A stretch of DNA of 64,000 bases, from NCBI GenBank assembly GCA_017506865.1, contig JAFCMP010000540.1, positions 186,001 to 250,000 on the forward strand, given 5' to 3'. The position numbers and the translations under genes are program-made. Shown in pieces: positions 1-64,000 of the stretch (the first letter of the stretch is position 1; each line of letters opens with the position of its first letter). The notes under the pieces are model-generated. The model did not search any database and was not told the origin of the DNA. It saw only the letters and a list, made by a program, of their open reading frames with translations. This DNA is from Tribonema minus. Its lineage: Eukaryota > Sar > Xanthophyceae > Tribonematales > Tribonemataceae.

Positions 1-19
1 AGCCACAGCAGCAGGTGCC

Positions 20-433
20 ATGCAGGGCTCAGCACAATCCATGGAGTTAAGGCGCATGCTGGAAGAGCAGCTCAAGACCAAGGATGCTCAACGCGCATTG
101 GATGACAACATGCGAGTAGCTACAGAGCTGTCTCTTAGGCTCAAGCGGCTAATGGCAGCAGAGCAGGGATCAGATGATGCATCTAGCATTGTCAATAGTG
201 CTGGATCGGGGTGGCTCAGGGGCCTTGAAGCTGTACAAACGGTCAATGCTGATGCTGCTGACAAGCCTGATGGTGCTGAAGCATCTGTGCATACAAGTAG
301 TACTTTAAAGGTGTCTGAGAATCCAGAGCTGCAGGTGCAAGATAGTGTATTGGCCATTGATGCCAGGTTGAAGGAAGTTGAAGCACGCTTACGAGAGCTT
401 CAGGCCAACGCAGATCAAGACAAGTCTCATTGA
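20..433 (+). CDS. 3' end of a coiled-coil protein gene (partial)
   Basis: Open frame entering from the left edge and ending at TGA 431-433. The encoded 137 residues are rich in Glu, Leu, Arg and Ala. Two heptad-like helical stretches, at about residues 8-45 and 108-130 (for example KEVEARLRELQ), suggest coiled coils, separated by a Ser/Ala-rich linker. The upstream boundary is not visible: an acceptor-like CAGCAG lies just before the first ATG, so this is probably the last exon of a larger gene rather than a complete one. A TGTAA motif follows 141 bp after the stop. No domain family is recognised. Confidence 0.5.
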   Translation: MQGSAQSMELRRMLEEQLKTKDAQRALDDNMRVATELSLRLKRLMAAEQGSDDASSIVNSAGSGWLRGLEAVQTVNADAADKPDGAEASVHTSSTLKVSENPELQVQDSVLAIDARLKEVEARLRELQANADQDKSH

Positions 434-573
434 TCTCAATAAAACATAGAACATGCTTTTGAGTAATTCTCTGTTTCAATCACATTGTTGTATATGCATG
501 CCTCTTTGAAGTGATCAAGTTTTGTGTACGTGTACAAAATAAGATTTGAGAGAATGAACGATTGATTATTTGC

Positions 574-578
574 TGTAA
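574..578 (+). terminator. TGTAA poly(A) signal
   Basis: TGTAA, the usual chlorophyte polyadenylation motif, lies 141 bp downstream of the stop codon at 431-433 in A/T-rich sequence. Confidence 0.45.
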
Positions 579-993
579 AATGATAAGTGTATGCTGCGCC
601 TTTTACTGAAATGGAATCATCGGCATTGGAGGGAATTGCGAGTCCTTAGCATTGATGTTGTCCACTTGTGCCAGCAGGATACTTTCTGGCTCCACAGTTA
701 ATGGGTGTGTAGACAAGAGGTCATCTTGCTTGCATCTTCTCAGGCTGTGGGCTGTATAAGGGTGTTAGAAAACCCATCGAATCATCATTAAATCCCTGAA
801 GTGGTTTGAGTTCTAGGAGTTCAGTGTGGATTGTGGGGCATGGGCATATGGCACATGCAAGTACAGAATTGACAACCCAGCGTGGTCGAGGAGCTGTAAG
901 TCGTGAGGGCGTGCATAAGCCAGTGCTTCTGTCGCCAAGAGGAAAAGTTTGGCTGCTCAGCTCTGAATTTCCCAGACAACCTGCTATACAGTC

Positions 994-1371
994 ATGCAGC
1001 AATTACTGGGCACATGTCAATTGAAAAAAGAGAAAAGCAAGCATGTAACTATTCTGGTCAATTGCAACAAACTTGTCACTTTGGCAATCGAATCATTTGG
1101 CAGCATCACGGTGCAGGGGAAGCTGCTGGAAGCTGTTGCCACGGAGTATGCAGTTAGGATGTCGGTGCTTGAAGCAGCCAGTCATGTAGCCCCGAATAGT
1201 ATAGCACTGTGGCGCATCCATTCACCTCTGTCGGCAGTGCTCCACATGGCGTACTCTGGCCGTGTCATGACACACATGGCAGAACCCAGTGGAGGGGGGG
1301 CACATGGAGGAGGACGTAGCAGAGGATCCCGAGATGCCATTTGGCGGAGCCGTTTGAGTGGTTGTCGTTGA
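994..1371 (+). pseudogene. Possible reverse-transcriptase-derived remnant
   Basis: A 125-residue ORF contains a stretch (VTLAIESFGSITVQGKLLEA) that resembles the sentence following the RT region in many algal non-LTR elements (hydrophobic P/T-L-A-x-E-x-x-G). No catalytic YADD block or start context is visible. It could equally be a chance ORF. Confidence 0.2.
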
Positions 1372-1690
1372 GACACTTGCAGACTGTCACACGACATGTA
1401 GATTCCGTACAGCAAGCTTCAAGTCATCCAGGCTTGTTTGCGCCCTGAGCGAGAAGTTTTAAATAAAACTTAATAGTGTGGTCATGGGTTCTCCTCGCGT
1501 GTCATGATGCACACGGCGGAGTGTAAGCGGGGGCAAATGCCATATGGCGATGTCGTTTAGAAGAGATTGGCAATGCGCATTGAGACCCCTTCAAGATTTT
1601 CACAAAGACGCGTGTAGATTCTGGTTGAGAGTCCATGGACATATACCATCTGGCTTTTTGCGCCCTGAGCGAGAAGTTAAAACAAGAAGT
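1335..1690. repeat. Diverged tandem duplication, ~200-bp period
   Basis: Two diverged copies (about 1335-1465 and 1537-1690) each end with the nearly identical motif CGCCCTGAGCGAGAAGTT and share flanking words such as GATGCCATWTGGCG and CGTGTAGATTC/CATGTAGATTC. A third, weaker CCTGAGCGATAAAT copy follows at about 1711. The 434-1842 interval otherwise shows no convincing gene. Confidence 0.5.
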
Positions 1691-1842
1691 ACACATCTGA
1701 GCTTGTCACGACCTGAGCGATAAATAATAAAAGGCACACAATTGCACATGGGCAAGTGAATGATGTTGATTATTGAATTTTGTGTGCCACGTGGATGTGC
1801 TGCCCATAATGACAGTGTCAGCAACACTGTAAGAGCATGGCG

Positions 1843-4800
1843 TCAGACACTTGGCAGCAACTTGCTTTTGCCCTGTTGCGGAGGCTGCGGTTGGGACTTG
1901 TCCTCTGTGGCATCATTGTTGCCGTCCTTGCCTCCAAGTGTGGCACCTGCCAACAGTGCAGGTGCATGCAACACAAGACATGTGGTCACGTCTTCATCCG
2001 CGTCCACTATGCTCAACCAAGCTTTCAGGCTCCTCTTGGCAGCCTTGCCACCATTTGCTTCTGCCTCGGCAGCACTTGCTAAAGCATGACGACTGGCCGC
2101 ACTTGCTAGTGAGGTTGCTTTCACACTGGGTTCCACAGCAGGCCGCAGTTGTCGCTCAAAGCATGCTCTGAGCAGCTCTCGTGAGGACAGCGCCTCAAGG
2201 CCATCAGCAAGCAGGTCTTGATCATCAGCCCTGGTGGATACAGCAGGAAAGACAATGGTTCCATGAGCGTGGCATGTTGTGGTGCTCAATTGTGACTTGA
2301 CAAGAGGATTGTTACCATGGAAAGAATTGACGTGCTTGAACAAATCACCTGCCTTGTGGCCAATGATGAGAATTGGTGAAGCCCCTATTCCACCATGCTG
2401 AATTTAGCGCATCAAACTGTTTTAGCCACTTCAAGGGGGGCTTCCTCATTGATGAAAGCCTGGGAAAGAATGCATAGCATTGGCAGATGTTTGGTCTCAA
2501 TGGCCATGTACCCAATGGTAATGTCTCAAATGGTAATGTCTCCAATGATAATGTCTCCAATGGTGATTAAAACATCATGCAAAGCTTCCACTGTCACTGT
2601 TGGCTTCTCTGCCGCAATAATGAACCTCACAATGGCATGGTTCTTCGTAAAATAATGATGATTCGAAGTACTTCAAAGTGGCTAGTTGTGATGATAATCA
2701 CAAACACAAGTTTGGATGTTATGCATCTTCATCCAGCCTGCACCACTGCGCCTCCGTTTACAACAGAGTAAACACACACATGAACTGCACAGAACTGGTG
2801 ACTAGAGCTGCTTGTTCTTGGTTTTGTGCGTTACAAACCGCTGGTGCATACTGCAAGGTACGACTCGATGGTGGGACGTTTTTTCAAAGTCACCTTCATC
2901 ATCATGATGCTGCTAACCACACAATGCAAGTGTTGCATATTGCAGTGTGGCCGGATAGTGCAATTGCCACTCAGTGCCCCCAGTGGTGGGCCTACACACC
3001 CCATGCTGACCTCAACAAGTCATCAGTTGCTTGGCAATTTTACGCTACAAGTGCTTTCGCCTACAGCAAGAGAATGCGGTCACCAGTACTTGACAGTGAT
3101 CTCTGAACGATAGCCTACTCTAACACAATGCGAATGACTTTGCAGCAGGTAAACACATATACTTTAAGTCTCTGTGAGAACAGAATATGATGGGGCCATC
3201 GTGAAGCTTGCAGATGCGTGCTGTACTTGCATCTATTGCAGTTCAGTAAATCACTGCGTACCGTATGTCACGGGCCCGCTGCTCCAGCACATGCCGGGCA
3301 AAGTTGACTGGTAGCGCAGCAGCCAGCTTCCGCCGGTACCAGGGGATGGGCGTTGAGATGTCCACGAGGTGCAGCAGGTGTTGCCTGGACAGCCTGTTCA
3401 AGTCCACCGATACAAATGCGCTCCTCAATGCTGCCACCTCATGAGGGGCCATGCCTGGCCTTACTCCCTTCAGAGCACCTCCTAGCCCCTTCACGTATTC
3501 CAGCAGCTTCGGTTGGCCTGTTGTACAGCAGCAGCAGAAATGGCGATGTTTGATTGTGCATTGAGGCAAGGCAAGTGGCATCAAATTTGATGATCACAGC
3601 AAGTACAACAAATTATGTCCACAACTTCAATGATGACATTGGTCACATATGCCGCCTGCAGTTAGCATACAGGGGGGGCTGTGCAATGCACACACGCAGG
3701 TGTTTACCTACCATGTCTACTTTTGCAAGACAATGACTTGCATACATGTGCACATATTCAAACTCATTGTTTGGCCATTTGGAGAAGGTCAGGTCATTTA
3801 CATATCATTGTCAAGAGCAGCGTGCTTTACGAGACGCTGGCAATGGTACCATGTGGCAGAGGTCATGAAACTGCAAATGAAACGGGATGTTCTGCCCTTC
3901 AGTTCCCTTGAACTGTGCCATGACCAGGCAACAGAATGCTCTTGCTTGGCAGTGTGCTCCAATGCAGTGGTTTACAAACACGGCAGCGTTGGCATTGCAT
4001 ACCTGTGATCTGCAGCTCAAGCGCAGCTTGTTGAGCAAACTGAGCATGTTGCGCATCCGTCCAGAACTGCGGCGGAAGGAGTACCCTGCCACACCACCAA
4101 AGCACAGTATCACGAACTATGCACGGTGACCATAGGAAAGGACCATAGGAAATGACCATAGGCAGAGACAGTTGCCAAGGTACCCATCAGGCAGAGCATC
4201 AGAATCCGGGGTGACTAGTAGGTTTTGGTCACATTGTTGACAGGGCTGTTTCAAATTCAGCGTGATTGACAGTTGTGATTATTGCAACCGAGAAGTTGAA
4301 AATGTGAGGGGTTGTGCTGCTGCGACTGCACATACACTCCAACACATACTGGACCAGAGCAACACTACTTCGAAGTATATACACAGCACATTCCGGTGAC
4401 TTCATGACAGGCATAGCATCGTGGTGTACGCTTGATTCTTCTATGAGATGCCGTTCATGCATGCAACAGACATGCATCACACAGGTGTTACATGCTTCAT
4501 GCCAATATGATGTGTTCTGATTTGCCGTTTGCATCATGAATGCACCATAGCAGTACGCGCTTGAGCTCCGCAGCAAATGCGACCACACGCAAGCAGAGAT
4601 GTGATTCCGCGTGCTAGTTTTCATCGCAGTCAGCAGCTCTGCAGCTTACCTGGGAAAAGCCAGCCCTATCAGCGGCGCCGCGTAGCCCAACACCGGCACA
4701 CAGAAGAGCACCACTAGGGGAATCGCTAGCTTGATGTCCTCAGGATTCTGACGAAGCAGGCGCCGCTCTTTCCCTGTAAGGGTCTCACCATCGCGCAGCT

Positions 4801-6697
4801 TCTGACGCAACAGCCTGGAAGTCTTGTGTTCATACCAGAGTGTTTTGCCCCCCGCTACAAAAGCCGATACCCAGGCGCGCAGTCTGCAAGCAAAAGCAAG
4901 TGTGATTGGCGTTATCAGGCACATGCAAATATGTTGTGTGCAGCAAAGGGTAGTTATTGAGCCTTGTCGGTCAGTGTCAGCTGCATAAACTCAGCTGTTG
5001 AACACATTGTCGATATGTTGGCAAAGGCAGCGGGTCTGCACCGATCGACTGTGGTGAGACTTGCACAATGGCACAGATGCCAGACGAGCACACGGATAGC
5101 CAATTGTGAGTCAAGGTCCTCGATCGTGATGTGAGTTGAACAATCACTATGCACTGATTCCCATGTGCAGAGAGCCAATTTAACAATAAAGCAGCAGGCG
5201 CAAAGTGCCTTGCCAGGCAGCTCAAACGCATTGACAGCAGCAGCAGCTGTGGCTCTGCAATGTCTCATGACCACACACAGATTGCCATCTGCAATGTGGC
5301 TGCTGTAGCTGAGCTGAAACGGCTGGTGGCGTAATAACCTGGTCCTGACGTAGAACGTGTTTGAAGTTGACAACACAAACTCGCACACATGATTGCAAGG
5401 AATTAGTACTCCATGCCCTGGAACATTGGGGGCTCAAACCCTCAGGCAATAGACATCCAAAATCACCAGCATTTTGGGGTCAATCCCAGCAAAAGACAAA
5501 GGTGTCACTCGCCTTGCGTGAGTAATCACTACCTAGACGGCGGTCTGCAATGATCAGCTGGTCACAGATAGTCAGACTGAAGTTGGCTGCATCCGGCAAT
5601 TGGTAACTGATCGTTTGTGTGTGGTGATGAGTTGGTCATCATGAGTAGTTAAGGTCATTGGCAGTATGAGAGTCCCCATCAGACAGCATTCATGATCATC
5701 ATTGGTGATGGGCACTGCTTGGTCTCCTTTGACAAACAAATACTGTAGCCGTGTTGTGAAATGATATCATATAGCTGTTCACCTGGTATTCTGCACAGCA
5801 CTGACCGAACTGTCGTGTCAATCCTCAACGCGGGAGGGTGGTCAACTGTGCTAAGCTGTCACTGCCTTCGCTAGCTGGGTTGTTTTGGTTCGATGAGAAT
5901 GAATTATTACAAACAGCAGCTCGTTTACCTCAAGTGGTGCACAGCCACTTGCGGCTAGTGACTGCCGCAGTTAACTTTTGCATGGTGCAGCCGGTCGTGA
6001 AAATGCACAACACCACCTGAACAAACTATCATGGTCCACGAGCATATGTGCTGAAGCCAGGCGCTGCACAGAAGCTGGAGACATGGTGCAAATGCACATG
6101 TGCCTGATGCTGTCACCATCACGACAGCACCATCGCGGACGACAGCATGAATCTGTGTGAGAACATCGCATGCTGCTTCGGACTCACTAACGGTCTTACA
6201 CGTGGTTGACGGAGCCACACATCACCGAGTGAGTGAGGTTCAGAAGCCTTCGTTGAAGGCTTTTTCCCTCGTTTCTTAATCGTCCAGAACTGCTTGCTTG
6301 GTCATTCGATGTTGTTAGCATCATTTGCACGATACATTACGATTCTACGATTCACGAGAAAGCGTGTGACCCGAAGCATCTGGTCAGCAAGTGCCCACGA
6401 CCTGCTATTGGGTTTACTGGGCTGCATGGTAATGCTCGTCGACCTTTTGCCATTCATCGTAGTTTGACGCGCAGCGATTCATCCTGCGTGCGAGAGAAAC
6501 AGTGTGCTCTAACTCACTTGGTCAGAGTGCTCGTAGACGTGGACGCGCCATCGCTGAAAGCCCTCCTCGCCAGGACCATCGGAGCAGTGTACAGCAGCAA
6601 ACCCGCGCCAGCATACTTGGCTGTATGGCTCGGAGGCCTGCAAACACGCAGCATGGCCTCGAATCGAACGAATGAAAGTGATCGTGGATCTCAACAA
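1843..6697 (-). CDS. LETM1-domain protein, probably mitochondrial inner membrane
   Basis: Six exons read on the minus strand: 6697-6518, 6063-6017 (tentative), 4883-4650, 4085-4003, 3517-3262 and 2230-1843. All phases fit and the model gives 395 residues. Exon 1 encodes a basic, acid-free N-terminus (MLRSTITFIRSIRGHAACLQ) typical of a mitochondrial presequence. Exon 3 carries the LETM1 signature LRDGETLTGKERRLLRQNPE followed by a hydrophobic segment (LAIPLVVLFCVPVLGYAAPL). Exon 4 continues with the LPP-F equivalent of the family's LPSTF. Exons 5-6 supply the ribosome-binding-like helices (DDQDLLADGLEALSSREL). LETM1 proteins affect mitochondrial K+/H+ or Ca2+/H+ exchange and mitoribosome association; the short length is closer to LETMD1-type members. 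The stop is at 1843-1845. Family call is strong; exon 2 is the weakest part. Confidence 0.8.
2513..2566. repeat. 15-bp tandem repeat in a LETM1-gene intron
   Basis: About four units of a 15-bp motif (consensus CCAATGGTAATGTCT) with few substitutions lie within the intron between the last two LETM1-gene exons. Confidence 0.7.
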
Positions 6698-6950
6698 CTG
6701 TAAGTGACTTGCCCTATTCTGGCCTCTGAACAGTGCACAAAGGGGTACAATGCGTACATGGGCGTGCGTGCATGCAATCGCAAAACAGTGACGAATGGCT
6801 AGCCCTCATGCATGCATATGCAGCAAGATTGTGACAATGAGCTGTGTCATGCGAGAAGCAGAGCAAAAAGAAAGTGTGGTGTGTGGACGTCCATACACAA
6901 GATGTGCATTCACACGCATAGTACTCATTCTAGCTAGGTGGTGTGGGATT

Positions 6951-8402
6951 CTACCAGCCATACTTGGCATGCGTCTGTGCTTTTGTCAGGAACCCTGCAC
7001 CTCGTTTCTCCATGATATCCAGCTCACGCGCAGCAGCCTGTACTGCAAGGGAGTTGATCTGGTGCTTGCGCTTCTGGCCCTTGCTGGCCCCCACAATAGT
7101 CTCTGTCTGGCCCGTTGCGGGATTGTAGCGTTGGCCTCGGATCTCTTTCTCCGACTCAGCGCCAGCAACGGTGGACACTGCCCCCTGCGCAAACTGATTG
7201 AAAGCATTAGGGTCACGCGCTTGGTAATCCACAACTGCTACCGCTGCTGACTCCAACGCCTCAACAGCCCCGCTCGCCAACTGTCGCTCTATGTCTCGTG
7301 TGCGCCTGCGGTTGGCCTTATGGGATTGACTGCCGTATTCTTCCGTGATGGTTTCCTCTTGCCACTGTTGGCGTTGCTGCTGCGGAGGCAGCGAAGTTTC
7401 ATGCTGCTGCCACTGCTGCTGTGGTTGCGCGGGAAACGCTGCCGGCTGCTGTTGCCAGTGATACTGCTGCTGTTGTTGCTGATGTTGAAGCACTTGGTAC
7501 TGTTGCTGATGGCCCGTGGCGGGTGCCGCAGCATATGCAGCAGCACCCGCATTGCCCCTATATGGCACCTGCGCTGAAGCTCCATGGTCCAAATCATGGA
7601 GCACTCGCTGCTCTTGTTGTACCGCAGCAGGCTCCTCCGCAATTGCGGCGGCAGAAGCAGCTGTGGCAGCTATGCTGACTGCAGGAGCAGCGACCACTGC
7701 AGGTGCCACTGGCTTCCGCCCCGCAAGCGTAAAAAGTGGCTTCTTGGCCTGTTGAGACTGCTGCGCTTCGATTTCTTTTCTCATTTTCTCCAGCAGGTTT
7801 TCTTCGCCGTCCTCATCGCCAGATACGTCCTCCGTCTCAACGTCTGGTTCAGGACCTCCGCCTGTTTTGGTTGACGTCGCCTGTTCCGCATGCAATTGTT
7901 TTGATGCGCCAGCTCCTTCGCCTGCTGAACTCCCTGCTTCCGTCGCTAGCAGCACCTTGGGCTTGCGGGCTGCAACCTCATTTTGCTTGTCTGCTGCGGC
8001 TGACTTTGGTCCCCTTTTTTTGAACAGCTCTTCCACGTCTTGAGCTGCCCGTGTTGGCGGGAGCATGGACAAAAGGTCTGTGGGGTCGCCCGATTGCTTA
8101 TTGGCGCGTATTGTAATCCCTGCTGCTGCTTCGCCGTCGCTGTCAGACTCCGCGTCGATGCCCCTGGCGAGAGCTTCTTGTATTTCCGGTGGCAAGAAAA
8201 GGGATGATTTCAACTTGCGCTTGCCCACCTTGGAGCTGCGTTTGTGCTTGCTGCTGTGCTTTCTGGCTCGGTCTGCCGATGGTGCTACTGCAGGTTGGCC
8301 AGGCGTGCGCTTCGGCTCAATGGCTGCTGCAGGTGCAGCTGGCACGCTCACGTCCGCATCCGACTCTCCGGAGGAACCATAGTCTGCCACCAGGCCCAAC
8401 AT
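6951..8402 (-). CDS. PRCC: PRCC-like (mitotic checkpoint/splicing-associated) nuclear protein
   Basis: Single-exon frame of 483 residues from ATG at 8402 to TAG at 6951-6953. The frame is open further upstream, but the start was placed at MLGLVADYGSSGESDADV because PRCC proteins begin with the same hydrophobic-Ala-Tyr/Tyr-Gly-Ser-Ser-acidic pattern. The C-terminus matches the conserved PRCC tail: GQKRKHQINSLAVQAAAREL followed by a terminal AQTHAKYGW (AQTKYGF-type) end. Between lie a basic region (KHKRSSKVGKRKLKSS, NLS-like), acidic blocks, and a Gln/Ala/Pro-rich low-complexity stretch near residues 270-350. PRCC proteins are nuclear and linked to pre-mRNA splicing and MAD2B interaction in animals. 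It lies in tandem with the LETM1 gene (254 bp downstream) and divergent from the J-domain gene. Confidence 0.85.
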   Translation of the reverse strand: MLGLVADYGSSGESDADVSVPAAPAAAIEPKRTPGQPAVAPSADRARKHSSKHKRSSKVGKRKLKSSLFLPPEIQEALARGIDAESDSDGEAAAGITIRANKQSGDPTDLLSMLPPTRAAQDVEELFKKRGPKSAAADKQNEVAARKPKVLLATEAGSSAGEGAGASKQLHAEQATSTKTGGGPEPDVETEDVSGDEDGEENLLEKMRKEIEAQQSQQAKKPLFTLAGRKPVAPAVVAAPAVSIAATAASAAAIAEEPAAVQQEQRVLHDLDHGASAQVPYRGNAGAAAYAAAPATGHQQQYQVLQHQQQQQQYHWQQQPAAFPAQPQQQWQQHETSLPPQQQRQQWQEETITEEYGSQSHKANRRRTRDIERQLASGAVEALESAAVAVVDYQARDPNAFNQFAQGAVSTVAGAESEKEIRGQRYNPATGQTETIVGASKGQKRKHQINSLAVQAAARELDIMEKRGAGFLTKAQTHAKYGW

Positions 8403-8696
8403 ATTGCTCTCCCTGTGTGTGTGTTTTGTCAACACACTTCGCAATGTTGAAGTTTGCACTGTTGAAGTTTGATGACTCGACAGACAGGCAGTGACACCGG
8501 ACACGGTTCGTTGTGCTACAGTGCGGAGTATCAATACTGTGTTGACGACTGTCATTCAGCTACAAGGTGCCTGCCCGACTGTGCTGGTGCATCACGTTCA
8601 TCACAGCTCGCGGGGCCAACATAGAAGAGTTGACATCACTCGGCAAGCGCACCGGCAAAACACCTGCGCACGAACAAGGCGCTTTTGGCTTTCAAG
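8403..8696. promoter_or_regulatory. Shared divergent promoter region (PRCC / J-domain gene)
   Basis: 294 bp separate the two start codons, which face away from each other. The interval contains direct repeats of TGTTGAAGTTTG around 8443-8472 and no TATA box on either side. A bidirectional promoter is inferred from geometry only. Confidence 0.45.
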
Positions 8697-11600
8697 ATGC
8701 CGAGGACTCATTACCGCATCCTTGCAGGTGAGCACAGTGGTGTTGCTTTTGCTGTTGTCTAGCTGCTCCACTGTTCCTGACGCAACAGGGGACTGATAGT
8801 GCCTTGCCGCATTGCTTGCGCGTGATGCAGTGGCAACGAATGCTACGCCTGAGCAAATCAAGGCCGCGTACCGACAAATTGCTTTAAAGGTGCATCCGGA
8901 CGTGAACCAGGGCTGCAAGGTAAACCAATTAATTAATCTCATCGATAGAACAGGTTCGTTTCAAGCTTGTGCAATATTCGACTGTGCACCTGTTGCGCCC
9001 TTGTGGCTGCAAACATATCTATTGAATACAAGCGATCGAAGCGTGTGACAACAGTGCCTTTGCTCAGGTCAGCTGGTCCTGTCCAATGTAAATGCTCTGT
9101 TAGTTACTGCAACATCATTGCATGCTTTGACTCACCCACTTGCTTCTAGTCAAATGTGATGCCTCCTGGGTCATGATGTGCATACAAGCTTGAGTACTGA
9201 AGGCTCAAGCAGCGTCGCCTTGTGGGCATGTCGTATGTGGAAGGCATGTGTGACTTGCACTTGCTGAATCACTAGTGCGTGTCAGCATTACCATGCGTAT
9301 GATTCCCTTGGTTGATCAGTCGGCACAGAGCTTGAGCTGCCGATCTCTGCTGGCCACTGTTATCCAGGCGCATTTGTCGGCTGCCTTGTGCTATCCCAGG
9401 GTTTTGCATTTGGATAATCCTATCTGGCGTACTCAATCCTGCAGCAACAAAGAAGCCATGTATTGCGACATACCATGTGCTGATATGGTTGTGTGGGTGT
9501 GGTGTGGGCATGTCCATCTACTTGGGCTCAAGGGCTGTGCTTGGCTTCTTACGATTTCGCGCAACAATTTACACCCACACGATATGAATGCTGATCATTG
9601 CTGGTCTGATCTGCTTGTGTGGTTTTGCAGACGAGCGCAGACCAATTCAAGGAAGCGAGTGAGGCGTACAGAGTGTTGAGCGATGCACAAACGCGGAGCA
9701 AGTACGACAGTGCACATGGCATTAGCAGGCATGATGCGCGTGACGGCCCGGGGGGTAGATATTACACCAGGCCTCATGCAGGCATGAGCCACGCGCACTC
9801 ACACAGCAGTGGCACACAGCAGGTGGGTCTTTAGTGCTCAAGTATGCCAGCTGTAGTTACTCTATGCATACTAGTGTCATCGCGTTCAGCAAGTGGCAAT
9901 CACGGCTATGGTTATCGACACAATTTCAAAAGCCCTTGGGGCGACTGCATTGTGAGCTCCACTGCGCTCACAATATGTAGCAGTACCTTTTGTGATGCTC
10001 ACAATAATACGGCCCCCCACCTTTTTTCAACAAGCTTATGTCCACCACGTTGCAGTGCACTGTTGTGTGCCACTACACGCAACACCATCAAAACTGCAAG
10101 TCAGTCAAGAAAAACCTTGGTTTCACCCACACTAGCACAATCAGCTGCTGCTGCTCGCTGGTGCTGCTGAATTTGCCTGACTGTGCAGAACATGCAACAT
10201 GCAGCGCCATTGATCTTGCGGCAACTTGAGCGCGAGTGCCACCAGCTTTACATGAGGCCTCTTCTGATGTCACCGCCTAACCTGACTTCGGGGGGGTTGT
10301 GGAACTCAGTTCTAGGCACTGGTGTTTCACCACTGGACGAGTGCCCGGTAGTGGGGGTCGTTGCGGCATGCTAATCGAGCCTCAACACATATGAATAGAT
10401 GTACCGCACCCTTTGATAGGGTGAAAATTAGGGCGCTCCACCCCCCATTCCCACATAAATGTCCCACCATGGGCTTATTTCAAACAAGCTGTTTGCGATT
10501 ATATTGTACTGAGGCCTTGGCCTCAAAAGATAAATCCAAGGTGCAACATTTGGTGCTGTAGATGCATTCTTTACGCGTACTCCTTGGCGCGAATTTTACA
10601 AAGTTGTTCATGAGGTGCTGGCACCACCTTCTCGCTGCTGTAAGCTTGCCGTAGCGCGAGTTCACCGGATTGTCATGCTGAACGCTCAACAATGCAAGTT
10701 CTTGACATTGTTCAATGCACTGTTGGCTTTAGCTCTGCGTCAAGTAATGCGCAGTTACTTGAAGCGCTGGATGTGCAATCAACATGCTGTACAGCAGCCA
10801 CCAGCAGCAATAATCTGAAATGATTGTGAAGTTCTTATGTTTTGGCGACGGACTCACCACCATAGTAAATGGTCACTTGTCAATCAGCGCTTGCTGAAGT
10901 TTTGTGACAAGAGTGATGTCATGTGCCAGGAATGTCATGGAGCCACATAGATGCACACTTCAATACATGTGGACCATCATCGTATCGTCTAAGGGTATTT
11001 ACAAAATCACATTTCTGGCGTCAAAGCTTGCACTGAGGCGTGCACCTCACAAGATAGCTTGCGAAAGCACCAGCCATGGCCATTGTATGCCATGACCATG
11101 CCATAACCAGCCATATGGTGTTCTGTCTTTAGCTTGCTGTTCCTCATCGCCAGCAACAGCCAGGAACCAGTTGTGGCAACAGTGTGGTGTTGCTAGCAAT
11201 TATTTCACTCAAGCAGGCAGATGACAGTCAAATAGACGCGTGCATGCGTGAGCCGCTCTAATGCACTGGGCCCCTATCTGGTTTGTTAGGAGTCCCTGCT
11301 TGGTATTGCTGTTGCTTAGGGAAACGCCCCTGACTTGGCGGTTGTGCACATGCAATCGTATCATCAGTTTGCTTCAGGGGACACTGCTCTGCACCTGCCT
11401 GAACTGCAAACATTGATGCTCTGTTGCACGTTGATTTGATGCTGGTGCAGTCGCAAGGAAGCTCAACGGGAATGAACGGGTCAGCTGAAAGTGAGGTGAG
11501 CCTTTGCTCTCAATGAGTTGTGTCTCAAGAAACTATAGAAGCGGGTGTCACGAAGCTGCATACGAGCAGCATATGCTGTGTGTGCCCCATGGTCGCTCTT

Positions 11601-12450
11601 GCACGCTGCTTGGTGTGGTACAACATATGGGTCGGCAGTGGCCATGCTTGGAACATCAAAGAGTTCACGTAGTAGATGAGGACATTGCAGGAAGCATTGC
11701 GCTACAACTATTGGTATTAGAACTGCTTAATATGTTGGGTGCTGCACGTTTGCACGCACAAGCAAGACGTGTGCAAGCACACATGTGCTTTCTTCTAATG
11801 TTACAGATGAACTGTTTGTTCCTTTGTAAACGACAGACTTACCCAGGTGCGGGACGTGCTGGTCACAGATCATACGCCTATGCCTACCACGGGCACCCCA
11901 GGCATATGGAGGTAAGTTGACGATGGCTTGACACTGCTTTCACTTCTTCTGATCAAATAGTGTCAATGCCAATTTTCAAGCCTACAACAGCAAAGCATGT
12001 GTGCATAGAACAGCTCATTTCATCGTGCAACTTCTTCAGCCACGCAACCTGTGTTGATTTTACACTACTGCAATGAACAGATACGGCCTGTGGCGCAATG
12101 CACCAAATGGTTTGATCATGTAGACCAGAAAGTGTTGGTCTGGAGGTGGCGCCATCAGCGCAAATGTCTTCAGATGATGCTGGTGCTCTGAAATAAACGC
12201 GTGAGTGTGTGTGCTCTGCGCCTGCGCTTTCAGCAGGCCGCAGCAGTGCGCGTGGCCATGCTCATGTGCCACTACATGTTGGGGTGTGGCGCATGGATGT
12301 TTGTAGGTACATCAGCAGGCCTGCTTGCCAGGCACAATATTTTTCCAATGCTGTGGCATGGCCTTCAGCATTTTTTTGTTGACGCTATCAGTGTGTCCTT
12401 GACAGAAGTTGCTTGAGATTCAAATGCAGACGCACGAGTTTTGGCTAGAC
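8697..12450 (+). CDS. J-domain (DnaJ/HSP40) co-chaperone with a C-terminal membrane segment
   Basis: Exons with consistent phases: 8697-8727, 8831-8919, 9631-9822, 11451-11490, 11847-11911, 12234-12302 and a 21-nt microexon 12430-12450. The J domain occupies residues 4 to about 75, with HYRILAVATNATPEQIKAAY, the HSP70-stimulating HPD triad at residues 32-34, and YRVLSDAQTRSKYD. A Gly/His/Ser/Tyr-rich linker follows (RYYTRPHAGMSHAHSHSSG), then a hydrophobic helix (AAAVRVAMLMCHYMLGCGAW) that could anchor the protein. The true C-terminus is unresolved: a frame at 12952-13044 beginning MREARRAEYGARGS would make a plausible basic tail, but its phase does not follow from the microexon. Type III/C J-protein; organelle unknown. 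J domain near certain, later exons tentative. Confidence 0.75.
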
Positions 12451-14434
12451 GTAAGCGTTGTGATGTGGTGTTTGCCGTGTAGTACATGGGCATGTGAAAC
12501 AAGCTCAGCAAGCGAAGCGCCTCATTGCATTGCAGTTTTTAGTGACTCATACTTCTACACAAAACGGCTCAAGTTCTTTCACCTAACAACAACGACCTTC
12601 CTTGTTAAATTGTGGTACTTTTTGAAGTGAGTCAAGAGGAAGTGTCGCGCATGTAGATGCGGTGACAATGGTTTTGCAAGTTGTATATCTTAAAGGACGT
12701 TCATTATCACTTCTTTCTATGCGCTCCTTGGCTCATTAAGGCGCGTTCTGAAATGTTGGAGGGCACCTGACTCCTGGCTTCAGTTGTATCCAGCTACAAC
12801 GCGTAAAGAAATACCTCGACACACTAAATGCATGAGCGGCTGACCTATCATATCTATATCATTCAAGTCTTCTGTACGCCATTATCCCTGTTCCATGCAG
12901 TCTCATCGTGGTCATGTCGGTAAGCGACAAGTACGTGAACGTTTGCACAGCATGAGGGAAGCAAGACGAGCGGAATATGGCGCAAGAGGGAGCACATCAG
13001 CACAGGAAACCACCTCGCAGTCAGGTGGCTGTACTGTGTCGTGAGTGGCCAAGATGTCATTCTTCCAAGAATACGGCTTCAAGCCCATGTGCTCAACAAA
13101 AGCCACACCGCTCAGACAAGAGTCTTGTTGGAAGATCACGGACCATTGCAACTTCTAGTCAGATCAACAGCACTCGTCTGTCTACAGAAAATGCTGCACA
13201 GGCATGATCGGCAACTTGTGTCAAGTCAAAGCACATGGCGCCATGAAGTCAACCACCCACTAGTGGCTGCGCACAGTGGTCAAACTTGCAGCGGGTGCTT
13301 GTGTCCTTTGGGTGCCATCTGCATTGCACATGACCGGGGTTTGTTGCTTTGCAAAGCCACCTGCCAACTGTAAGTACTGGCCTGCAGTAATGGTCAACAA
13401 GCAGATCGAAACAATGCACAGCCATGGCATGTATGAGCAAAGCGTTGCTGTTGTCTTGTTCTTGTGCACGCTGCTTGATGTCAGGGCGGTGAATATGTGC
13501 ATTGTGTACATGTCTGAATGCTAACTTTCCTGCCCTTCCAACCTCTCTGTTGACATAGAGGTCGCAAGTGTGCTCCAATGGCGTGTTGGCGTCCATTGAC
13601 CAGTCCCATGTTGAGCGTTGTGGCTACCACAGTGATGTCACCTGTACTGATCAACATGCGGTTCTATGTATCAGAGGGGTAGATGCGCATGCTGCTTCGT
13701 GCTTTGACTCTCAGACGGTGCATTATCCGTGACGAAGGCCTACATTTGCTGGCACTGGTGTTGCACCACTGTACATTTCGAGGAGCAGTGCTCTGCATTG
13801 CGTTCTGCAGAAAGAATTGTGGATTTGCTGAACATGATCTGCGGTGCACATGCGCATTGCACTTGATGTAGCTGCCTGCCCCCCCCCTGCAGTTTGCAAT
13901 GTGTATGCGTGTGGGCTACTCTCCAGGACATGTCCGAGCTAGCAATCAGCGCGCAAAGTGTGTCTCTGCTGTCAATGCGGAAACGCGAAGCTGAATTGTG
14001 AACAAGTACTTTGAAGCATGAAAGGATACATTTGGGTTTCTCAAATCACTGTGGTACCCCCCGTACTTTTTATGGTCGGTGCTTGGACATCTGATTCAGT
14101 GGGTCGTTGAACAAGCACTGAGCTGGCTACTGTTGACAACTATCATGTGCAAAGCAGCACACCACACAGGATGAAAAACAACACTCGGTGCTTGAAGCTT
14201 TGATACAGTCGTTCCCGCGTCGGCTACATAATGCAAACTATTTCTACCGGTTTTTCAACCATCGAATCGTTTCAACAATGCGTGTTCGTGTATGCATCAT
14301 TTTCAGGTCGCTGCCTGCTAGTAGCCTGAAAGTATTCTACGCGTCAGAGGCATATCACTTGTCTGCACCATATATCGCTAAAAGTCTGCACACACACACA
14401 CCATGAAGGGACGTTTGACAGTACTTCGGAGGCC
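12451..14434. other. Stretch without a firm gene
   Basis: Contains a candidate terminal exon for the J-domain gene (acceptor at 12950, stop TGA 13042-13044 in one frame; another frame stays open to 13373). From 13400 to 14390 no ORF shows family motifs or convincing splice structure. A short CA run occurs near 14390-14402. Confidence 0.5.
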
Positions 14435-14468
14435 TTTATAAATACAAGTCCATACGTACTTCGGAGGC
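14421..14468 (+). promoter_or_regulatory. TATA box flanked by a 13-bp direct repeat
   Basis: TTTATAAATA at 14435-14444 is flanked by two exact copies of GTACTTCGGAGGC (14421-14433 and 14456-14468). It sits about 200 bp upstream of the signal-peptide ATG of the secreted-protein gene, consistent with a core promoter plus a repeated factor site. Confidence 0.6.
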
Positions 14469-14644
14469 TGGCTGGCCGTTACTTTTTACCGTTGTTTTTT
14501 ACCGGATGGGGGCCGACCTTTCAGTGACAGTTGCCGACGTTCGCTCACTCACTTCTCCACGCCCATCGCTGGCCTCACTGTACCGGCAACCAGCCCTCCG
14601 GCATTTGCGTTCACACGCGGCCTCCTCCACAGGGGCAGGGAATC

Positions 14645-17600
14645 ATGGGGTTGCACGCCCTGACGCTGCTGGCGGCAGCCGGCTTGGTAAGGAAAACAAA
14701 GATACTCCAGCTTGAAGACTTATCCGCATGTGTGATGGTCATCGTGTTCCAATGATTCGCTGTCATATCGCACAGGGATTCAGTGCCGATGTGGTGCAGT
14801 GGCGTGCGAGCAACACCGACAGTTCTCATGAACCTGCTCTAGCACGTCTTTGCTCGAAACGTCGGCTTGGATGCCCCTGCTCGAAACGTCGGCATTGCAC
14901 ACTGCTCTTGTAAACATTGCTTCATCGCCTATCGCGTTCCCTGTCGTACAGGTGTACCGAGCATCTGCGCAAGCCACCGCTGGCAATGACATGTGCTTCA
15001 GCACCACCGGCAAGGTGCAGTTTGCTGCGCGCAATGCAGCTCCCGTCACGGCTGGAGCAGCGTTGGCGACGGTGGGAGGCACAATCAAGGTAAGACCTGA
15101 GACAAACCCCGTGTATGTTGCACAAAAACTGCGACTTTTAGAGGGCTCAGTTAGTATGCACCTATGATTTTTAGACTTGTTTCCGTGCACCTGTCATCTT
15201 TTCAAGAGTGCATGTGGCTGTGTAGTACTTCAGCGCTGACGACGGCCGTGGCACTGCAGCTTGTTATTGGTTGTGTGGCCTGAGCCCGGTTTTCTTTGGG
15301 TCTGCATGGTGTGCCCGCGCATGCAGCATGCGTCCGTGCGTTGTCGGTCTGTCGGTCGCCAGCCTTTGCGGCTGTAGCCACAGAGCGGCAGGAGAGTCGT
15401 CATCATGTCACATTGTCCTTTCCTTCAGTAACCGCGCTCTCCGCGGCCCAGTGGTGTACTGTTACACAGTGTCTGGCTCACCTGATGTCTCTCTCCACAT
15501 CCATGTGCTTTACAGGTCAACGGCATCACCCACATCATTCCCGACAACACCGAGTGCACTCTGCCTGGTAAGCCTGCTCAGAACCTGGCAAGACTGACGT
15601 TTTTCTGTTCAAGTGCGCCCCTGTCGGCGTTGTCGATACGACGCATCTCGGTACCCGATGCATTGTATTGGCCAACACCTGGGCGCACATGTGCGACAAG
15701 AAGAGCTTGATTGTGTTCTTCTTGACGTCTGAAGCGGCATGGCTGCCGGAAATGATACTGTTCCAAGGCTTTTGTGACTGCACACTTCCGCTCTCATGAC
15801 TATGTGTGCACGTGCTGAGGAACAAATATGATCATTTACTGCACTTGTTGTCAGCTTGCACTCGACACTTTGCCATGTGCTCATTATCTGCTGACATTAT
15901 TTTTGCCACTGCAGCGCAAACGGCCACCTGGAATGACCTCTTCGCGATCCCCAAGGCTATGGCGGCAGCTGACCAGTTCTTCCCCAAGTTCACCACATCT
16001 GTGGACGCAACTGGGGCGATTGTAAAAACCGTCAATCCCCTCGCAGAGCCTGATCTATTTGGCTATGAAGCGACGCTTATCGGCAACATCCAAACTGGTT
16101 CTACCGTTGTACCACCACCAGTGGGAGCTGCCACCGGGCCTCGGTACATTGTCGGTAAGAAAAGCTTGAAAACGAATGTTTGCAATTGCTGTAAGCACTA
16201 ATGTGAAGTTGCCAGAACCTCGCTTGAACGTCCTTGCTGCGCTCAATGCATAGGGAAGTATGAGTCAACATTGCTGCTTTGCAAAGCGTTTCTGTCTCGC
16301 CTTGTACTTCAAATTCTATGCGGTTGTTGAGTGCTCATCAACACATGAGTGGAAGCAAAGGCCGTAAGCAATCTTGGCCAGTAAAGTAAATGGGGATAGA
16401 CATGTGATAGCCACACATGTTCCTTGCGCTCCTCAGCTGACCCCACCTAGTTTTATCAGAGCTGCGGTTCAGAGTACTCTGGCAAGTAAGTGCAGCAGTT
16501 TGGAAGCAATGAGAGAAAGCTAAGTGGTTTGTTGAAGCAGCAGCCACATGCAACACCCTTACGGCTTAGAGGTGGCTCTGCGCTGACGCTCTGCTCTGTT
16601 GTGCTTTGCTATTCAATGGAGTGTTCGCTGAGTGCGTGCATGTGCTGACCCTTGCATCCCATGCATTTCTGCATTTAATGCCATGTGCAGGTGTCTGCTA
16701 CCTCACTCCCACAGCTTCACTGGTGAACCAGTGCGGCTATGTCCAGACCATTGACGCAGATGGCACCATGACCATTGGCCCCACCCTGGACGCCCCAACT
16801 GGTGCCAAAGTGCGCCTCAATGACCCCAACGGCTGCTATGGGCCCAGGACCACTACTGGTGTTGCGGGCATTGCGCATCCTTCTGACCCGCTCTGGGGAG
16901 TTGACTGTGACAACCCGTCTGTCAGGTACGTTTCTTGTTGTTCTGACTTGCTATTTCGATCAAGTGAATCCATGTGGACAAGGTCTGTTGTCTGGCTGCA
17001 CAGACTCATATTGGAGTACACACAAATTCAAAATAGCTGACGGCTGCCGCGGGAGGTACTGCGCTCAGATGTCTTGACGATTGTTGCTGGACACATGCTA
17101 GGCTTGGCGCCTTGGTCAGTACATCTTTAAAGTTCGCGACAGAGACAGGTTACAGCATGGTGGTTGCCCACATGTAGTGCACTGAAATGTAGCCCTACTG
17201 CAGCAATTGTCAATTGCCCATTGAACTTGAGATGATATGTCAAGTCACCTGCCTACTGCCTGTGTTTTTATCTGAGCACGCCTCTCGTACTCTCATTGTT
17301 CTTAGGTTACATTGACTCTGTGCAAACAGATGCCATGTGCAGCCCCCTGTTTGCTCTCCGCGGCCCAGCCTTGAGCACCGAAGTTGACCCTGACAAAAGT
17401 ACGGCGCTTTGTGCATTTGGTTTCTCACACTGTGCAGGTCCCAGAACGCCTACCCTCACTGCGTCCCCCACAGTGTCGATGCCAGCTGGTGTTCAGCAGC
17501 TACTCCTAACCGCCCTCTTGCAGGGGCAACGCAAGTGCCAAACCCAGCGCTGTTTGCAGCTGTGGTTCCGGGCGACTTTGTGTGCTACGCGGGTGTTAAT

Positions 17601-20600
17601 GTTGAGTATGATCCCTTTGTCACGACTGATGACATTGTCTGGATCTGGGGTCTGGAGAGCAACCTCCGTCTCACCACACCTCCCACCAGCACCTGTTCTT
17701 ACATCTTCATCGAAGAGATCCTGGACGGGCTGGGCGGCAACGTTGCTACTGCCAACGCACCCACCGGTGTCAACACAGGTATGCTTGTGGCTGGTGTCTG
17801 AAGTTGCATTGCATGCATCACAATAGTCTACAACAAGCACCTTGTGCTGATGCTGTGCAGGTCAGTCCGCTGCAGTAGGGTACTGCTGCTGTGTAGCATG
17901 GAGCTCAAGAAAGCCTCATGGAGTGCCTACGCTTCTTGCAGAGGTGCTCAATAGCTCCCAGTTGACCGTGTGGGCAAATTTGTTGTGTTCAGGAACACTG
18001 TGATGATGGCCATGTGCTTTGCTCAGATTTTGTCTAGACATGCGGCTGTTGCCATGCTGATGAATGCTGGCTTTGCGGCTTGTTCCCTTACACCTTTGCG
18101 CGCATGGTTGGTCATCGGTCTTCAATATGATGATGTTTTGTTTCTGACAGCTTGCCTGTATTTGGCACTGGTTCTGTTGCAGGAACTACGCCCAACGCAG
18201 CCAACGCGAATGCGGCTCTGAACCGTCTGGCCGGAAATGCTGGTGCCTTCGCTGTGGCTGGCACTGCATGGACACATGCGGGCAAGATCCTTGGTGCTGT
18301 AACAGAGGCACAGAACTGCAAGGTCAACATCTTCCAGTCAAGTGAGTGGCTGCCTCCTCTTGTTTGTCTTGCAAAATGGTACACCAGGATGTTTGGCGAT
18401 GACTCAGTCACTGACAGACATGCGCATTGTTATTGCGTTCATATTGCCAGATCCCACATAAAGGCTCTATTTGCGGACTGGTTGAAATGGCATGTGCGTT
18501 CAGTCTAATCTGTAGACAGGCGCACATAACAACTCACCGGTGCTGACATGTTTCATTACATTCAACCTCTGCTGCTCATAGTGGTATCTGAAGATGCGAC
18601 TATGCTGCAGAGATGCACACACTGACTTGCAACTGCGGCCATACTCACTTCTGACCATTGCACGTCGCCTGCTGTGCAGTCACCTGCCCCACTGATGCCA
18701 CCAAGAAGTGGCGCAAGATTGCAGACAGCCTGGGCATTCAGCAGCTGGTGCCCATCGGCCGCTGGCTGTGGGACGTCAACGACATTGGCCTCTACGACGA
18801 ATACTTCCTGCCAGGTACACAGTGCTGACACGTTGACTGGAGCTGTCCAGTATTTTGAAGTGGTTGAGCTTACTGTGCAGCAGGCTACAATTTGTATTGC
18901 GGATGCGGCCTTCATGGTGCTGCATGCTGAGACTAATGCAGTATTTCGTGTGGTCGACATAATTGCAGCGCAACATCCCTTGACTGTTTCCGCGTAGGAT
19001 CTTCTGGCAGGTTTCATCTCATGCCAACATCCCTATGGCTATGTGCTCTTGATGCGCAGGCTCCCGCAACTACAAGGTGGAGCTTTCCTCGCAGAACCCC
19101 CTGTCGCCCTGCCCCGCGGGTCTAACTGCCAACATCCGTGCAGACGTGGTCAACCCCCTCCTCACGCCGTTCAACACCAACAACGCCTGCGCCCGCTACT
19201 CTGGCCGGTACAGCGCCCCCATTGGAGGTACGTCAATACAAGTGCACCAGGAGGGTCGTTGACTGTTACAGCCCTAAGTCAGGCTGATCAAAAAGTAGCA
19301 TGTGCTTCACGTGACATGTGGACTGCGCTGGCTTACGCCTGACCCCTGATGCCCATGTATGAACACATACTTCAAGTACTAACATGCATGCTACCTGTCT
19401 CTGCCAACAGCTTCATGTGACACGTGCCACATTGAAAGTGTACATGGCATCAATCCTGAAGAGCATGCGTCAAACATTACATTGCATTTCTGTGTCGGCG
19501 GCCCATGCAGAGTACATCTTCCCGGAGCCTCCTCAGTACGGGTCCCCCATCAACTCCTGCAACTTCGGCGACCTTCCCTACCTTGTTGCTGACCCAGCCA
19601 AGCCTGCACTGGCGCCTCTGCCCAACAAGTTGCCCGCTCAGTTTGTGGCAGACACCCCGCGTCTGTGCTCCACACGTAAGTACCACCTCTGACCACTCAC
19701 TCATGCATCAAGTGCCGCCTCTGACCGTTCATGCATTGGCGACCGAGATGTTATATCACCTTAAGCCAGCAGCTCAAGTGCGGTGTGACAAGGTGCAGTG
19801 ATTGCATAGCACACCAAAGTGTACATTGGCCTGCAATGCTGTAGTCCTTCAGACCTGGATGTAGCAACAGACATGCCAGAGGTTGCTTCAAAGCATTGTA
19901 AGCAAACACTCACACGGCTGACGCAGTCAGTGCAGAGGCGAATTGCCAGTCGAAAAACTTTGCCGGCCTTACTATATGCACATTGGCTGAACCTGGGGAA
20001 CGTGAAAGTGGCATGGTTGAAACATTCCGCGCCTGTCTAACGCGTGCAAACTGCACCACTGTGTCCTTGCAGCTGCCACTCCTGGCGGCTGCACTGGTAC
20101 GGGCTGCGCATGCTTCCCCGACTCATTCGTCCCCCAGGGCAAGAACGAGGGCACCTTCTCCCAGCGCAACAACGGTGAGTGCTTGCGTATGAAGTGCTCC
20201 GCTAATGACGATATTGGTTCATGCTTGCCCTCTTGCGTGCTCTGCCAATCACAAGATTAGCTCATGTTGCCCTCATGACGGTTCCACGCACATCAGTGAT
20301 CATGTGGCAGCCTTGTCATCCTGTAAATCCTGATAGGTTGTTCTTGTACTTATGCTTGTCAGATGTGCATCTTTGACTTTGAAATATTGGAAAGTCAGCT
20401 TTGATCAGATTTGTGACAACAAGAGGTACTGAGTCAACACAGCTCTTCTGACTGCATGTCACGGAGGGTTGCAAAGCTATATATACAGTTAAACTTCACA
20501 TTGTTACAAGAACCGAGCAATTAACTATCCCTAACCCTAACCCCAAGCTGTCGTGCAATGTGTGGAACGCATACATGCCAGCACAATGAATCTATGGTCG

Positions 20601-21553
20601 AGCACACCACATTCGCACCAGCAACCCTCTTCTCACGACCGCTGTGCTTATGCTGCCAATCACAGGCTACCAATACATCCATGTCAACGCTCTCATGGGC
20701 AAGACAGCGACGTGCACAGCCACTGCCTGCAACAACAACTGCGGCTGCAGCACGGTGACCAGCACTAACTGTGGCAGCGCTCCCAACGCGCTTCCCTTCC
20801 TGGGTGGCGTCAACCGCTGCTCCAACACTGCCGGCACTACGCCGGCTGGCACTACCTGCACTGCATCCACCTGCACCACACAGGTTCTGGCGGAATTCTT
20901 CAACAGGGGCACTGCCATCCTGAACCCCCCTCCCATCACTCTCACCAGGCTGGGTGTCACCAACCAGTGGACGGGCACTTACACGTACACCAACGTCAGG
21001 CCTGACTCTGGTAAGCCCGCCTGCAGCACAGCTATGACAGCCTCTGCACAATGATCATTTGGCGTCCACTGCACTTTCAGTGTCAAGGTTCTGGGGGTGA
21101 TACAGGTTGGGGGCTTGCCGAGCTTAAATCTTGGGAGAATGCAGTGACGTTAGACAGGGTGACACGTGCCAAACCGCATGATGCCATTGTAACCGACGAT
21201 AACTTTGCTGCTCAGCTTGACACTCATGACGGACGTTACACATTCCAGTAGAGCTGCCTAAAGGAGCAGTTTTGTGAATCCAATATAGTACCTGTTGACG
21301 TTTCAAGTACTGTACGACCAGCGTGCTGCGCAATCGTCAATTCATCAGCATTGCATGGGTGACGACTGTTGTGGCAGTTCTTGAAAGTGTGCACAGAGGG
21401 CAGGCAGAATTGTAGAAGGTCCTTCTGCAACCCTGTACAATGCTTGCAATTACTCATGTCTGCTGTACTGTTCTGCGCCTGTGCGTTCCCGTTGCAGTGA
21501 GGCTCACCGCTACTGGCTGCTGCGTCTCCACCCAGACGTGCTTCAGGGTGTAA
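14645..21553 (+). CDS. Secreted cysteine-rich protein of unknown family, 14 exons
   Basis: Exons 14645-14686, 14776-14793, 14952-15089, 15516-15567, 15915-16154, 16691-16925, 17438-17778, 18183-18341, 18680-18814, 19060-19227, 19511-19675, 20073-20174, 20666-21010 and 21498-21553 splice into one uninterrupted frame of 731 residues. The N-terminus (MGLHALTLLAAAGLGFSAD) is a signal peptide. The mature protein is rich in Cys, Thr, Asn, Pro and Gly, with few Lys, and its many cysteines suggest disulfide-bonded extracellular modules (for example CTGTGCACFP, and a Cys/Thr cluster at the start of exon 13). It ends CCVSTQTCFRV. Most introns are phase 1, so several exons are symmetrical. No known domain is recognised; a cell-wall, matrix or adhesion role is an inference from secretion and composition. 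A short uORF starts at 14506. The exon 2 donor could be 3 nt earlier. Confidence 0.8.
20529..20544. repeat. Short telomere-like CCCTAA tract in an intron
   Basis: CCCTAACCCTAACCCC lies within the 491-bp intron between exons 12 and 13 of the secreted-protein gene. Confidence 0.7.
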
Positions 21554-21580
21554 AGCCCCCCCATTTCCTGTTCCGCGGTT

Positions 21581-21813
21581 CTAGTTTGTTGTAGTAGCCC
21601 ACTGGTTGTTCCCAGGCAGGGCTGTCTGCCAAGGGCTCACAGCTGGCTCTGTGCGAGATATCTGAGTACCTTGAGAGTTCCTCGTCATCCTGTCTGTGAT
21701 ATATTGTGTGTTAGACGGAGCTCAAGTGTGCCCGCGCGTGACTCGCTCCACTTGGTGTTCCAAAAACTGCAACGGTTGTATTCCTGACTGCTGAGTCCCT
21801 CCAGCTACGAAAC
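21581..21813 (+). repeat. Inverted-duplicate copy A (flank of secreted-protein gene)
   Basis: From CTAGTTTGTTGTA to TCCAGCTACGAAAC this segment, which starts 28 bp after the TAA stop and probably includes the 3' UTR, matches the reverse complement of 25596-25816 with scattered substitutions and small indels. Shared words include TCTGTGATATATTGTGT and TGACTCGCTCCACTTGGTGT. Confidence 0.8.
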
Positions 21814-22260
21814 GACAGGGCCACAGACTTCCACAAGCTGCGCCAGTTCTGCTGTCACGACAGTTCTGCTGTCACTTGCCGTCGGCTCACCACCCAGCTC
21901 TGTGTGAAAAGGACCAAATAAGATGTGTGTTCATCAATGCCTGTATTATCCCGTGCGCTGTTTGCTGTATGTGTGAACTGCCATAAATTCAGGGCTGTGC
22001 CTTGCTTGCGTATTTGGTGGTGTTTTCTTGTTCTTGAGTTAATAACCTGCTGCTGTGATGTGCAGTGATACGCTGATCTATAGATGTGTATGCTGCATCA
22101 TGCTATTTAATTTTGACCGTTGTAACACAACACCTTGTCGTAATGTCAGCATGATGCACATGTGACAAAATGTTCTCGGCCAATCTAGATGTAAATGCCT
22201 GTGACATGTGAGATTGACAACGCAGCTGCTCAGTGCCACAACATAGGTTTTGCTATTGGT

Positions 22261-23009
22261 TTAGAGCACTGCAGGGCTGTCCTCGTCAGATCTGCTGCTG
22301 TCGGCTTCTGATGTCGTTATGTCGACTGCGCTCGCCATGCTGATGCTGACCCTGGTAATGCCGTCACCGACACCGTCACAACCAATACAAGTTTGTGTCA
22401 CCATGCCTGCGCCACTGTCGCCTGCTGGATTTGAGAGCACAGAGCAAACGCCCGCGCTGGCAGCACATATCCTCACTGCAGACTGAGTGCATGGTGGCTG
22501 CAGCATCACTCACAGGGCGCTGGTGCGAGGTCAACATTGCTGCCTTCCAAGTTGCGCGGCACAGATGTGTTGCCACCACTGCTGATCACCGCTTCGCAGA
22601 TGTTGGTGCATGATGCGCTGCACTGCTCCGCAATGACGTCACCGCCATTCAGCACCGTTGCATGGCCATTACCAGTGCCAGCTGAGTCGTGCGGCACAGA
22701 GGCACTGCCATCGCCGCTGAGCCATGTTGTGCTATGGCTGCTGCTGCTGGGGCTGCATGATGCGGTGCGCGGATCTGTGGAGACACTTGTGCCCTCAAAC
22801 GCTGGCAAGTCCTCATCTCTACGCTGCGCTCGCGCGCGCATCACCGCCACCGCGTTAGGAGGAGAGGAGCTGTCGATGACCGTTGTGGTACGTGCACCAT
22901 GGCGGCTGAACGGCAATCCCAACACAAGCAGTTTCATCGCTGCAGAGGTCTGCAGAGCCCCATCGCGGCAAGCAAATTGACGCGCCAGAGAAACGCGTAC
23001 TAAAGGCAA
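22261..23009 (-). pseudogene. Degenerate Ser/Gly/Thr-rich ORF
   Basis: Two overlapping minus-strand frames (23009-22506 and 22509-22261) read as one low-complexity protein interrupted by a frameshift near 22507. Composition (Ser, Gly, Thr, Ala, Cys-rich, with a terminal acidic SEADSSRSDEDSPAVL) is like the long repeat-rich frames at 35.6-40.3 kb. No domain is recognised. It may be a remnant of the same repetitive gene family, or a chance ORF in GC-rich DNA. Confidence 0.3.
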
Positions 23010-23213
23010 GCTTGGAGTAGTGTAGTGGGGTGTGGTCTGGAATGTACCCTCGAGGTTGCTAGCCCTCCACTGCTTATAAATTCTTCAGATCATGACCAAG
23101 GAACCTTCGGGCTATGTTGAACACAGGGACCGTTGGGCAACTAGGGGCCACCACGTGCCTTGGGAAGGAGTATAACTCCGCAGTCAGGCATAACTCATCG
23201 CGACTCTGCTATA

Positions 23214-23804
23214 CCGTCTTGTCCTTAATTAAGGGCACTGGACGGCTTTTTGTTGGGTTTAACGCCAACACCAAAACATAGGACACCCTTTTTATTGCTC
23301 CAACAAAAAGATGTCCACCCCCTTCTTAATTGCCTTGCCAAGAAGGCGTCCACCCCCCTTGTTTGTGCCACAGTGTCGTTTACAACTATTCATGCTGTTT
23401 CTAGCATGCCGCACTAGTTCGTTGTTGGGTGCCCGCCCCTCTCAAGCAGATGCAAAATAGAGTGCATTGTTGTGAACCAGCCATTTCGCCCAGCACATCT
23501 GAGTACGTCGTGCAGTAGTTGTGTCGATCAGTAGGTCTCCAGGGTAGCGGGTCCCCTCGTACTTCCGGCACCACCAGCCTCCATCTCTGAGTCACCCGAC
23601 TCGGAGGACAACAATGACATACCGCTTCCATCTCAGCAGGCCGCATCATCATGAAGAAGAACGAAGTGCATAGAAGTCGATATTTGCACTGTTCTCAAAA
23701 TGCGGCCCACCCCTTTTAATGAGCTCCGCATCAAAGACGTCCACCCCCCCTTTTTTTGCGGAAACAAAACAGCCATCCAGTGTCCTTGATTATAGACAAG
23801 ACGG
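23214..23804. mobile_element. MITE, 591 bp, ~41-bp terminal inverted repeats, TA target duplication
   Basis: The left end (CCGTCTTGTCCTTAATTAAG...) and the reverse complement of the right end (CCGTCTTGTCTATAATCAAG...) match over about 41 bp with a handful of differences. TA dinucleotides flank both ends (23212-23213 and 23805-23806), as expected for a Tc1/mariner-type or related non-autonomous element. Subterminal GTCCACCCCC motifs recur inside. No transposase frame is present. Confidence 0.8.
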
Positions 23805-24088
23805 TAATGATGTGCCATGACACCTACATGCAACATGGGAGCCCCCAACCTGTCCACCTGTGTATGCAAATGCAAACTGGCAGCAAAAGGAAGGGGAAGG
23901 CCAGGTGTGCAAATCTGCACGTCACCAAGTGGTCCTCTCCATGCAGAACAGTTGCTTAAAGTGGTAGCAAGCCTGTGTACATTTGCAAAATATATTGGCA
24001 GCTGACGGAGACGGCGGTGGTGAGTAGGGGGTCGACGACGAGGGGGATGCCATAATGGCATGAGGAGCAGTATTGAGGTTATGCAGCC

Positions 24089-24122
24089 GGGGGGGGGGGG
24101 GGGGGGGGGGGGCACGGGGGGG
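24089..24122 (+). repeat. Poly-G tract (24 G, CAC, 7 G)
   Basis: An uninterrupted run of 24 G at 24089-24112 followed by CAC and seven more G. It creates a spurious proline-rich ORF on the opposite strand. Confidence 0.9.
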
Positions 24123-25595
24123 TCCTCATGCCCCTTACCAAGTAGAAGTAGTGTACATCCGGATAGGCCTACATTTGTGTTTGCAGGCGGGCGGGCAGTA
24201 GCACAACGCTGTACCCCCACATATATTGGCACTCTGTGCTACCAGATTTCTGGGCTATGCGTGCCATGTGCCTTGGTCAACCAAGGAAACTTGAGTACCA
24301 AAAGGACGTCGTGACGTCTGCGCTGGTCAAGGGCTCCTGCTACGGCATACTCTCAGAATTCATTAATGCATACCCTACAGCCTGTGCCTGCTTGGTGCAT
24401 CCAGTTTGTCATGTTCCACTGCATGCCATGACAAACATGAGGCAGCATGTGACGGTCCAGGTCCAGGTTCATGTTGTCAACAACGTTGTGAACCATGTCG
24501 CGTTCCAAAGCCTTGCTGTGCATGCCTCGGTTATTCTGGGCGTGAGAAGCGTCCAGGTCAAAACCTCACTGTGCTGACATTGTACCTGATCGCCGCCTGT
24601 CTCTTCTTCGGCTCCTCCTCCACACACACACAACACATATTATAGGCGAGGGACCCTTCAGGGCGCGAGCCTTCTTAAGTCATGGCCAAGCGGTTATGCG
24701 TACGTGCGTACCGCTACAACCGTTCACCAATCAGCGCGCTGGGGTCTAGTTGCCGCTCCCGTCCCGTCCTGACCGGAACACCCAGGAAGCTGCGAGCTTA
24801 TTCTAGAAGCTGGCGCTGGCTCTCCAGCTGGCGAGGTGTTGCAGCGAAGCTGACAGCATGCAGCGTTTTGGCACTCGGCATGTATCGCGTTGCAGTATCA
24901 AGCCTGCGGCCACGCTTCGCGGCCTGCAGAGCTCTCGGGGGCCATGTAGTCTCTACTTTAGTATTCAAGGTTCGCTGCTTTCAAAGCCGTTACGCGCAAC
25001 TTCACTTCTGAGGCACCCTACTTAGGTAGGGCTACTTAGGGTTAGGGCAAACCCCTTTTTTGGCGCTCATTGATCATGATCGCCAGAGCGTGGTGGCTTG
25101 TTGATGTGGTAAGGCTTAATGGCAATCAAATGTAATCCCGCAGCATGCGCATAACATGATCTCAATGCAACTTAAGAGTTTAACATGAGGTGATGCACAT
25201 GTTTCAGATTCAAGCAAATGTTGAGATGATGGTCTCTGACTTGCTTTAACTTACAAAAGAGGCTGTCTGTTTCCGGGTCGCTCGCCCCCCATTCCTTCAG
25301 GAGGGGGGTGCTTTCTTGTTTTTCTTACTGTAGTCATGCTAGCTCCATTTTTATTTCACCACGCCTAAACTTCAATGAGCTTGTGGAAGTTGAACAAAAG
25401 CGATGTTTTTGGCTTGACAAAACAAGTTTTTGGGGAACCAAAAGTGGCAAGTTTAGCTTGGTCTTCAAGGAGTCCGTTGTTAAGGGACTCGTCGCCTACG
25501 GCCCGCCGGAGCCTCACTTACGCTGTTTGGGAGACAGGCGAGAACAACCAAGGCGACACAACAAAGAACTTCAACAGCAAGTTGAAGATTGTTCT
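24123..25595. other. Unassigned stretch with one basic 109-residue ORF
   Basis: An ORF at 24682-25011 (+) encodes a Arg/Ser/Leu-rich, acid-poor 109-residue peptide starting MAKRLCVRAYRYNRSPISAL; it looks like an organelle-targeting peptide in composition but has no recognisable continuation. Another frame at 25375-25677 ends near the inverted duplicate. A GGGTTAGGG motif occurs at about 25038. Nothing else is supportable. Confidence 0.35.
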
Positions 25596-25816
25596 GTTTC
25601 GTAGCTGGAGGGACTCAGGAGCACAACTGCTGCTGTTGGAACACCAAGTGGAGCGAGTCACGCGCAGACACACTTGAGCTCCGTACACAATATATCACAG
25701 ACAGGGTTACGAGCAACTCTCAGGTAGTCGGATATTTTCGCACAGAGCGAGCTGTGAGCCCTTCGCAAACAGCCCTGCCTGGGAACCAGTGGCCTACTAG
25801 AGGTACAACAAACTAG
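25596..25816 (-). repeat. Inverted-duplicate copy B, immediately upstream of the SEC14-like gene
   Basis: Reverse-complement match to 21581-21813, ending 4 bp before the proposed start codon at 25820. The SEC14-like gene's leader therefore appears to be derived from a duplicated 3' flank of the secreted-protein gene. Confidence 0.8.
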
Positions 25817-25819
25817 AAC

Positions 25820-28800
25820 ATGCCCCGTAATGAGCTGTTGAACTGCATCCTGAAGCAGCAATGTGCGGCATACGACTGCCCGCCGTGCTCTTGCCCCACT
25901 GCGGCAGCTGGCGACCTTGTCTTGAAGTGGCATGAGTTTCTATTTTGCGTGCTGCTATCGGCGTTAGTGGCAGGGTCCACAGTGGCCGGCGGACCTTTTA
26001 TGCGATGGCTAAGAGACTACTGGAGCGAGCACAGGTGCGAGCGTACAGTCTTTTCGTTGCATGTCGAAGTGGATGCTGTGCGACAAAAGTTCAGGGCATT
26101 TGCATTTGCGCTTTAGCTGTGCTAAGCAAAGCAGATTTGATCTGACTGCAGCGTGCCAGCTTCATCATCACGTCTGTGAGTGTCTTCTTCCTTGTGCTGT
26201 ATTCCAACCATGTGTGTCGACACAACTTGCAATCACCAGCAGTCTCACCTTGAATTCTTGGCTTGAGTGAACATACATAACATGCATGCTACAAGCAGTT
26301 GGAAAGGTGACCAACAGATATTCAGAGAGCCTGCAACAGATTGGTGACAGCATTCCGCATCAATTTGAAATGATGCCATGAGATTTTGAATGCAACCACG
26401 CGTCATTTCATGCATAAGTTTTAGCAGCTCTGCACGTTTTTTCCTGCTATTGCATCACAGTCCTGCATTGCAGAGCCCCGGCTACACAACAGTGAACCTC
26501 CAGGGCACACAGAGCCAAGTGGTCTTGAGTGACATGGTGAGAGAGGAGAGCTACAGGAGTTATCTACAGGGTGGAGGGAATGGAGCCATACCGGTGCTGA
26601 GTGATAGGGACAGAGCTGTGCCGCCACCGCGTTTTGTTCGAGCTTGCTGTGGAAATGTAGAACAGGTATGTGGTGTTCAAACTTACCGACAGCAATGAGT
26701 TGGTATAATTCCTTGTGGCATGCATGTTTTCATCATCGCATGGAATTCTTGAGTACTTGTCGAGATGCTTCTACCATCAACACAGTTCTGACAGCACAGA
26801 CTTGTGATGATGAAGCTGGAACTGGGGGGCAACCAATGGAGCGCATGGAGTCGTCACCCTTGCTTGAAAAACCCCAATTCACACTACTTCCAGGCAGACT
26901 GATCTTAAACAACACTTCCTCCGCAACTCATGGTATGTAGTCTCAGACCTTCTTACTTTGCAGGTAGATGCATCGCTTCATTACCTGACATTGTGCGCTC
27001 TGAGATGACAGTCAAGGAGGACTGGCGCTGTAATGCACATGTGGCTACAAGACTGGTGTGCTCACAGTTTTCCTACTGTGTTCGCATGCTCCGATACAAT
27101 TGAAATGATGAGGCCCCTGAACTTTGATGGTACGACATGGGCCTAACGTATCTGCAAGCGACCACTCATATATTTGTGATTTCAGTTGTAGCCGTATCAT
27201 TTGTACATGAGCTGTTGTGACTGTTCTTCATTCATTTACGCTTGAGGGGGCGAAAACCCTTTTGTGCTTCATGAGCTATATGAACAGACTGGCAAGCTAC
27301 ACCAACAATCGCTGGACCGGACTCAGCACACTGTGTGTATATGCCATGTAGCATACCAGCTGAGCGCAGAGCGCACTGCCACCCCCACCCCTGTAGCTGA
27401 TGACTTGGAATGCATCTGTCCTTATTAGGCAGACAACCCTTCACAAGTAGGCAGCAGCAACGGCATGATCTCTGCCGGAGCTGAGTGCGCTAGTTCTCAA
27501 GACCAACCTCGGCGCTTTAGTGTTGATTGACACCTCATCAGGTGTGTGATGCAAGCTTGTGGCCAGTACAGGCCCTGCTTGTGCATAGTTTTCCATATCC
27601 TGAGCTTTACAAACGGCTAAAACCTGTCTATCTGCAGTCTTCAGAGCTATGGCTTTAGCATGGCAAGATGAAGTAGTCATACGGCAGTGCCGATTCGCAC
27701 ATAAGCCTCATGAGGGAGAGATGATCGCCAGCAGCACCTCTCATTTCAGAGTGCCGTCATCAGCTGACTGTTTGCTGACACGCCATGTTGTGATGCTTGT
27801 CCTGAGGAAATCACCAGGCAGCGAAACGGTGGGCGGAGACATTGCAGTGGCGTGAAGTCAATAAAGTGGACCAGGTATGTTTGAGATGTGCATACCTCGT
27901 GTGCAGTATGTTGCAGGACGTGTTTTGTGCCAGATGAACAGTGAGCCTTGGTAGCACAATGCCTGTTTGTGATTATGGGTTACTGTGTTTATATGTGCGG
28001 ATTCACTTGAGCGTCCGCTGTTCACAATTGTACGCGTTGCGTGGCCTGCAGCCAAGAGTCGCCGCTTGACTTGACTCGTGAGGAGTGCAACTGCAGATCT
28101 CAACTCTTGGCCTAGCAAAGCAGGCTGCATGACGCTGCCGTGTGCGCCACAACATTCACTTCTTATTTTGCATGCGCTGACATGTTGACACATGTTTTCG
28201 ATGCGTGATGCAAGCAGATCCTAAGCGAGCCACAGCCTATGTTCAACATCATCAAGCAGCACTTTCCTGCCTTCATCTATGGGCGCGGGCGCAAGGGCCA
28301 TGTAGTTGTCTATGAAAAAGTCGGCAGCATCCACATGAAGGAACTAGCACATCAGGGCGTCACTTTGGTGAGCATAGCCTTGTTGATCTGCAAACTCATC
28401 TTTACTGCTATTCCAGTGCAATTGTTTGATGGACGCTGCTGGTGCTATATGTGTTGAGTGCCGATCCTCAGACACCATGACGATGACGTTTTCGCTTGAT
28501 CTGCACCTGCACCTACATGCTGCGCATGCTGTAACAGCTTTTCCTGAGCTACGGTACAACTCATTGCACTGCTAGATAGCTTGACATCAGTCAGGTAAAC
28601 TTCTATAGAGCAGCTGCATTGGATGCCAGACACTGTGAGCATCTTTGGACATACATCTCTGATGTTTTTGAAAGTATGCTGTTTGCCACTAGCAAAACCT
28701 GCATCTGGGGTACCTAACTGCAGGATGCACATCAGCAGCCATAACTCAAGCAGCAAAGTGCCATCTGCTGGTACGGTACTAAGATTATCCACGAACTGCA

Positions 28801-31800
28801 AGCATGATAGTGGTACTCATGTCTGTCGCTTTGTTGTTAGCACTTTATGATGTGGTGCGCTCGCTCTTGTTGGTGCAGCCGATGCTGCTGCGGCATTATG
28901 TCTTCTCAATGGAGTATTTGTGGCGGGTGGTGGAGCCAAGGGGTGATGCACAGTTGATCACCATTCAAGATGTTCAAGGGATTGGCTTGAGCGATCTCAC
29001 TGGTAAGCGAATTTAACAGCAAGCGGGGATTGTTTATCTCTGTGGGTCTATGTCCCTCTGCCTACTATGCGGGGCCAATGTGATCAGATGAGGTGCACAC
29101 ACATTGACATTTCACCTTGATGAACCTTGCCGGTCGGCACAAGCAAGCAACACCTGCATAACCTGCTGGCAGCATGTCACAACCACTGGCGCCCCGGATA
29201 TGTCAGTTCAACCTTTGCGCTGTCTCTGATTTTAGAACGTTGCAATAACGCACACTGCATGGATTGGCTATCATCAATATCTGCTTGAACTGTAGCTACA
29301 CGTCACAAATGACAGAAACAGCAGCAAATGTAGGTCATAGTGGTGCAGGTCTTGCTTGTGTGTGCTGGAATGCGTTGTGCAAGCCTCTTTTTCTGCACAT
29401 GCCTTTACGAAGATCATACTTACAGTATGCACATTTGACTTTGAGTGTTTCCTCTCTGCTTTTGGTGCAGCTCGGTCAGTGTTGTTATTGAGGTTTGTAA
29501 TGTGACATTCTGACATCATGACACTATTGAGCTGCTGCTTAATCGAAGTGCCAGCTCCATTCTCACCTTGAAGCTTCTTCCTGTTTCGATATCCTGCAGG
29601 CATGGCACTTGAGTTTGCAAAGGGTGCGGCTCAAACAGCCAGCAAGCACTACGTGGAGAGGTGCTACCGCACATTCATCATCAATTCGCCCGCATGGTTT
29701 CCGCTCCTGTGGGCAGCCATCAGCCCATTTGTGCCCCTTCGCACCAAGAAGAAGGCAAGTGCTCTTGACTGCCCATGTGGTAACTGCCTCAGTAATCATG
29801 TGGCCACTGCCAGCATCCATGTATGCTCAGGCATGGGCTTCCAATCATATATCAAGCACAGGCTGGCATTTGCCTGCTGCACCACAGCTTCTGGCTTTTG
29901 CAAACTTGATGTCTTGGCCTTGTAGACAGGTGAGCGACCTTGTTTTATGTTTGAGCTAAGGTGGATGCCAGGAATGCGTCCGGCGATTTTCATTTTGTGT
30001 GGGATATACTTCAGAGAAAGGGACAGCAGGACATTTGTTTCACATGCATATCTCTGCCTGTGTGCAATAAGTTGTAGTTGTCAAGTCGTCTGGGCCGCCT
30101 CCTGTCATGTGTGAACTGCCATTACAAATAAGACCCTTGGCCAAATCTGCGCAATATCCCTTGTACTTACTCTAATAATTTTGCGGAAAGAGATGCACTC
30201 TTGCTGGTCAACTGCTTCTGCGAATGGCTTGCCCGCTTCCTTGACAGCAGCTGACAACTCAATTTCTGACAGCTCAATTTTGGATGCTGACCTGGATATC
30301 GTTCTATTATTGACAGGTGCGAGTGCTGGGCAGCAACTACCGGCCTGTCCTGCAGCAGGAGATTGAACCGGACATGATTCCATTGGAGTATGGCGGGTCA
30401 TGTACCACACCTTTGCATGAGAGCCCTGAGGAGGCAAATTTAAGTGCTATGGTGAGTAGAGCTTCTAGCATCGTAGTTTCTTCTTATGTGCTGGCACCCA
30501 TGTACTTGTACTTGTCGCTCTCACGTGTCCATGTGCGCATAACACAGTGAATACGGTAAAGCAGCGAACATGAGTTGCCTGAGGCGGCTGCACTCATCAA
30601 CAGTGACATGACATGACAAGCCCATGCCTCTGTTGTGAAACACATGCTAAGGTGTAAGACCTGCTGCTTTTGCCACGTGTCTGTTGCGTACTTGTGGACG
30701 AAGGTTATTCTCGAGTATCAGCAACTGCGACCAGGACTCTGGCAATGCATTCAACAAATTCCAAATGTAGTTAGCTTGTATACTGACGACAGGCAAATGT
30801 TGCGGAGCAGATCATACTGCCGCTTATGGTCGTTGGTTGTTGTTGCGACATCTGCATTTCCTTGCATACGCCAGCACTTGGGACATCATGCACCTGGGTT
30901 TCTGGACATCTGTATGCATGTCAGCATCTTGCATCAAGTATATGTACACCAGTCCACAACTCCCTGTGACCAGCTGCAGTGGTCACCGTTTGTCCTAAGG
31001 CCAGGTCAGGTGGATGGGTGTGTAAACCCCTAACAATTGCCTGGACCTGTTTGTACAAATGACTGGCGCCATATAGCACAGCTCGGATGCTGCCCATTTT
31101 GTCCCTGCTGTTGACCGTCGTTACACACAAGTTGCGCGCCACAGCGTGTATTGGGTATTTACGTTTGAGCCAATCACCCCTAAACATGGACAAGCTGTGC
31201 ATGCGAAGTTTTTGCTGCTGTAGACCTGCGTACGGATTTAATAGTAGACTTGCCATCAGGGTCGTCCTTACTGTCGCATCGACTCACAACAGAAAATGGT
31301 AGCATGTCCAGGACCCCGCAAGACTTGCCATGTTGCTACCCATGTGTGGCCATAAAACAACGCTTGTTTGGCTGGTCACAGGTCACTGCAATCAACATGG
31401 AATACTACAGACAACGCTCCATGGAGCGGATTTCAGAGCACTTGCATCCCTCGCAGACCATCAGTGTGCGAAATAGCATGACATCGGACCATGGGGCTGG
31501 CGCCAGGCATGAGGCATACTGGGCCAATGCACATGCACATGCAGGGTGAGCATGCATTGTTTTGAGCGTGTCATTGTGAATATATTTCCGAAGAGCTCAT
31601 CAATGGCCCTTCTATTTCAGTGACTGCATTTGGGTGGTTCCTGGCACAGTTATAGCTCTCGCTGTAATACCAAAAAAGTGATCATCACACATTCATAGTT
31701 CACATGTGCTGAAATATGGCAGTGTGCATGCGTGTTCACATGTACGGACGGCACCACAGGACAGACTGCACTGATAATGTCATTTGTTGGTTATTCTGAT

Positions 31801-32699
31801 TGTTGGCGATCAGCTACAGGCACAGCTCTGTGAACCGGTTGCAACCAGCTCTGTGTGGGGTCGGCGCGTCTCCAGGCCATGACCTGAGAAGGACATCTGA
31901 CAGCGGCTATATCATTGGCCTTGTGCCAGAGGAGGAGAGCAGCAGCAGTAACTGTTCCAGCGATGGCGGGTGTGACGATTATACAGGCCCAAATGACAGG
32001 TAAGCCTCTACTCCCACACAGTGTTCGTCAAAGCATTTGCCAACACCCTGACTCAATTTCACCCACAGCGGCATTTGTTTGGTATAATTTGTTGCTGCTG
32101 ATCAGCCAGCAGGTGTGACGAGACAAACTGCAGATCTATTATTGGTGCAACACGCAGAGCAAAGTCTAGCGCTCCCAATGCCGACAAGAGGAGACAGTTC
32201 TCACTATGTATGCATTGGCAGCATGTCAGGGCGTTGTGATGAACACTCACCAGCCACAGTGTGTCTGGTGGAAAATTCCAGTGCAGCATATTTCTCTTTA
32301 CGCAAGTGGTCGATTGGTGCTAGTGCTGCAGAACACGCCTGTCTTGTGAAAGGATGGTCATACGTGGTAGGTGACAGGTGCTGCACGTCGTCAAGACTAG
32401 TCAGTTTTTGCGCCGCTCAACGAGGCTCACCAAACCATCACGGTGATGTGTACTCTAAGAGTTTGTTGCTGTTGTGTACGGCACTGTACAGGCCCTGCAA
32501 CTCACATGAGCTTGAAGTGTTGCAGCATTCATGACCGGGCCTTGATGTACTTTGCATCTTTTTCAGAGTGAATTTATTACATGCGAGGAAACTGCTACAA
32601 AGCCATTCAGGCCGTCACTTTATTTCTCGCGTTTCTATTCTAACGTTGAGCCAACGCCTGCTGCCGCACGAAGGTCTTGATGCGGCAGTGAATGTTTAG
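25820..32699 (+). CDS. SEC14-like CRAL-TRIO lipid-binding/transfer protein
   Basis: Well-supported exons: 27848-27874 (27 nt, WREVNKVDQ), 28218-28367, 28879-29002, 29600-29754, 30317-30451, 31382-31545, 31814-31999 and 32567-32699, all in phase to TAG 32697-32699. They give the CRAL-TRIO domain: GRGRKGHVVVYEKVGSIHMK, LITIQDVQGIGLSDLTG, RTFIINSPAWFPLLWAAISP, then KKKVRVLGSNYRPVL and LEYGGSC, the lipid-exchange gate order of yeast Sec14. Tentative 5' exons: 25820 to about 26034 (hydrophobic segment FLFCVLLSALVAGSTVAG), 26474-26665 (PPPRFVRACCGNVEQ, the CRAL-TRIO N-terminal helix), 26800-26932 and 26964-27058. The intron after 29754 starts GCAAGT, a GC-AG intron confirmed by phase and family alignment. 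A Ser-rich acidic tail follows the lipid domain. A TGTAA lies about 75 bp after the stop. Likely role: phosphoinositide/phosphatidylcholine transfer at membranes; ligand unknown. Confidence 0.8.
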
Positions 32700-34232
32700 C
32701 CTGCACTGAATACCATCATCATGCCCACACTTGTGCCTATAATCAAGTTCACTGGTAGATGTCCCTGGCGTTGTAATCGGTAGTAAGTTGATTCAAATGA
32801 GAAGAGCTAAGTACCCCCGGGCGACAACATACGTACATCGCCAAGGCCAACCACTTCGAAAATCAATACTTCGAACAAGAGCCTGCGACATCTTTGAATT
32901 TTCTGATGGTGCACAGTGATGCATCCACCTGCAGCTTGTGGTGATCGCAAGAAGACGTTGCATCCACTAGTCAATGCTCTGCGAGCACATATCCTGACCG
33001 ACACGATGTAGGACACTCCTGCTGCAGTACTATCATGCAGGGAAGTTGTGACCATTGCGCCACGCCACCTGTTCCACTCCACCTTCGTGCTGATGCTTCG
33101 GGCGAACAGATTGATAGCCCCTCCTTGCCTCTGAGTTAAAAAGCTAGGGGAGGAATAAGCAGTGAATACGTGTTAAAAAACGTCGCCTTTCAGCTCACAG
33201 AAGCCAGGATGGAGACACCCCACCACCAGGTCTTTCTTGTGCAAGATAGAGTCATGGTTAGCAAGGGGAAGTGCAGTGGAAGTGCAGTGAAGGTCCATCA
33301 GTGATGCTGCATCAGCAACCCCCAAGGATAGATAGGGCACGAGTACAGCTAACTGACATGAACCAAGTGCTCTTTTGCCATTTCAGTCCGGTGTGTATGC
33401 TTTGAAAGTACTCGAATGAGTCGACGGAATTACATACGCCCTGTCACTAGTGCCATCTCGAGCTGTGCTTCAATTAGCCACATTCTTTTTATCCTGCATA
33501 TGTTTTGTTGTGAGCGTTTGCAAGACGCCTCATGCCGAGCAGTGGCGCTTTCAGCCTGCTTCAACCCTCTGCATTTGATTGTACTATCCTTGGTGTTGTG
33601 TCTGCAGTGCTCTTGCATCAGTGTTGCAGGAAGCTACCGCAGAAACCACATTAACAGCAGCCACGCCCTGCTCAGCACATCACAAGCGCACAACAAGCTC
33701 GCCCTTGTACAGTGCATTACAGGGCTCGGCTTGTGAGTCAATGAGCACATGAAGCTTGTTTGAAAGAGGCCAATCCTGTTTCTTTGATGTCATGTTTATC
33801 TGATGTCAATGTCACCTTGCCGCAGCAGTCGCAGCGCTTATGCATTGACTTTGCGCAGAGCCGGCATCGCACAACCATTCGTGATCAAGCCACACACAGC
33901 AGGGCGTTGGAGAGAGCGGGTGCAGTACACTCATTACACTGCTCACCCTACATGATGACTGATGTGATGCGGCAGATGCACAGGTAGTCCAAGCGTTACG
34001 CATTTGCAGTAGCCTGAAGTCTCTCAGTAGCAGTAGCAAGAAAGACGCGCTGGTACTTGGACGGGTGCAGACCTGGAAACACGATGGGAGACACTAGGCC
34101 TGGGTCAAAGGGTCATGTCACCAAGGACATGTCATCAGCCACTGTGGTAGAGGTAGCAGACACACACGAGGGTTTATTTCTGTATACTTTGGGTTACTGT
34201 ATCTTGGGGACTGCAGTCTTCATGCCCCTTAC
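32700..34232. other. No firm gene; two short plus-strand frames
   Basis: After the SEC14-like stop and a TGTAA at about 32772, short open frames at about 33624-33735 and 33827-33987 each follow TGCAG/CGCAG acceptor-like sites and end in stop codons, but no coding chain or family can be established. Confidence 0.4.
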
Positions 34233-34603
34233 GTATTGTGGCCTTGGGCCCAAGAAGTGTGCTGTCAAGTCATGACAGCGATCCAAGCAAGCTCCGTGGC
34301 TGAACAAGGAGAAGTCTTCATTCCATCGTGCATGATTCCATGATGTTGGGTGTTCAGTGATTATTAACCAGATAGACATGCATGCAGCATTGCTCAGCGC
34401 GGCCGCTGAGCATCCACTCCAGACCAGTCTCAACCTCAACTGGGAGTGTGTTGAACATTGCACAACCTCACCTTCAACACTTGTCATACTTCAACTTCAA
34501 CTTGAAGATGACATTCAACTTCAACTTGAAGTGAACATACAACTTCAACTGTTGCCACAGTGCTCAACATGCATTTTTGCACACTTCAGCCTACCGCTGC
34601 CAC
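34233..34603 (-). repeat. Dispersed repeat, copy 1 (inverted relative to 59179-59464)
   Basis: From GTATTGTGGCCTTGGGCCCA to CTACCGCTGCCAC the sequence matches the reverse complement of 59179-59464, including the word GATAGACATGCATGCAGCAT. This copy is about 85 bp longer owing to tandem AACTTCAACTTGAAG units around 34490-34550. Confidence 0.8.
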
Positions 34604-35099
34604 ATACCCCCCCTGCATGGTGCTCTCTGCATCCACGCACAACCTGCAGCCGTACAAGCAATACGCATGTGCTGTACCATTACTGGATGTCCTCACATCA
34701 CGTGCCAACAATCCGTTACACCTAGACCTTGCTGCAACAGAAGCAGAAAACGCATACAGCACAGTGGCCGGTGCCAACGCACTGCGCTCGCGCAAACGCA
34801 CAAAGAACGCCCCCTCCCCCCATGTCCTAGGCTAAGGTGGCAGCCCAGTTGTAGAGTCCGTCGCACCACGCTAAGGGTCGCGACCAACCTCTTGGTACCC
34901 CAAACCCCGGCCTCGTTTCAGGCGCTGAATAGTCAGCGGCCAGAACTCTCGGGCGTCAGCTGCGTGATGATCACCTCCTCCTGCAATCGGCCGTGTGGAA
35001 TGGGTGTGTGGCCAGACATTGCTAAGCTACACCATGTGCCCTCTTGCACATTTGAAAACCCGCTTGATGCCCATAGCAACTACGGGTAAGCGGTCAGAG

Positions 35100-35384
35100 A
35101 ATCTACGGCACCCCGTATCGTGTATCGACAACTTCCTCCCCCAGACGCCGTGCCGCCTGCACTGACGCGAGCTCTGACATCCGATTGCCCCCTTCACCGA
35201 GCCAGATAGCCGGTGAAAACAACACTATGCTCCTGCTACCCGCGAATTGAGTTGGAAACGGCCCAACAATATCTACCCCCCCATAACAGAGACGGGCTAC
35301 TCGTTTCCTCCCCGCCAAGACCACGCTCCGGCATGTTGCCTTGCTGCCATAGCTTGCACGCAGGCATGCGACACCGTATCTCAA
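35100..35384 (-). pseudogene. Retroelement integrase core fragment
   Basis: The minus-strand frame reads GGVDIVGPFPTQFAGSRSIV and, further on, AARRLGEEVVDTRYGVP. This is the start of a retroviral-type integrase core (first catalytic Asp in VDIVGP, then the A..l...iv.ryG.P block). The following region (down to about 34900) keeps only weak SDR..P/F remnants with stops, so the fragment is dead. It is not the integrase of the 41-55 kb element (different sequence). Confidence 0.55.
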
Positions 35385-35597
35385 GTGTCGTTCCTCGCTC
35401 TAGCGTCAAGCAACCTGCCGGGCTTGCGGTCAAAACAACAGCAATTGCAAGTCAACGGGACATTGCCCCGCTCCTGCAAGTGTCTGAGGCACAACCACCT
35501 CTGAACACCTCAGGCTGTCCTCCTCCGGCACCGCCTTCTCTCCTTGCCGCCTCAGGCGTCAGCGGTACTGAGCTCCACTAACCCGATGACCCTCCGC

Positions 35598-38500
35598 TCA
35601 GCACATGATAGCCATGACACTTGGCCGCATGCACCTCCCTGACCTTTGTAGTGAGGACAGCAGCATCACGCCGCCCTTAAGGTGTGCTACTATTGCCGCC
35701 AGCAACAGGTCTGCTTGCTGAGCCACAATTGTTGTGTCAGCTGAGAGCAATTTCCTCCTCGGGCACTCCGCCAAGTCCTGCCTGCTGCAAGCTGCCCCGC
35801 TGCGGTGTGAGCAACCCACCAAGTCCGCAGTGAGCCGCCAACTGCGCACGTGAGCCCGATTGCTGGACACCACAACCTCCTCAGTGGCGACTGTCGCCCG
35901 AGCTCTAGCCTTCGATGCGTACACCGGTGTGCGCATCATTGCTCTCCGTGGCACCGTTTGTACTCCGCTACTGCCGCCGTCTTCCCCTGTCGCGTTAGGC
36001 TCCTTGTCCTCGAAGCCACGCGCCACCATATTACCATGCGCCTTCTGCCGCAAAACTGCGGTGTGCGCCATCGGCCGTACATCATTCTCCCCGCCGCGTG
36101 ACACAACCACATCGTGCGTCCTGACCTCGTCGCCACGCAGCACAGCACAGCTGTATGCCTTGCCTCCGCTGTTGCATATTGCAACGCAGCTGCCAACAGT
36201 GGGCGCCTCACACTCGCCGCTTGTATGCCCCGTATATCTGCCGTTGTTGCGTGCGGCTTCCTCTCCGGGGTCAATGCTGCGTGTCGTCATTGCTGTACGC
36301 CCTGCCATCGGACTATGCTGCGCAGGCACTAGTGCTGTGCATCGCGTAGAAGACGTGATCCCAGCTCTTGCAGTGCCTTGCTGTACGAGCACCATTGCCT
36401 TGCGTCGCACGGCCTCCGCCAACCGACATGCGCCAGCTGTAGTTGCCACTGCAACGAGCTGAACTGCCTCCATGTTGCACTCAACTGCCGAAGGGCTCTC
36501 GGCGATTGAGCGTTGCCCGTTGCTGGTGCTGATGGATACAGCTGCGCCACCTGCGCTGCTGTACACCAGTCCAGGAGCCGTGGCAAGCGCCATGTTACTG
36601 TTCGCCGTGAAACGATCATGGCTGTCGGGTGCTGCCGTCAAGGGTGCTAGGACGCCACAGATGCCTCCAACGCTTCCAAACGATGCAGAGCGTTCACTGC
36701 TGTGCCATGATGCAACACCTGTCCCTGTGTTGCTGGTGCTGCTGAGCAACCCAACAGTTCTGCATTCCGTGCAGCGTTGAACTGTCAGAGGCAATAGCAG
36801 CCGCTGCACCTTGCCGTTGAGCCTTGCATCGCTCAAGAGGCTGCCGTTGATGCGCGTTGCAGCAGGCGATTGCGTAGAGACGCCCATGCAGCAGGGACTG
36901 TTGCATATGCCTTGCTACAGATCCCTGGATCGAACGGCACAGAGGCGTCATCAATGCCACTAGTGGGCACAAGAGTGGCCTCCTCTGTTGTGGGCCCTGC
37001 AGCCATGTGCGTTGGTGTTGGTGAGCCTGTCCATTGCACTTTAGGACACAGTGCCTGATGAAAACAAGTGCCGCCTGCCAGAACAGAGCACTGCGAGGAG
37101 GAGCTGCCGCTGATGATTGTGCTGCGCTGGTGATGAGCGCTGCACAGGTTTTGACCGCAGCTGCTGCATTGCGGACGCTTGCTGTTGTTGTGGCAGGGCT
37201 GAGCGTTGCTGTTGCAGAGCCTTGTGTGCCTGATGCGGCAATAATTTGCCGGTCCGCAGACCGAGTTGTGCTGTCTGGCTGATGTCGAGGGCCGCCCTTG
37301 AGGTACCACCACTGTCTGAAACACATGCCGCCGTATCACCACCAGAATGACCAGCTGCCACCAACCATTGTTGCTGGCGCAGCAAGTGGCCACCATGATA
37401 GCCGATCGCATATGTAACAGTTGTACCTGCAGCCTCGTTTGACAGTTGTGGTCGCTGATACTGTAAGGCTGTACGCACCCGCTGCTGCAGCAAGAGGTCG
37501 CCGTTGCCACTGCCAGCCGATGCTGCAGTGTCATCACTGCCGAGTGGTGCTGTCTACCTGATGTCGAGGGCCGCCTTTGAGGTACCACCACTGTCTGAAA
37601 CACATGCCGCCGTATCACCACCAGAATGACCAGCTGCCACCAACCATTGTTGCTGGCGCAGCAAGTGGCCACTATGATAGCCGATCGCATATGTTGTACC
37701 TGCAGCCTCGTTTGACAGTTGTGGTCGCTGATCCTGTAAGGCTGTACGCACCCGCTGCTGCAGCAAGAGGTCGCCGTTGCCAGTGCCAGCTGATGCTGCA
37801 GTGTCATCACTGCCGAGTGGTGCTGTCTGGCTGATGTCGAGGGCCGCCCTTGAGGTACCACCACTGTCTGAAACACATGCCGCCGTATCACCACCAGAAT
37901 GACCAGCTGCCACCAACCATTGGTGCTGGCGTAGCAAGTGGCCATTATGATAGCCGATCGCATATGTTGTACCTGCAGCCTCGTTTGACAGTTGTGGTCG
38001 CTGATCCTGTAAGGCTGTACGCACCCGCTGCTGCAGCAAGAGGTCGCCGTTGCCAGTGCCAGCCGATGCTGCTGTGTCATCAATGCCGATTTCCCCCCCA
38101 CGCGAGAGCGAAGAAGAGAGCGTGCCAACACAGCAGCCAGGGCGGGAGGGCGGGTGGGGGCTAATGGCCTGCTGCTCAAGCACTGCGCCTGTGTGTAGAT
38201 CCTGCACTGCATTGCTCGCCGCCTCCAGCAGGAGAGTAGAGTACCCCCCCATTTGGCATTGCTCAACCCCCTTAGTCGGTCCTGAGCCCATGCCCATTGG
38301 CTGCATGGTACCATCATGACCCGCTACCACCTGTGCAGCATGAGAGCCCTGTCGACTGCTGGCATGGCCACCGACCAGGCCGAGTGTTGTTGTGTTCGCT
38401 GTGCTGCTGCTAGCGGTGCAAGACTGCGATACCAAGCTCTGTGCGCTGTAGAAGCTGCCGCATTGCCCAGCACCTGTGACACCTGAAGTCAGCGCAAAGC

Positions 38501-40659
38501 CGTGCGCAGTGCTGATGACACCACTGTCATGTGGACCGCCATCGAGAGGAACAGATAGCGGCACTGAGCTGTGGGTCCCAACACATCGTCACCTCCATCG
38601 ACAGCTGACTGTGCGAAGCCTTGTGTAGACAGAGGCCCTCAGCTACAAGTCCCGTCGCCATGACTGCCGCTGGCGCCAGCAGACTTTGTCAGGCCCTGAG
38701 CATTGCTGCCAGCACTCTTCATCGGCGGCTCCGAGCTCAGAGTCTGTGTGTGGCAGTCGCACCGTTCTGTGATACCATCAACGGCTGCACATGTGCACAC
38801 CTGAATGAGACGGCCATGTCCATCGAAAAGCGGCGCTGAGCCGTGCGCCGTATCGTGACGACCACTCCTATTGACGGCGGATTGTGCGGTACTGTCTGTA
38901 ATGCTGCCACCAGCAGGCGGTACTGTGAGGCTCCGTGTTGTGCTGATGGCGTCATGTCCACCACCATCGCCTGCCAACTGCATTGAGCCTTCCGTACCCG
39001 TGTCGCCCGCAGGCGGCAATGCTAAACCACGTACCCCGTCGCCATTGCCACCACCGGCGTCAGCATGCTGTGCAAAGCCGTGAGTACTGAACTGCTGCTT
39101 ATTCCCTTTGTCCGTGGCACCGAGCCCATGCTGGTGCCTGTGGCCGCGGCTGAGCCTCTCGCATTGCGCATGCGACCAGGTAGCCGCTTTGAACTGCAAG
39201 CCGTTCTGTCACCGTCAGCAATGCCGGCAGTTTGTGCCAAGCCCTGAGTCGGCACTGTGCTACTCTCATCGGTCCCAGTGAACTGCCCCACTTTCTCCCT
39301 GTGGACGCAAAGTTCTCCAGCAGCCCCTACGGCCACCGCCAAAACCTGTGCATTTTGCCCTAGACCGCCAGAAGGAGTCGTGGTACTGTGTGTTGCGTCG
39401 TGGCGACCATCAATCACGTTGGCAGGCTGCAAACAGCTCTGAGCGTTGTCGTCGACGCCGTTGACCAGGCTCAACGACGCTGGCCGTAGTGCCCTGCTGC
39501 AAGAACCCGTCAGCAGCTCTGAGCTCTGTGCATGGCCCCCGTGCTCGCCGATAGTCAGCGGTGTTGTGTCAGGGGCGCTGCCCCCGTGACCATCAGCAAC
39601 GTCTGTGCACTGTGTCAAGCCTGGAGCACCACCGCCATCAAGTGCGTTGGACAGCGTTGATAACTGCGCAGAACATGGTCGTCCACCTGCAGAACCTGAA
39701 AAATGCACCAGGCCCTGAGTATTGCTGCCATGTGTGTCCAGCAGCGGAGTTGATTGCTGAGTAGTGCCGCCAGGACGATCGAGCAGCGGCGCTGTGGGCA
39801 GAGCACTGCCGTCAAAGCCAAGACATAGTGGCACTGAGCTGCGTGTGTTGCTGCCATGCCTGCAAACAGCACCTGCAACCCTTGCTGAGCACTGTGCACC
39901 ACTGCCACAAGGTCCAGTCAGCAGCGCTGAGGCAGGTGTACTGCAGACAGAGACAGTAGCCGATAGTATGCAGCTGCATGCAGTGTTGCCATGCTTGTAA
40001 GCAGCGCCTGCACCCTTTGCAGAACACGGCTGAACGCTGACGTGACCACCACAGAGAGGCGCGGACGAGTGTGGTTTGCCACCACCGCTGCAAGCAGACT
40101 GTATGACGTTATCCGTTATGCTGTCACCCGACATTGGCTCAGCCGCCGTAGGTACTGTCGCTTCGTGTCCCAGGGCCTCGTCGTTGGGACTAGTACCGAC
40201 TCCTCCTACCCGCACACAGCCCTCGTTGTCGCTGCCAAACTCATCTGTCCGCAGCACTGAGCACTGTTCACAGCTGTTCTCGCCTCCGAAAGGACTCGTA
40301 GATGGAGCAGCCTAAGTGTCTTGTCCACTGCTGTGATGACCGGCAGACAGCTGAGTTGAGACGCCAGCGCTGCCATCATCGCTCCTGTCTGTCGACGTGA
40401 AGTCCGATAAGTTGCCGCCACAACGAGCCTCCGATGTTGAGCTCCAAGGGCAGTATCCATGCTGACCAGCGACTGTGGTGCCATGCTGAGGGGCATTGCT
40501 GCCATGACCACCAACAGTGTCCAAGACCTGCAAGGAGCTTTGAGCACTGCTGCGAAGAACAGGTGGCTTTGAGATCAGCTGCGTTGTCCTCTGTCCATGA
40601 CCGCCAGGTTGTGACGTTTGGTCGTTATAGTTGAGACTGTCCTTACTTGGGGGAGCCAT
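35598..40659 (-). pseudogene. Long degenerate repeat-rich ORF series
   Basis: Minus-strand frames 40659-40312, 40257-39022, 39199-38639, 38564-37554, 37493-37041 and 36887-35598 follow one another. Some breaks are single in-frame stops (40312-40314; 37554-37556), others are frame changes (near 39100 and 38600). The protein is Ser/Gly/Thr/Ala/His-rich with a loose repeat around GG-H-G-x-A-Q/T-x-S-S-P-L and contains a 91-93 residue tandem repeat. Its 5' end runs into the SINE-like repeat at 40609. No enzymatic motif is seen. It may be a decayed structural or gag-like protein; the in-phase repeat-unit lengths suggest past coding selection. Confidence 0.4.
37271..38089 (-). repeat. Three tandem repeats of ~273-279 bp
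   Basis: Copies start at 37271, 37550 and 37823 and are over 95% alike by eye. Unit lengths are 279 and 273 bp, both multiples of three; the first differs by a 6-bp in-frame insertion (two codons). Read on the minus strand each unit encodes about 91-93 residues including QRVRTALQDQRPQLSNEAAG and AAGHSGGDTAACVSDSGGTS. Confidence 0.9.
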
Positions 40660-41067
40660 TTGGTCTGTTGGGCTAGTATCAGGGCCAGTTTCAGTGCTTG
40701 TCTCTGTGCGCCCAGGTGGTCAATGCAACGCATTTCGACCTGTACGACAATGATTGTCGTACAGGTCGAAATGCGTTGCATTGACCACAATCATTGTCGT
40801 ACAGGTCGAAATGCGTTGCATTGACCACCTGGGCGCACACTCTTAGTCTCCAAGGCTCCCAGTACTGCTGTGATCAGAACAACTGAAACTCCCCAGGTCA
40901 CAAGTTCAGACCCTAACAGCGGGTCTTGAACTTGTTCCCTTTGGAACCTTAAGCCATTTCTAACTGCTGCATTCTGAACTCTTGAGTATCACCGGATGCC
41001 AGAAACTGCTCATCATGTACTGCGAAGTAATTCATTCGTGTAGAAAACATATATCAAACCGTGTCAA
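40609..41067 (+). mobile_element. SINE-like repeat, copy 1 (carries a foldback insertion)
   Basis: Begins TTGTGACGT and ends CGTGTCAA; aligns with 58000-58329 at high identity except for the inserted 40705-40839 element. Copy 2 is preceded by a tRNA-like sequence, suggesting a tRNA-headed SINE of which this copy is 5'-truncated. Confidence 0.65.
40705..40839. mobile_element. Foldback element with perfect 52-bp inverted repeats
   Basis: 40705-40756 is the exact reverse complement of 40788-40839, beginning TGTGCGCCCAGGTGGTCAAT. The short spacer is itself a partial extra copy of the arm, so the left half also folds on the middle with a one-base loop. The element is absent at the equivalent site of the second SINE-like copy (CTTGTCTCTCAGTC at about 58088), defining its ends; CTC flanks both sides as a possible 3-bp target duplication. 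Confidence 0.85.
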
Positions 41068-41442
41068 CTCCCCCTTCTCGAGTTTTCTCTGTCCCCAGAG
41101 AATCGTCAAGATCTTATGGGATCAACGTTAATCGCCACGGTGAGATACATGCACACTGTACATCTTCACTTCTACCCTCAACCTGCTGCGTCCCGTGAAA
41201 ACTTTCAACGTAGTGTGCGCCGTATACGTTTCATCACAATGATCACCTGGGTACTAGAATGGTATGCATCCGGTTAAAGCATCGTGCCACCTAGCGTACA
41301 AGCACTGTCTCAACAAACCACTGTTCGTCTTGAGGTGCAATGCAAATCTCATCTTCTCGTTTGTTCGAGTCTTCTACTGCTCTTCAATCTTCTATCTCTG
41401 TCACCTCATCGGTGCTAGTCATCTCGTGACCCCCTACGGTGG
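41068..41442. other. Stretch 3' of the gypsy element, no gene seen
   Basis: Should contain the 3' end or LTR of the minus-strand gypsy element, but no direct repeat of it was found beyond 54.9 kb in this window. Confidence 0.4.
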
Positions 41443-42443
41443 TCAGCAACAGATTCCAGCTCGACATGGGGCAGCCCTCGCCTCTTCTGCGGTCACCGCG
41501 GAGACGTAGTAGTCAGGCCGCAACCTCACAGTAGTCAGGCGGTTTGCGGGGTGACCATTGTACAACACGCGAAACGTAAACATGCTGGACCGGGGCAGGT
41601 GCTCCTTGAGCACGCCGCGGCTCCAACCAGTGACGTTCTTCACTCTCATGATCTGACCTACATAGGTCTCGCCAAAGTCCGCAGGGATCATGGGGCACAT
41701 CGCTTGCACCGTTGTGGGGGCAGCGGTGGTGACACCCAACTCTCGTGGACGCTGTTGGGTGGCCTCAGCAAGAGCAACTGCGCATTGCAACTGCCTCTTG
41801 GTGAAGTCCTCCCACTCGCCATCTTCGTATCTTACACGCCAATAGGGTGAGAGGTAGCCCGCGACTGAGCCCCACACACAGGTGATGTGCTGCGTCAGCG
41901 CCTCCCGATGCTCTCTCACAACTTCAGTGCCTCGGGGAAACAAGGCCAGCGCAGCTTCCTTGGTGGAAGCTGGGCGGCTCTCGTTAGGTACCCTCTGGCA
42001 TAGTCCGGCATGCCATGCTCATGCTTCAGCTCATACAGAGCGTGGAAGGTGTCGAGCGTCCAAGGCATCGCAACTTCAAGTGTTTCATCCTCCGTCTTCC
42101 ATGCACTCTTAGATCTATGTCGTGTGAGCCACCGGTAGTCCCACGTACCGTTGGGGTTGTACCGGCGGTCCACGAGACGCTCTAACCATTCATCTCTTGG
42201 CAGGCTCTTAAGCTCTTCTTCGGTGAGTAGTGCATAGGGCCGCTCCGTCTCCTGGACGTCGGACCTTAGGTAAAAGGGCTTCATGTTTGTGACATGCGCG
42301 CGGGTACGGCGGATGCGCCGACCCATCATGCAACACGAAAATGACAACCCAGACCCGCTGTGGTCCTCGCTCACGACCCACGGGCCCACATACTTCGGGT
42401 CCAGCTTCTTAGAGCGACCGGGCACAGGTGGCTGGCGGATCAT
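41443..42443 (-). pseudogene. Gypsy polyprotein tail: GPY/F, chromodomain-like and Tudor-like segments
   Basis: Frame 42443-41916 carries KKLDPKYVGPWVV (GPY/F module, integrase C-terminus), RAHVTNMKPFYLR, then EWLERLVDRRYNPNGTWDYR and W-L-T-R-H-R-S-K-S-A-W, the layout of a chromodomain (acidic-hydrophobic start, YxWL strand, SAW near the C-terminal helix). Frame 41943-41443 continues with YWRVRYEDGEWEDF, a Tudor/Agenet-like strand pair common in algal retroelement tails, and ends shortly before 41443. A frameshift near 41950 separates them. Chromodomains in such elements direct integration to marked chromatin. Confidence 0.6.
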
Positions 42444-42542
42444 GACAAGGTCCCTTCATGGCGCGCTTGACAGCCTCATTGACCTTGTCAATACGGCTTG
42501 CCTTGCGACCATATGCCTCGTCTATCACTTTCTGCGCCAACT

Positions 42543-43571
42543 TCAAGTTTGACAACGTGTGCTCAATCTCAGCGTGCAGGTCACCGCCATGTGTCTCATC
42601 AGTGAACGGCGCAAGGGCACTGACGGCTCGCGCCCGTACACGCAGAAGAAGGGGCTGAGCCCAGTGTCTTCTCGTGGGGTCGCCCTCAGCGCGTATTGCA
42701 CGGCCTCTATGCCCTCATGCCAATTCTTCTGGGTGGCGTTGACCCACATAGTCAATGCTGCCATGATCCTCTCATTCTGGCGCTCGGCCACACCATTGGC
42801 CTGTGGATGGTATGCGCTGGTATCCATCTTCTTGATTTTGAAGAGTTTACACAGGTCGCTCACCACTGCGTTCAAGAACTCTTTCCCTTGGTCTGAAACC
42901 AACTCCTGTATCATTGACCCTGACTCAAGGATCACCTTGTAGAGCAGTTTGGAAGTGGTGAGCATGTCTTTGTTCTTGATTGGCATGAGCCAACAGAACC
43001 CAGAACGCGCTTCAATCACTGTGAGTAGTCCGATGTGTCCTTCACTGGACGTCACCGAGGTCATAGTGATGTCAGTGCGCGCTCGCTGAAACATGCGAGT
43101 TGGCAGCGTCAACATCAACTTGGCCTTCCCAGTGGTCGCTTTCTTACGCTGCAGACATGCCATGCAGCTGGTGACGTAGGTGCGCATATCGTTACCCATC
43201 TGAGGCCAGTAAAAGCGCTCAAAGATGCGCAAGTGAGTAGCGCTAACTCCAGCGTGCCCTGCAGTGGCATCGTCATGCCCAAGCCTCATCACTAATGCGC
43301 GAAGCGCTGTTGGTACATACCATTGGCGCAGCACAGTCCCGCGTTTGGGATGGCTGGTGGCCAGGTGCACCAGCAGTCCGTCTTCCTCTAAGCAATACCA
43401 GTCCCTGTTCATCATCAAGTGCAGCGCTAGCTCGCCGTCCTGGGCCAAAGTCCCCTCTCTCAGCGGGCGCGCTATTGCCTGACTGAACGCGTCTCTCTGC
43501 TGTAGCTCTATGAAAGCCTCACGGCTGAGTGCTGCAGGCGTAAGGGGGTGTCCCTCAGCGCGCTGTGACAC
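42543..43571 (-). CDS. Ty3/gypsy integrase
   Basis: 342-residue frame. Zinc-binding HHCC module: H99, H106, C136 and C139 (with YWPQMGNDMRTYV between). Catalytic triad D167 (RTDITMTSV), D227 (LVSDQGKEF) and E263 (YHPQANGVAERQNE), with 35 residues between the second Asp and the Glu (DD35E). The last 20 or so residues are out of frame relative to the family; the authentic continuation is in another frame (ALAPFTDETHGGDLHAEI), so a frameshift lies near 42610 and another near 42460. Upstream the RNase H frame overlaps by 17 nt with a frame change. Catalytic residues are intact. Confidence 0.85.
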   Translation of the reverse strand: MSQRAEGHPLTPAALSREAFIELQQRDAFSQAIARPLREGTLAQDGELALHLMMNRDWYCLEEDGLLVHLATSHPKRGTVLRQWYVPTALRALVMRLGHDDATAGHAGVSATHLRIFERFYWPQMGNDMRTYVTSCMACLQRKKATTGKAKLMLTLPTRMFQRARTDITMTSVTSSEGHIGLLTVIEARSGFCWLMPIKNKDMLTTSKLLYKVILESGSMIQELVSDQGKEFLNAVVSDLCKLFKIKKMDTSAYHPQANGVAERQNERIMAALTMWVNATQKNWHEGIEAVQYALRATPREDTGLSPFFCVYGREPSVPLRRSLMRHMAVTCTLRLSTRCQT

Positions 43572-44480
43572 CAGTCCGCGGCTCTGCTCGGTGAGTGTAC
43601 GCTTGCGGCGCGGCTCGTAACAGCCTCAGACGACTCATCAGCGCGCGACGGAGGGATGGCGCCCCAGGCTGCTCAATGGTGCTGGCTGCAACTCGTGCCT
43701 TCTTTCGTGCTCTCTTTGCTGCCTTGCTAGGGGCAGGTGAGCCCCAATCGGCCTCTGCTGCCTCATCCATGCGTGCATTTGCATACATGTGAAGTGTAGC
43801 TGGACTGAAGAGCATGGACGCGGTCTCTCCATCCGTCCACGGACCCAGCTCTTCGTCTAGCTCATCTAGCATCTCATTTACTTGCGCGACTGTCATCTTG
43901 GCCAGTTTGGCAGCTAGACCGGTTTCGTCACCAGCTTGGCTCATGGCGAGTTCGTTGAGACTGAAGGGGTGCCCCCATTCAGTGCTCACAACGCGCCCCC
44001 TAAACGTGGCAATCTTGACAGCGCTAGCCTTCACCGTGGCGTGTGAGTCCGGCATGTCTTGGAACCGAACCCCTGAGGGTGGTGCCGCAAAACACGGTAT
44101 GGAGTCCGACCACTTTTCATCTGCTGGCTCATACTCTCGCGGTGCATCTAGCTCGCAGTGCTTTGGTAGCCTAGATGGTCCGTCGGCGTTAGAGTTCACA
44201 AGGCCGGGGCGATGTTGTACGGTAATGTCGTACTCCATCAACCTCATTGCCCACCGCATGAGCTTGCCGTTGTGATCTTGCAGCGTCAACAGCCATCGCA
44301 ATGCCGCTGCATCCGTCACTACCGTGGTAGGGTTACCCCACACGTAAGGTCGGAAATGGTTGAGCGATAGCACAACGGCTAAGCACTCTAGCGCCGTGGC
44401 GCCCACCTTCGCGTCTTGCATAGAGTTAACTTTTGATAAATAACCCACCACTACTTCCATTTCCTCCCTCCCATTTACTG
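43555..44480 (-). CDS. Ty3/gypsy RNase H and connection to integrase (5' truncated)
   Basis: The frame includes VVVGYLSKVNSMQDAKVGAT and ECLAVVLSLNHFRPYVWGNP, TVVTDAAALRWLLTL and HRPGLVNSNADGPSRL, the RNase H block that normally follows gypsy reverse transcriptase. The first recognisable residues are around REEMEVVVG (about 44470). Immediately upstream the frame no longer resembles RT, and the Fanzor-like exon occupies the DNA, so the RT is lost. A 150-residue tail rich in acidic and basic residues precedes integrase. Confidence 0.75.
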
Positions 44481-44489
44481 TGCGCCTGC

Positions 44490-47400
44490 GGCCTGCCGAA
44501 GGTGCAGCCTCTTTGCCGCACACGCTTCCATCCCGGCGGCCTGTGCTGCCGCCGAAATGGGGCCAGCTTTTCTGCCATCTTGGCAATGGCGGCCTGCTGC
44601 GCACGGAAGCGGCTGAACCTCTGATGCCGTCGTGCTGGGTTCAGCAGCTCTCCCCACATGGCATCTGCATGTTGCCCCCAAGTGGTGCAGTAGGCGCGCA
44701 GCACCTGCAATGATGCAGCCACCAGGACGGGCACCGTGTGTACACAGAGCGGAATGAGTGGGGGCTACCATTACAGTGGGGGCAGGGGTAGAGTCACGTG
44801 AGGGCCCACCGCATCAGATTGTAGAGGACATGCTATGTACCATTACAAAAGCCCCAAGGCTTCTCCCACTGTCAGAGCTCTGCTCAGCGACTCGCAATCA
44901 TCGGCGCTACACAACGGTCATACATCATGTGCACCAGGATTCAGGGAATGACAGGCGCTTGGTGTGATGTGCCATTGATCTTGAGACCCCCAATACTTCT
45001 CAATGACAGCAGCAAGGAACATATGAATGCACACATCACTCCAGACCTGCATTTCAAACTTGGATGCGCTGCTTCTGCTGTAACAGGCATGCGGCACTTG
45101 CTGAGTCGAAGACAAATACGGACACGTCCAACCGTCATGGTGTCATGTGCTCGCTCCCATTGTGCATCGAGATAGACAGCAGTGGGCCCTTGCGCACATT
45201 TGAACCAGTATAACACAAGGCAAGAGCATGCATGTATGCACACTCATGCAAGAGCCTGCGGTGCTGGCTCAAGACAACACAAGGCCCGGTGCTGCTGCAG
45301 TGCCCCGCAATTCTTACCTGATAGCGGCCCGTGCTCGTGTGCCTGTCCGCGAGCGCCGCGAGTGCATCACTGTACGCCTGGTTGGCCCCGCGGCGTTGCG
45401 CCTCCCCCTGCTCATTGCGGACAGACTGTGCCCATACGCGGTACTCCGCCCCTGACACCTCCTGCGCCGTTACGCCCTCGCCCTCTGGGGGCGGATTTGC
45501 TGCAAAATCCGCGGCGTTATCGCGCCTCCAGCGCTGGCCAAGGGCAGTGACCGCACTGAAAGCCAGCACCTGGCCCGGGTCCACCCCAGTCACCACGACA
45601 TGGTCCAGGGCGTGCAGCCGGTCCTGTGCAGCAGGGGTACCGCCTGCCACCGTAGCCGGCTCCGCCCCTATCTCCCTGTGCACACGCTGGAGGCGGAACA
45701 CCCCATTGGGGCCTTCAGCCACCTCCCCCTCCAGCACATCCCCCAGCTCCTCATTGATGTACCCAACCTGTGACAGAGGAGAATGCAATGAACATGAGTG
45801 GAGGGGGGGGGGGGGGGATCAGCAAGCTGTTGGGTGTACTATTGTCAGCCTGCCCATGAGGCGTACGCTATAGTATAGCACCATGACCATCGGCGCCCTC
45901 ACTTTTGGCATGCTGATGGCATGCTGGAGTCACAAAGGTGAGGCTACACAGCGTCTGCATGCAGTCGACATTGATTTTTCACATCATATCCAGACAGTGT
46001 CGGCACGCCATCGAGTCAGATTGCAGAATGGGACTTCATGGCGCAAGTATGACATACAATCAATACCACAGTGGCAATGTTCATGATCGGCAAGAAAGCT
46101 GTTGAATCAATTAATCAACCTATGATTGAATCAACGGACACGATAGTTGTGACGCGCGCCCCTCACCAGGTTGCATCTGCAACTGCAACATATGTTGTAG
46201 AACTCCGAGCAGCTCCGCCTAATGCAGCATTTAACATCGAGTCGGGTAGAAGTACCTGATTGATGAGCATTGCACAATGGATGATGATGACAGCAGACAC
46301 TTTCTCTTTCAACCAGACATTCCTACGAGCTATCAGGAGACAATGTGAATACAGTGCACCTGGTAGCCCCTCCGCGGCAGTTCGGTCAGGCCATGGGGGC
46401 CTTGGTGCGAGTCGTGGCTGGTGACCAGCAGAAGCTTGAGCTGGTGCCCATCGGTCATGAAGGTCCTGTCCACCAGCCACGGGGCCAGGACGCGGTACCC
46501 TGGTTGGCTGGCGCGCTCAATTGCCCGCATCACACCGCGCTCGCTCCGCGCATAGTGGTTGGTGCGCTGCCGCATGGTGGTGATGTTGGCTGCCTTCGCC
46601 CATGGCTGCATGAACTCAGCATACCACCAGGGACCCCGACCGGCCATCCGCGCAGCAAGACCTGGAAACAGCTCGCCCATGCCGCTGCTCATCGAGGGGC
46701 GGCGCATGACACAGTGACAACGAAAGCACAACATGGTGAGACACTGCGATGCGATGGATGCATACTAAAAGTATGCAAGCATGGAACGAACCAACCGGTT
46801 TGAGAGCATGTGACAATCTCAATCATCACATTTGCCTGTGACTGCCAGGTTTCAACATATGATGCTGACTCAGACAGCCGCTCAGTGATCACCATATCAC
46901 GCGTATTAGAGTGATGAGATCATGATTGTCGCACCAACAGTTGACAGAGTGACAGGTCAAGCGCGCTGATAGGACATCTGCAGTGTGCTACTACCAGCAG
47001 CTAAGCTAATAGGACATCTGTATGTAGTGTGCTACTACAGTACAGTACTAGTATGTAGGCTAAGCGTGCTCATCCTGTCCACAGGCGCTACGCAGCGATG
47101 CTATGCCTGCAGCCCTAGACACACATATGCACGCACGCGCTGTACCCCTGTGAACTTTGGTCAGTGAACTTCAAGCAACTTGAAGGGCGAAGGACCTGAG
47201 AACAACAGCTATGAGACAGATGCGGCAGCGTGTTGGCAACTCACGTGCGGTCGATGCGGATGAACGCCGGCTGGGGCTTGAAGCGGGGGAGGGGGGCAGT
47301 AAGCTTGGGAGGGACCGGCAGCAGGCCCCACACAGCGTCCCTGTTCTCGCGGCGCGCTGCGGCATCGTCAGGAAACTGCTCGAAAAGCCCCGACATCAGC

Positions 47401-49492
47401 TCCTGGTAGTCTGTGCGGTCGGTCTCCACATAGAGCTGCTGCAGCTGTGCCAAAAGCCGGTGCTTGCTAGCGTCGCTGTCGCCGTCGGGCAGGTGGCGCA
47501 CCGTCTCGCAGATGTCCAGGATCTTGAGGTAATCGGCGCCCTCCTGCACATCTCCGTCATCGTCCAGCTCTGCGCCCCTGAAGCCCAGCTGGTTGAGGCG
47601 TGCCTGCGGCTCCCCGTGCAAGTCGTTGCCAGCATAGGTGGTCACCAGCTCAGCCAGGTCATGTACAGCCCTGGGAGCATCACGTGCAATCAATTTGGGG
47701 AGGGGGAGTCCGTAAGTTGTGTGGCAAACAAGCACTGTCACTCTAAGTGTACTTGAAGAACCACATCCAAGCCTGGCTAGAAGGCCAAGTCAAGAACATC
47801 CAGACTGCGGGTTGATCATTCTGAGCACGCCATCACACATCAACTTTCTTGCATGTAGGGACAGAATAAGGCGCATACATGCAGCGTGTGGCTGAACCAA
47901 CAAGTAAGGTTGAAGTTGTCCACTACCACTTTGCTCAATGGCAAAAACAGCTGCCTGCTGCCATTTCCACCTCTGCCATGCAGGGCTGGCGCAAGTGTGG
48001 ATGCAACCTGCACCCAGCCCTCTGTCCAGGTTACATCACGCCAAACATAGTGCACCACAAAAACAGCAGAAATGTGAGCCGTTGAGACACCCGCATTACT
48101 TGCACAAACGCCATGGTGCTGATGAGAGTATGCGAGCCGCTCCAGAAACTGCTTGCAAATCTATGCACATTGTACCTTGTGAATACAGGGCTAAATTTAA
48201 CTAAGCATTTGCAGCCCACCTGGTGAACGGGCGCACAGTCATGTCGACTTGGGTATCAGGGTCATCATCGTCATTCATGATGTGCGCCCGCAGGGCTTGG
48301 AACAGGGCCCAGTACGTGATGATGGCCAGGCGCCGCCGCTGGAAGTGCACCTGAATGTACGTGCTGGCAACCGTTGCCATGTCCTTGGCAACATAGAGGA
48401 AGACCTCATGCAGGCGCCAGGGCGCCCAGGTGGCCTGCAGGGCCTGCAGGTTACTGTTGTTGCGCAGGTCCTGAAATCGTTGAAGCGTCGAGGCGGGCAA
48501 CTGCGCAACAGGAAGCACACGAGGAGCACGTGTCACTCCACATGAACGAGTTGACCCCCTCGCACTGGCTTCCATGTGTTGACTTGGCGCTGTAGCCAGA
48601 GTGCCAGCTGTGATGATCGCAGATTGGTTGAGGTTTGCATGCTGGTCAATGCAAGTGTCAGTACCACTCGCACAGGTGACAACTCCAGGCATGTTGCGCA
48701 AGTGATTCAGGTACTGTGGGGCTGTTGGCATACTGGTTGACAAGGTCATCATGTGCTGAATGGAAGGCTGCCTTCATGAAACTGTGTGACAAGCATGCAT
48801 GAATGGCTCAACGTGCACATCCTTCTCAGATAAAGTCGCGAGCCATGGACGAACAACAAGTCATGCGACACTGCTGAAGTCCTGCGTGAGGTCCAACGCT
48901 GGCCAGAGTTATAGCTTGCGCCTGAGGCAGCAGCATGCGCTTTTTCTACATTCAGAAACAGTCACCGTTGTTGTGCTGATGCGCAGCGAATGGTGATGCC
49001 CAGTGCACGGTACCGCTTCAAAGGCCACGCTGCGAAGAAGATAAGTCTTTGTTCTTGTACCTGAGCAGCTCCAGGTCCTGCTCCGTTCGTGTAAGCTGCC
49101 CCCGCTCCTTGCACATAACAGGTTAAACACTCCATGAAGTAGCGCTGCGTGGCGTCGGGGAAGGGCTGTCCGTGATGCAGCTTCCACGTGCAGATGTAAT
49201 TGGCCAGCAAGGAGGCCAGATGCCGCACCTTCCCCACGTAATCTGCAGCGTCCTGGAGTGTTTGGGCCATCTCAAGGCTAGGGTGCCGATGCAGGACCTT
49301 TGCAAGGCTGCAAGAGACGGTCTTGTGCCTGAGCTTTACGCCTTGATCCGCTCCAAGGATGCGTCGCCTTCGCTCGAAGGTCCGCAACAGAGTCTCGTGC
49401 AGCCGGCGTGTGTGTGAGGGCTCATGCCCCTGGGCAGTATTCACCGCCGCCTGCCCGAACCTGTTGATGAGCCTCTCGACCAGGTCCGCCAT
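44490..49492 (-). CDS. Fanzor-like (eukaryotic TnpB family) RNA-guided nuclease, intron-containing, C-terminally truncated
   Basis: Six exons with matching phases: 49492-49061, 48500-48220, 47670-47245, 46684-46360, 45767-45318 and 44704 to about 44490, giving 638 residues through exon 5. Exon 4 ends with RTFMTDGHQLKLLLVTS, the F-x-TDG strand that precedes RuvC-I in Fanzor/TnpB proteins. Exon 5 has HVVVTGVDPGQVLAFSAVTA: D551 (codon 45581-45579) would be the first RuvC catalytic Asp. Then SGAEYRVWAQ and, in exon 6, W-x-x-L...RFSRFRAQQAAIAKMAEKL, matching the helical segment between RuvC-I and RuvC-II. RuvC-II Glu, the zinc finger and the RuvC-III Asp are not found: the frame runs into gypsy RNase H at about 44480. 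Known Fanzors use a noncoding omega RNA to cut DNA; no guide-RNA locus was identified here. Family assignment rests on motif order, not a database search. Confidence 0.7.
45803..45817 (+). repeat. Poly-G tract, 15 G
   Basis: Uninterrupted G run in the intron between exons 4 and 5 of the Fanzor-like gene (poly-C on its sense strand). Confidence 0.9.
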
Positions 49493-50037
49493 AATGTGAA
49501 AATCGCTGCACCATGTGGAGGAGACAATACACAGAGACAGGCTGTGACTGATGGCGTGGGCACATAATTAGGCACAGGTGGTTTGATCACGAGTCAAAGT
49601 GGATGTACTGGGAGCTTGAAACATGGTGTGCTGCGGCTGACAAGTGGAAATTGCCACTTTCGAGATACACCATCTCAGTCACAAGAGACCGCGAATCCCA
49701 TTGGATACGTGATTCACGGTTGGATACTATGCGAAAAAGCGATGCTGAATGCTGCACTGGCGATGCGATAAGATGATGCCATGCGATACGGATAGCGAAG
49801 AAGCCTTGCAAGCAACGTGCTCACACCTGAAAAGACGAGGGATAATCCGTCGACACTTACACTGCAGCCATCATGAGACACTGCAGCCTCAGGAGAACTA
49901 AAACATACTGTAGCGGCGAACACTGCACCGAAGTGGTGCACAAAGACAGTGAGCGACGGCACCATCAGTAATTTATGACCTCAGCGAGTGCGCACCTGTC
50001 GTCTCTCTATCAGCGCGCCGCACACCCCAACACAGGC
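49493..50037. other. Junction zone between gypsy protease linker and Fanzor-like gene
   Basis: Sequence with residual gypsy character ends near 50038 (last recognisable linker LKDVTLRVGK). A minus-strand frame at 49965-49714 has HHFGAVFAATV, possibly the very start of a gypsy RT region. GATACG/GATGCG words recur between 49700 and 49800. The exact breakpoint and any terminal repeat of the inserted DNA are not visible. Confidence 0.4.
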
Positions 50038-51425
50038 TACTTCCCAACGCGGAGAGTCACATCTTTCAAGTTGGTGCGATTTATCTCTTTCAGGGCCTGC
50101 ATGGCCGCCACTTTGAATGCGCCGTCGGGGTGCTGTTCTGCTGCTACTTGCAAGAGTCGTTGCTCTAACATGTGCAGCTCAGCGTCCTCTAACTCAATGA
50201 TATCTGCAGATTGAGCAGGTATGACTTCCCCCCAATTAGGGTGTTTATGGAAACCAACACAGGTTGGTCAGAGAAATTTACCAATTCCTCTCTCTTGCAA
50301 CCGAATCATCGTTTGTGTGGTTGCTGGTTGTATCATTGCAGCATAGGGGCGAACTCCCTTGACTGGGGGGCACAAAGCAACTTCCACATTCATCTCAGTG
50401 TGGGCAGGTATTATTATGTCCTCTTGCAGACACACCGCACGGTGTGGCGGTGGTGTACTGGCCGACACCTCGGCGTGCAATACGCCCGAAACCCTGGCAT
50501 TGCGCCACTTTGCGGGCGCTTGCTTCACTGTTGAACTATCTAGCATCTTCAACGTGGGCCCCTCCAATCCCAGCGGCCTGTATGTCAAGTCTCCGTAGTT
50601 AAACAGAGTCTTGTACTGGCCAAAGAAATCACTTCCCAAGATGGTAGTGATGGGCAGGTTCACAACGTAGAACTTGTGCCTCATCAGCTTATTACTAAAT
50701 CTTAGGGTGAGGTGCACCACTCCTTGTATCTTCACTCTCGTCTGATTGTCCGCTAGGTCAATCATTGTATGGTCCCCCTTCTCTAGCGAGCAGATCGCGC
50801 CCTCAGAGAGGTTGGTGGCCTCAGTGTTTGACATCATGCTCGCCTCTGCCCCAGGGTCAAGAAGTGACACGAAGTCGCGCTCAATGAACCCCTTGCGCCG
50901 TTGCACTCGTGCAAGGAGCCGGCCAAAGCATTGCTTGCTGGGCTCCCCGGTGGGAAGTACGACTTGCTCGCCAGGTCTGATAGAGGCCGGGTCCACAGTG
51001 TTGCAGGGGTCCCTGGCCTTATCGTGACACATGGCAGCCACCGCGCTAACACGTGGATTGCCTAGCCCTTCTCTGCGAGCCACTTCATGAGGGGCTCCCT
51101 GAAACTCGTGTTCACCTCCATCAGGGCTCTCTGGTAGTGAGGCTGCCTCTGAAGGTGGTGGATTGGAGCTTTCAGCAGTCTGACTCATTGACAAGTCTGA
51201 CTCACGTGACTCGTCTGAATCGTCGTCACCATCATCTGCCTCATCATTAAGGCTCAAGTTGGCCCATGGGCCCGTGTTCAAGCCTTCTTCGCTTAACATT
51301 TGAGGCGTGATTGCATACTGCCACGTGTCACCTCGTGCAATGGCAGCAGCTATCTTTGCCTTCACCCATTCCTCCTCTTTGGGATCCTCTGCCACATGCA
51401 TATTGATTCCCTGACTCGAGACCAT
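50038..51425 (-). CDS. Retrotransposon aspartic protease (pepsin-like, active-site variant)
   Basis: 385-residue frame (51425-50268). An acidic, disordered N-terminal part (DEADDGDDDSDESRESD) is followed by the protease: FVSLLDPGAEASMMS with D190 as catalytic Asp, then LPITTILGSDFFGQY, the ILGxDF strand. The usual D-T/S-G is D-P-G here, which would be unusual for an active enzyme. After TGA 50268-50270 the same frame continues for 75 codons to TAG 50038-50040 with VIPAQSADII and AAMQALKEINRTNL, the protease-RT linker. A short alternate-frame stretch (NFSDQPVLVSINTLIGG) sits between, so two compensating indels are likely, one at a G6 run. Confidence 0.7.
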
Positions 51426-51645
51426 CCACTCTGGGGTGGTGCATCGGGGTCATGGTCCACGCGGGTACCCTTGGAAAAGGGGGCACCTGCTGGGAGATCA
51501 AATATGCCAGAGCCCAAAAGCGCTACTGCAATGTGAAACGCCGTGCGGGGCATGACCAATTCACAAGCCACAACTTCATCTCTTCTGCGGTGGCCTTGGC
51601 TGGTAGGTCACGTGTAAACGTGAGCAAGACCGCCATTTCGCGCAA

Positions 51646-53433
51646 TTATAGCACACGGGCTTCATGCACTTGACCAGCATCATGCTGCGCATCAGGCACA
51701 TATTGAGAAGGATCAACGGGGGGTTTCCCTGGATTCCGTCTAACAGGGCTTGGCATGCAGTCATTGGCATCATACACGCTCTCAGCACCTTTGACACGCG
51801 ATTTCCAAAAGAAACAGCGCTCAGGGCAACGCAGGACGCGACGCACGGAGGTAGGCAGCGAAGCGAACCGTATTGCATTCAGCAGTGCACCAAACCGCTC
51901 CATGGCAGGGGCAACCCCCGACCCTCCCCGGACAACGAGAATGTACACCCGCTTCCTGTGGCATGCTACGTCATGGTCTGAGCCTTTCAGCTTGGAGACG
52001 TATAGACTGTAACCGTGCGCCAGCAGCACTGCCTCCGCCTGCGCCCACGCCTTAGAGCTCAGCATGGCCACAATGTTCTCCAGCACGCAGCAGCGCAGCT
52101 TCGCCCTCACGATCAGCTGTGCCGCGTGCACCGTCACTTGAGCTGCCTCTCCCTCGACACCCACCCCGTTCGTGTAATCTGTACACGGGGGGGACATCGT
52201 GGTCAAGTCAGGATCCAGTTCCACCAGTGCCTTGGTGACTGCATCATCACTCAAACTCGCATTCATCACTCTCACAGTAGCAGGGTGAAGCTCATGGTAG
52301 GCCTCACACACACGGGGACACTTGTCGACTGCAAGTCTAGTGTCCACCGCAAGGCCCGCCAAACTTGCCTGTCTCAATCCCTCGTTCCAGCCACCAATGC
52401 CGCAGCATATGGATGCATGCGTTACGCGCCGTGCCGCCTCTGGCCCAACGCCGCCGACAGGCACGCTAAGGTCCGGAGCCTGTGCTGCGGCAACAGCGCA
52501 AGCAGCAAAATGCCTTGCGTCATCACGTGTTGCATCGCTCAGCTCAATATCTGCATCAGTGCTCATCTCATCGCGCGTTGCATTGCTCAGCTCAATGTTG
52601 TCGCCCGCTGAGGGTGCCAATCTAGTGGCAGAGCTCAGCGGCGACGGTGCTAACATCGCGTGCAATAGCTGCTCATGGCGTGCGTGCCTCCGCGCAGCGG
52701 GGCTCGACGCACTGGCAACAGCAGCTTGCACGTTCTCACATGCCAAGGCAACATTCAGCTCTGCTTCGGCGCTCACACGACTGGTCCCGCCACCCGAAGG
52801 GGGACTAGCCAGTGTGTGCCCGACCGACACAAGCTCACCTTGCTGGTCCAACCAGCGCCTGTACTCCATGAACGCAGAAAAACTCTTCTCGTCAAACCCG
52901 CTCGCGGGCGCGGCTGCAGCTGCTGCCGCAGGCGCCGGCGCGGGCGCGCGCGGCGACGGCGCTGGCGGACCGAGGTGCGACGGCGCCCCGCTGTTACGGT
53001 GCTGCGCGGCCCCAAGGCCATAGTACGAGCCTGGCGGCGCAGCAGGCCTCGAGTTGGCCTGCGCCGAGTTGGCCTGCGCCGCGCACGCGTCATGGCAGGC
53101 CTGGCTGGCCTTGTGCACGTGGGGGTTTAAAGTGCCTGGGAACGTCCGACGGCATTGGTAGCATTGCCAGTCCGGGCGCTGCGGGCGCGCATACGGCGGT
53201 TGCATCGCCCTCTGCGGCGGCGCCGCGACCATGACTGCGGCGGCAGCAATGGTGGCTGCTGCGGCGGAGGTCTTCTCCTTGGCCTCCAGCTTGGCCGCCT
53301 GCTTGGCCACCCTACGTACGCTCCCTCGTGGCCACTTTCATCTCGCGCGCGGCAAGGGCCTTGCCCCCGGCGCTCGCACCCCCGCTCTCCTGCTCCTCGT
53401 CTGAGAGAGACGCCTCAGAAGCATCGCTCATGG
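51646..53433 (-). CDS. C5-cytosine DNA methyltransferase carried by the retrotransposon, with zinc-finger N-terminus
   Basis: Main frame 53310-51646 (554 residues); an upstream frame from ATG 53433 (MSDASEASLSDEEQESGG) probably supplies the true N-terminus across a 1-nt frameshift near 53345. Residues 48-73 have C50, C53, H64/H66, C72 and H73, a zinc-finger-like knuckle. An Ala/Pro-rich linker follows. The catalytic domain has motif I HASICCGIGGWNEGL (298-312, SAM binding), motif IV TTMSPPCTDY with nucleophile C376, motif VI VLENI (409-413) and motif VIII CHRKRVYIL (450-458); a conserved-looking SVYDANDCMPSPVRRNPGKP closes it. It transfers methyl from S-adenosylmethionine to cytosine C5. Catalytic residues appear intact. 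Position between gag and protease on the same strand shows it is element cargo. Similar captures were reported for dinoflagellate and charophyte retrotransposons. Confidence 0.85.
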
Positions 53434-54870
53434 CGCCGCTGGCGGCGGCGGCCTTGGCGCCCGCGCGGGCCCTCGGGCCCGCCGGTGCTGCCAGCGCCCA
53501 CGCAACGCTAGCTGCCGTCGATAGCTGCTAAATCGACCGCTTGCGCCAAAGCGAAAGGTCAGTTGCGCACGCTCCTGGCTGCTGAGCAGCCGCAGGAAGT
53601 GCATCTTCTCCGCTTCTCCCTCAACCTCCACGCCCGTCGCCGTGCAGAGCTTGCGCACACGCAGTGTCAGCTTCTGCGGGGTCTCGTTGGGAAGGCGAAC
53701 GGCGTGGTCGATGTCGTTGTGTGCAAACTTGCGCGCGACGTCTGAGCCGAAGTGATCCTTGATGGCAGCGACCTGCTCGGTGAACGGGAGCTGGCCGTAC
53801 GTGATGATCTTCCCGTTCCACATGCGCGTGAGGAAGTTCACGGTGTTGACCAGTGTTTTGTCTCTCGAGGTGCGGATGGCCGACTTCAGGGCAAAGCGCT
53901 GGCCCGGGTCGTTGAACTCGGCAACCTCACTTACGAGGGCATCGAGCTGCACGGAGCACACGCCTGGGGTGGATGACAGTCCGGCAACACTGGCGATCTT
54001 TGACAACGTCAGATCCCTGTGCTCCGACTGGTCACTCCCCCCTTTGGCTATGGCTTTCTTCTTTGGCGCGGCCTTCCCCGAGTCCTCACTGTCGCTACCG
54101 ACCTTAGATCCAACAGTGGTATCCTCGGTGGTGGGGGCAGTGCTGCCGAGCGACAGCGGACCCGGTGCAAAGACCATGCGCCCCTCACGTAAGTGCTCCT
54201 TCAACTTGCCATTCGCATACTGTTCGAGTCTGCGCATCTTTTCTGAGTCAGAGACATCCATGTCAAAAATGGCATTGATCTCTTGTGACGCAGTCGAGAT
54301 TGCAATCAGCCCGCATCGACAAGGCATGCAACTCAACGCCAGCCTGCTTCAAAGCGCCCTCCGCCAACACGCTGTCGTGCGTCAGCGCGGTAAGGTTAGC
54401 CTGACACGCGACGCGCTCGGGCGTGTCCGGCTTCACGAGCCGCATCAGCCCCCGCTCCGTCGCGTGGTCAGCTGTGAGATGCTTCACGAGCTCGCGCTGA
54501 CACGCCTCCTCCTCTTGCTTGCGCTGTTGGCAATTGATGGTGCCGTCGCGCGTGCTAGTCACCAGGGCAACCAGTGCGTTGTACTTGACGTGCGCGGCGG
54601 TTAGCTGTGGTTTGGTCTCACCAGTGCTTTCGCCGTCGCTGTCCTTCTCTGTCTCGGGGTCGTGCTCGTTCAGGTTCTCTTGAGGGCTCTTGTTGCCTTC
54701 AAACCCCTCCTCTCCCTCATCAGTCTCGCGCAGAGGGGTTGGAGGAGCAGACGACCTCCCCTCGTCTTCGCTCATTGCGTCATCGTTCAACGCTTGCAGG
54801 GCGTCAGCAGGCACTGACTTCTGCTTTCTCGCTGCGGTGGCCGTAGCCGGACCACCACCTCCCTTCCTTT
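53428..54870 (-). pseudogene. Retrotransposon gag (capsid-type), frameshifted
   Basis: Two frames: 54870-54263 (open upstream of the GTG at 54814; starts in a basic QRKRKGGGG stretch, then acidic EDEGRSSAPPTPLRETDEGE and a helical part) and 54336-53428 (MDVSDSEKMRRLEQYANGKL, then an all-helical capsid-like part with YGQLPFTEQVAAIKDHFG and NETPQKLTLRVRKLC). A frameshift at about 54300 divides them. Near 53540 the frame probably shifts again, ending LAQAVDLAAIDGS-stop. The zinc knuckle usually at the gag C-terminus is instead in the methyltransferase ORF. Identification rests on position and helical character rather than a diagnostic motif. Confidence 0.6.
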
Positions 54871-54879
54871 TCCTTTGGG

Positions 54880-55162
54880 AGTCAGTGTCTGCACATGGGC
54901 ACAGGAATCCCGTGAGACACTTGGAATCCCGTGAGACACTTGAAGTTCAACATAAAAAAAATGATCGTGTGAAATTGCCGTGCTCTAGCGTCCATGCATA
55001 TGCCAGCATGGAACAGCACTCTCTGACAACCAGCGCCTTCACGGAGTGCTGGTCTGTCTCTCACGTGACCGTCAAGGTCCTGCCCCGGCGGGTTTCCAAG
55101 CCACCATCGAGCATCCCCGGTCACGCTTGCATTTCATTTGTATTTGGCAAACGTTCTGTTGT
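54880..55162. other. Upstream of gag; short direct repeat
   Basis: GGAATCCCGTGAGACACTT occurs twice in tandem (about 54905-54923 and 54924-54942). No coding frame; may contain leader or LTR remnant of the gypsy element. Confidence 0.4.
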
Positions 55163-55528
55163 TGAGATGGGAGCTGCATAACAAGGCGGTTCTTGGAGTG
55201 ACAACAGAACATTCCTGGAACTCTCCTTTCAGTGGAGCGTCATCAGAGAGCCTCTAGATTGAACTAGGCACACACCCACACAGCGGAGCTACTGTTGACA
55301 AGGCGGCAAGCCCAGCTGTCGGAGTAGCATCCCCAGCCCCCAAGGCAACCTCCTGCACCGAGCCCTCAGCTCTGGCCAGCTAAATGTGAGTGTTACACAC
55401 CATACATTCTGGCCTCTGCTTTCTGAATGTTGCTCTGCCGTACAAGGCTCGCTATGGCCTGTACCACCCGGACCCTGGCACGCCCGCTTTGTGTCCATAG
55501 GGCCTAGGGCCGCGTTTTCGCTTGCTCA
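55163..55528 (+). repeat. 5' LTR, 366 bp
   Basis: Starts TGAGATGGGAGCTGC and ends TTCGCTTGCTCA; near-identical to 56636-57001. Confidence 0.85.
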
Positions 55529-55530
55529 GA

Positions 55531-55548
55531 TGGCAACCAAGACAGGAC
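55531..55548 (+). other. Primer binding site
   Basis: TGGCAACCAAGACAGGAC is the exact complement of the last 18 nt, including CCA, of the tRNA-like sequence ending at 57999. Position (2 bp after the LTR) and length are canonical. Confidence 0.8.
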
Positions 55549-55616
55549 TGAGTCACGTGTTTCAGGATGGAAGCCTTATACCGCTCGTGGTAAAAGGCTC
55601 GGCCTTGCGCAAACTT

Positions 55617-56280
55617 TCACGCACCCATCCCACCTACACTCTCTCCGGTATAATCTTGAAGAACGACATTGTAGGCAGCGGCGCAGGCCCGAACAGGCTG
55701 CGATCTGTTGCGCTTGCGCTTAGATATAGGTACGCGGTCTTCTGCAGCCACGCTCGCCACCTTGACGGGATGTGTGGTCGCCTGAGCATTGTACTCGGTT
55801 ACCGACACGCGCACGTCCCGATCTTTGGAGGGCACAAAAACCATGTCATGATAGTCTGTCACTGATCCATTTTTGCCCATGAAATCACTGCCAAGAATCG
55901 CTGGGGCCTTGATATCAGCCACAACGAACTTGTGCTTGAACATGACGTCATTGAAGTTCACCCACATCATTACGGCTTTCTTCACAGGTGCGTGGGTCTG
56001 GCCGTCAGCGTACACCAACGTCTCAGCTTCACCTTTCTGCACACTGTAGAATGCCTTTTGAGGTAGCAGGCGAGCTATCCTCGGCGACAGAATGCTAATC
56101 CCAGAGCCCGAGTCAATCAGCAATGGCACCGGGATTTGCTTGCCATATACGGTGGCCATAGCAGGCACATACACTTGCTTGCGCTCTCTGAGGCTGTCAC
56201 CATGCTGCACGCTGGCAACGTGTGATTCACTCTCAGGTTGCGGCGGATCGCTGCTTGGCGCTGCATGAGCTGGACCTTTG
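55617..56280 (-). pseudogene. Second retroelement aspartic protease fragment, antisense inside the LTR element
   Basis: Frame 56210-55617, open upstream to about 56280. VPLLIDSGSGISILSPRIAR holds the D33-S34-G35 active site and APAILGSDFMGKNGS the second conserved strand. It is related in layout but not closely in sequence to the 50-51 kb protease. Neither gag nor RT accompanies it. Because the primer binding site puts the host element on the plus strand, this segment was probably captured in reverse. Confidence 0.65.
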
Positions 56281-56635
56281 ATATAAAGTTTGATGGTGAG
56301 ACCACCCCCAGGCAGAGGCGTTGCGATCTGTGTGCTACAATACTGATGTCCAGGCAGATGTAGGCGACTGGCACCTCATCACGCGCAGAGCAGACCTGAC
56401 GTGTTGACTCGCACATGATGAAGTCCTTGCCGAACGCACTGCTCACATCAGTGCGGGCATGCTGCAAGGCATGTGCCCCATGCAGGCACAGGGTGTGAAG
56501 TCTGATGTGCGCAGAGCACGCACCGCTAACACTGGCTCAGCGCGCAATGGCGTCACTGCCGGGCACTGCAGTAGTGCATGCCATGACGAGGACTGCATTT
56601 TTCATTTTTCATTTCTTTGTCTAAACCGGGGTGGC

Positions 56636-57001
56636 TGAGATGGGAGCTGCATAACAAGGCGGTTCCTGAAGTGACAACAGAACATTTCTGGAACTCTCCT
56701 TTTAGTGGAGCGTCATCAGAGAGCCTCTAGATTGAACTAGGCACACACCCACACAGCGGAGCTACTGTTAACAAGGCGGCAAGCCCAGCCGCCGGAGTAG
56801 CATCCCCAGCCCTCAAGGCAACCTCCTGCACCGAGCCCTCAGCTCTGGCCAGCTAAATGTGAGTGTTACACACCATACATTCTGGCCTCTGCTTTCTGAA
56901 TGTTGCTCTGCCGTACAAAGCTCGCTATGGCCTGTACCACCCGGACCCTGGCACGCCTGCTTTGTGTCCATAGTGCCTAGGGCCGCGTTTTCGCTTGCTC
57001 A
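56636..57001 (+). repeat. 3' LTR, 366 bp
   Basis: Direct repeat of 55163-55528; TG...CA ends, followed by TTGT target duplication. Confidence 0.85.
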
Positions 57002-57005
57002 TTGT

Positions 57006-57780
57006 TGCTCAAAACAATATGCAATCTCTGTTTAACGTCAATTGTTAGTGCTGCTGTCTAGCCGTGTGGCTCTCGCTTCTTTCTCATCTCTCTCCTCGTG
57101 CATCATGACATGCTCTCCCGCATTCATGGCCTGCACACTTCTCTGCCGCTCTGGACCGTGGCAGCACGAGCAGATGCTGACATCATCTTGCAAGACGTCC
57201 TGTTGCAACAGGTCGATGACACCACTTAAGATGCTGAGAAACAAAGTGGGGGGGCATTATCTGTCGCCAACGTAAACCCTGCTCGTGCCAAGAGAGTATT
57301 GACGTCAGACTCATAATCTCTTCAGCACAGCACTAACGATGGACGCCACGCGCAGTGGCGCGGGTGTGTGAACCGCAGCTGCGCATGGACGCGGACACCC
57401 GAGCGAGGGCGTGCTCTCTCGCAGCTAAGGCACAGCTGCAAAGTGTCTGACCGGTGCAATGGCTGGTTGCGGGGCCAGAGAAATCGTGTGGCGACGGAGT
57501 ATGTCCTGTTCGCTACAGATCCTCCGCGTATACTCTCTCTCTCTCTCTCTTTCTCGCTCTTGTTTTAGTTGGAACGAATGGCAACGCAACGCTAGCGCGT
57601 CCGCATCACGAGCGTGCCTACTGTGGACGAACGAATAACTGACGCGAAATAATGGGGTGAGGAGTAACTAGAGCGATGATGTGAGGTGCGCGTAGTGTGT
57701 ATAGGCGAGAATGGTATAAATGAAGACGAATGCCCACACGTCAACGCAATTTGCGTGTGCCGTCCGTGCGCTATGCATGT
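57006..57780. other. No gene seen; CT-rich microsatellite
   Basis: Short ORFs only. A (CT)9 run lies at 57533-57550. The GC-rich part 57340-57600 has no recognisable product. Confidence 0.4.
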
Positions 57781-57867
57781 AGGTGCGTCTCGGGTCCGCT
57801 CGCGAAGCGAGAGGTGGGGTAAGGACTGTCTTGTGTGCCATTGTGACGTGTGGTGGTTATAGTTGAG

Positions 57868-57936
57868 CTAACCCTAACCCTAACCCTAGCCCCAACCCTA
57901 ACCCTAACCCTAACCCTAACCCTAAACCTAACCCTT
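57868..57936 (+). repeat. Interstitial telomere-like CCCTAA array
   Basis: About 11 units of CCCTAA with two variants (CCCTAGC-CCC, CCTAAA). It directly abuts a tRNA-like sequence and follows a partial SINE-like head (57830-57867). Confidence 0.9.
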
Positions 57937-57999
57937 ATCGGATAGGGCATCCACCTGCGAAGCGGGGGGTTACAGGTTCAGGTCCTGTCTTGGTTGCCA
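57925..57999 (+). other. tRNA-like sequence (Arg-like) with encoded CCA, head of SINE-like repeat
   Basis: The 3' half folds as a tRNA: anticodon loop CTGCGAA (anticodon GCG), T arm ACAGG-TTCAGGT-CCTGT, then CTTGGTTG and CCA. The D-arm motif GGATAGGGC is recognisable, but the 5' acceptor strand merges with the telomere-like repeat, so this is not a functional tRNA gene. Genomic CCA suggests origin from mature tRNA by reverse transcription. A second degenerate head with GCTCGCGAAGCGAG lies at about 57780-57835. Confidence 0.55.
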
Positions 58000-58329
58000 T
58001 TGTGACGTGTTGTGCTTATAGTTGAGACTGTCTTACTTGAGGGAGCCATTTGGTCTGTTGGGCTACTATCAGGGCCAGCTTCCGTGCTTGTCTCTCAGTC
58101 TCCAAGGCTCCCAGTACTGCTGTGATTAGAACAACTGAAACTTCCCAGGTCACAAGTTCAAACCCTAACAGCGGGTCTTGAACTTGTTCCCTTTGGAACC
58201 TTAAGCCATTTCTAACTGCTGCATTCTGAACTCTTGAGTATGACCGGATACCAGAAACTGCTCATCATGTACTGCAAAGTAATTCATTTGTGTAGAAAAC
58301 ATATATGTATATATATCAAACCGTGTCAA
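58000..58329 (+). mobile_element. SINE-like repeat body, copy 2
   Basis: Matches 40609-41067 without the foldback insertion, from TTGTGACGTG to CGTGTCAA, ending in an AT microsatellite (ATATATGTATATATAT). Preceded by the tRNA-like head. Confidence 0.65.
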
Positions 58330-58369
58330 ATATGTACAGTGAGACAGCGTGTAGGTAACTTTGTGGCTT

Positions 58370-59170
58370 TGAATTGCTTCTCGCCAAGTGATATGAATGA
58401 CCCTTCAGAAGATTCAAAATGATAAAATGCAAAGTAACAACAACCCACCGAGCGTCGTACCGGCGCCATTTTGGGTCAGCCTCTTTCAAAAAGTAATCTG
58501 AGAGACAGCACACAGTCTGAACTTCAATAAGGTTCATAACCACAAAACCAAATCCGCACAGCATGCTGATGCAGGTTGAGCTTTTGATGCTATACCATAG
58601 TGATGCATGCTGGCATAGGGTAGCATCCAACATCAAGTAACAGTTTCAGGATGCATGCTGGCGTAGGCTAGCATCCAACTTCTAGTACTTCGAAGTAATA
58701 TTTTTCAGTAAGCAATACACAACAACATAGCATGCGGGCACCCGCTACAACCCCATGACATGGCACTACTTTACAGGACTAACCATACTAAAGTGTATTG
58801 AGACTGCATGTAGGTTTCAGGGCTGAAGCTTGATTCAACATCGAATTGCTTCGCACCCAGTGGTGTGACCTTTCAGGAGATTCAAAACAAGAAAATGCAA
58901 AGTAACTAAAACCAGCTGAGCGTCGTACCGGCGCCATTTTGGGTCAGCCTCTTTAAAACAGGAATATGAGAGACGGCACGTGTAAGCTCAAGTCTGAACT
59001 TTAATAAGGTTCATAAGCACAAAACGAACCAGAACAGCATGCTGATGCAGGTAAAGCCTTTGATGCAAGCCCATAGTGATGCATGCTGGCATAGGCTAGC
59101 ATCCAACTTGAATTTTAATAAAACATTTCAAGTAAGGAAAACACAACAATATATCATGCCGGCACACGCT
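58370..59170 (+). repeat. Tandem duplication of a ~350-bp unit
   Basis: Units at about 58370-58745 and 58842-59170 share AGCGTCGTACCGGCGCCATT, TAAGGTTCATAA and GCATGCTGATGCAGG, in the same order. The motif GATGCATGCTGGC is additionally repeated within the first unit. No coding content. Confidence 0.75.
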
Positions 59171-59178
59171 GCTATACT

Positions 59179-59464
59179 GTGGCAGCGGTAGGCTGAAGTG
59201 TGCAAAAATGCATGTTGAGCATTGTGGCAACAGTTAAAGTTGAAGTTGTGCAAAGTTCAACACACTCCAGTGGAGGTTGAGACTGGTCTGGAGTGGATGC
59301 TCAGCGGGCCGCGCTGAGCAATGCTGCATGCATGTCTATCTGGTTAATAATCACTGAACACCCAAAAATCATGGAATGAAGACTTCTTCTTGTTCAGCCA
59401 AGGAGCTTGCTTGGATCGCTGTCATGACTTGACAGCACACGTCTTGGGCCCAAGGCCACAATAC
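59179..59464 (+). repeat. Dispersed repeat, copy 2 (inverted relative to 34233-34603)
   Basis: Reverse-complement match to the copy at 34 kb, from GTGGCAGCGGTAGGCTGAAG to CCAAGGCCACAATAC. Lies directly after the 58.4-59.2 kb tandem units, so may be one end of a larger unclassified element. Confidence 0.8.
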
Positions 59465-60191
59465 AACTTGGCATCATCTGGCATCCACCCAGCGACCTTC
59501 GCCCATGATCGCAAGCCTTATGGGTTGGGAGAGACAAGAATTTCCCTTCCCCACCCGTCACTGCCACCTGCTCCAGAAGCACTAAGTAGTCTGCATCGGA
59601 GGAGGAGGCGACCGCAAACCAGTGTGCATCATCAGCAGCATCCTTATTGCGATGATGGAGGTGTGGTTTTTATCAGCAGGCACCAACTCTGGATAGAGTG
59701 ATCGTTCACCAGCGGCGTACAACACCATGATGAGCAAGGCACAATTCTGCCTGCACACCATCAGGAGCACCTCCAAGAATCGATCAACTTGAGCGCATGT
59801 ACCGAGAGCCTACGTCTCAAGCAGGTGAGTTGCGCTTGATGTCACCTCATTTCACCTTGCTCACTGGGGATCGTGTCATTAACATTATTATTGGTCGCCG
59901 CTGATGTGTGACCTGGAGCATTTCAAGGTGGTCATGTTTGTGTTGAATTTGCAGCTGTGTTTTTATGACAACAGTGATCATGTCAGACTTGACATGTACA
60001 TCGTCTAATGCGTTGCTGTTTGATCTGTTGCGCACACACTCCTGTCCTGCTTGCATCTTACATTTGCCTCTGTAATGACCAACATCGCCAAGTGTCCAGC
60101 CAGACTATGCAGCATCTCATGCAGTACATGATCACCGAGGCACAGCGCAATTGGCAGTCCCAGCACCAGCAGGCACAGCGGGGTATAATAA
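59465..60191. other. Unassigned stretch
   Basis: Short ORFs on both strands without family motifs; a good donor-like CAG/GTGAGTT occurs at about 59822 on the plus strand. Confidence 0.35.
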
Positions 60192-60990
60192 TCATAAAAC
60201 AACTTCATACCGCCAGCAGCAACACATGCTCAGCGAAGCCAACGCTATCAGATCGCCAAATGAATCCGGCAACTCAGTGAGCCGCTTACAATGTGACAGG
60301 TCGTTTTCCGTCAACTTGGCTAGCTTGCCGAATGACCCCGGTACGATAATGAGCCGCTCGCAACCTCAGCGTAGTCAACGCTGTCAGCTTGTCTAATGTG
60401 CTGGGCAGGCTTTTGAGCACATTGCACCTGGACAAATCTGATTTGGTCAACGCTGTCAGGCTGGCGAATGCATCTGACAAACTGCCCAGCGACATGGGGG
60501 CGGAAGGCGAGCCGTGCAAATCAAGCACAGTCAATGCTGACAATGTACCAAATGAGTCTGGCAACTCGGTGAGCCCCTCGCAGTCCATGAAGCTCAGCGC
60601 AGTCAATGCTGCCAAGTCGCCGAATGAATCTGGCACGGCCTCAAGTGCTATGCACCCGGCGACAGATAGGTGTGTGAGGCTCTTGGGGCTGCGAATGGAC
60701 GCAGGCACACTCTTCAGGCGCCGGCACCTGCAATTTGAAACACAATAGTGCACGTATCAGCCCATTACATAATTAAGCATGCAACGAACATGCGCAAGAG
60801 TACATTCAATCACGTCTTACCCTGTGCAGTTTAGGACCCTGAGATGCGAGAGGGCCACGGTGTCCAACACTTCCAATGAGTCACATGTGGGCGGCAGTCT
60901 CAGCCACAGCAGGGCTCCGAGCGGTTGTATGCGAGCCAGAACATCGCTGAGCGACAACGGGCTGCACTCTAAGTGCTCCAGCAGCATAAC
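60192..60990 (-). pseudogene. Leucine-rich-repeat protein gene fragment, frameshifted
   Basis: Two exons, 60990-60821 and from 60727 on, join in phase. They encode about nine LRRs of the plant-like type, e.g. LEAVPDSFGDLAALTALSFM, LTELPDSFGTLSALTVLDLH and LKSLPSTLDKLTALTTLRL. Near 60350 the frame shifts: the next repeats (RLIIVPGSFGKLAKLTENDL and RLTELPDSFGDLIALASLS) are in another frame and run to TGA at 60192. No N-terminal partner domain (NB-ARC, TIR, kinase) is seen in the window. LRR proteins of this type occur in algal and plant recognition or scaffolding proteins; function unknown. Confidence 0.7.
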
Positions 60991-61718
60991 CTGAGCGCCG
61001 CCGTTATCATAATACATTATAGTTCAGTGCGTATGGATGCGTCCTGCAAACCGTCCACCTCATGGGCAGTGTCTGAGGTCTGTTTCTACCATCCGTGCAT
61101 TGCCATGAAGCGCGTCATTCAGAGTGCAGCACGTGTATCATGTGAGCTATGTTCTATGCACTACACTGCGTTCGCTGGGGCATGCCAACGTGTCGGGTTG
61201 CCATACTCATGTGCACATTGAGTCACCAAATGATTTAATATCATCACACGATTCACATATTTGAATTGATTAACTAGTTGCATGATGTGCCCACAACAAA
61301 TTGTTGGGGCTTAAAATTCAATATGATCAGTCATTCACTCTCTCTCACACACTGCTGTGCATACACTTGTGATAGCACGCTGATAGCACACCGGCCTCTA
61401 TTGCTGTTGAGGAAGGACACAGATCGCATACCATTTGTTAGTTACTAATAGGGCTAGTGACTCTGATATCCAGCGCAGCTGTGCTTTATTCAATGTGCGC
61501 AGCTGCGAATGTGAATGGTGCATTGCAAACTGTTGCGATGCTGAGATGTGTGCGTCAGCTGACTCGCAATGCCGACGCCTCAAATTTCCGAAGTCTGTAC
61601 ACATACAAAGTCATTCAGATCCAAAACAAGCGCCCAGAACGTTCGGTCCACATGTGGTGTCATTGAATGCCGAGTTTGCGCACACGCTCACCTTGCACAT
61701 GATCGAGCAGTGTAGTGC

Positions 61719-63288
61719 TCAATGTGCGCAAAACTGGAATCCCAATAGGCTTGCCGCTGCGTCTACTGCCTCAGCGTCGTCGATGTGCCCCACCAGCTCA
61801 GTTTTATTGACTACGGGCCAAGCATCCCTGCCGTGCGCGGTCTGAGTGTAATAGTGGAGCCGGAGGTGGTACTCTCCGTCATCTCCCTCATAGCCTGCGC
61901 CCGCGTGAATGAGCGCGCCGTGAAAGAGGATGATATCGCGAGCGTCGAGTCGCACAGTCACTCGATCCTTCTTGTTCACCTCCGTGGTGTCAAAACTTCC
62001 AGGCCAAACGTGCAGCTCGCCGCCGTCATGCAGGCTGATATTGACGCCCACAGGAAAACTGTCATTGTGCTTCAACGCAGCCTTAAGACTGTGAAGCGTA
62101 CAGCAACACGGCACAAGCTTAGCACCACAGAGACTAATGTGGTATGCAAAAACTGCCAGATTGGTGATTGTAAACAACAACAATCCGTGACATGAAGCTG
62201 GACAGCAAGCTGTTCCACATTAGGGCCTGCAACGTATGTATTACATAATCAGAACACATAATACTGCAACCCCTATTCCACATCATGATCTTTGCAGACA
62301 CGCTCTGGAAGCCCTGATAGAGCTGCAGCTTCTGTCTTTGCAGCGTTGTGCTCAGCCTCCCTCAGCAGGCGTGGTTATTTGAACACGTCCTTGATGCAAT
62401 AGCACAGCGGGAGAGCTTGGCAAAACCTGTCAAAAACGTGCCTGACATTGCAAGTCAGCGCTCATGATTGTTTACACATTGCTGGGTTTCTTGACGCGTT
62501 GTTCAGGGCTCACTCACGGCCTATCGACGGTTCCGCAACAAACTGTCGACGCTTGTGCGTTGCCCTACATTAAACTTTTCCCTGTATATCTGTACTTTAT
62601 ATATAACAGCAGACATAGACAGGCAGTCTTACTTGTTGAGCATCAGTCGCGGTGAGGGGGCTGCGCATGTGCGAGCTCCTACGACGTCTTGTTGGAAAGT
62701 AGAAGTGCTGGCCGCGTCACTTCCCTGTCCCCCCAGCCCCAGCAGCGTCCTGTTGATCAGTGGGCCTAGCTCCTGCTCCACCAGTCGCTTCGCCTTCACG
62801 AGAGGCGATCGACTGGCCACGTCGAAGAGCTTCACCTGGTGCCTGGTGTGCACAGGATTAACAATTCGCTCCCACGGGTGACAGCTTGTGTCGATGGGGG
62901 GCAGCATACTCAGTAGTCTCTCACGCGCCTCTTTCATGACGCTGTTCTGCCTGAATACTCGGTAACCAACTGACGAGAGAGCCTGCAGAGTGCTGGCCTC
63001 CAGGCTGAGCTTAGCTGCCGCAGCTCTGGACTGCGCAGCAGCACTGGCAAAAAGCGCTGATGCAGCTATGCTGGTAGCGTCGCCGGTGAGGATCGCAGTA
63101 GGATTGCGGTCCATCCTCAAAACTCTAACTAGGCCGCGCGCAGGCTTCAGTCGCTCGTGATAATCGTCACGCTTCCTGTGGATGAGCTTGTCCCGGTTTT
63201 TCTCGTAGTGCCGCTGGTTCTGAGCGCTGCGCTGCTGCTGCTGCTTCTTCTTTCCACTCTGCTGTTTGCTCTTGGCTACTGGAGACAT
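61719..63288 (-). CDS. Probable 2-oxoglutarate/Fe(II)-dependent oxygenase-like protein
   Basis: Exon 1, 63288-62633, begins MSPVAKSKQQSGKKKQQQQR, a basic Gln-rich N-terminus, then RHYEKNRDKLIHRKRDDYHE and, near its end, LVEQELGPLINRTLLGLGGQ. The last exon, 62088-61719, encodes GVNISLHDGGELHVWPGSF, then ARDIILFHGALIHAGAGY and RLHYYTQT: a strand-rich double-stranded beta-helix pattern with the distal metal-binding His (LIHAG) and an Arg (LRLHYY) that would bind 2-oxoglutarate. The proximal H-x-D pair should lie in a middle exon between 62632 and 62089 that I could not define; a coding-like stretch at about 62144-62220 ends at an acceptor. Possible substrates unknown. A single gene is inferred from order and spacing. 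Confidence 0.5.
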
Positions 63289-63618
63289 GCTGCTCTGCTC
63301 ACTCTGCTCATGCCTGGCGTTGCTGTGTAATTTTACAACTTCATCTCACGTGTATCTACTGGAGAATGTGCGTTTTTCTCCAGTACCTGCGGGGGCTTAC
63401 CTGGAGATTTTTTTTCTTCAGTACCTGCGAGCGCTCGCTAGCACCGCCAGGTGCGGCAGCAACGCCACGCAGATGGTGTGGGTGGCTTGGCTGCTACTGA
63501 CTGCGTGAGCCCTCCAGTGGCAGGTATAGAGCGCTGAGTGGTGCAGCACAGGGGGACCGCTGCAGCAGCAGCAACTGTGGGCCAGAGATGGGAGCAGCGG
63601 CAAAGGCAGCTATCTGCA

Positions 63619-63660
63619 CTGCTGCTGTTGCTGCTGCTGTTGCTGCTGCTGCTGTTGCTG
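63619..63660. repeat. CTG/TTG triplet repeat
   Basis: Fourteen triplets, CTG with interspersed TTG, in a non-coding context upstream of the oxygenase-like gene. Confidence 0.9.
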
Positions 63661-63785
63661 CTTGATGTGCCCACAGGCAGCCTAGCTTTCAATGTCAGCG
63701 TTCAGAGATGTGTTATAAGTCGCTAGGGACTGACTGCCTTGCAAGTTGGTGGGCAGCAGCTGCTGCTGCAGTGGCCCAGAACTAA

Positions 63786-63993
63786 TCAGGCAGCAACAGC
63801 TGCAGCACTGCAGAGCAAGTGACGCTCAATGTTTCCAAGCAGCAAGCGCCTTCGCACTTAAGAACTTCAACAGCGGCGCAGCAGCAGCAGCAGCAGCAGC
63901 TTAATCAGCAAGGTCAGGCGCAACAGGAGCTCCAACAGAGGAGCAGCAGGCTAGCAGCAGCACGACCAGAAAGGTAATTATATATATACATCA
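63786..63993 (+). CDS. Possible Gln/Ala-rich exon running off the window
   Basis: A plus-strand frame contains (CAG)7 at 63878-63900 and continues QLNQQGQAQQELQQRSSRLA to an apparent donor AG/GTAATT at about 63975. Gln-rich low complexity; no family can be named and coding status is uncertain. Confidence 0.3.
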
Positions 63994-64000
63994 AGAGTGC

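Follow-up and report, generated by a model that had tools for sequence, protein, structure and literature searches.

The DNA analysed here (the window, 64,000 nucleotides) comes from Tribonema minus, a xanthophyte stramenopile and not, as the first-pass annotation had supposed, probably a chlorophyte. On the minus strand, positions 40609-58329 of the window are one decayed Ty3/Gypsy-like LTR retrotransposon (Table 1), which we delimited by alignment to a better-kept relative on C457 (C-numbers designate the contigs of the T. minus assembly that carry the copies). The internal pieces of the two copies are 91.5-93.9% identical and the LTR pieces 85.6-94.8%; the Ty3/Gypsy label rests on the domain order. 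The window copy is dead, with a stop in the methyltransferase, nested insertions and a missing reverse transcriptase (RT) domain. The two gag frames, which correspond by eye to the N-terminal part of the T. minus proteins P0002 and P0003, match no Pfam gag family, and we call them gag because of their place, the zinc finger and their recurrence. The protease-like frame, which Pfam matches under the cut-off (E 0.057), is identified by its LDPGAEASM motif, its place and its likeness to the relatives P0001 and P0004. Two 300-bp repeats (92%) lie at the edge of the nested insertion (55127-55426) and inside it (56600-56899). Just outside the 5' LTR, at positions 58398-59112, there are two families of short repeats (114 and 92 nt, 85-87%), and a minus-strand frame at 62629-63345 starts with a basic and glutamine-rich part.

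Table 1. Parts of the decayed retrotransposon in the window, in the order in which the element reads
Feature	Position in the window	Strand	Evidence
5' LTR	58001-58329	-	89% identity to 3' LTR of C457
Leader / start of gag region	57002-57867	-	93% identity to C457 element positions 295-1163
Nested insertion splitting the element, with another protease-like frame (55617-56375)	55165-57001	.	Gap versus C457; PF13650 E 5e-5
Gag region, now two overlapping frames	53428-54946	-	Likeness to T. minus P0002/P0003 by eye; P0002 match to the stretch
C2HC zinc finger, assigned to the end of gag	53095-53163	-	Pattern C-x2-C-x(8-16)-H-x(3-7)-C
C5-cytosine methyltransferase domain up to an in-frame stop, with motifs I-VIII and the target-recognition stretch	51646-52419	-	PF00145 E 2.7e-12
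Decayed rest of methyltransferase, motifs IX-X, disrupted frames	51425-51645	-	Three-frame reading; open in relatives
Protease-like frame (LDPGAEASM) and linker	50268-51449	-	Same frame as methyltransferase in P0001, P0004
Insertion replacing element positions 6275-7544 (RVT_1 domain site)	44520-50082	.	Alignment to C457, RVT_1 position there
RNase H, integrase (H2C2, rve), 3' end of pol, broken frames	41068-44519	-	RT_RNaseH 2e-18, H2C2 2.7e-18, rve 2e-9
3' LTR, interrupted by 134-bp insertion	40609-41067	-	Alignment to C457

The methyltransferase frame starts with GTG and occupies positions 51646-53310 of the minus strand (554 aa; 51646-53337 and 563 aa from stop to stop). The 554-residue frame described at first pass thus exists, but the coordinates then given to it (51646..53433) overrun the frame start by 96 nt. 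Its single Pfam family is PF00145 (C5-cytosine methylase; residues 308-472, 47 bits versus a cut-off of 22), and motifs I (CCGIGG), IV (SPPC), VI (ENI) and VIII (HRKR) are present. An in-frame stop directly ahead of motif IX truncates the enzyme, and a three-frame reading found the frames after this stop to be disturbed, motifs IX-X being assigned by eye. The zinc finger that had been placed at the front of the frame is there, as a C2HC pattern, and we assign it to the end of gag; the same pattern precedes the methyltransferase in eight of nine fetched copies, two pairs of which are near-identical, the exception being C47. Both PF00145 and TIGR00675 match all 16 members of alignment A2, the window copy included, the TIGR00675 score of the tabulated member being under the curated cut-off. 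Motifs I, IV, VI and VIII are retained in widely diverged copies in the alignment of T. minus copies. From these motifs and the above-cut-off PF00145 match, the retroelement domain has the features of a C5-cytosine methyltransferase.

Relatives of the window copy have kept the structure that it has lost. A BLAST comparison revealed LTR pairs in eight of ten fetched regions (301-413 bp, 97.8-100% identical), no pair being found for C218 and C157b within the stretch fetched. By eye, six of these eight elements have a PBS-like TGGC among the first bases behind the 5' LTR, all eight have a PPT-like AAGGGG ahead of the 3' LTR, and target duplications of 4-5 bp flank seven of them, C130 being the exception. 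Pfam reads the order methylase, RVT_1, RNase H, H2C2 and rve in a single frame in C130, C201, C323 and C34 (these long frames were scanned in two pieces, since they cross the locus ends), and the same domains in the same order spread over several frames in C457 and C47, so that the RT-RNase H-integrase order, with the integrase last, is found in six elements. The protease was recognised by Pfam at E<=0.01 only in C34 (E 1.1e-4, under the cut-off), and by motif in the window copy, C130, P0001 and P0004. With their LTRs, PBS, PPT, target duplications and PR-RT-RNase H-integrase order, these elements are LTR retrotransposons. The pol ends of four of the six elements scanned gave weak matches to the Tudor-like family PF21743 (E 3e-4 to 9e-3, under the curated cut-off).

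The methyltransferase recurs throughout the 158-Mb genome. The genome search yielded at least 78 scored matches (76 matched stretches stop-free, 16 lying in stop-free frames of at least 3,000 aa) and the PF00145 search at least 123, all above the cut-off; their union comprises at least 185 loci. Searches with further classes added at least about 112 more, an approximate number of entries that looked new. In total, there are at least roughly 300 methyltransferase loci, counting fragments and four loci that resemble other genes (C523, DNMT2-like; C223, twice; C181). We considered the 103 RTs that are closest to the C130 RT, a part of the LTR-element RTs of the genome. At least 87 of them have a methyltransferase just upstream: in 77 it lies on the same strand at a distance of 1.9-2.7 kb, and 10 were added from a further list after checking by hand. 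As to the 16 others, three (C450, C161 and C6) are close to a contig start, C55 has a methyltransferase fragment upstream, and the last 12 have no nearby methyltransferase among the matches listed; in three cases (C507, C218 and one in C27), however, a methyltransferase is listed 9-12 kb upstream. With their long stop-free frames and near-identical LTR pairs, relatives of the window copy look alive.

The spacings from methyltransferase to RT recur (about 1,984, 2,218 and 2,491 nt), and methyltransferase and protease are linked in one frame also in P0001 (ENA, on a 40.6-kb contig) and P0004 (JGI). The first protein search returned five relatives, two of which are from T. minus, and a later one added a third T. 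minus relative, P0010; P0004-P0008 are relatives from JGI. When the methyltransferase part of a 1,353-aa frame was the protein query, none of the 8,000 candidates scored reached E<=0.001; the shorter relatives P0001 and P0004-P0008 were found. The scans for bacterial relatives in genome contigs and for viral relatives in viral contigs, which detect close relatives only, returned 24 stretches and 3 + 5 matches, respectively, that fit the pattern, none of which was confirmed, and we rejected bacterial or viral contamination as the source of the enzymes. More generally, that the enzyme stands beside the retrotransposon genes through chance adjacency, misassembly or bacterial contamination has a negligible probability in view of the recurring spacings, the single long frames, the lack of a close bacterial relative and the linked frames in contigs from both ENA and JGI. 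The first-pass reading of a methyltransferase between the gag and protease of a gypsy-type element, on the same strand, is borne out by PF00145, the motifs and this recurrence. Neither of the two outcomes that the first-pass annotation named as refuting was found: in many other copies a methyltransferase is linked to a retrotransposon polyprotein, and in the tree described below the domain does not join the bacterial enzymes included.

The enzyme occurs at two places in the polyprotein. The order gag-methyltransferase-protease, with the protease seen behind the enzyme, is found in the window copy, C130, C457, C34, P0001 and P0004, and probably holds for C201, C323, C190, C47, C204, C23 and C4, judging from kinship or a shared PPPEWM-type tail. 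The order protease-methyltransferase-RT is found in C101 and C550; the C84 domain is the same as that of C101, and the leader is common to C66 and C185. The PF00145 match reaches only about position 164 of the 324 positions of the model in the gag-side copies, and covers nearly the whole model in the C84 type. The RTs are 25-37% identical between the two position groups and 61-100% within the gag-side group. The two positions could reflect two acquisitions from related sources, a passage of the enzyme from one element to another, or an early acquisition with a later move.

Several class variants were observed. First, in the C23 class, a family with several 3,177-aa frames, motif IV reads SSC instead of PPC. 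Second, a further methyltransferase-like class occurs in a 3,452-aa and a 3,561-aa frame (C33:5700-8600 and C550:288900-291900), downstream of a protease-like stretch; motif IV lacks the catalytic cysteine in the C33 copy (ASTTPQ) and has it in the C550 copy (STRCEE). As C33 is devoid of the catalytic cysteine and C23 carries SSC, activity may not be needed everywhere. Third, the loci of C223 (twice) and C181 are short frames for bacterial- or viral-looking C5 methyltransferases with an LGNSVVP motif ahead of the C-terminal tail, which may be host or endogenised viral genes.

The enzyme is under purifying selection between subfamilies. In the pairs of different subfamilies with a finite dS, the methyltransferase dN/dS is 0.12-0.23 (NG86; approximate, since dS exceeds 1), the remaining subfamily pairs being saturated; where computable, the corresponding values are 0.38-0.64 for gag and 0.05-0.11 for PR-IN. 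Likewise, the amino-acid identity between C130 and C201 is 80% for the methyltransferase, 76% for pol and 36% for gag. The window copy differs from C457 by 30 changes with a dN/dS of 0.42, as expected for a dead copy. In the near-identical pair C323-C157a, the domain shows eight non-synonymous and no synonymous changes (dN/dS of 0.34 for PR-IN and 0.63 for gag), and this pair therefore gives no support for constraint. Together with the class that has lost the catalytic cysteine in its C33 copy, it would fit a domain that is non-catalytic and persists as a passenger or structural relic. We consider this very improbable in view of the selection between subfamilies, the motifs kept in most classes and the retention of the enzyme in most of the relatives by RT counted above.

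A tree of 30 rows and 208 columns, taken from the SAM-binding half (two DNMT2 rows were flagged for odd composition), places the 16 T. minus enzymes on one side of a branch (98/97) versus 14 references, namely four DNMT2, one DNMT1, HhaI, 3g7u (which we take to be bacterial), five others taken as bacterial (only P0009 being so named) and two T. minus genes; DNMT3, DNMT4, DNMT5, DNMT6, CMT, SymbioLINE, KnitGypsy and viral enzymes are outside this sample. The group comprises 11 gag-side enzymes (94/97), three RT-side enzymes (99/96) and C212/C312, a class with no assigned element. The window domain groups here with further T. minus copies, apart from the small number of bacterial enzymes sampled. 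The probable DNMT2 of T. minus, C523:358150-359600, joins DNMT2 in the same tree (100/100). When searched against solved structures, the profile of the 16 domains gave 83 bits with DNMT2, 64 with DNMT1 and 60 with HhaI. Among the best 60 of 61 matches at E<=10, the DNMT3 class was represented only by DRM2 (10.7 bits, E about 2), and the PDB copy searched presumably contained DNMT3A/B chains. By profile, the enzymes are thus remote from the DNMT3 class, and a DNMT3 origin is unsupported. Taken singly, and all weakly, the domain of C84 is nearest to 3g7u, that of C550 to DNMT1 and that of C212 to HhaI.

Because DNMT2 proteins are RNA methyltransferases, their rank as best profile match among the solved enzymes makes an RNA target possible: the enzyme may act inside the particle, methylating the element's genomic RNA or tRNA primer. 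We regard this as fairly unlikely, for the following reasons. First, the unforced tree puts the retroelement enzymes outside the DNMT2 clade (100/100), and forcing the union of the gag-side enzymes with DNMT2 costs 21.5 lnL, with a borderline p-AU of 0.0455. Second, the CFT motif, a hallmark of DNMT2, was not noticed by eye in the aligned copy sequences. On the other side, besides the top matches to the DNMT2 tRNA methyltransferases, the domain lies directly behind the gag zinc finger, and RNA methylation was raised for SymbioLINE by de Mendoza et al. (PMC5890265).

Methylation has probably left its trace on some copies. We compared the window copy, C457 and C334 over the stretch from gag to protease and, for each of the three branches, counted C>T/G>A changes at CpG versus other C/G positions (Fisher test). 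CpG loss is in excess on the window branch (35/720 versus 31/2,043, p 2.6e-6) and on the C457 branch (19/698 versus 21/2,026, p 0.003), and is not significant on the C334 branch (16/693 versus 32/2,035, p 0.24). The CpG observed/expected ratio is 0.80-0.86 in the eight elements with LTRs, 0.74-1.14 in their flanks and 0.69 in the whole window; the LTR pairs differ by 15 transitions, three of them of CpG type, too few for reading the methylation context. The substitution pattern suggests that the window and C457 copies were CpG-methylated, by whichever enzyme, and the host's own enzymes could be the cause of all the CpG decay. The decay of old copies, and the weak sub-cut-off Tudor-like matches at the pol end of four of six elements, would also be consistent with an enzyme acting in trans, by self-restraint or chromatin targeting, on insertion sites or old copies, thereby dampening transposition or harm to the host. 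This we hold to be unlikely, as the elements have spread recently, with many near-identical copies and LTR pairs.

The anatomy, the copy number, the recent insertions, the selection between subfamilies and the common tree group of the sampled enzymes are observed. To explain them, we propose, as a somewhat probable reading, that the old, dead copy in the window belongs to an element whose polyprotein-borne enzyme methylates the element's own cDNA. The normal product would be one polyprotein of ~3,100 aa, comprising a gag with a C2HC zinc finger, the methyltransferase, protease, RT, RNase H and integrase, some polyproteins possibly ending with a weak Tudor-like part. The methyltransferase would be cleaved from the polyprotein and carried in the virus-like particle beside the nucleocapsid. 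There it would act on the double-stranded cDNA, methylating it no later than integration and probably at CpG sites. The new copy would thereby arrive resembling host DNA and, if DNMT5 is a maintenance enzyme in T. minus, would retain the mark that the element had set. Self-silencing, mimicry of host marks and protection of new copies, the functions suggested at first pass, are possible roles.

T. minus is reported to possess DNMT5, HELLS, CDCA7 and a DNMT4-like protein and to lack DNMT1 (PMC10538959), which is present in some sister taxa of brown algae (PMC12459048). Owing to this reported absence of DNMT1 and presence of DNMT5, T. minus is well suited for finding out whether the de novo step of a host methylome can be supplied by transposon enzymes. 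A bolder scenario, which we find quite unlikely, is that de novo methylation in T. minus is mainly the work of the retroelement enzymes, DNMT5 only copying their marks, and that two deeply separate Gypsy-like lineages acquired related enzymes at two polyprotein places. If this were true, transposons would write the marks, and the host methylome would be set up by its parasites.

DNMT capture by retrotransposons of Symbiodinium and Klebsormidium has been published (PMC5890265); two SymbioDIRS enzymes methylated CpG in yeast, and no signal was obtained there from the Gypsy and LINE enzymes, a result inconclusive according to the authors. With an enzyme in the coding region, multiple copies and selection, the T. 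minus elements are DNMT-encoding retrotransposons as de Mendoza et al. 2018 understand them. Similarly to them, KnitGypsy-Dnmt3 of Klebsormidium nitens is an LTR Gypsy element with a C5 methyltransferase in its polyprotein, several copies and purifying selection; its enzyme, however, is of DNMT3 type and located in Pol, and its copies are described as fewer than in Symbiodinium (PMC5890265). By contrast, T. minus is a stramenopile with at least roughly 300 methyltransferase loci, and its retroelement enzyme, which is not DNMT3-like by profile, precedes either the protease (behind gag) or the RT (behind the protease). SymbioDIRS-Dnmt3 and SymbioLINE-Dnmt of Symbiodinium are also cytosine methyltransferase retrotransposons at high copy number (PMC5890265), but they are DIRS and LINE elements, not LTR Gypsy, and the SymbioLINE sequences are outside our tree. 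The SymbioLINE enzymes, too, form an orphan DNMT lineage (PMC12344493, the main text of which makes no mention of Tribonema). The T. minus enzymes share with DNMT2, DNMT1 and bacterial Dcm-type enzymes PF00145, TIGR00675 and the motif order I, IV, VI, VIII, TRD, IX-X, yet form the separate group described above.

Within stramenopiles, Gypsy-10_Ec32 of Ectocarpus is likewise an ochrophyte Gypsy element with a Tudor-like end, in line with the weak Tudor-like matches above; it has a T. minus homologue, which may be one of the elements described here. The account of those Gypsy elements in PMC12477816 mentions no cytosine methyltransferase for them. Elements encoding DAM and DCM occur, among others, in stramenopiles according to Morozov et al. 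2019 (PMC6338049), who include methylase-bearing Ty3/Gypsy and DIRS elements; the passage concerned names neither the methylase nor the stramenopile, and may mean the adenine methylases of DIRS. In view of this statement, we make no flat claim of a first stramenopile case, and we found no description of these T. minus elements in the open-licence PMC literature, the scope of which excludes preprints and Repbase. The host lineage, the enzyme lineage and the polyprotein position appear new with respect to the known captures. That this would be a separate case, as the first-pass annotation proposed, is supported by the host and by the distance of the profile from the DNMT3 class, SymbioLINE and Klebsormidium sequences being outside the tree. 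Together, these data appear to extend to a stramenopile lineage what has been detailed in dinoflagellates and a charophyte, and such repeated capture suggests a general advantage for retroelements in methylating their own nucleic acid.
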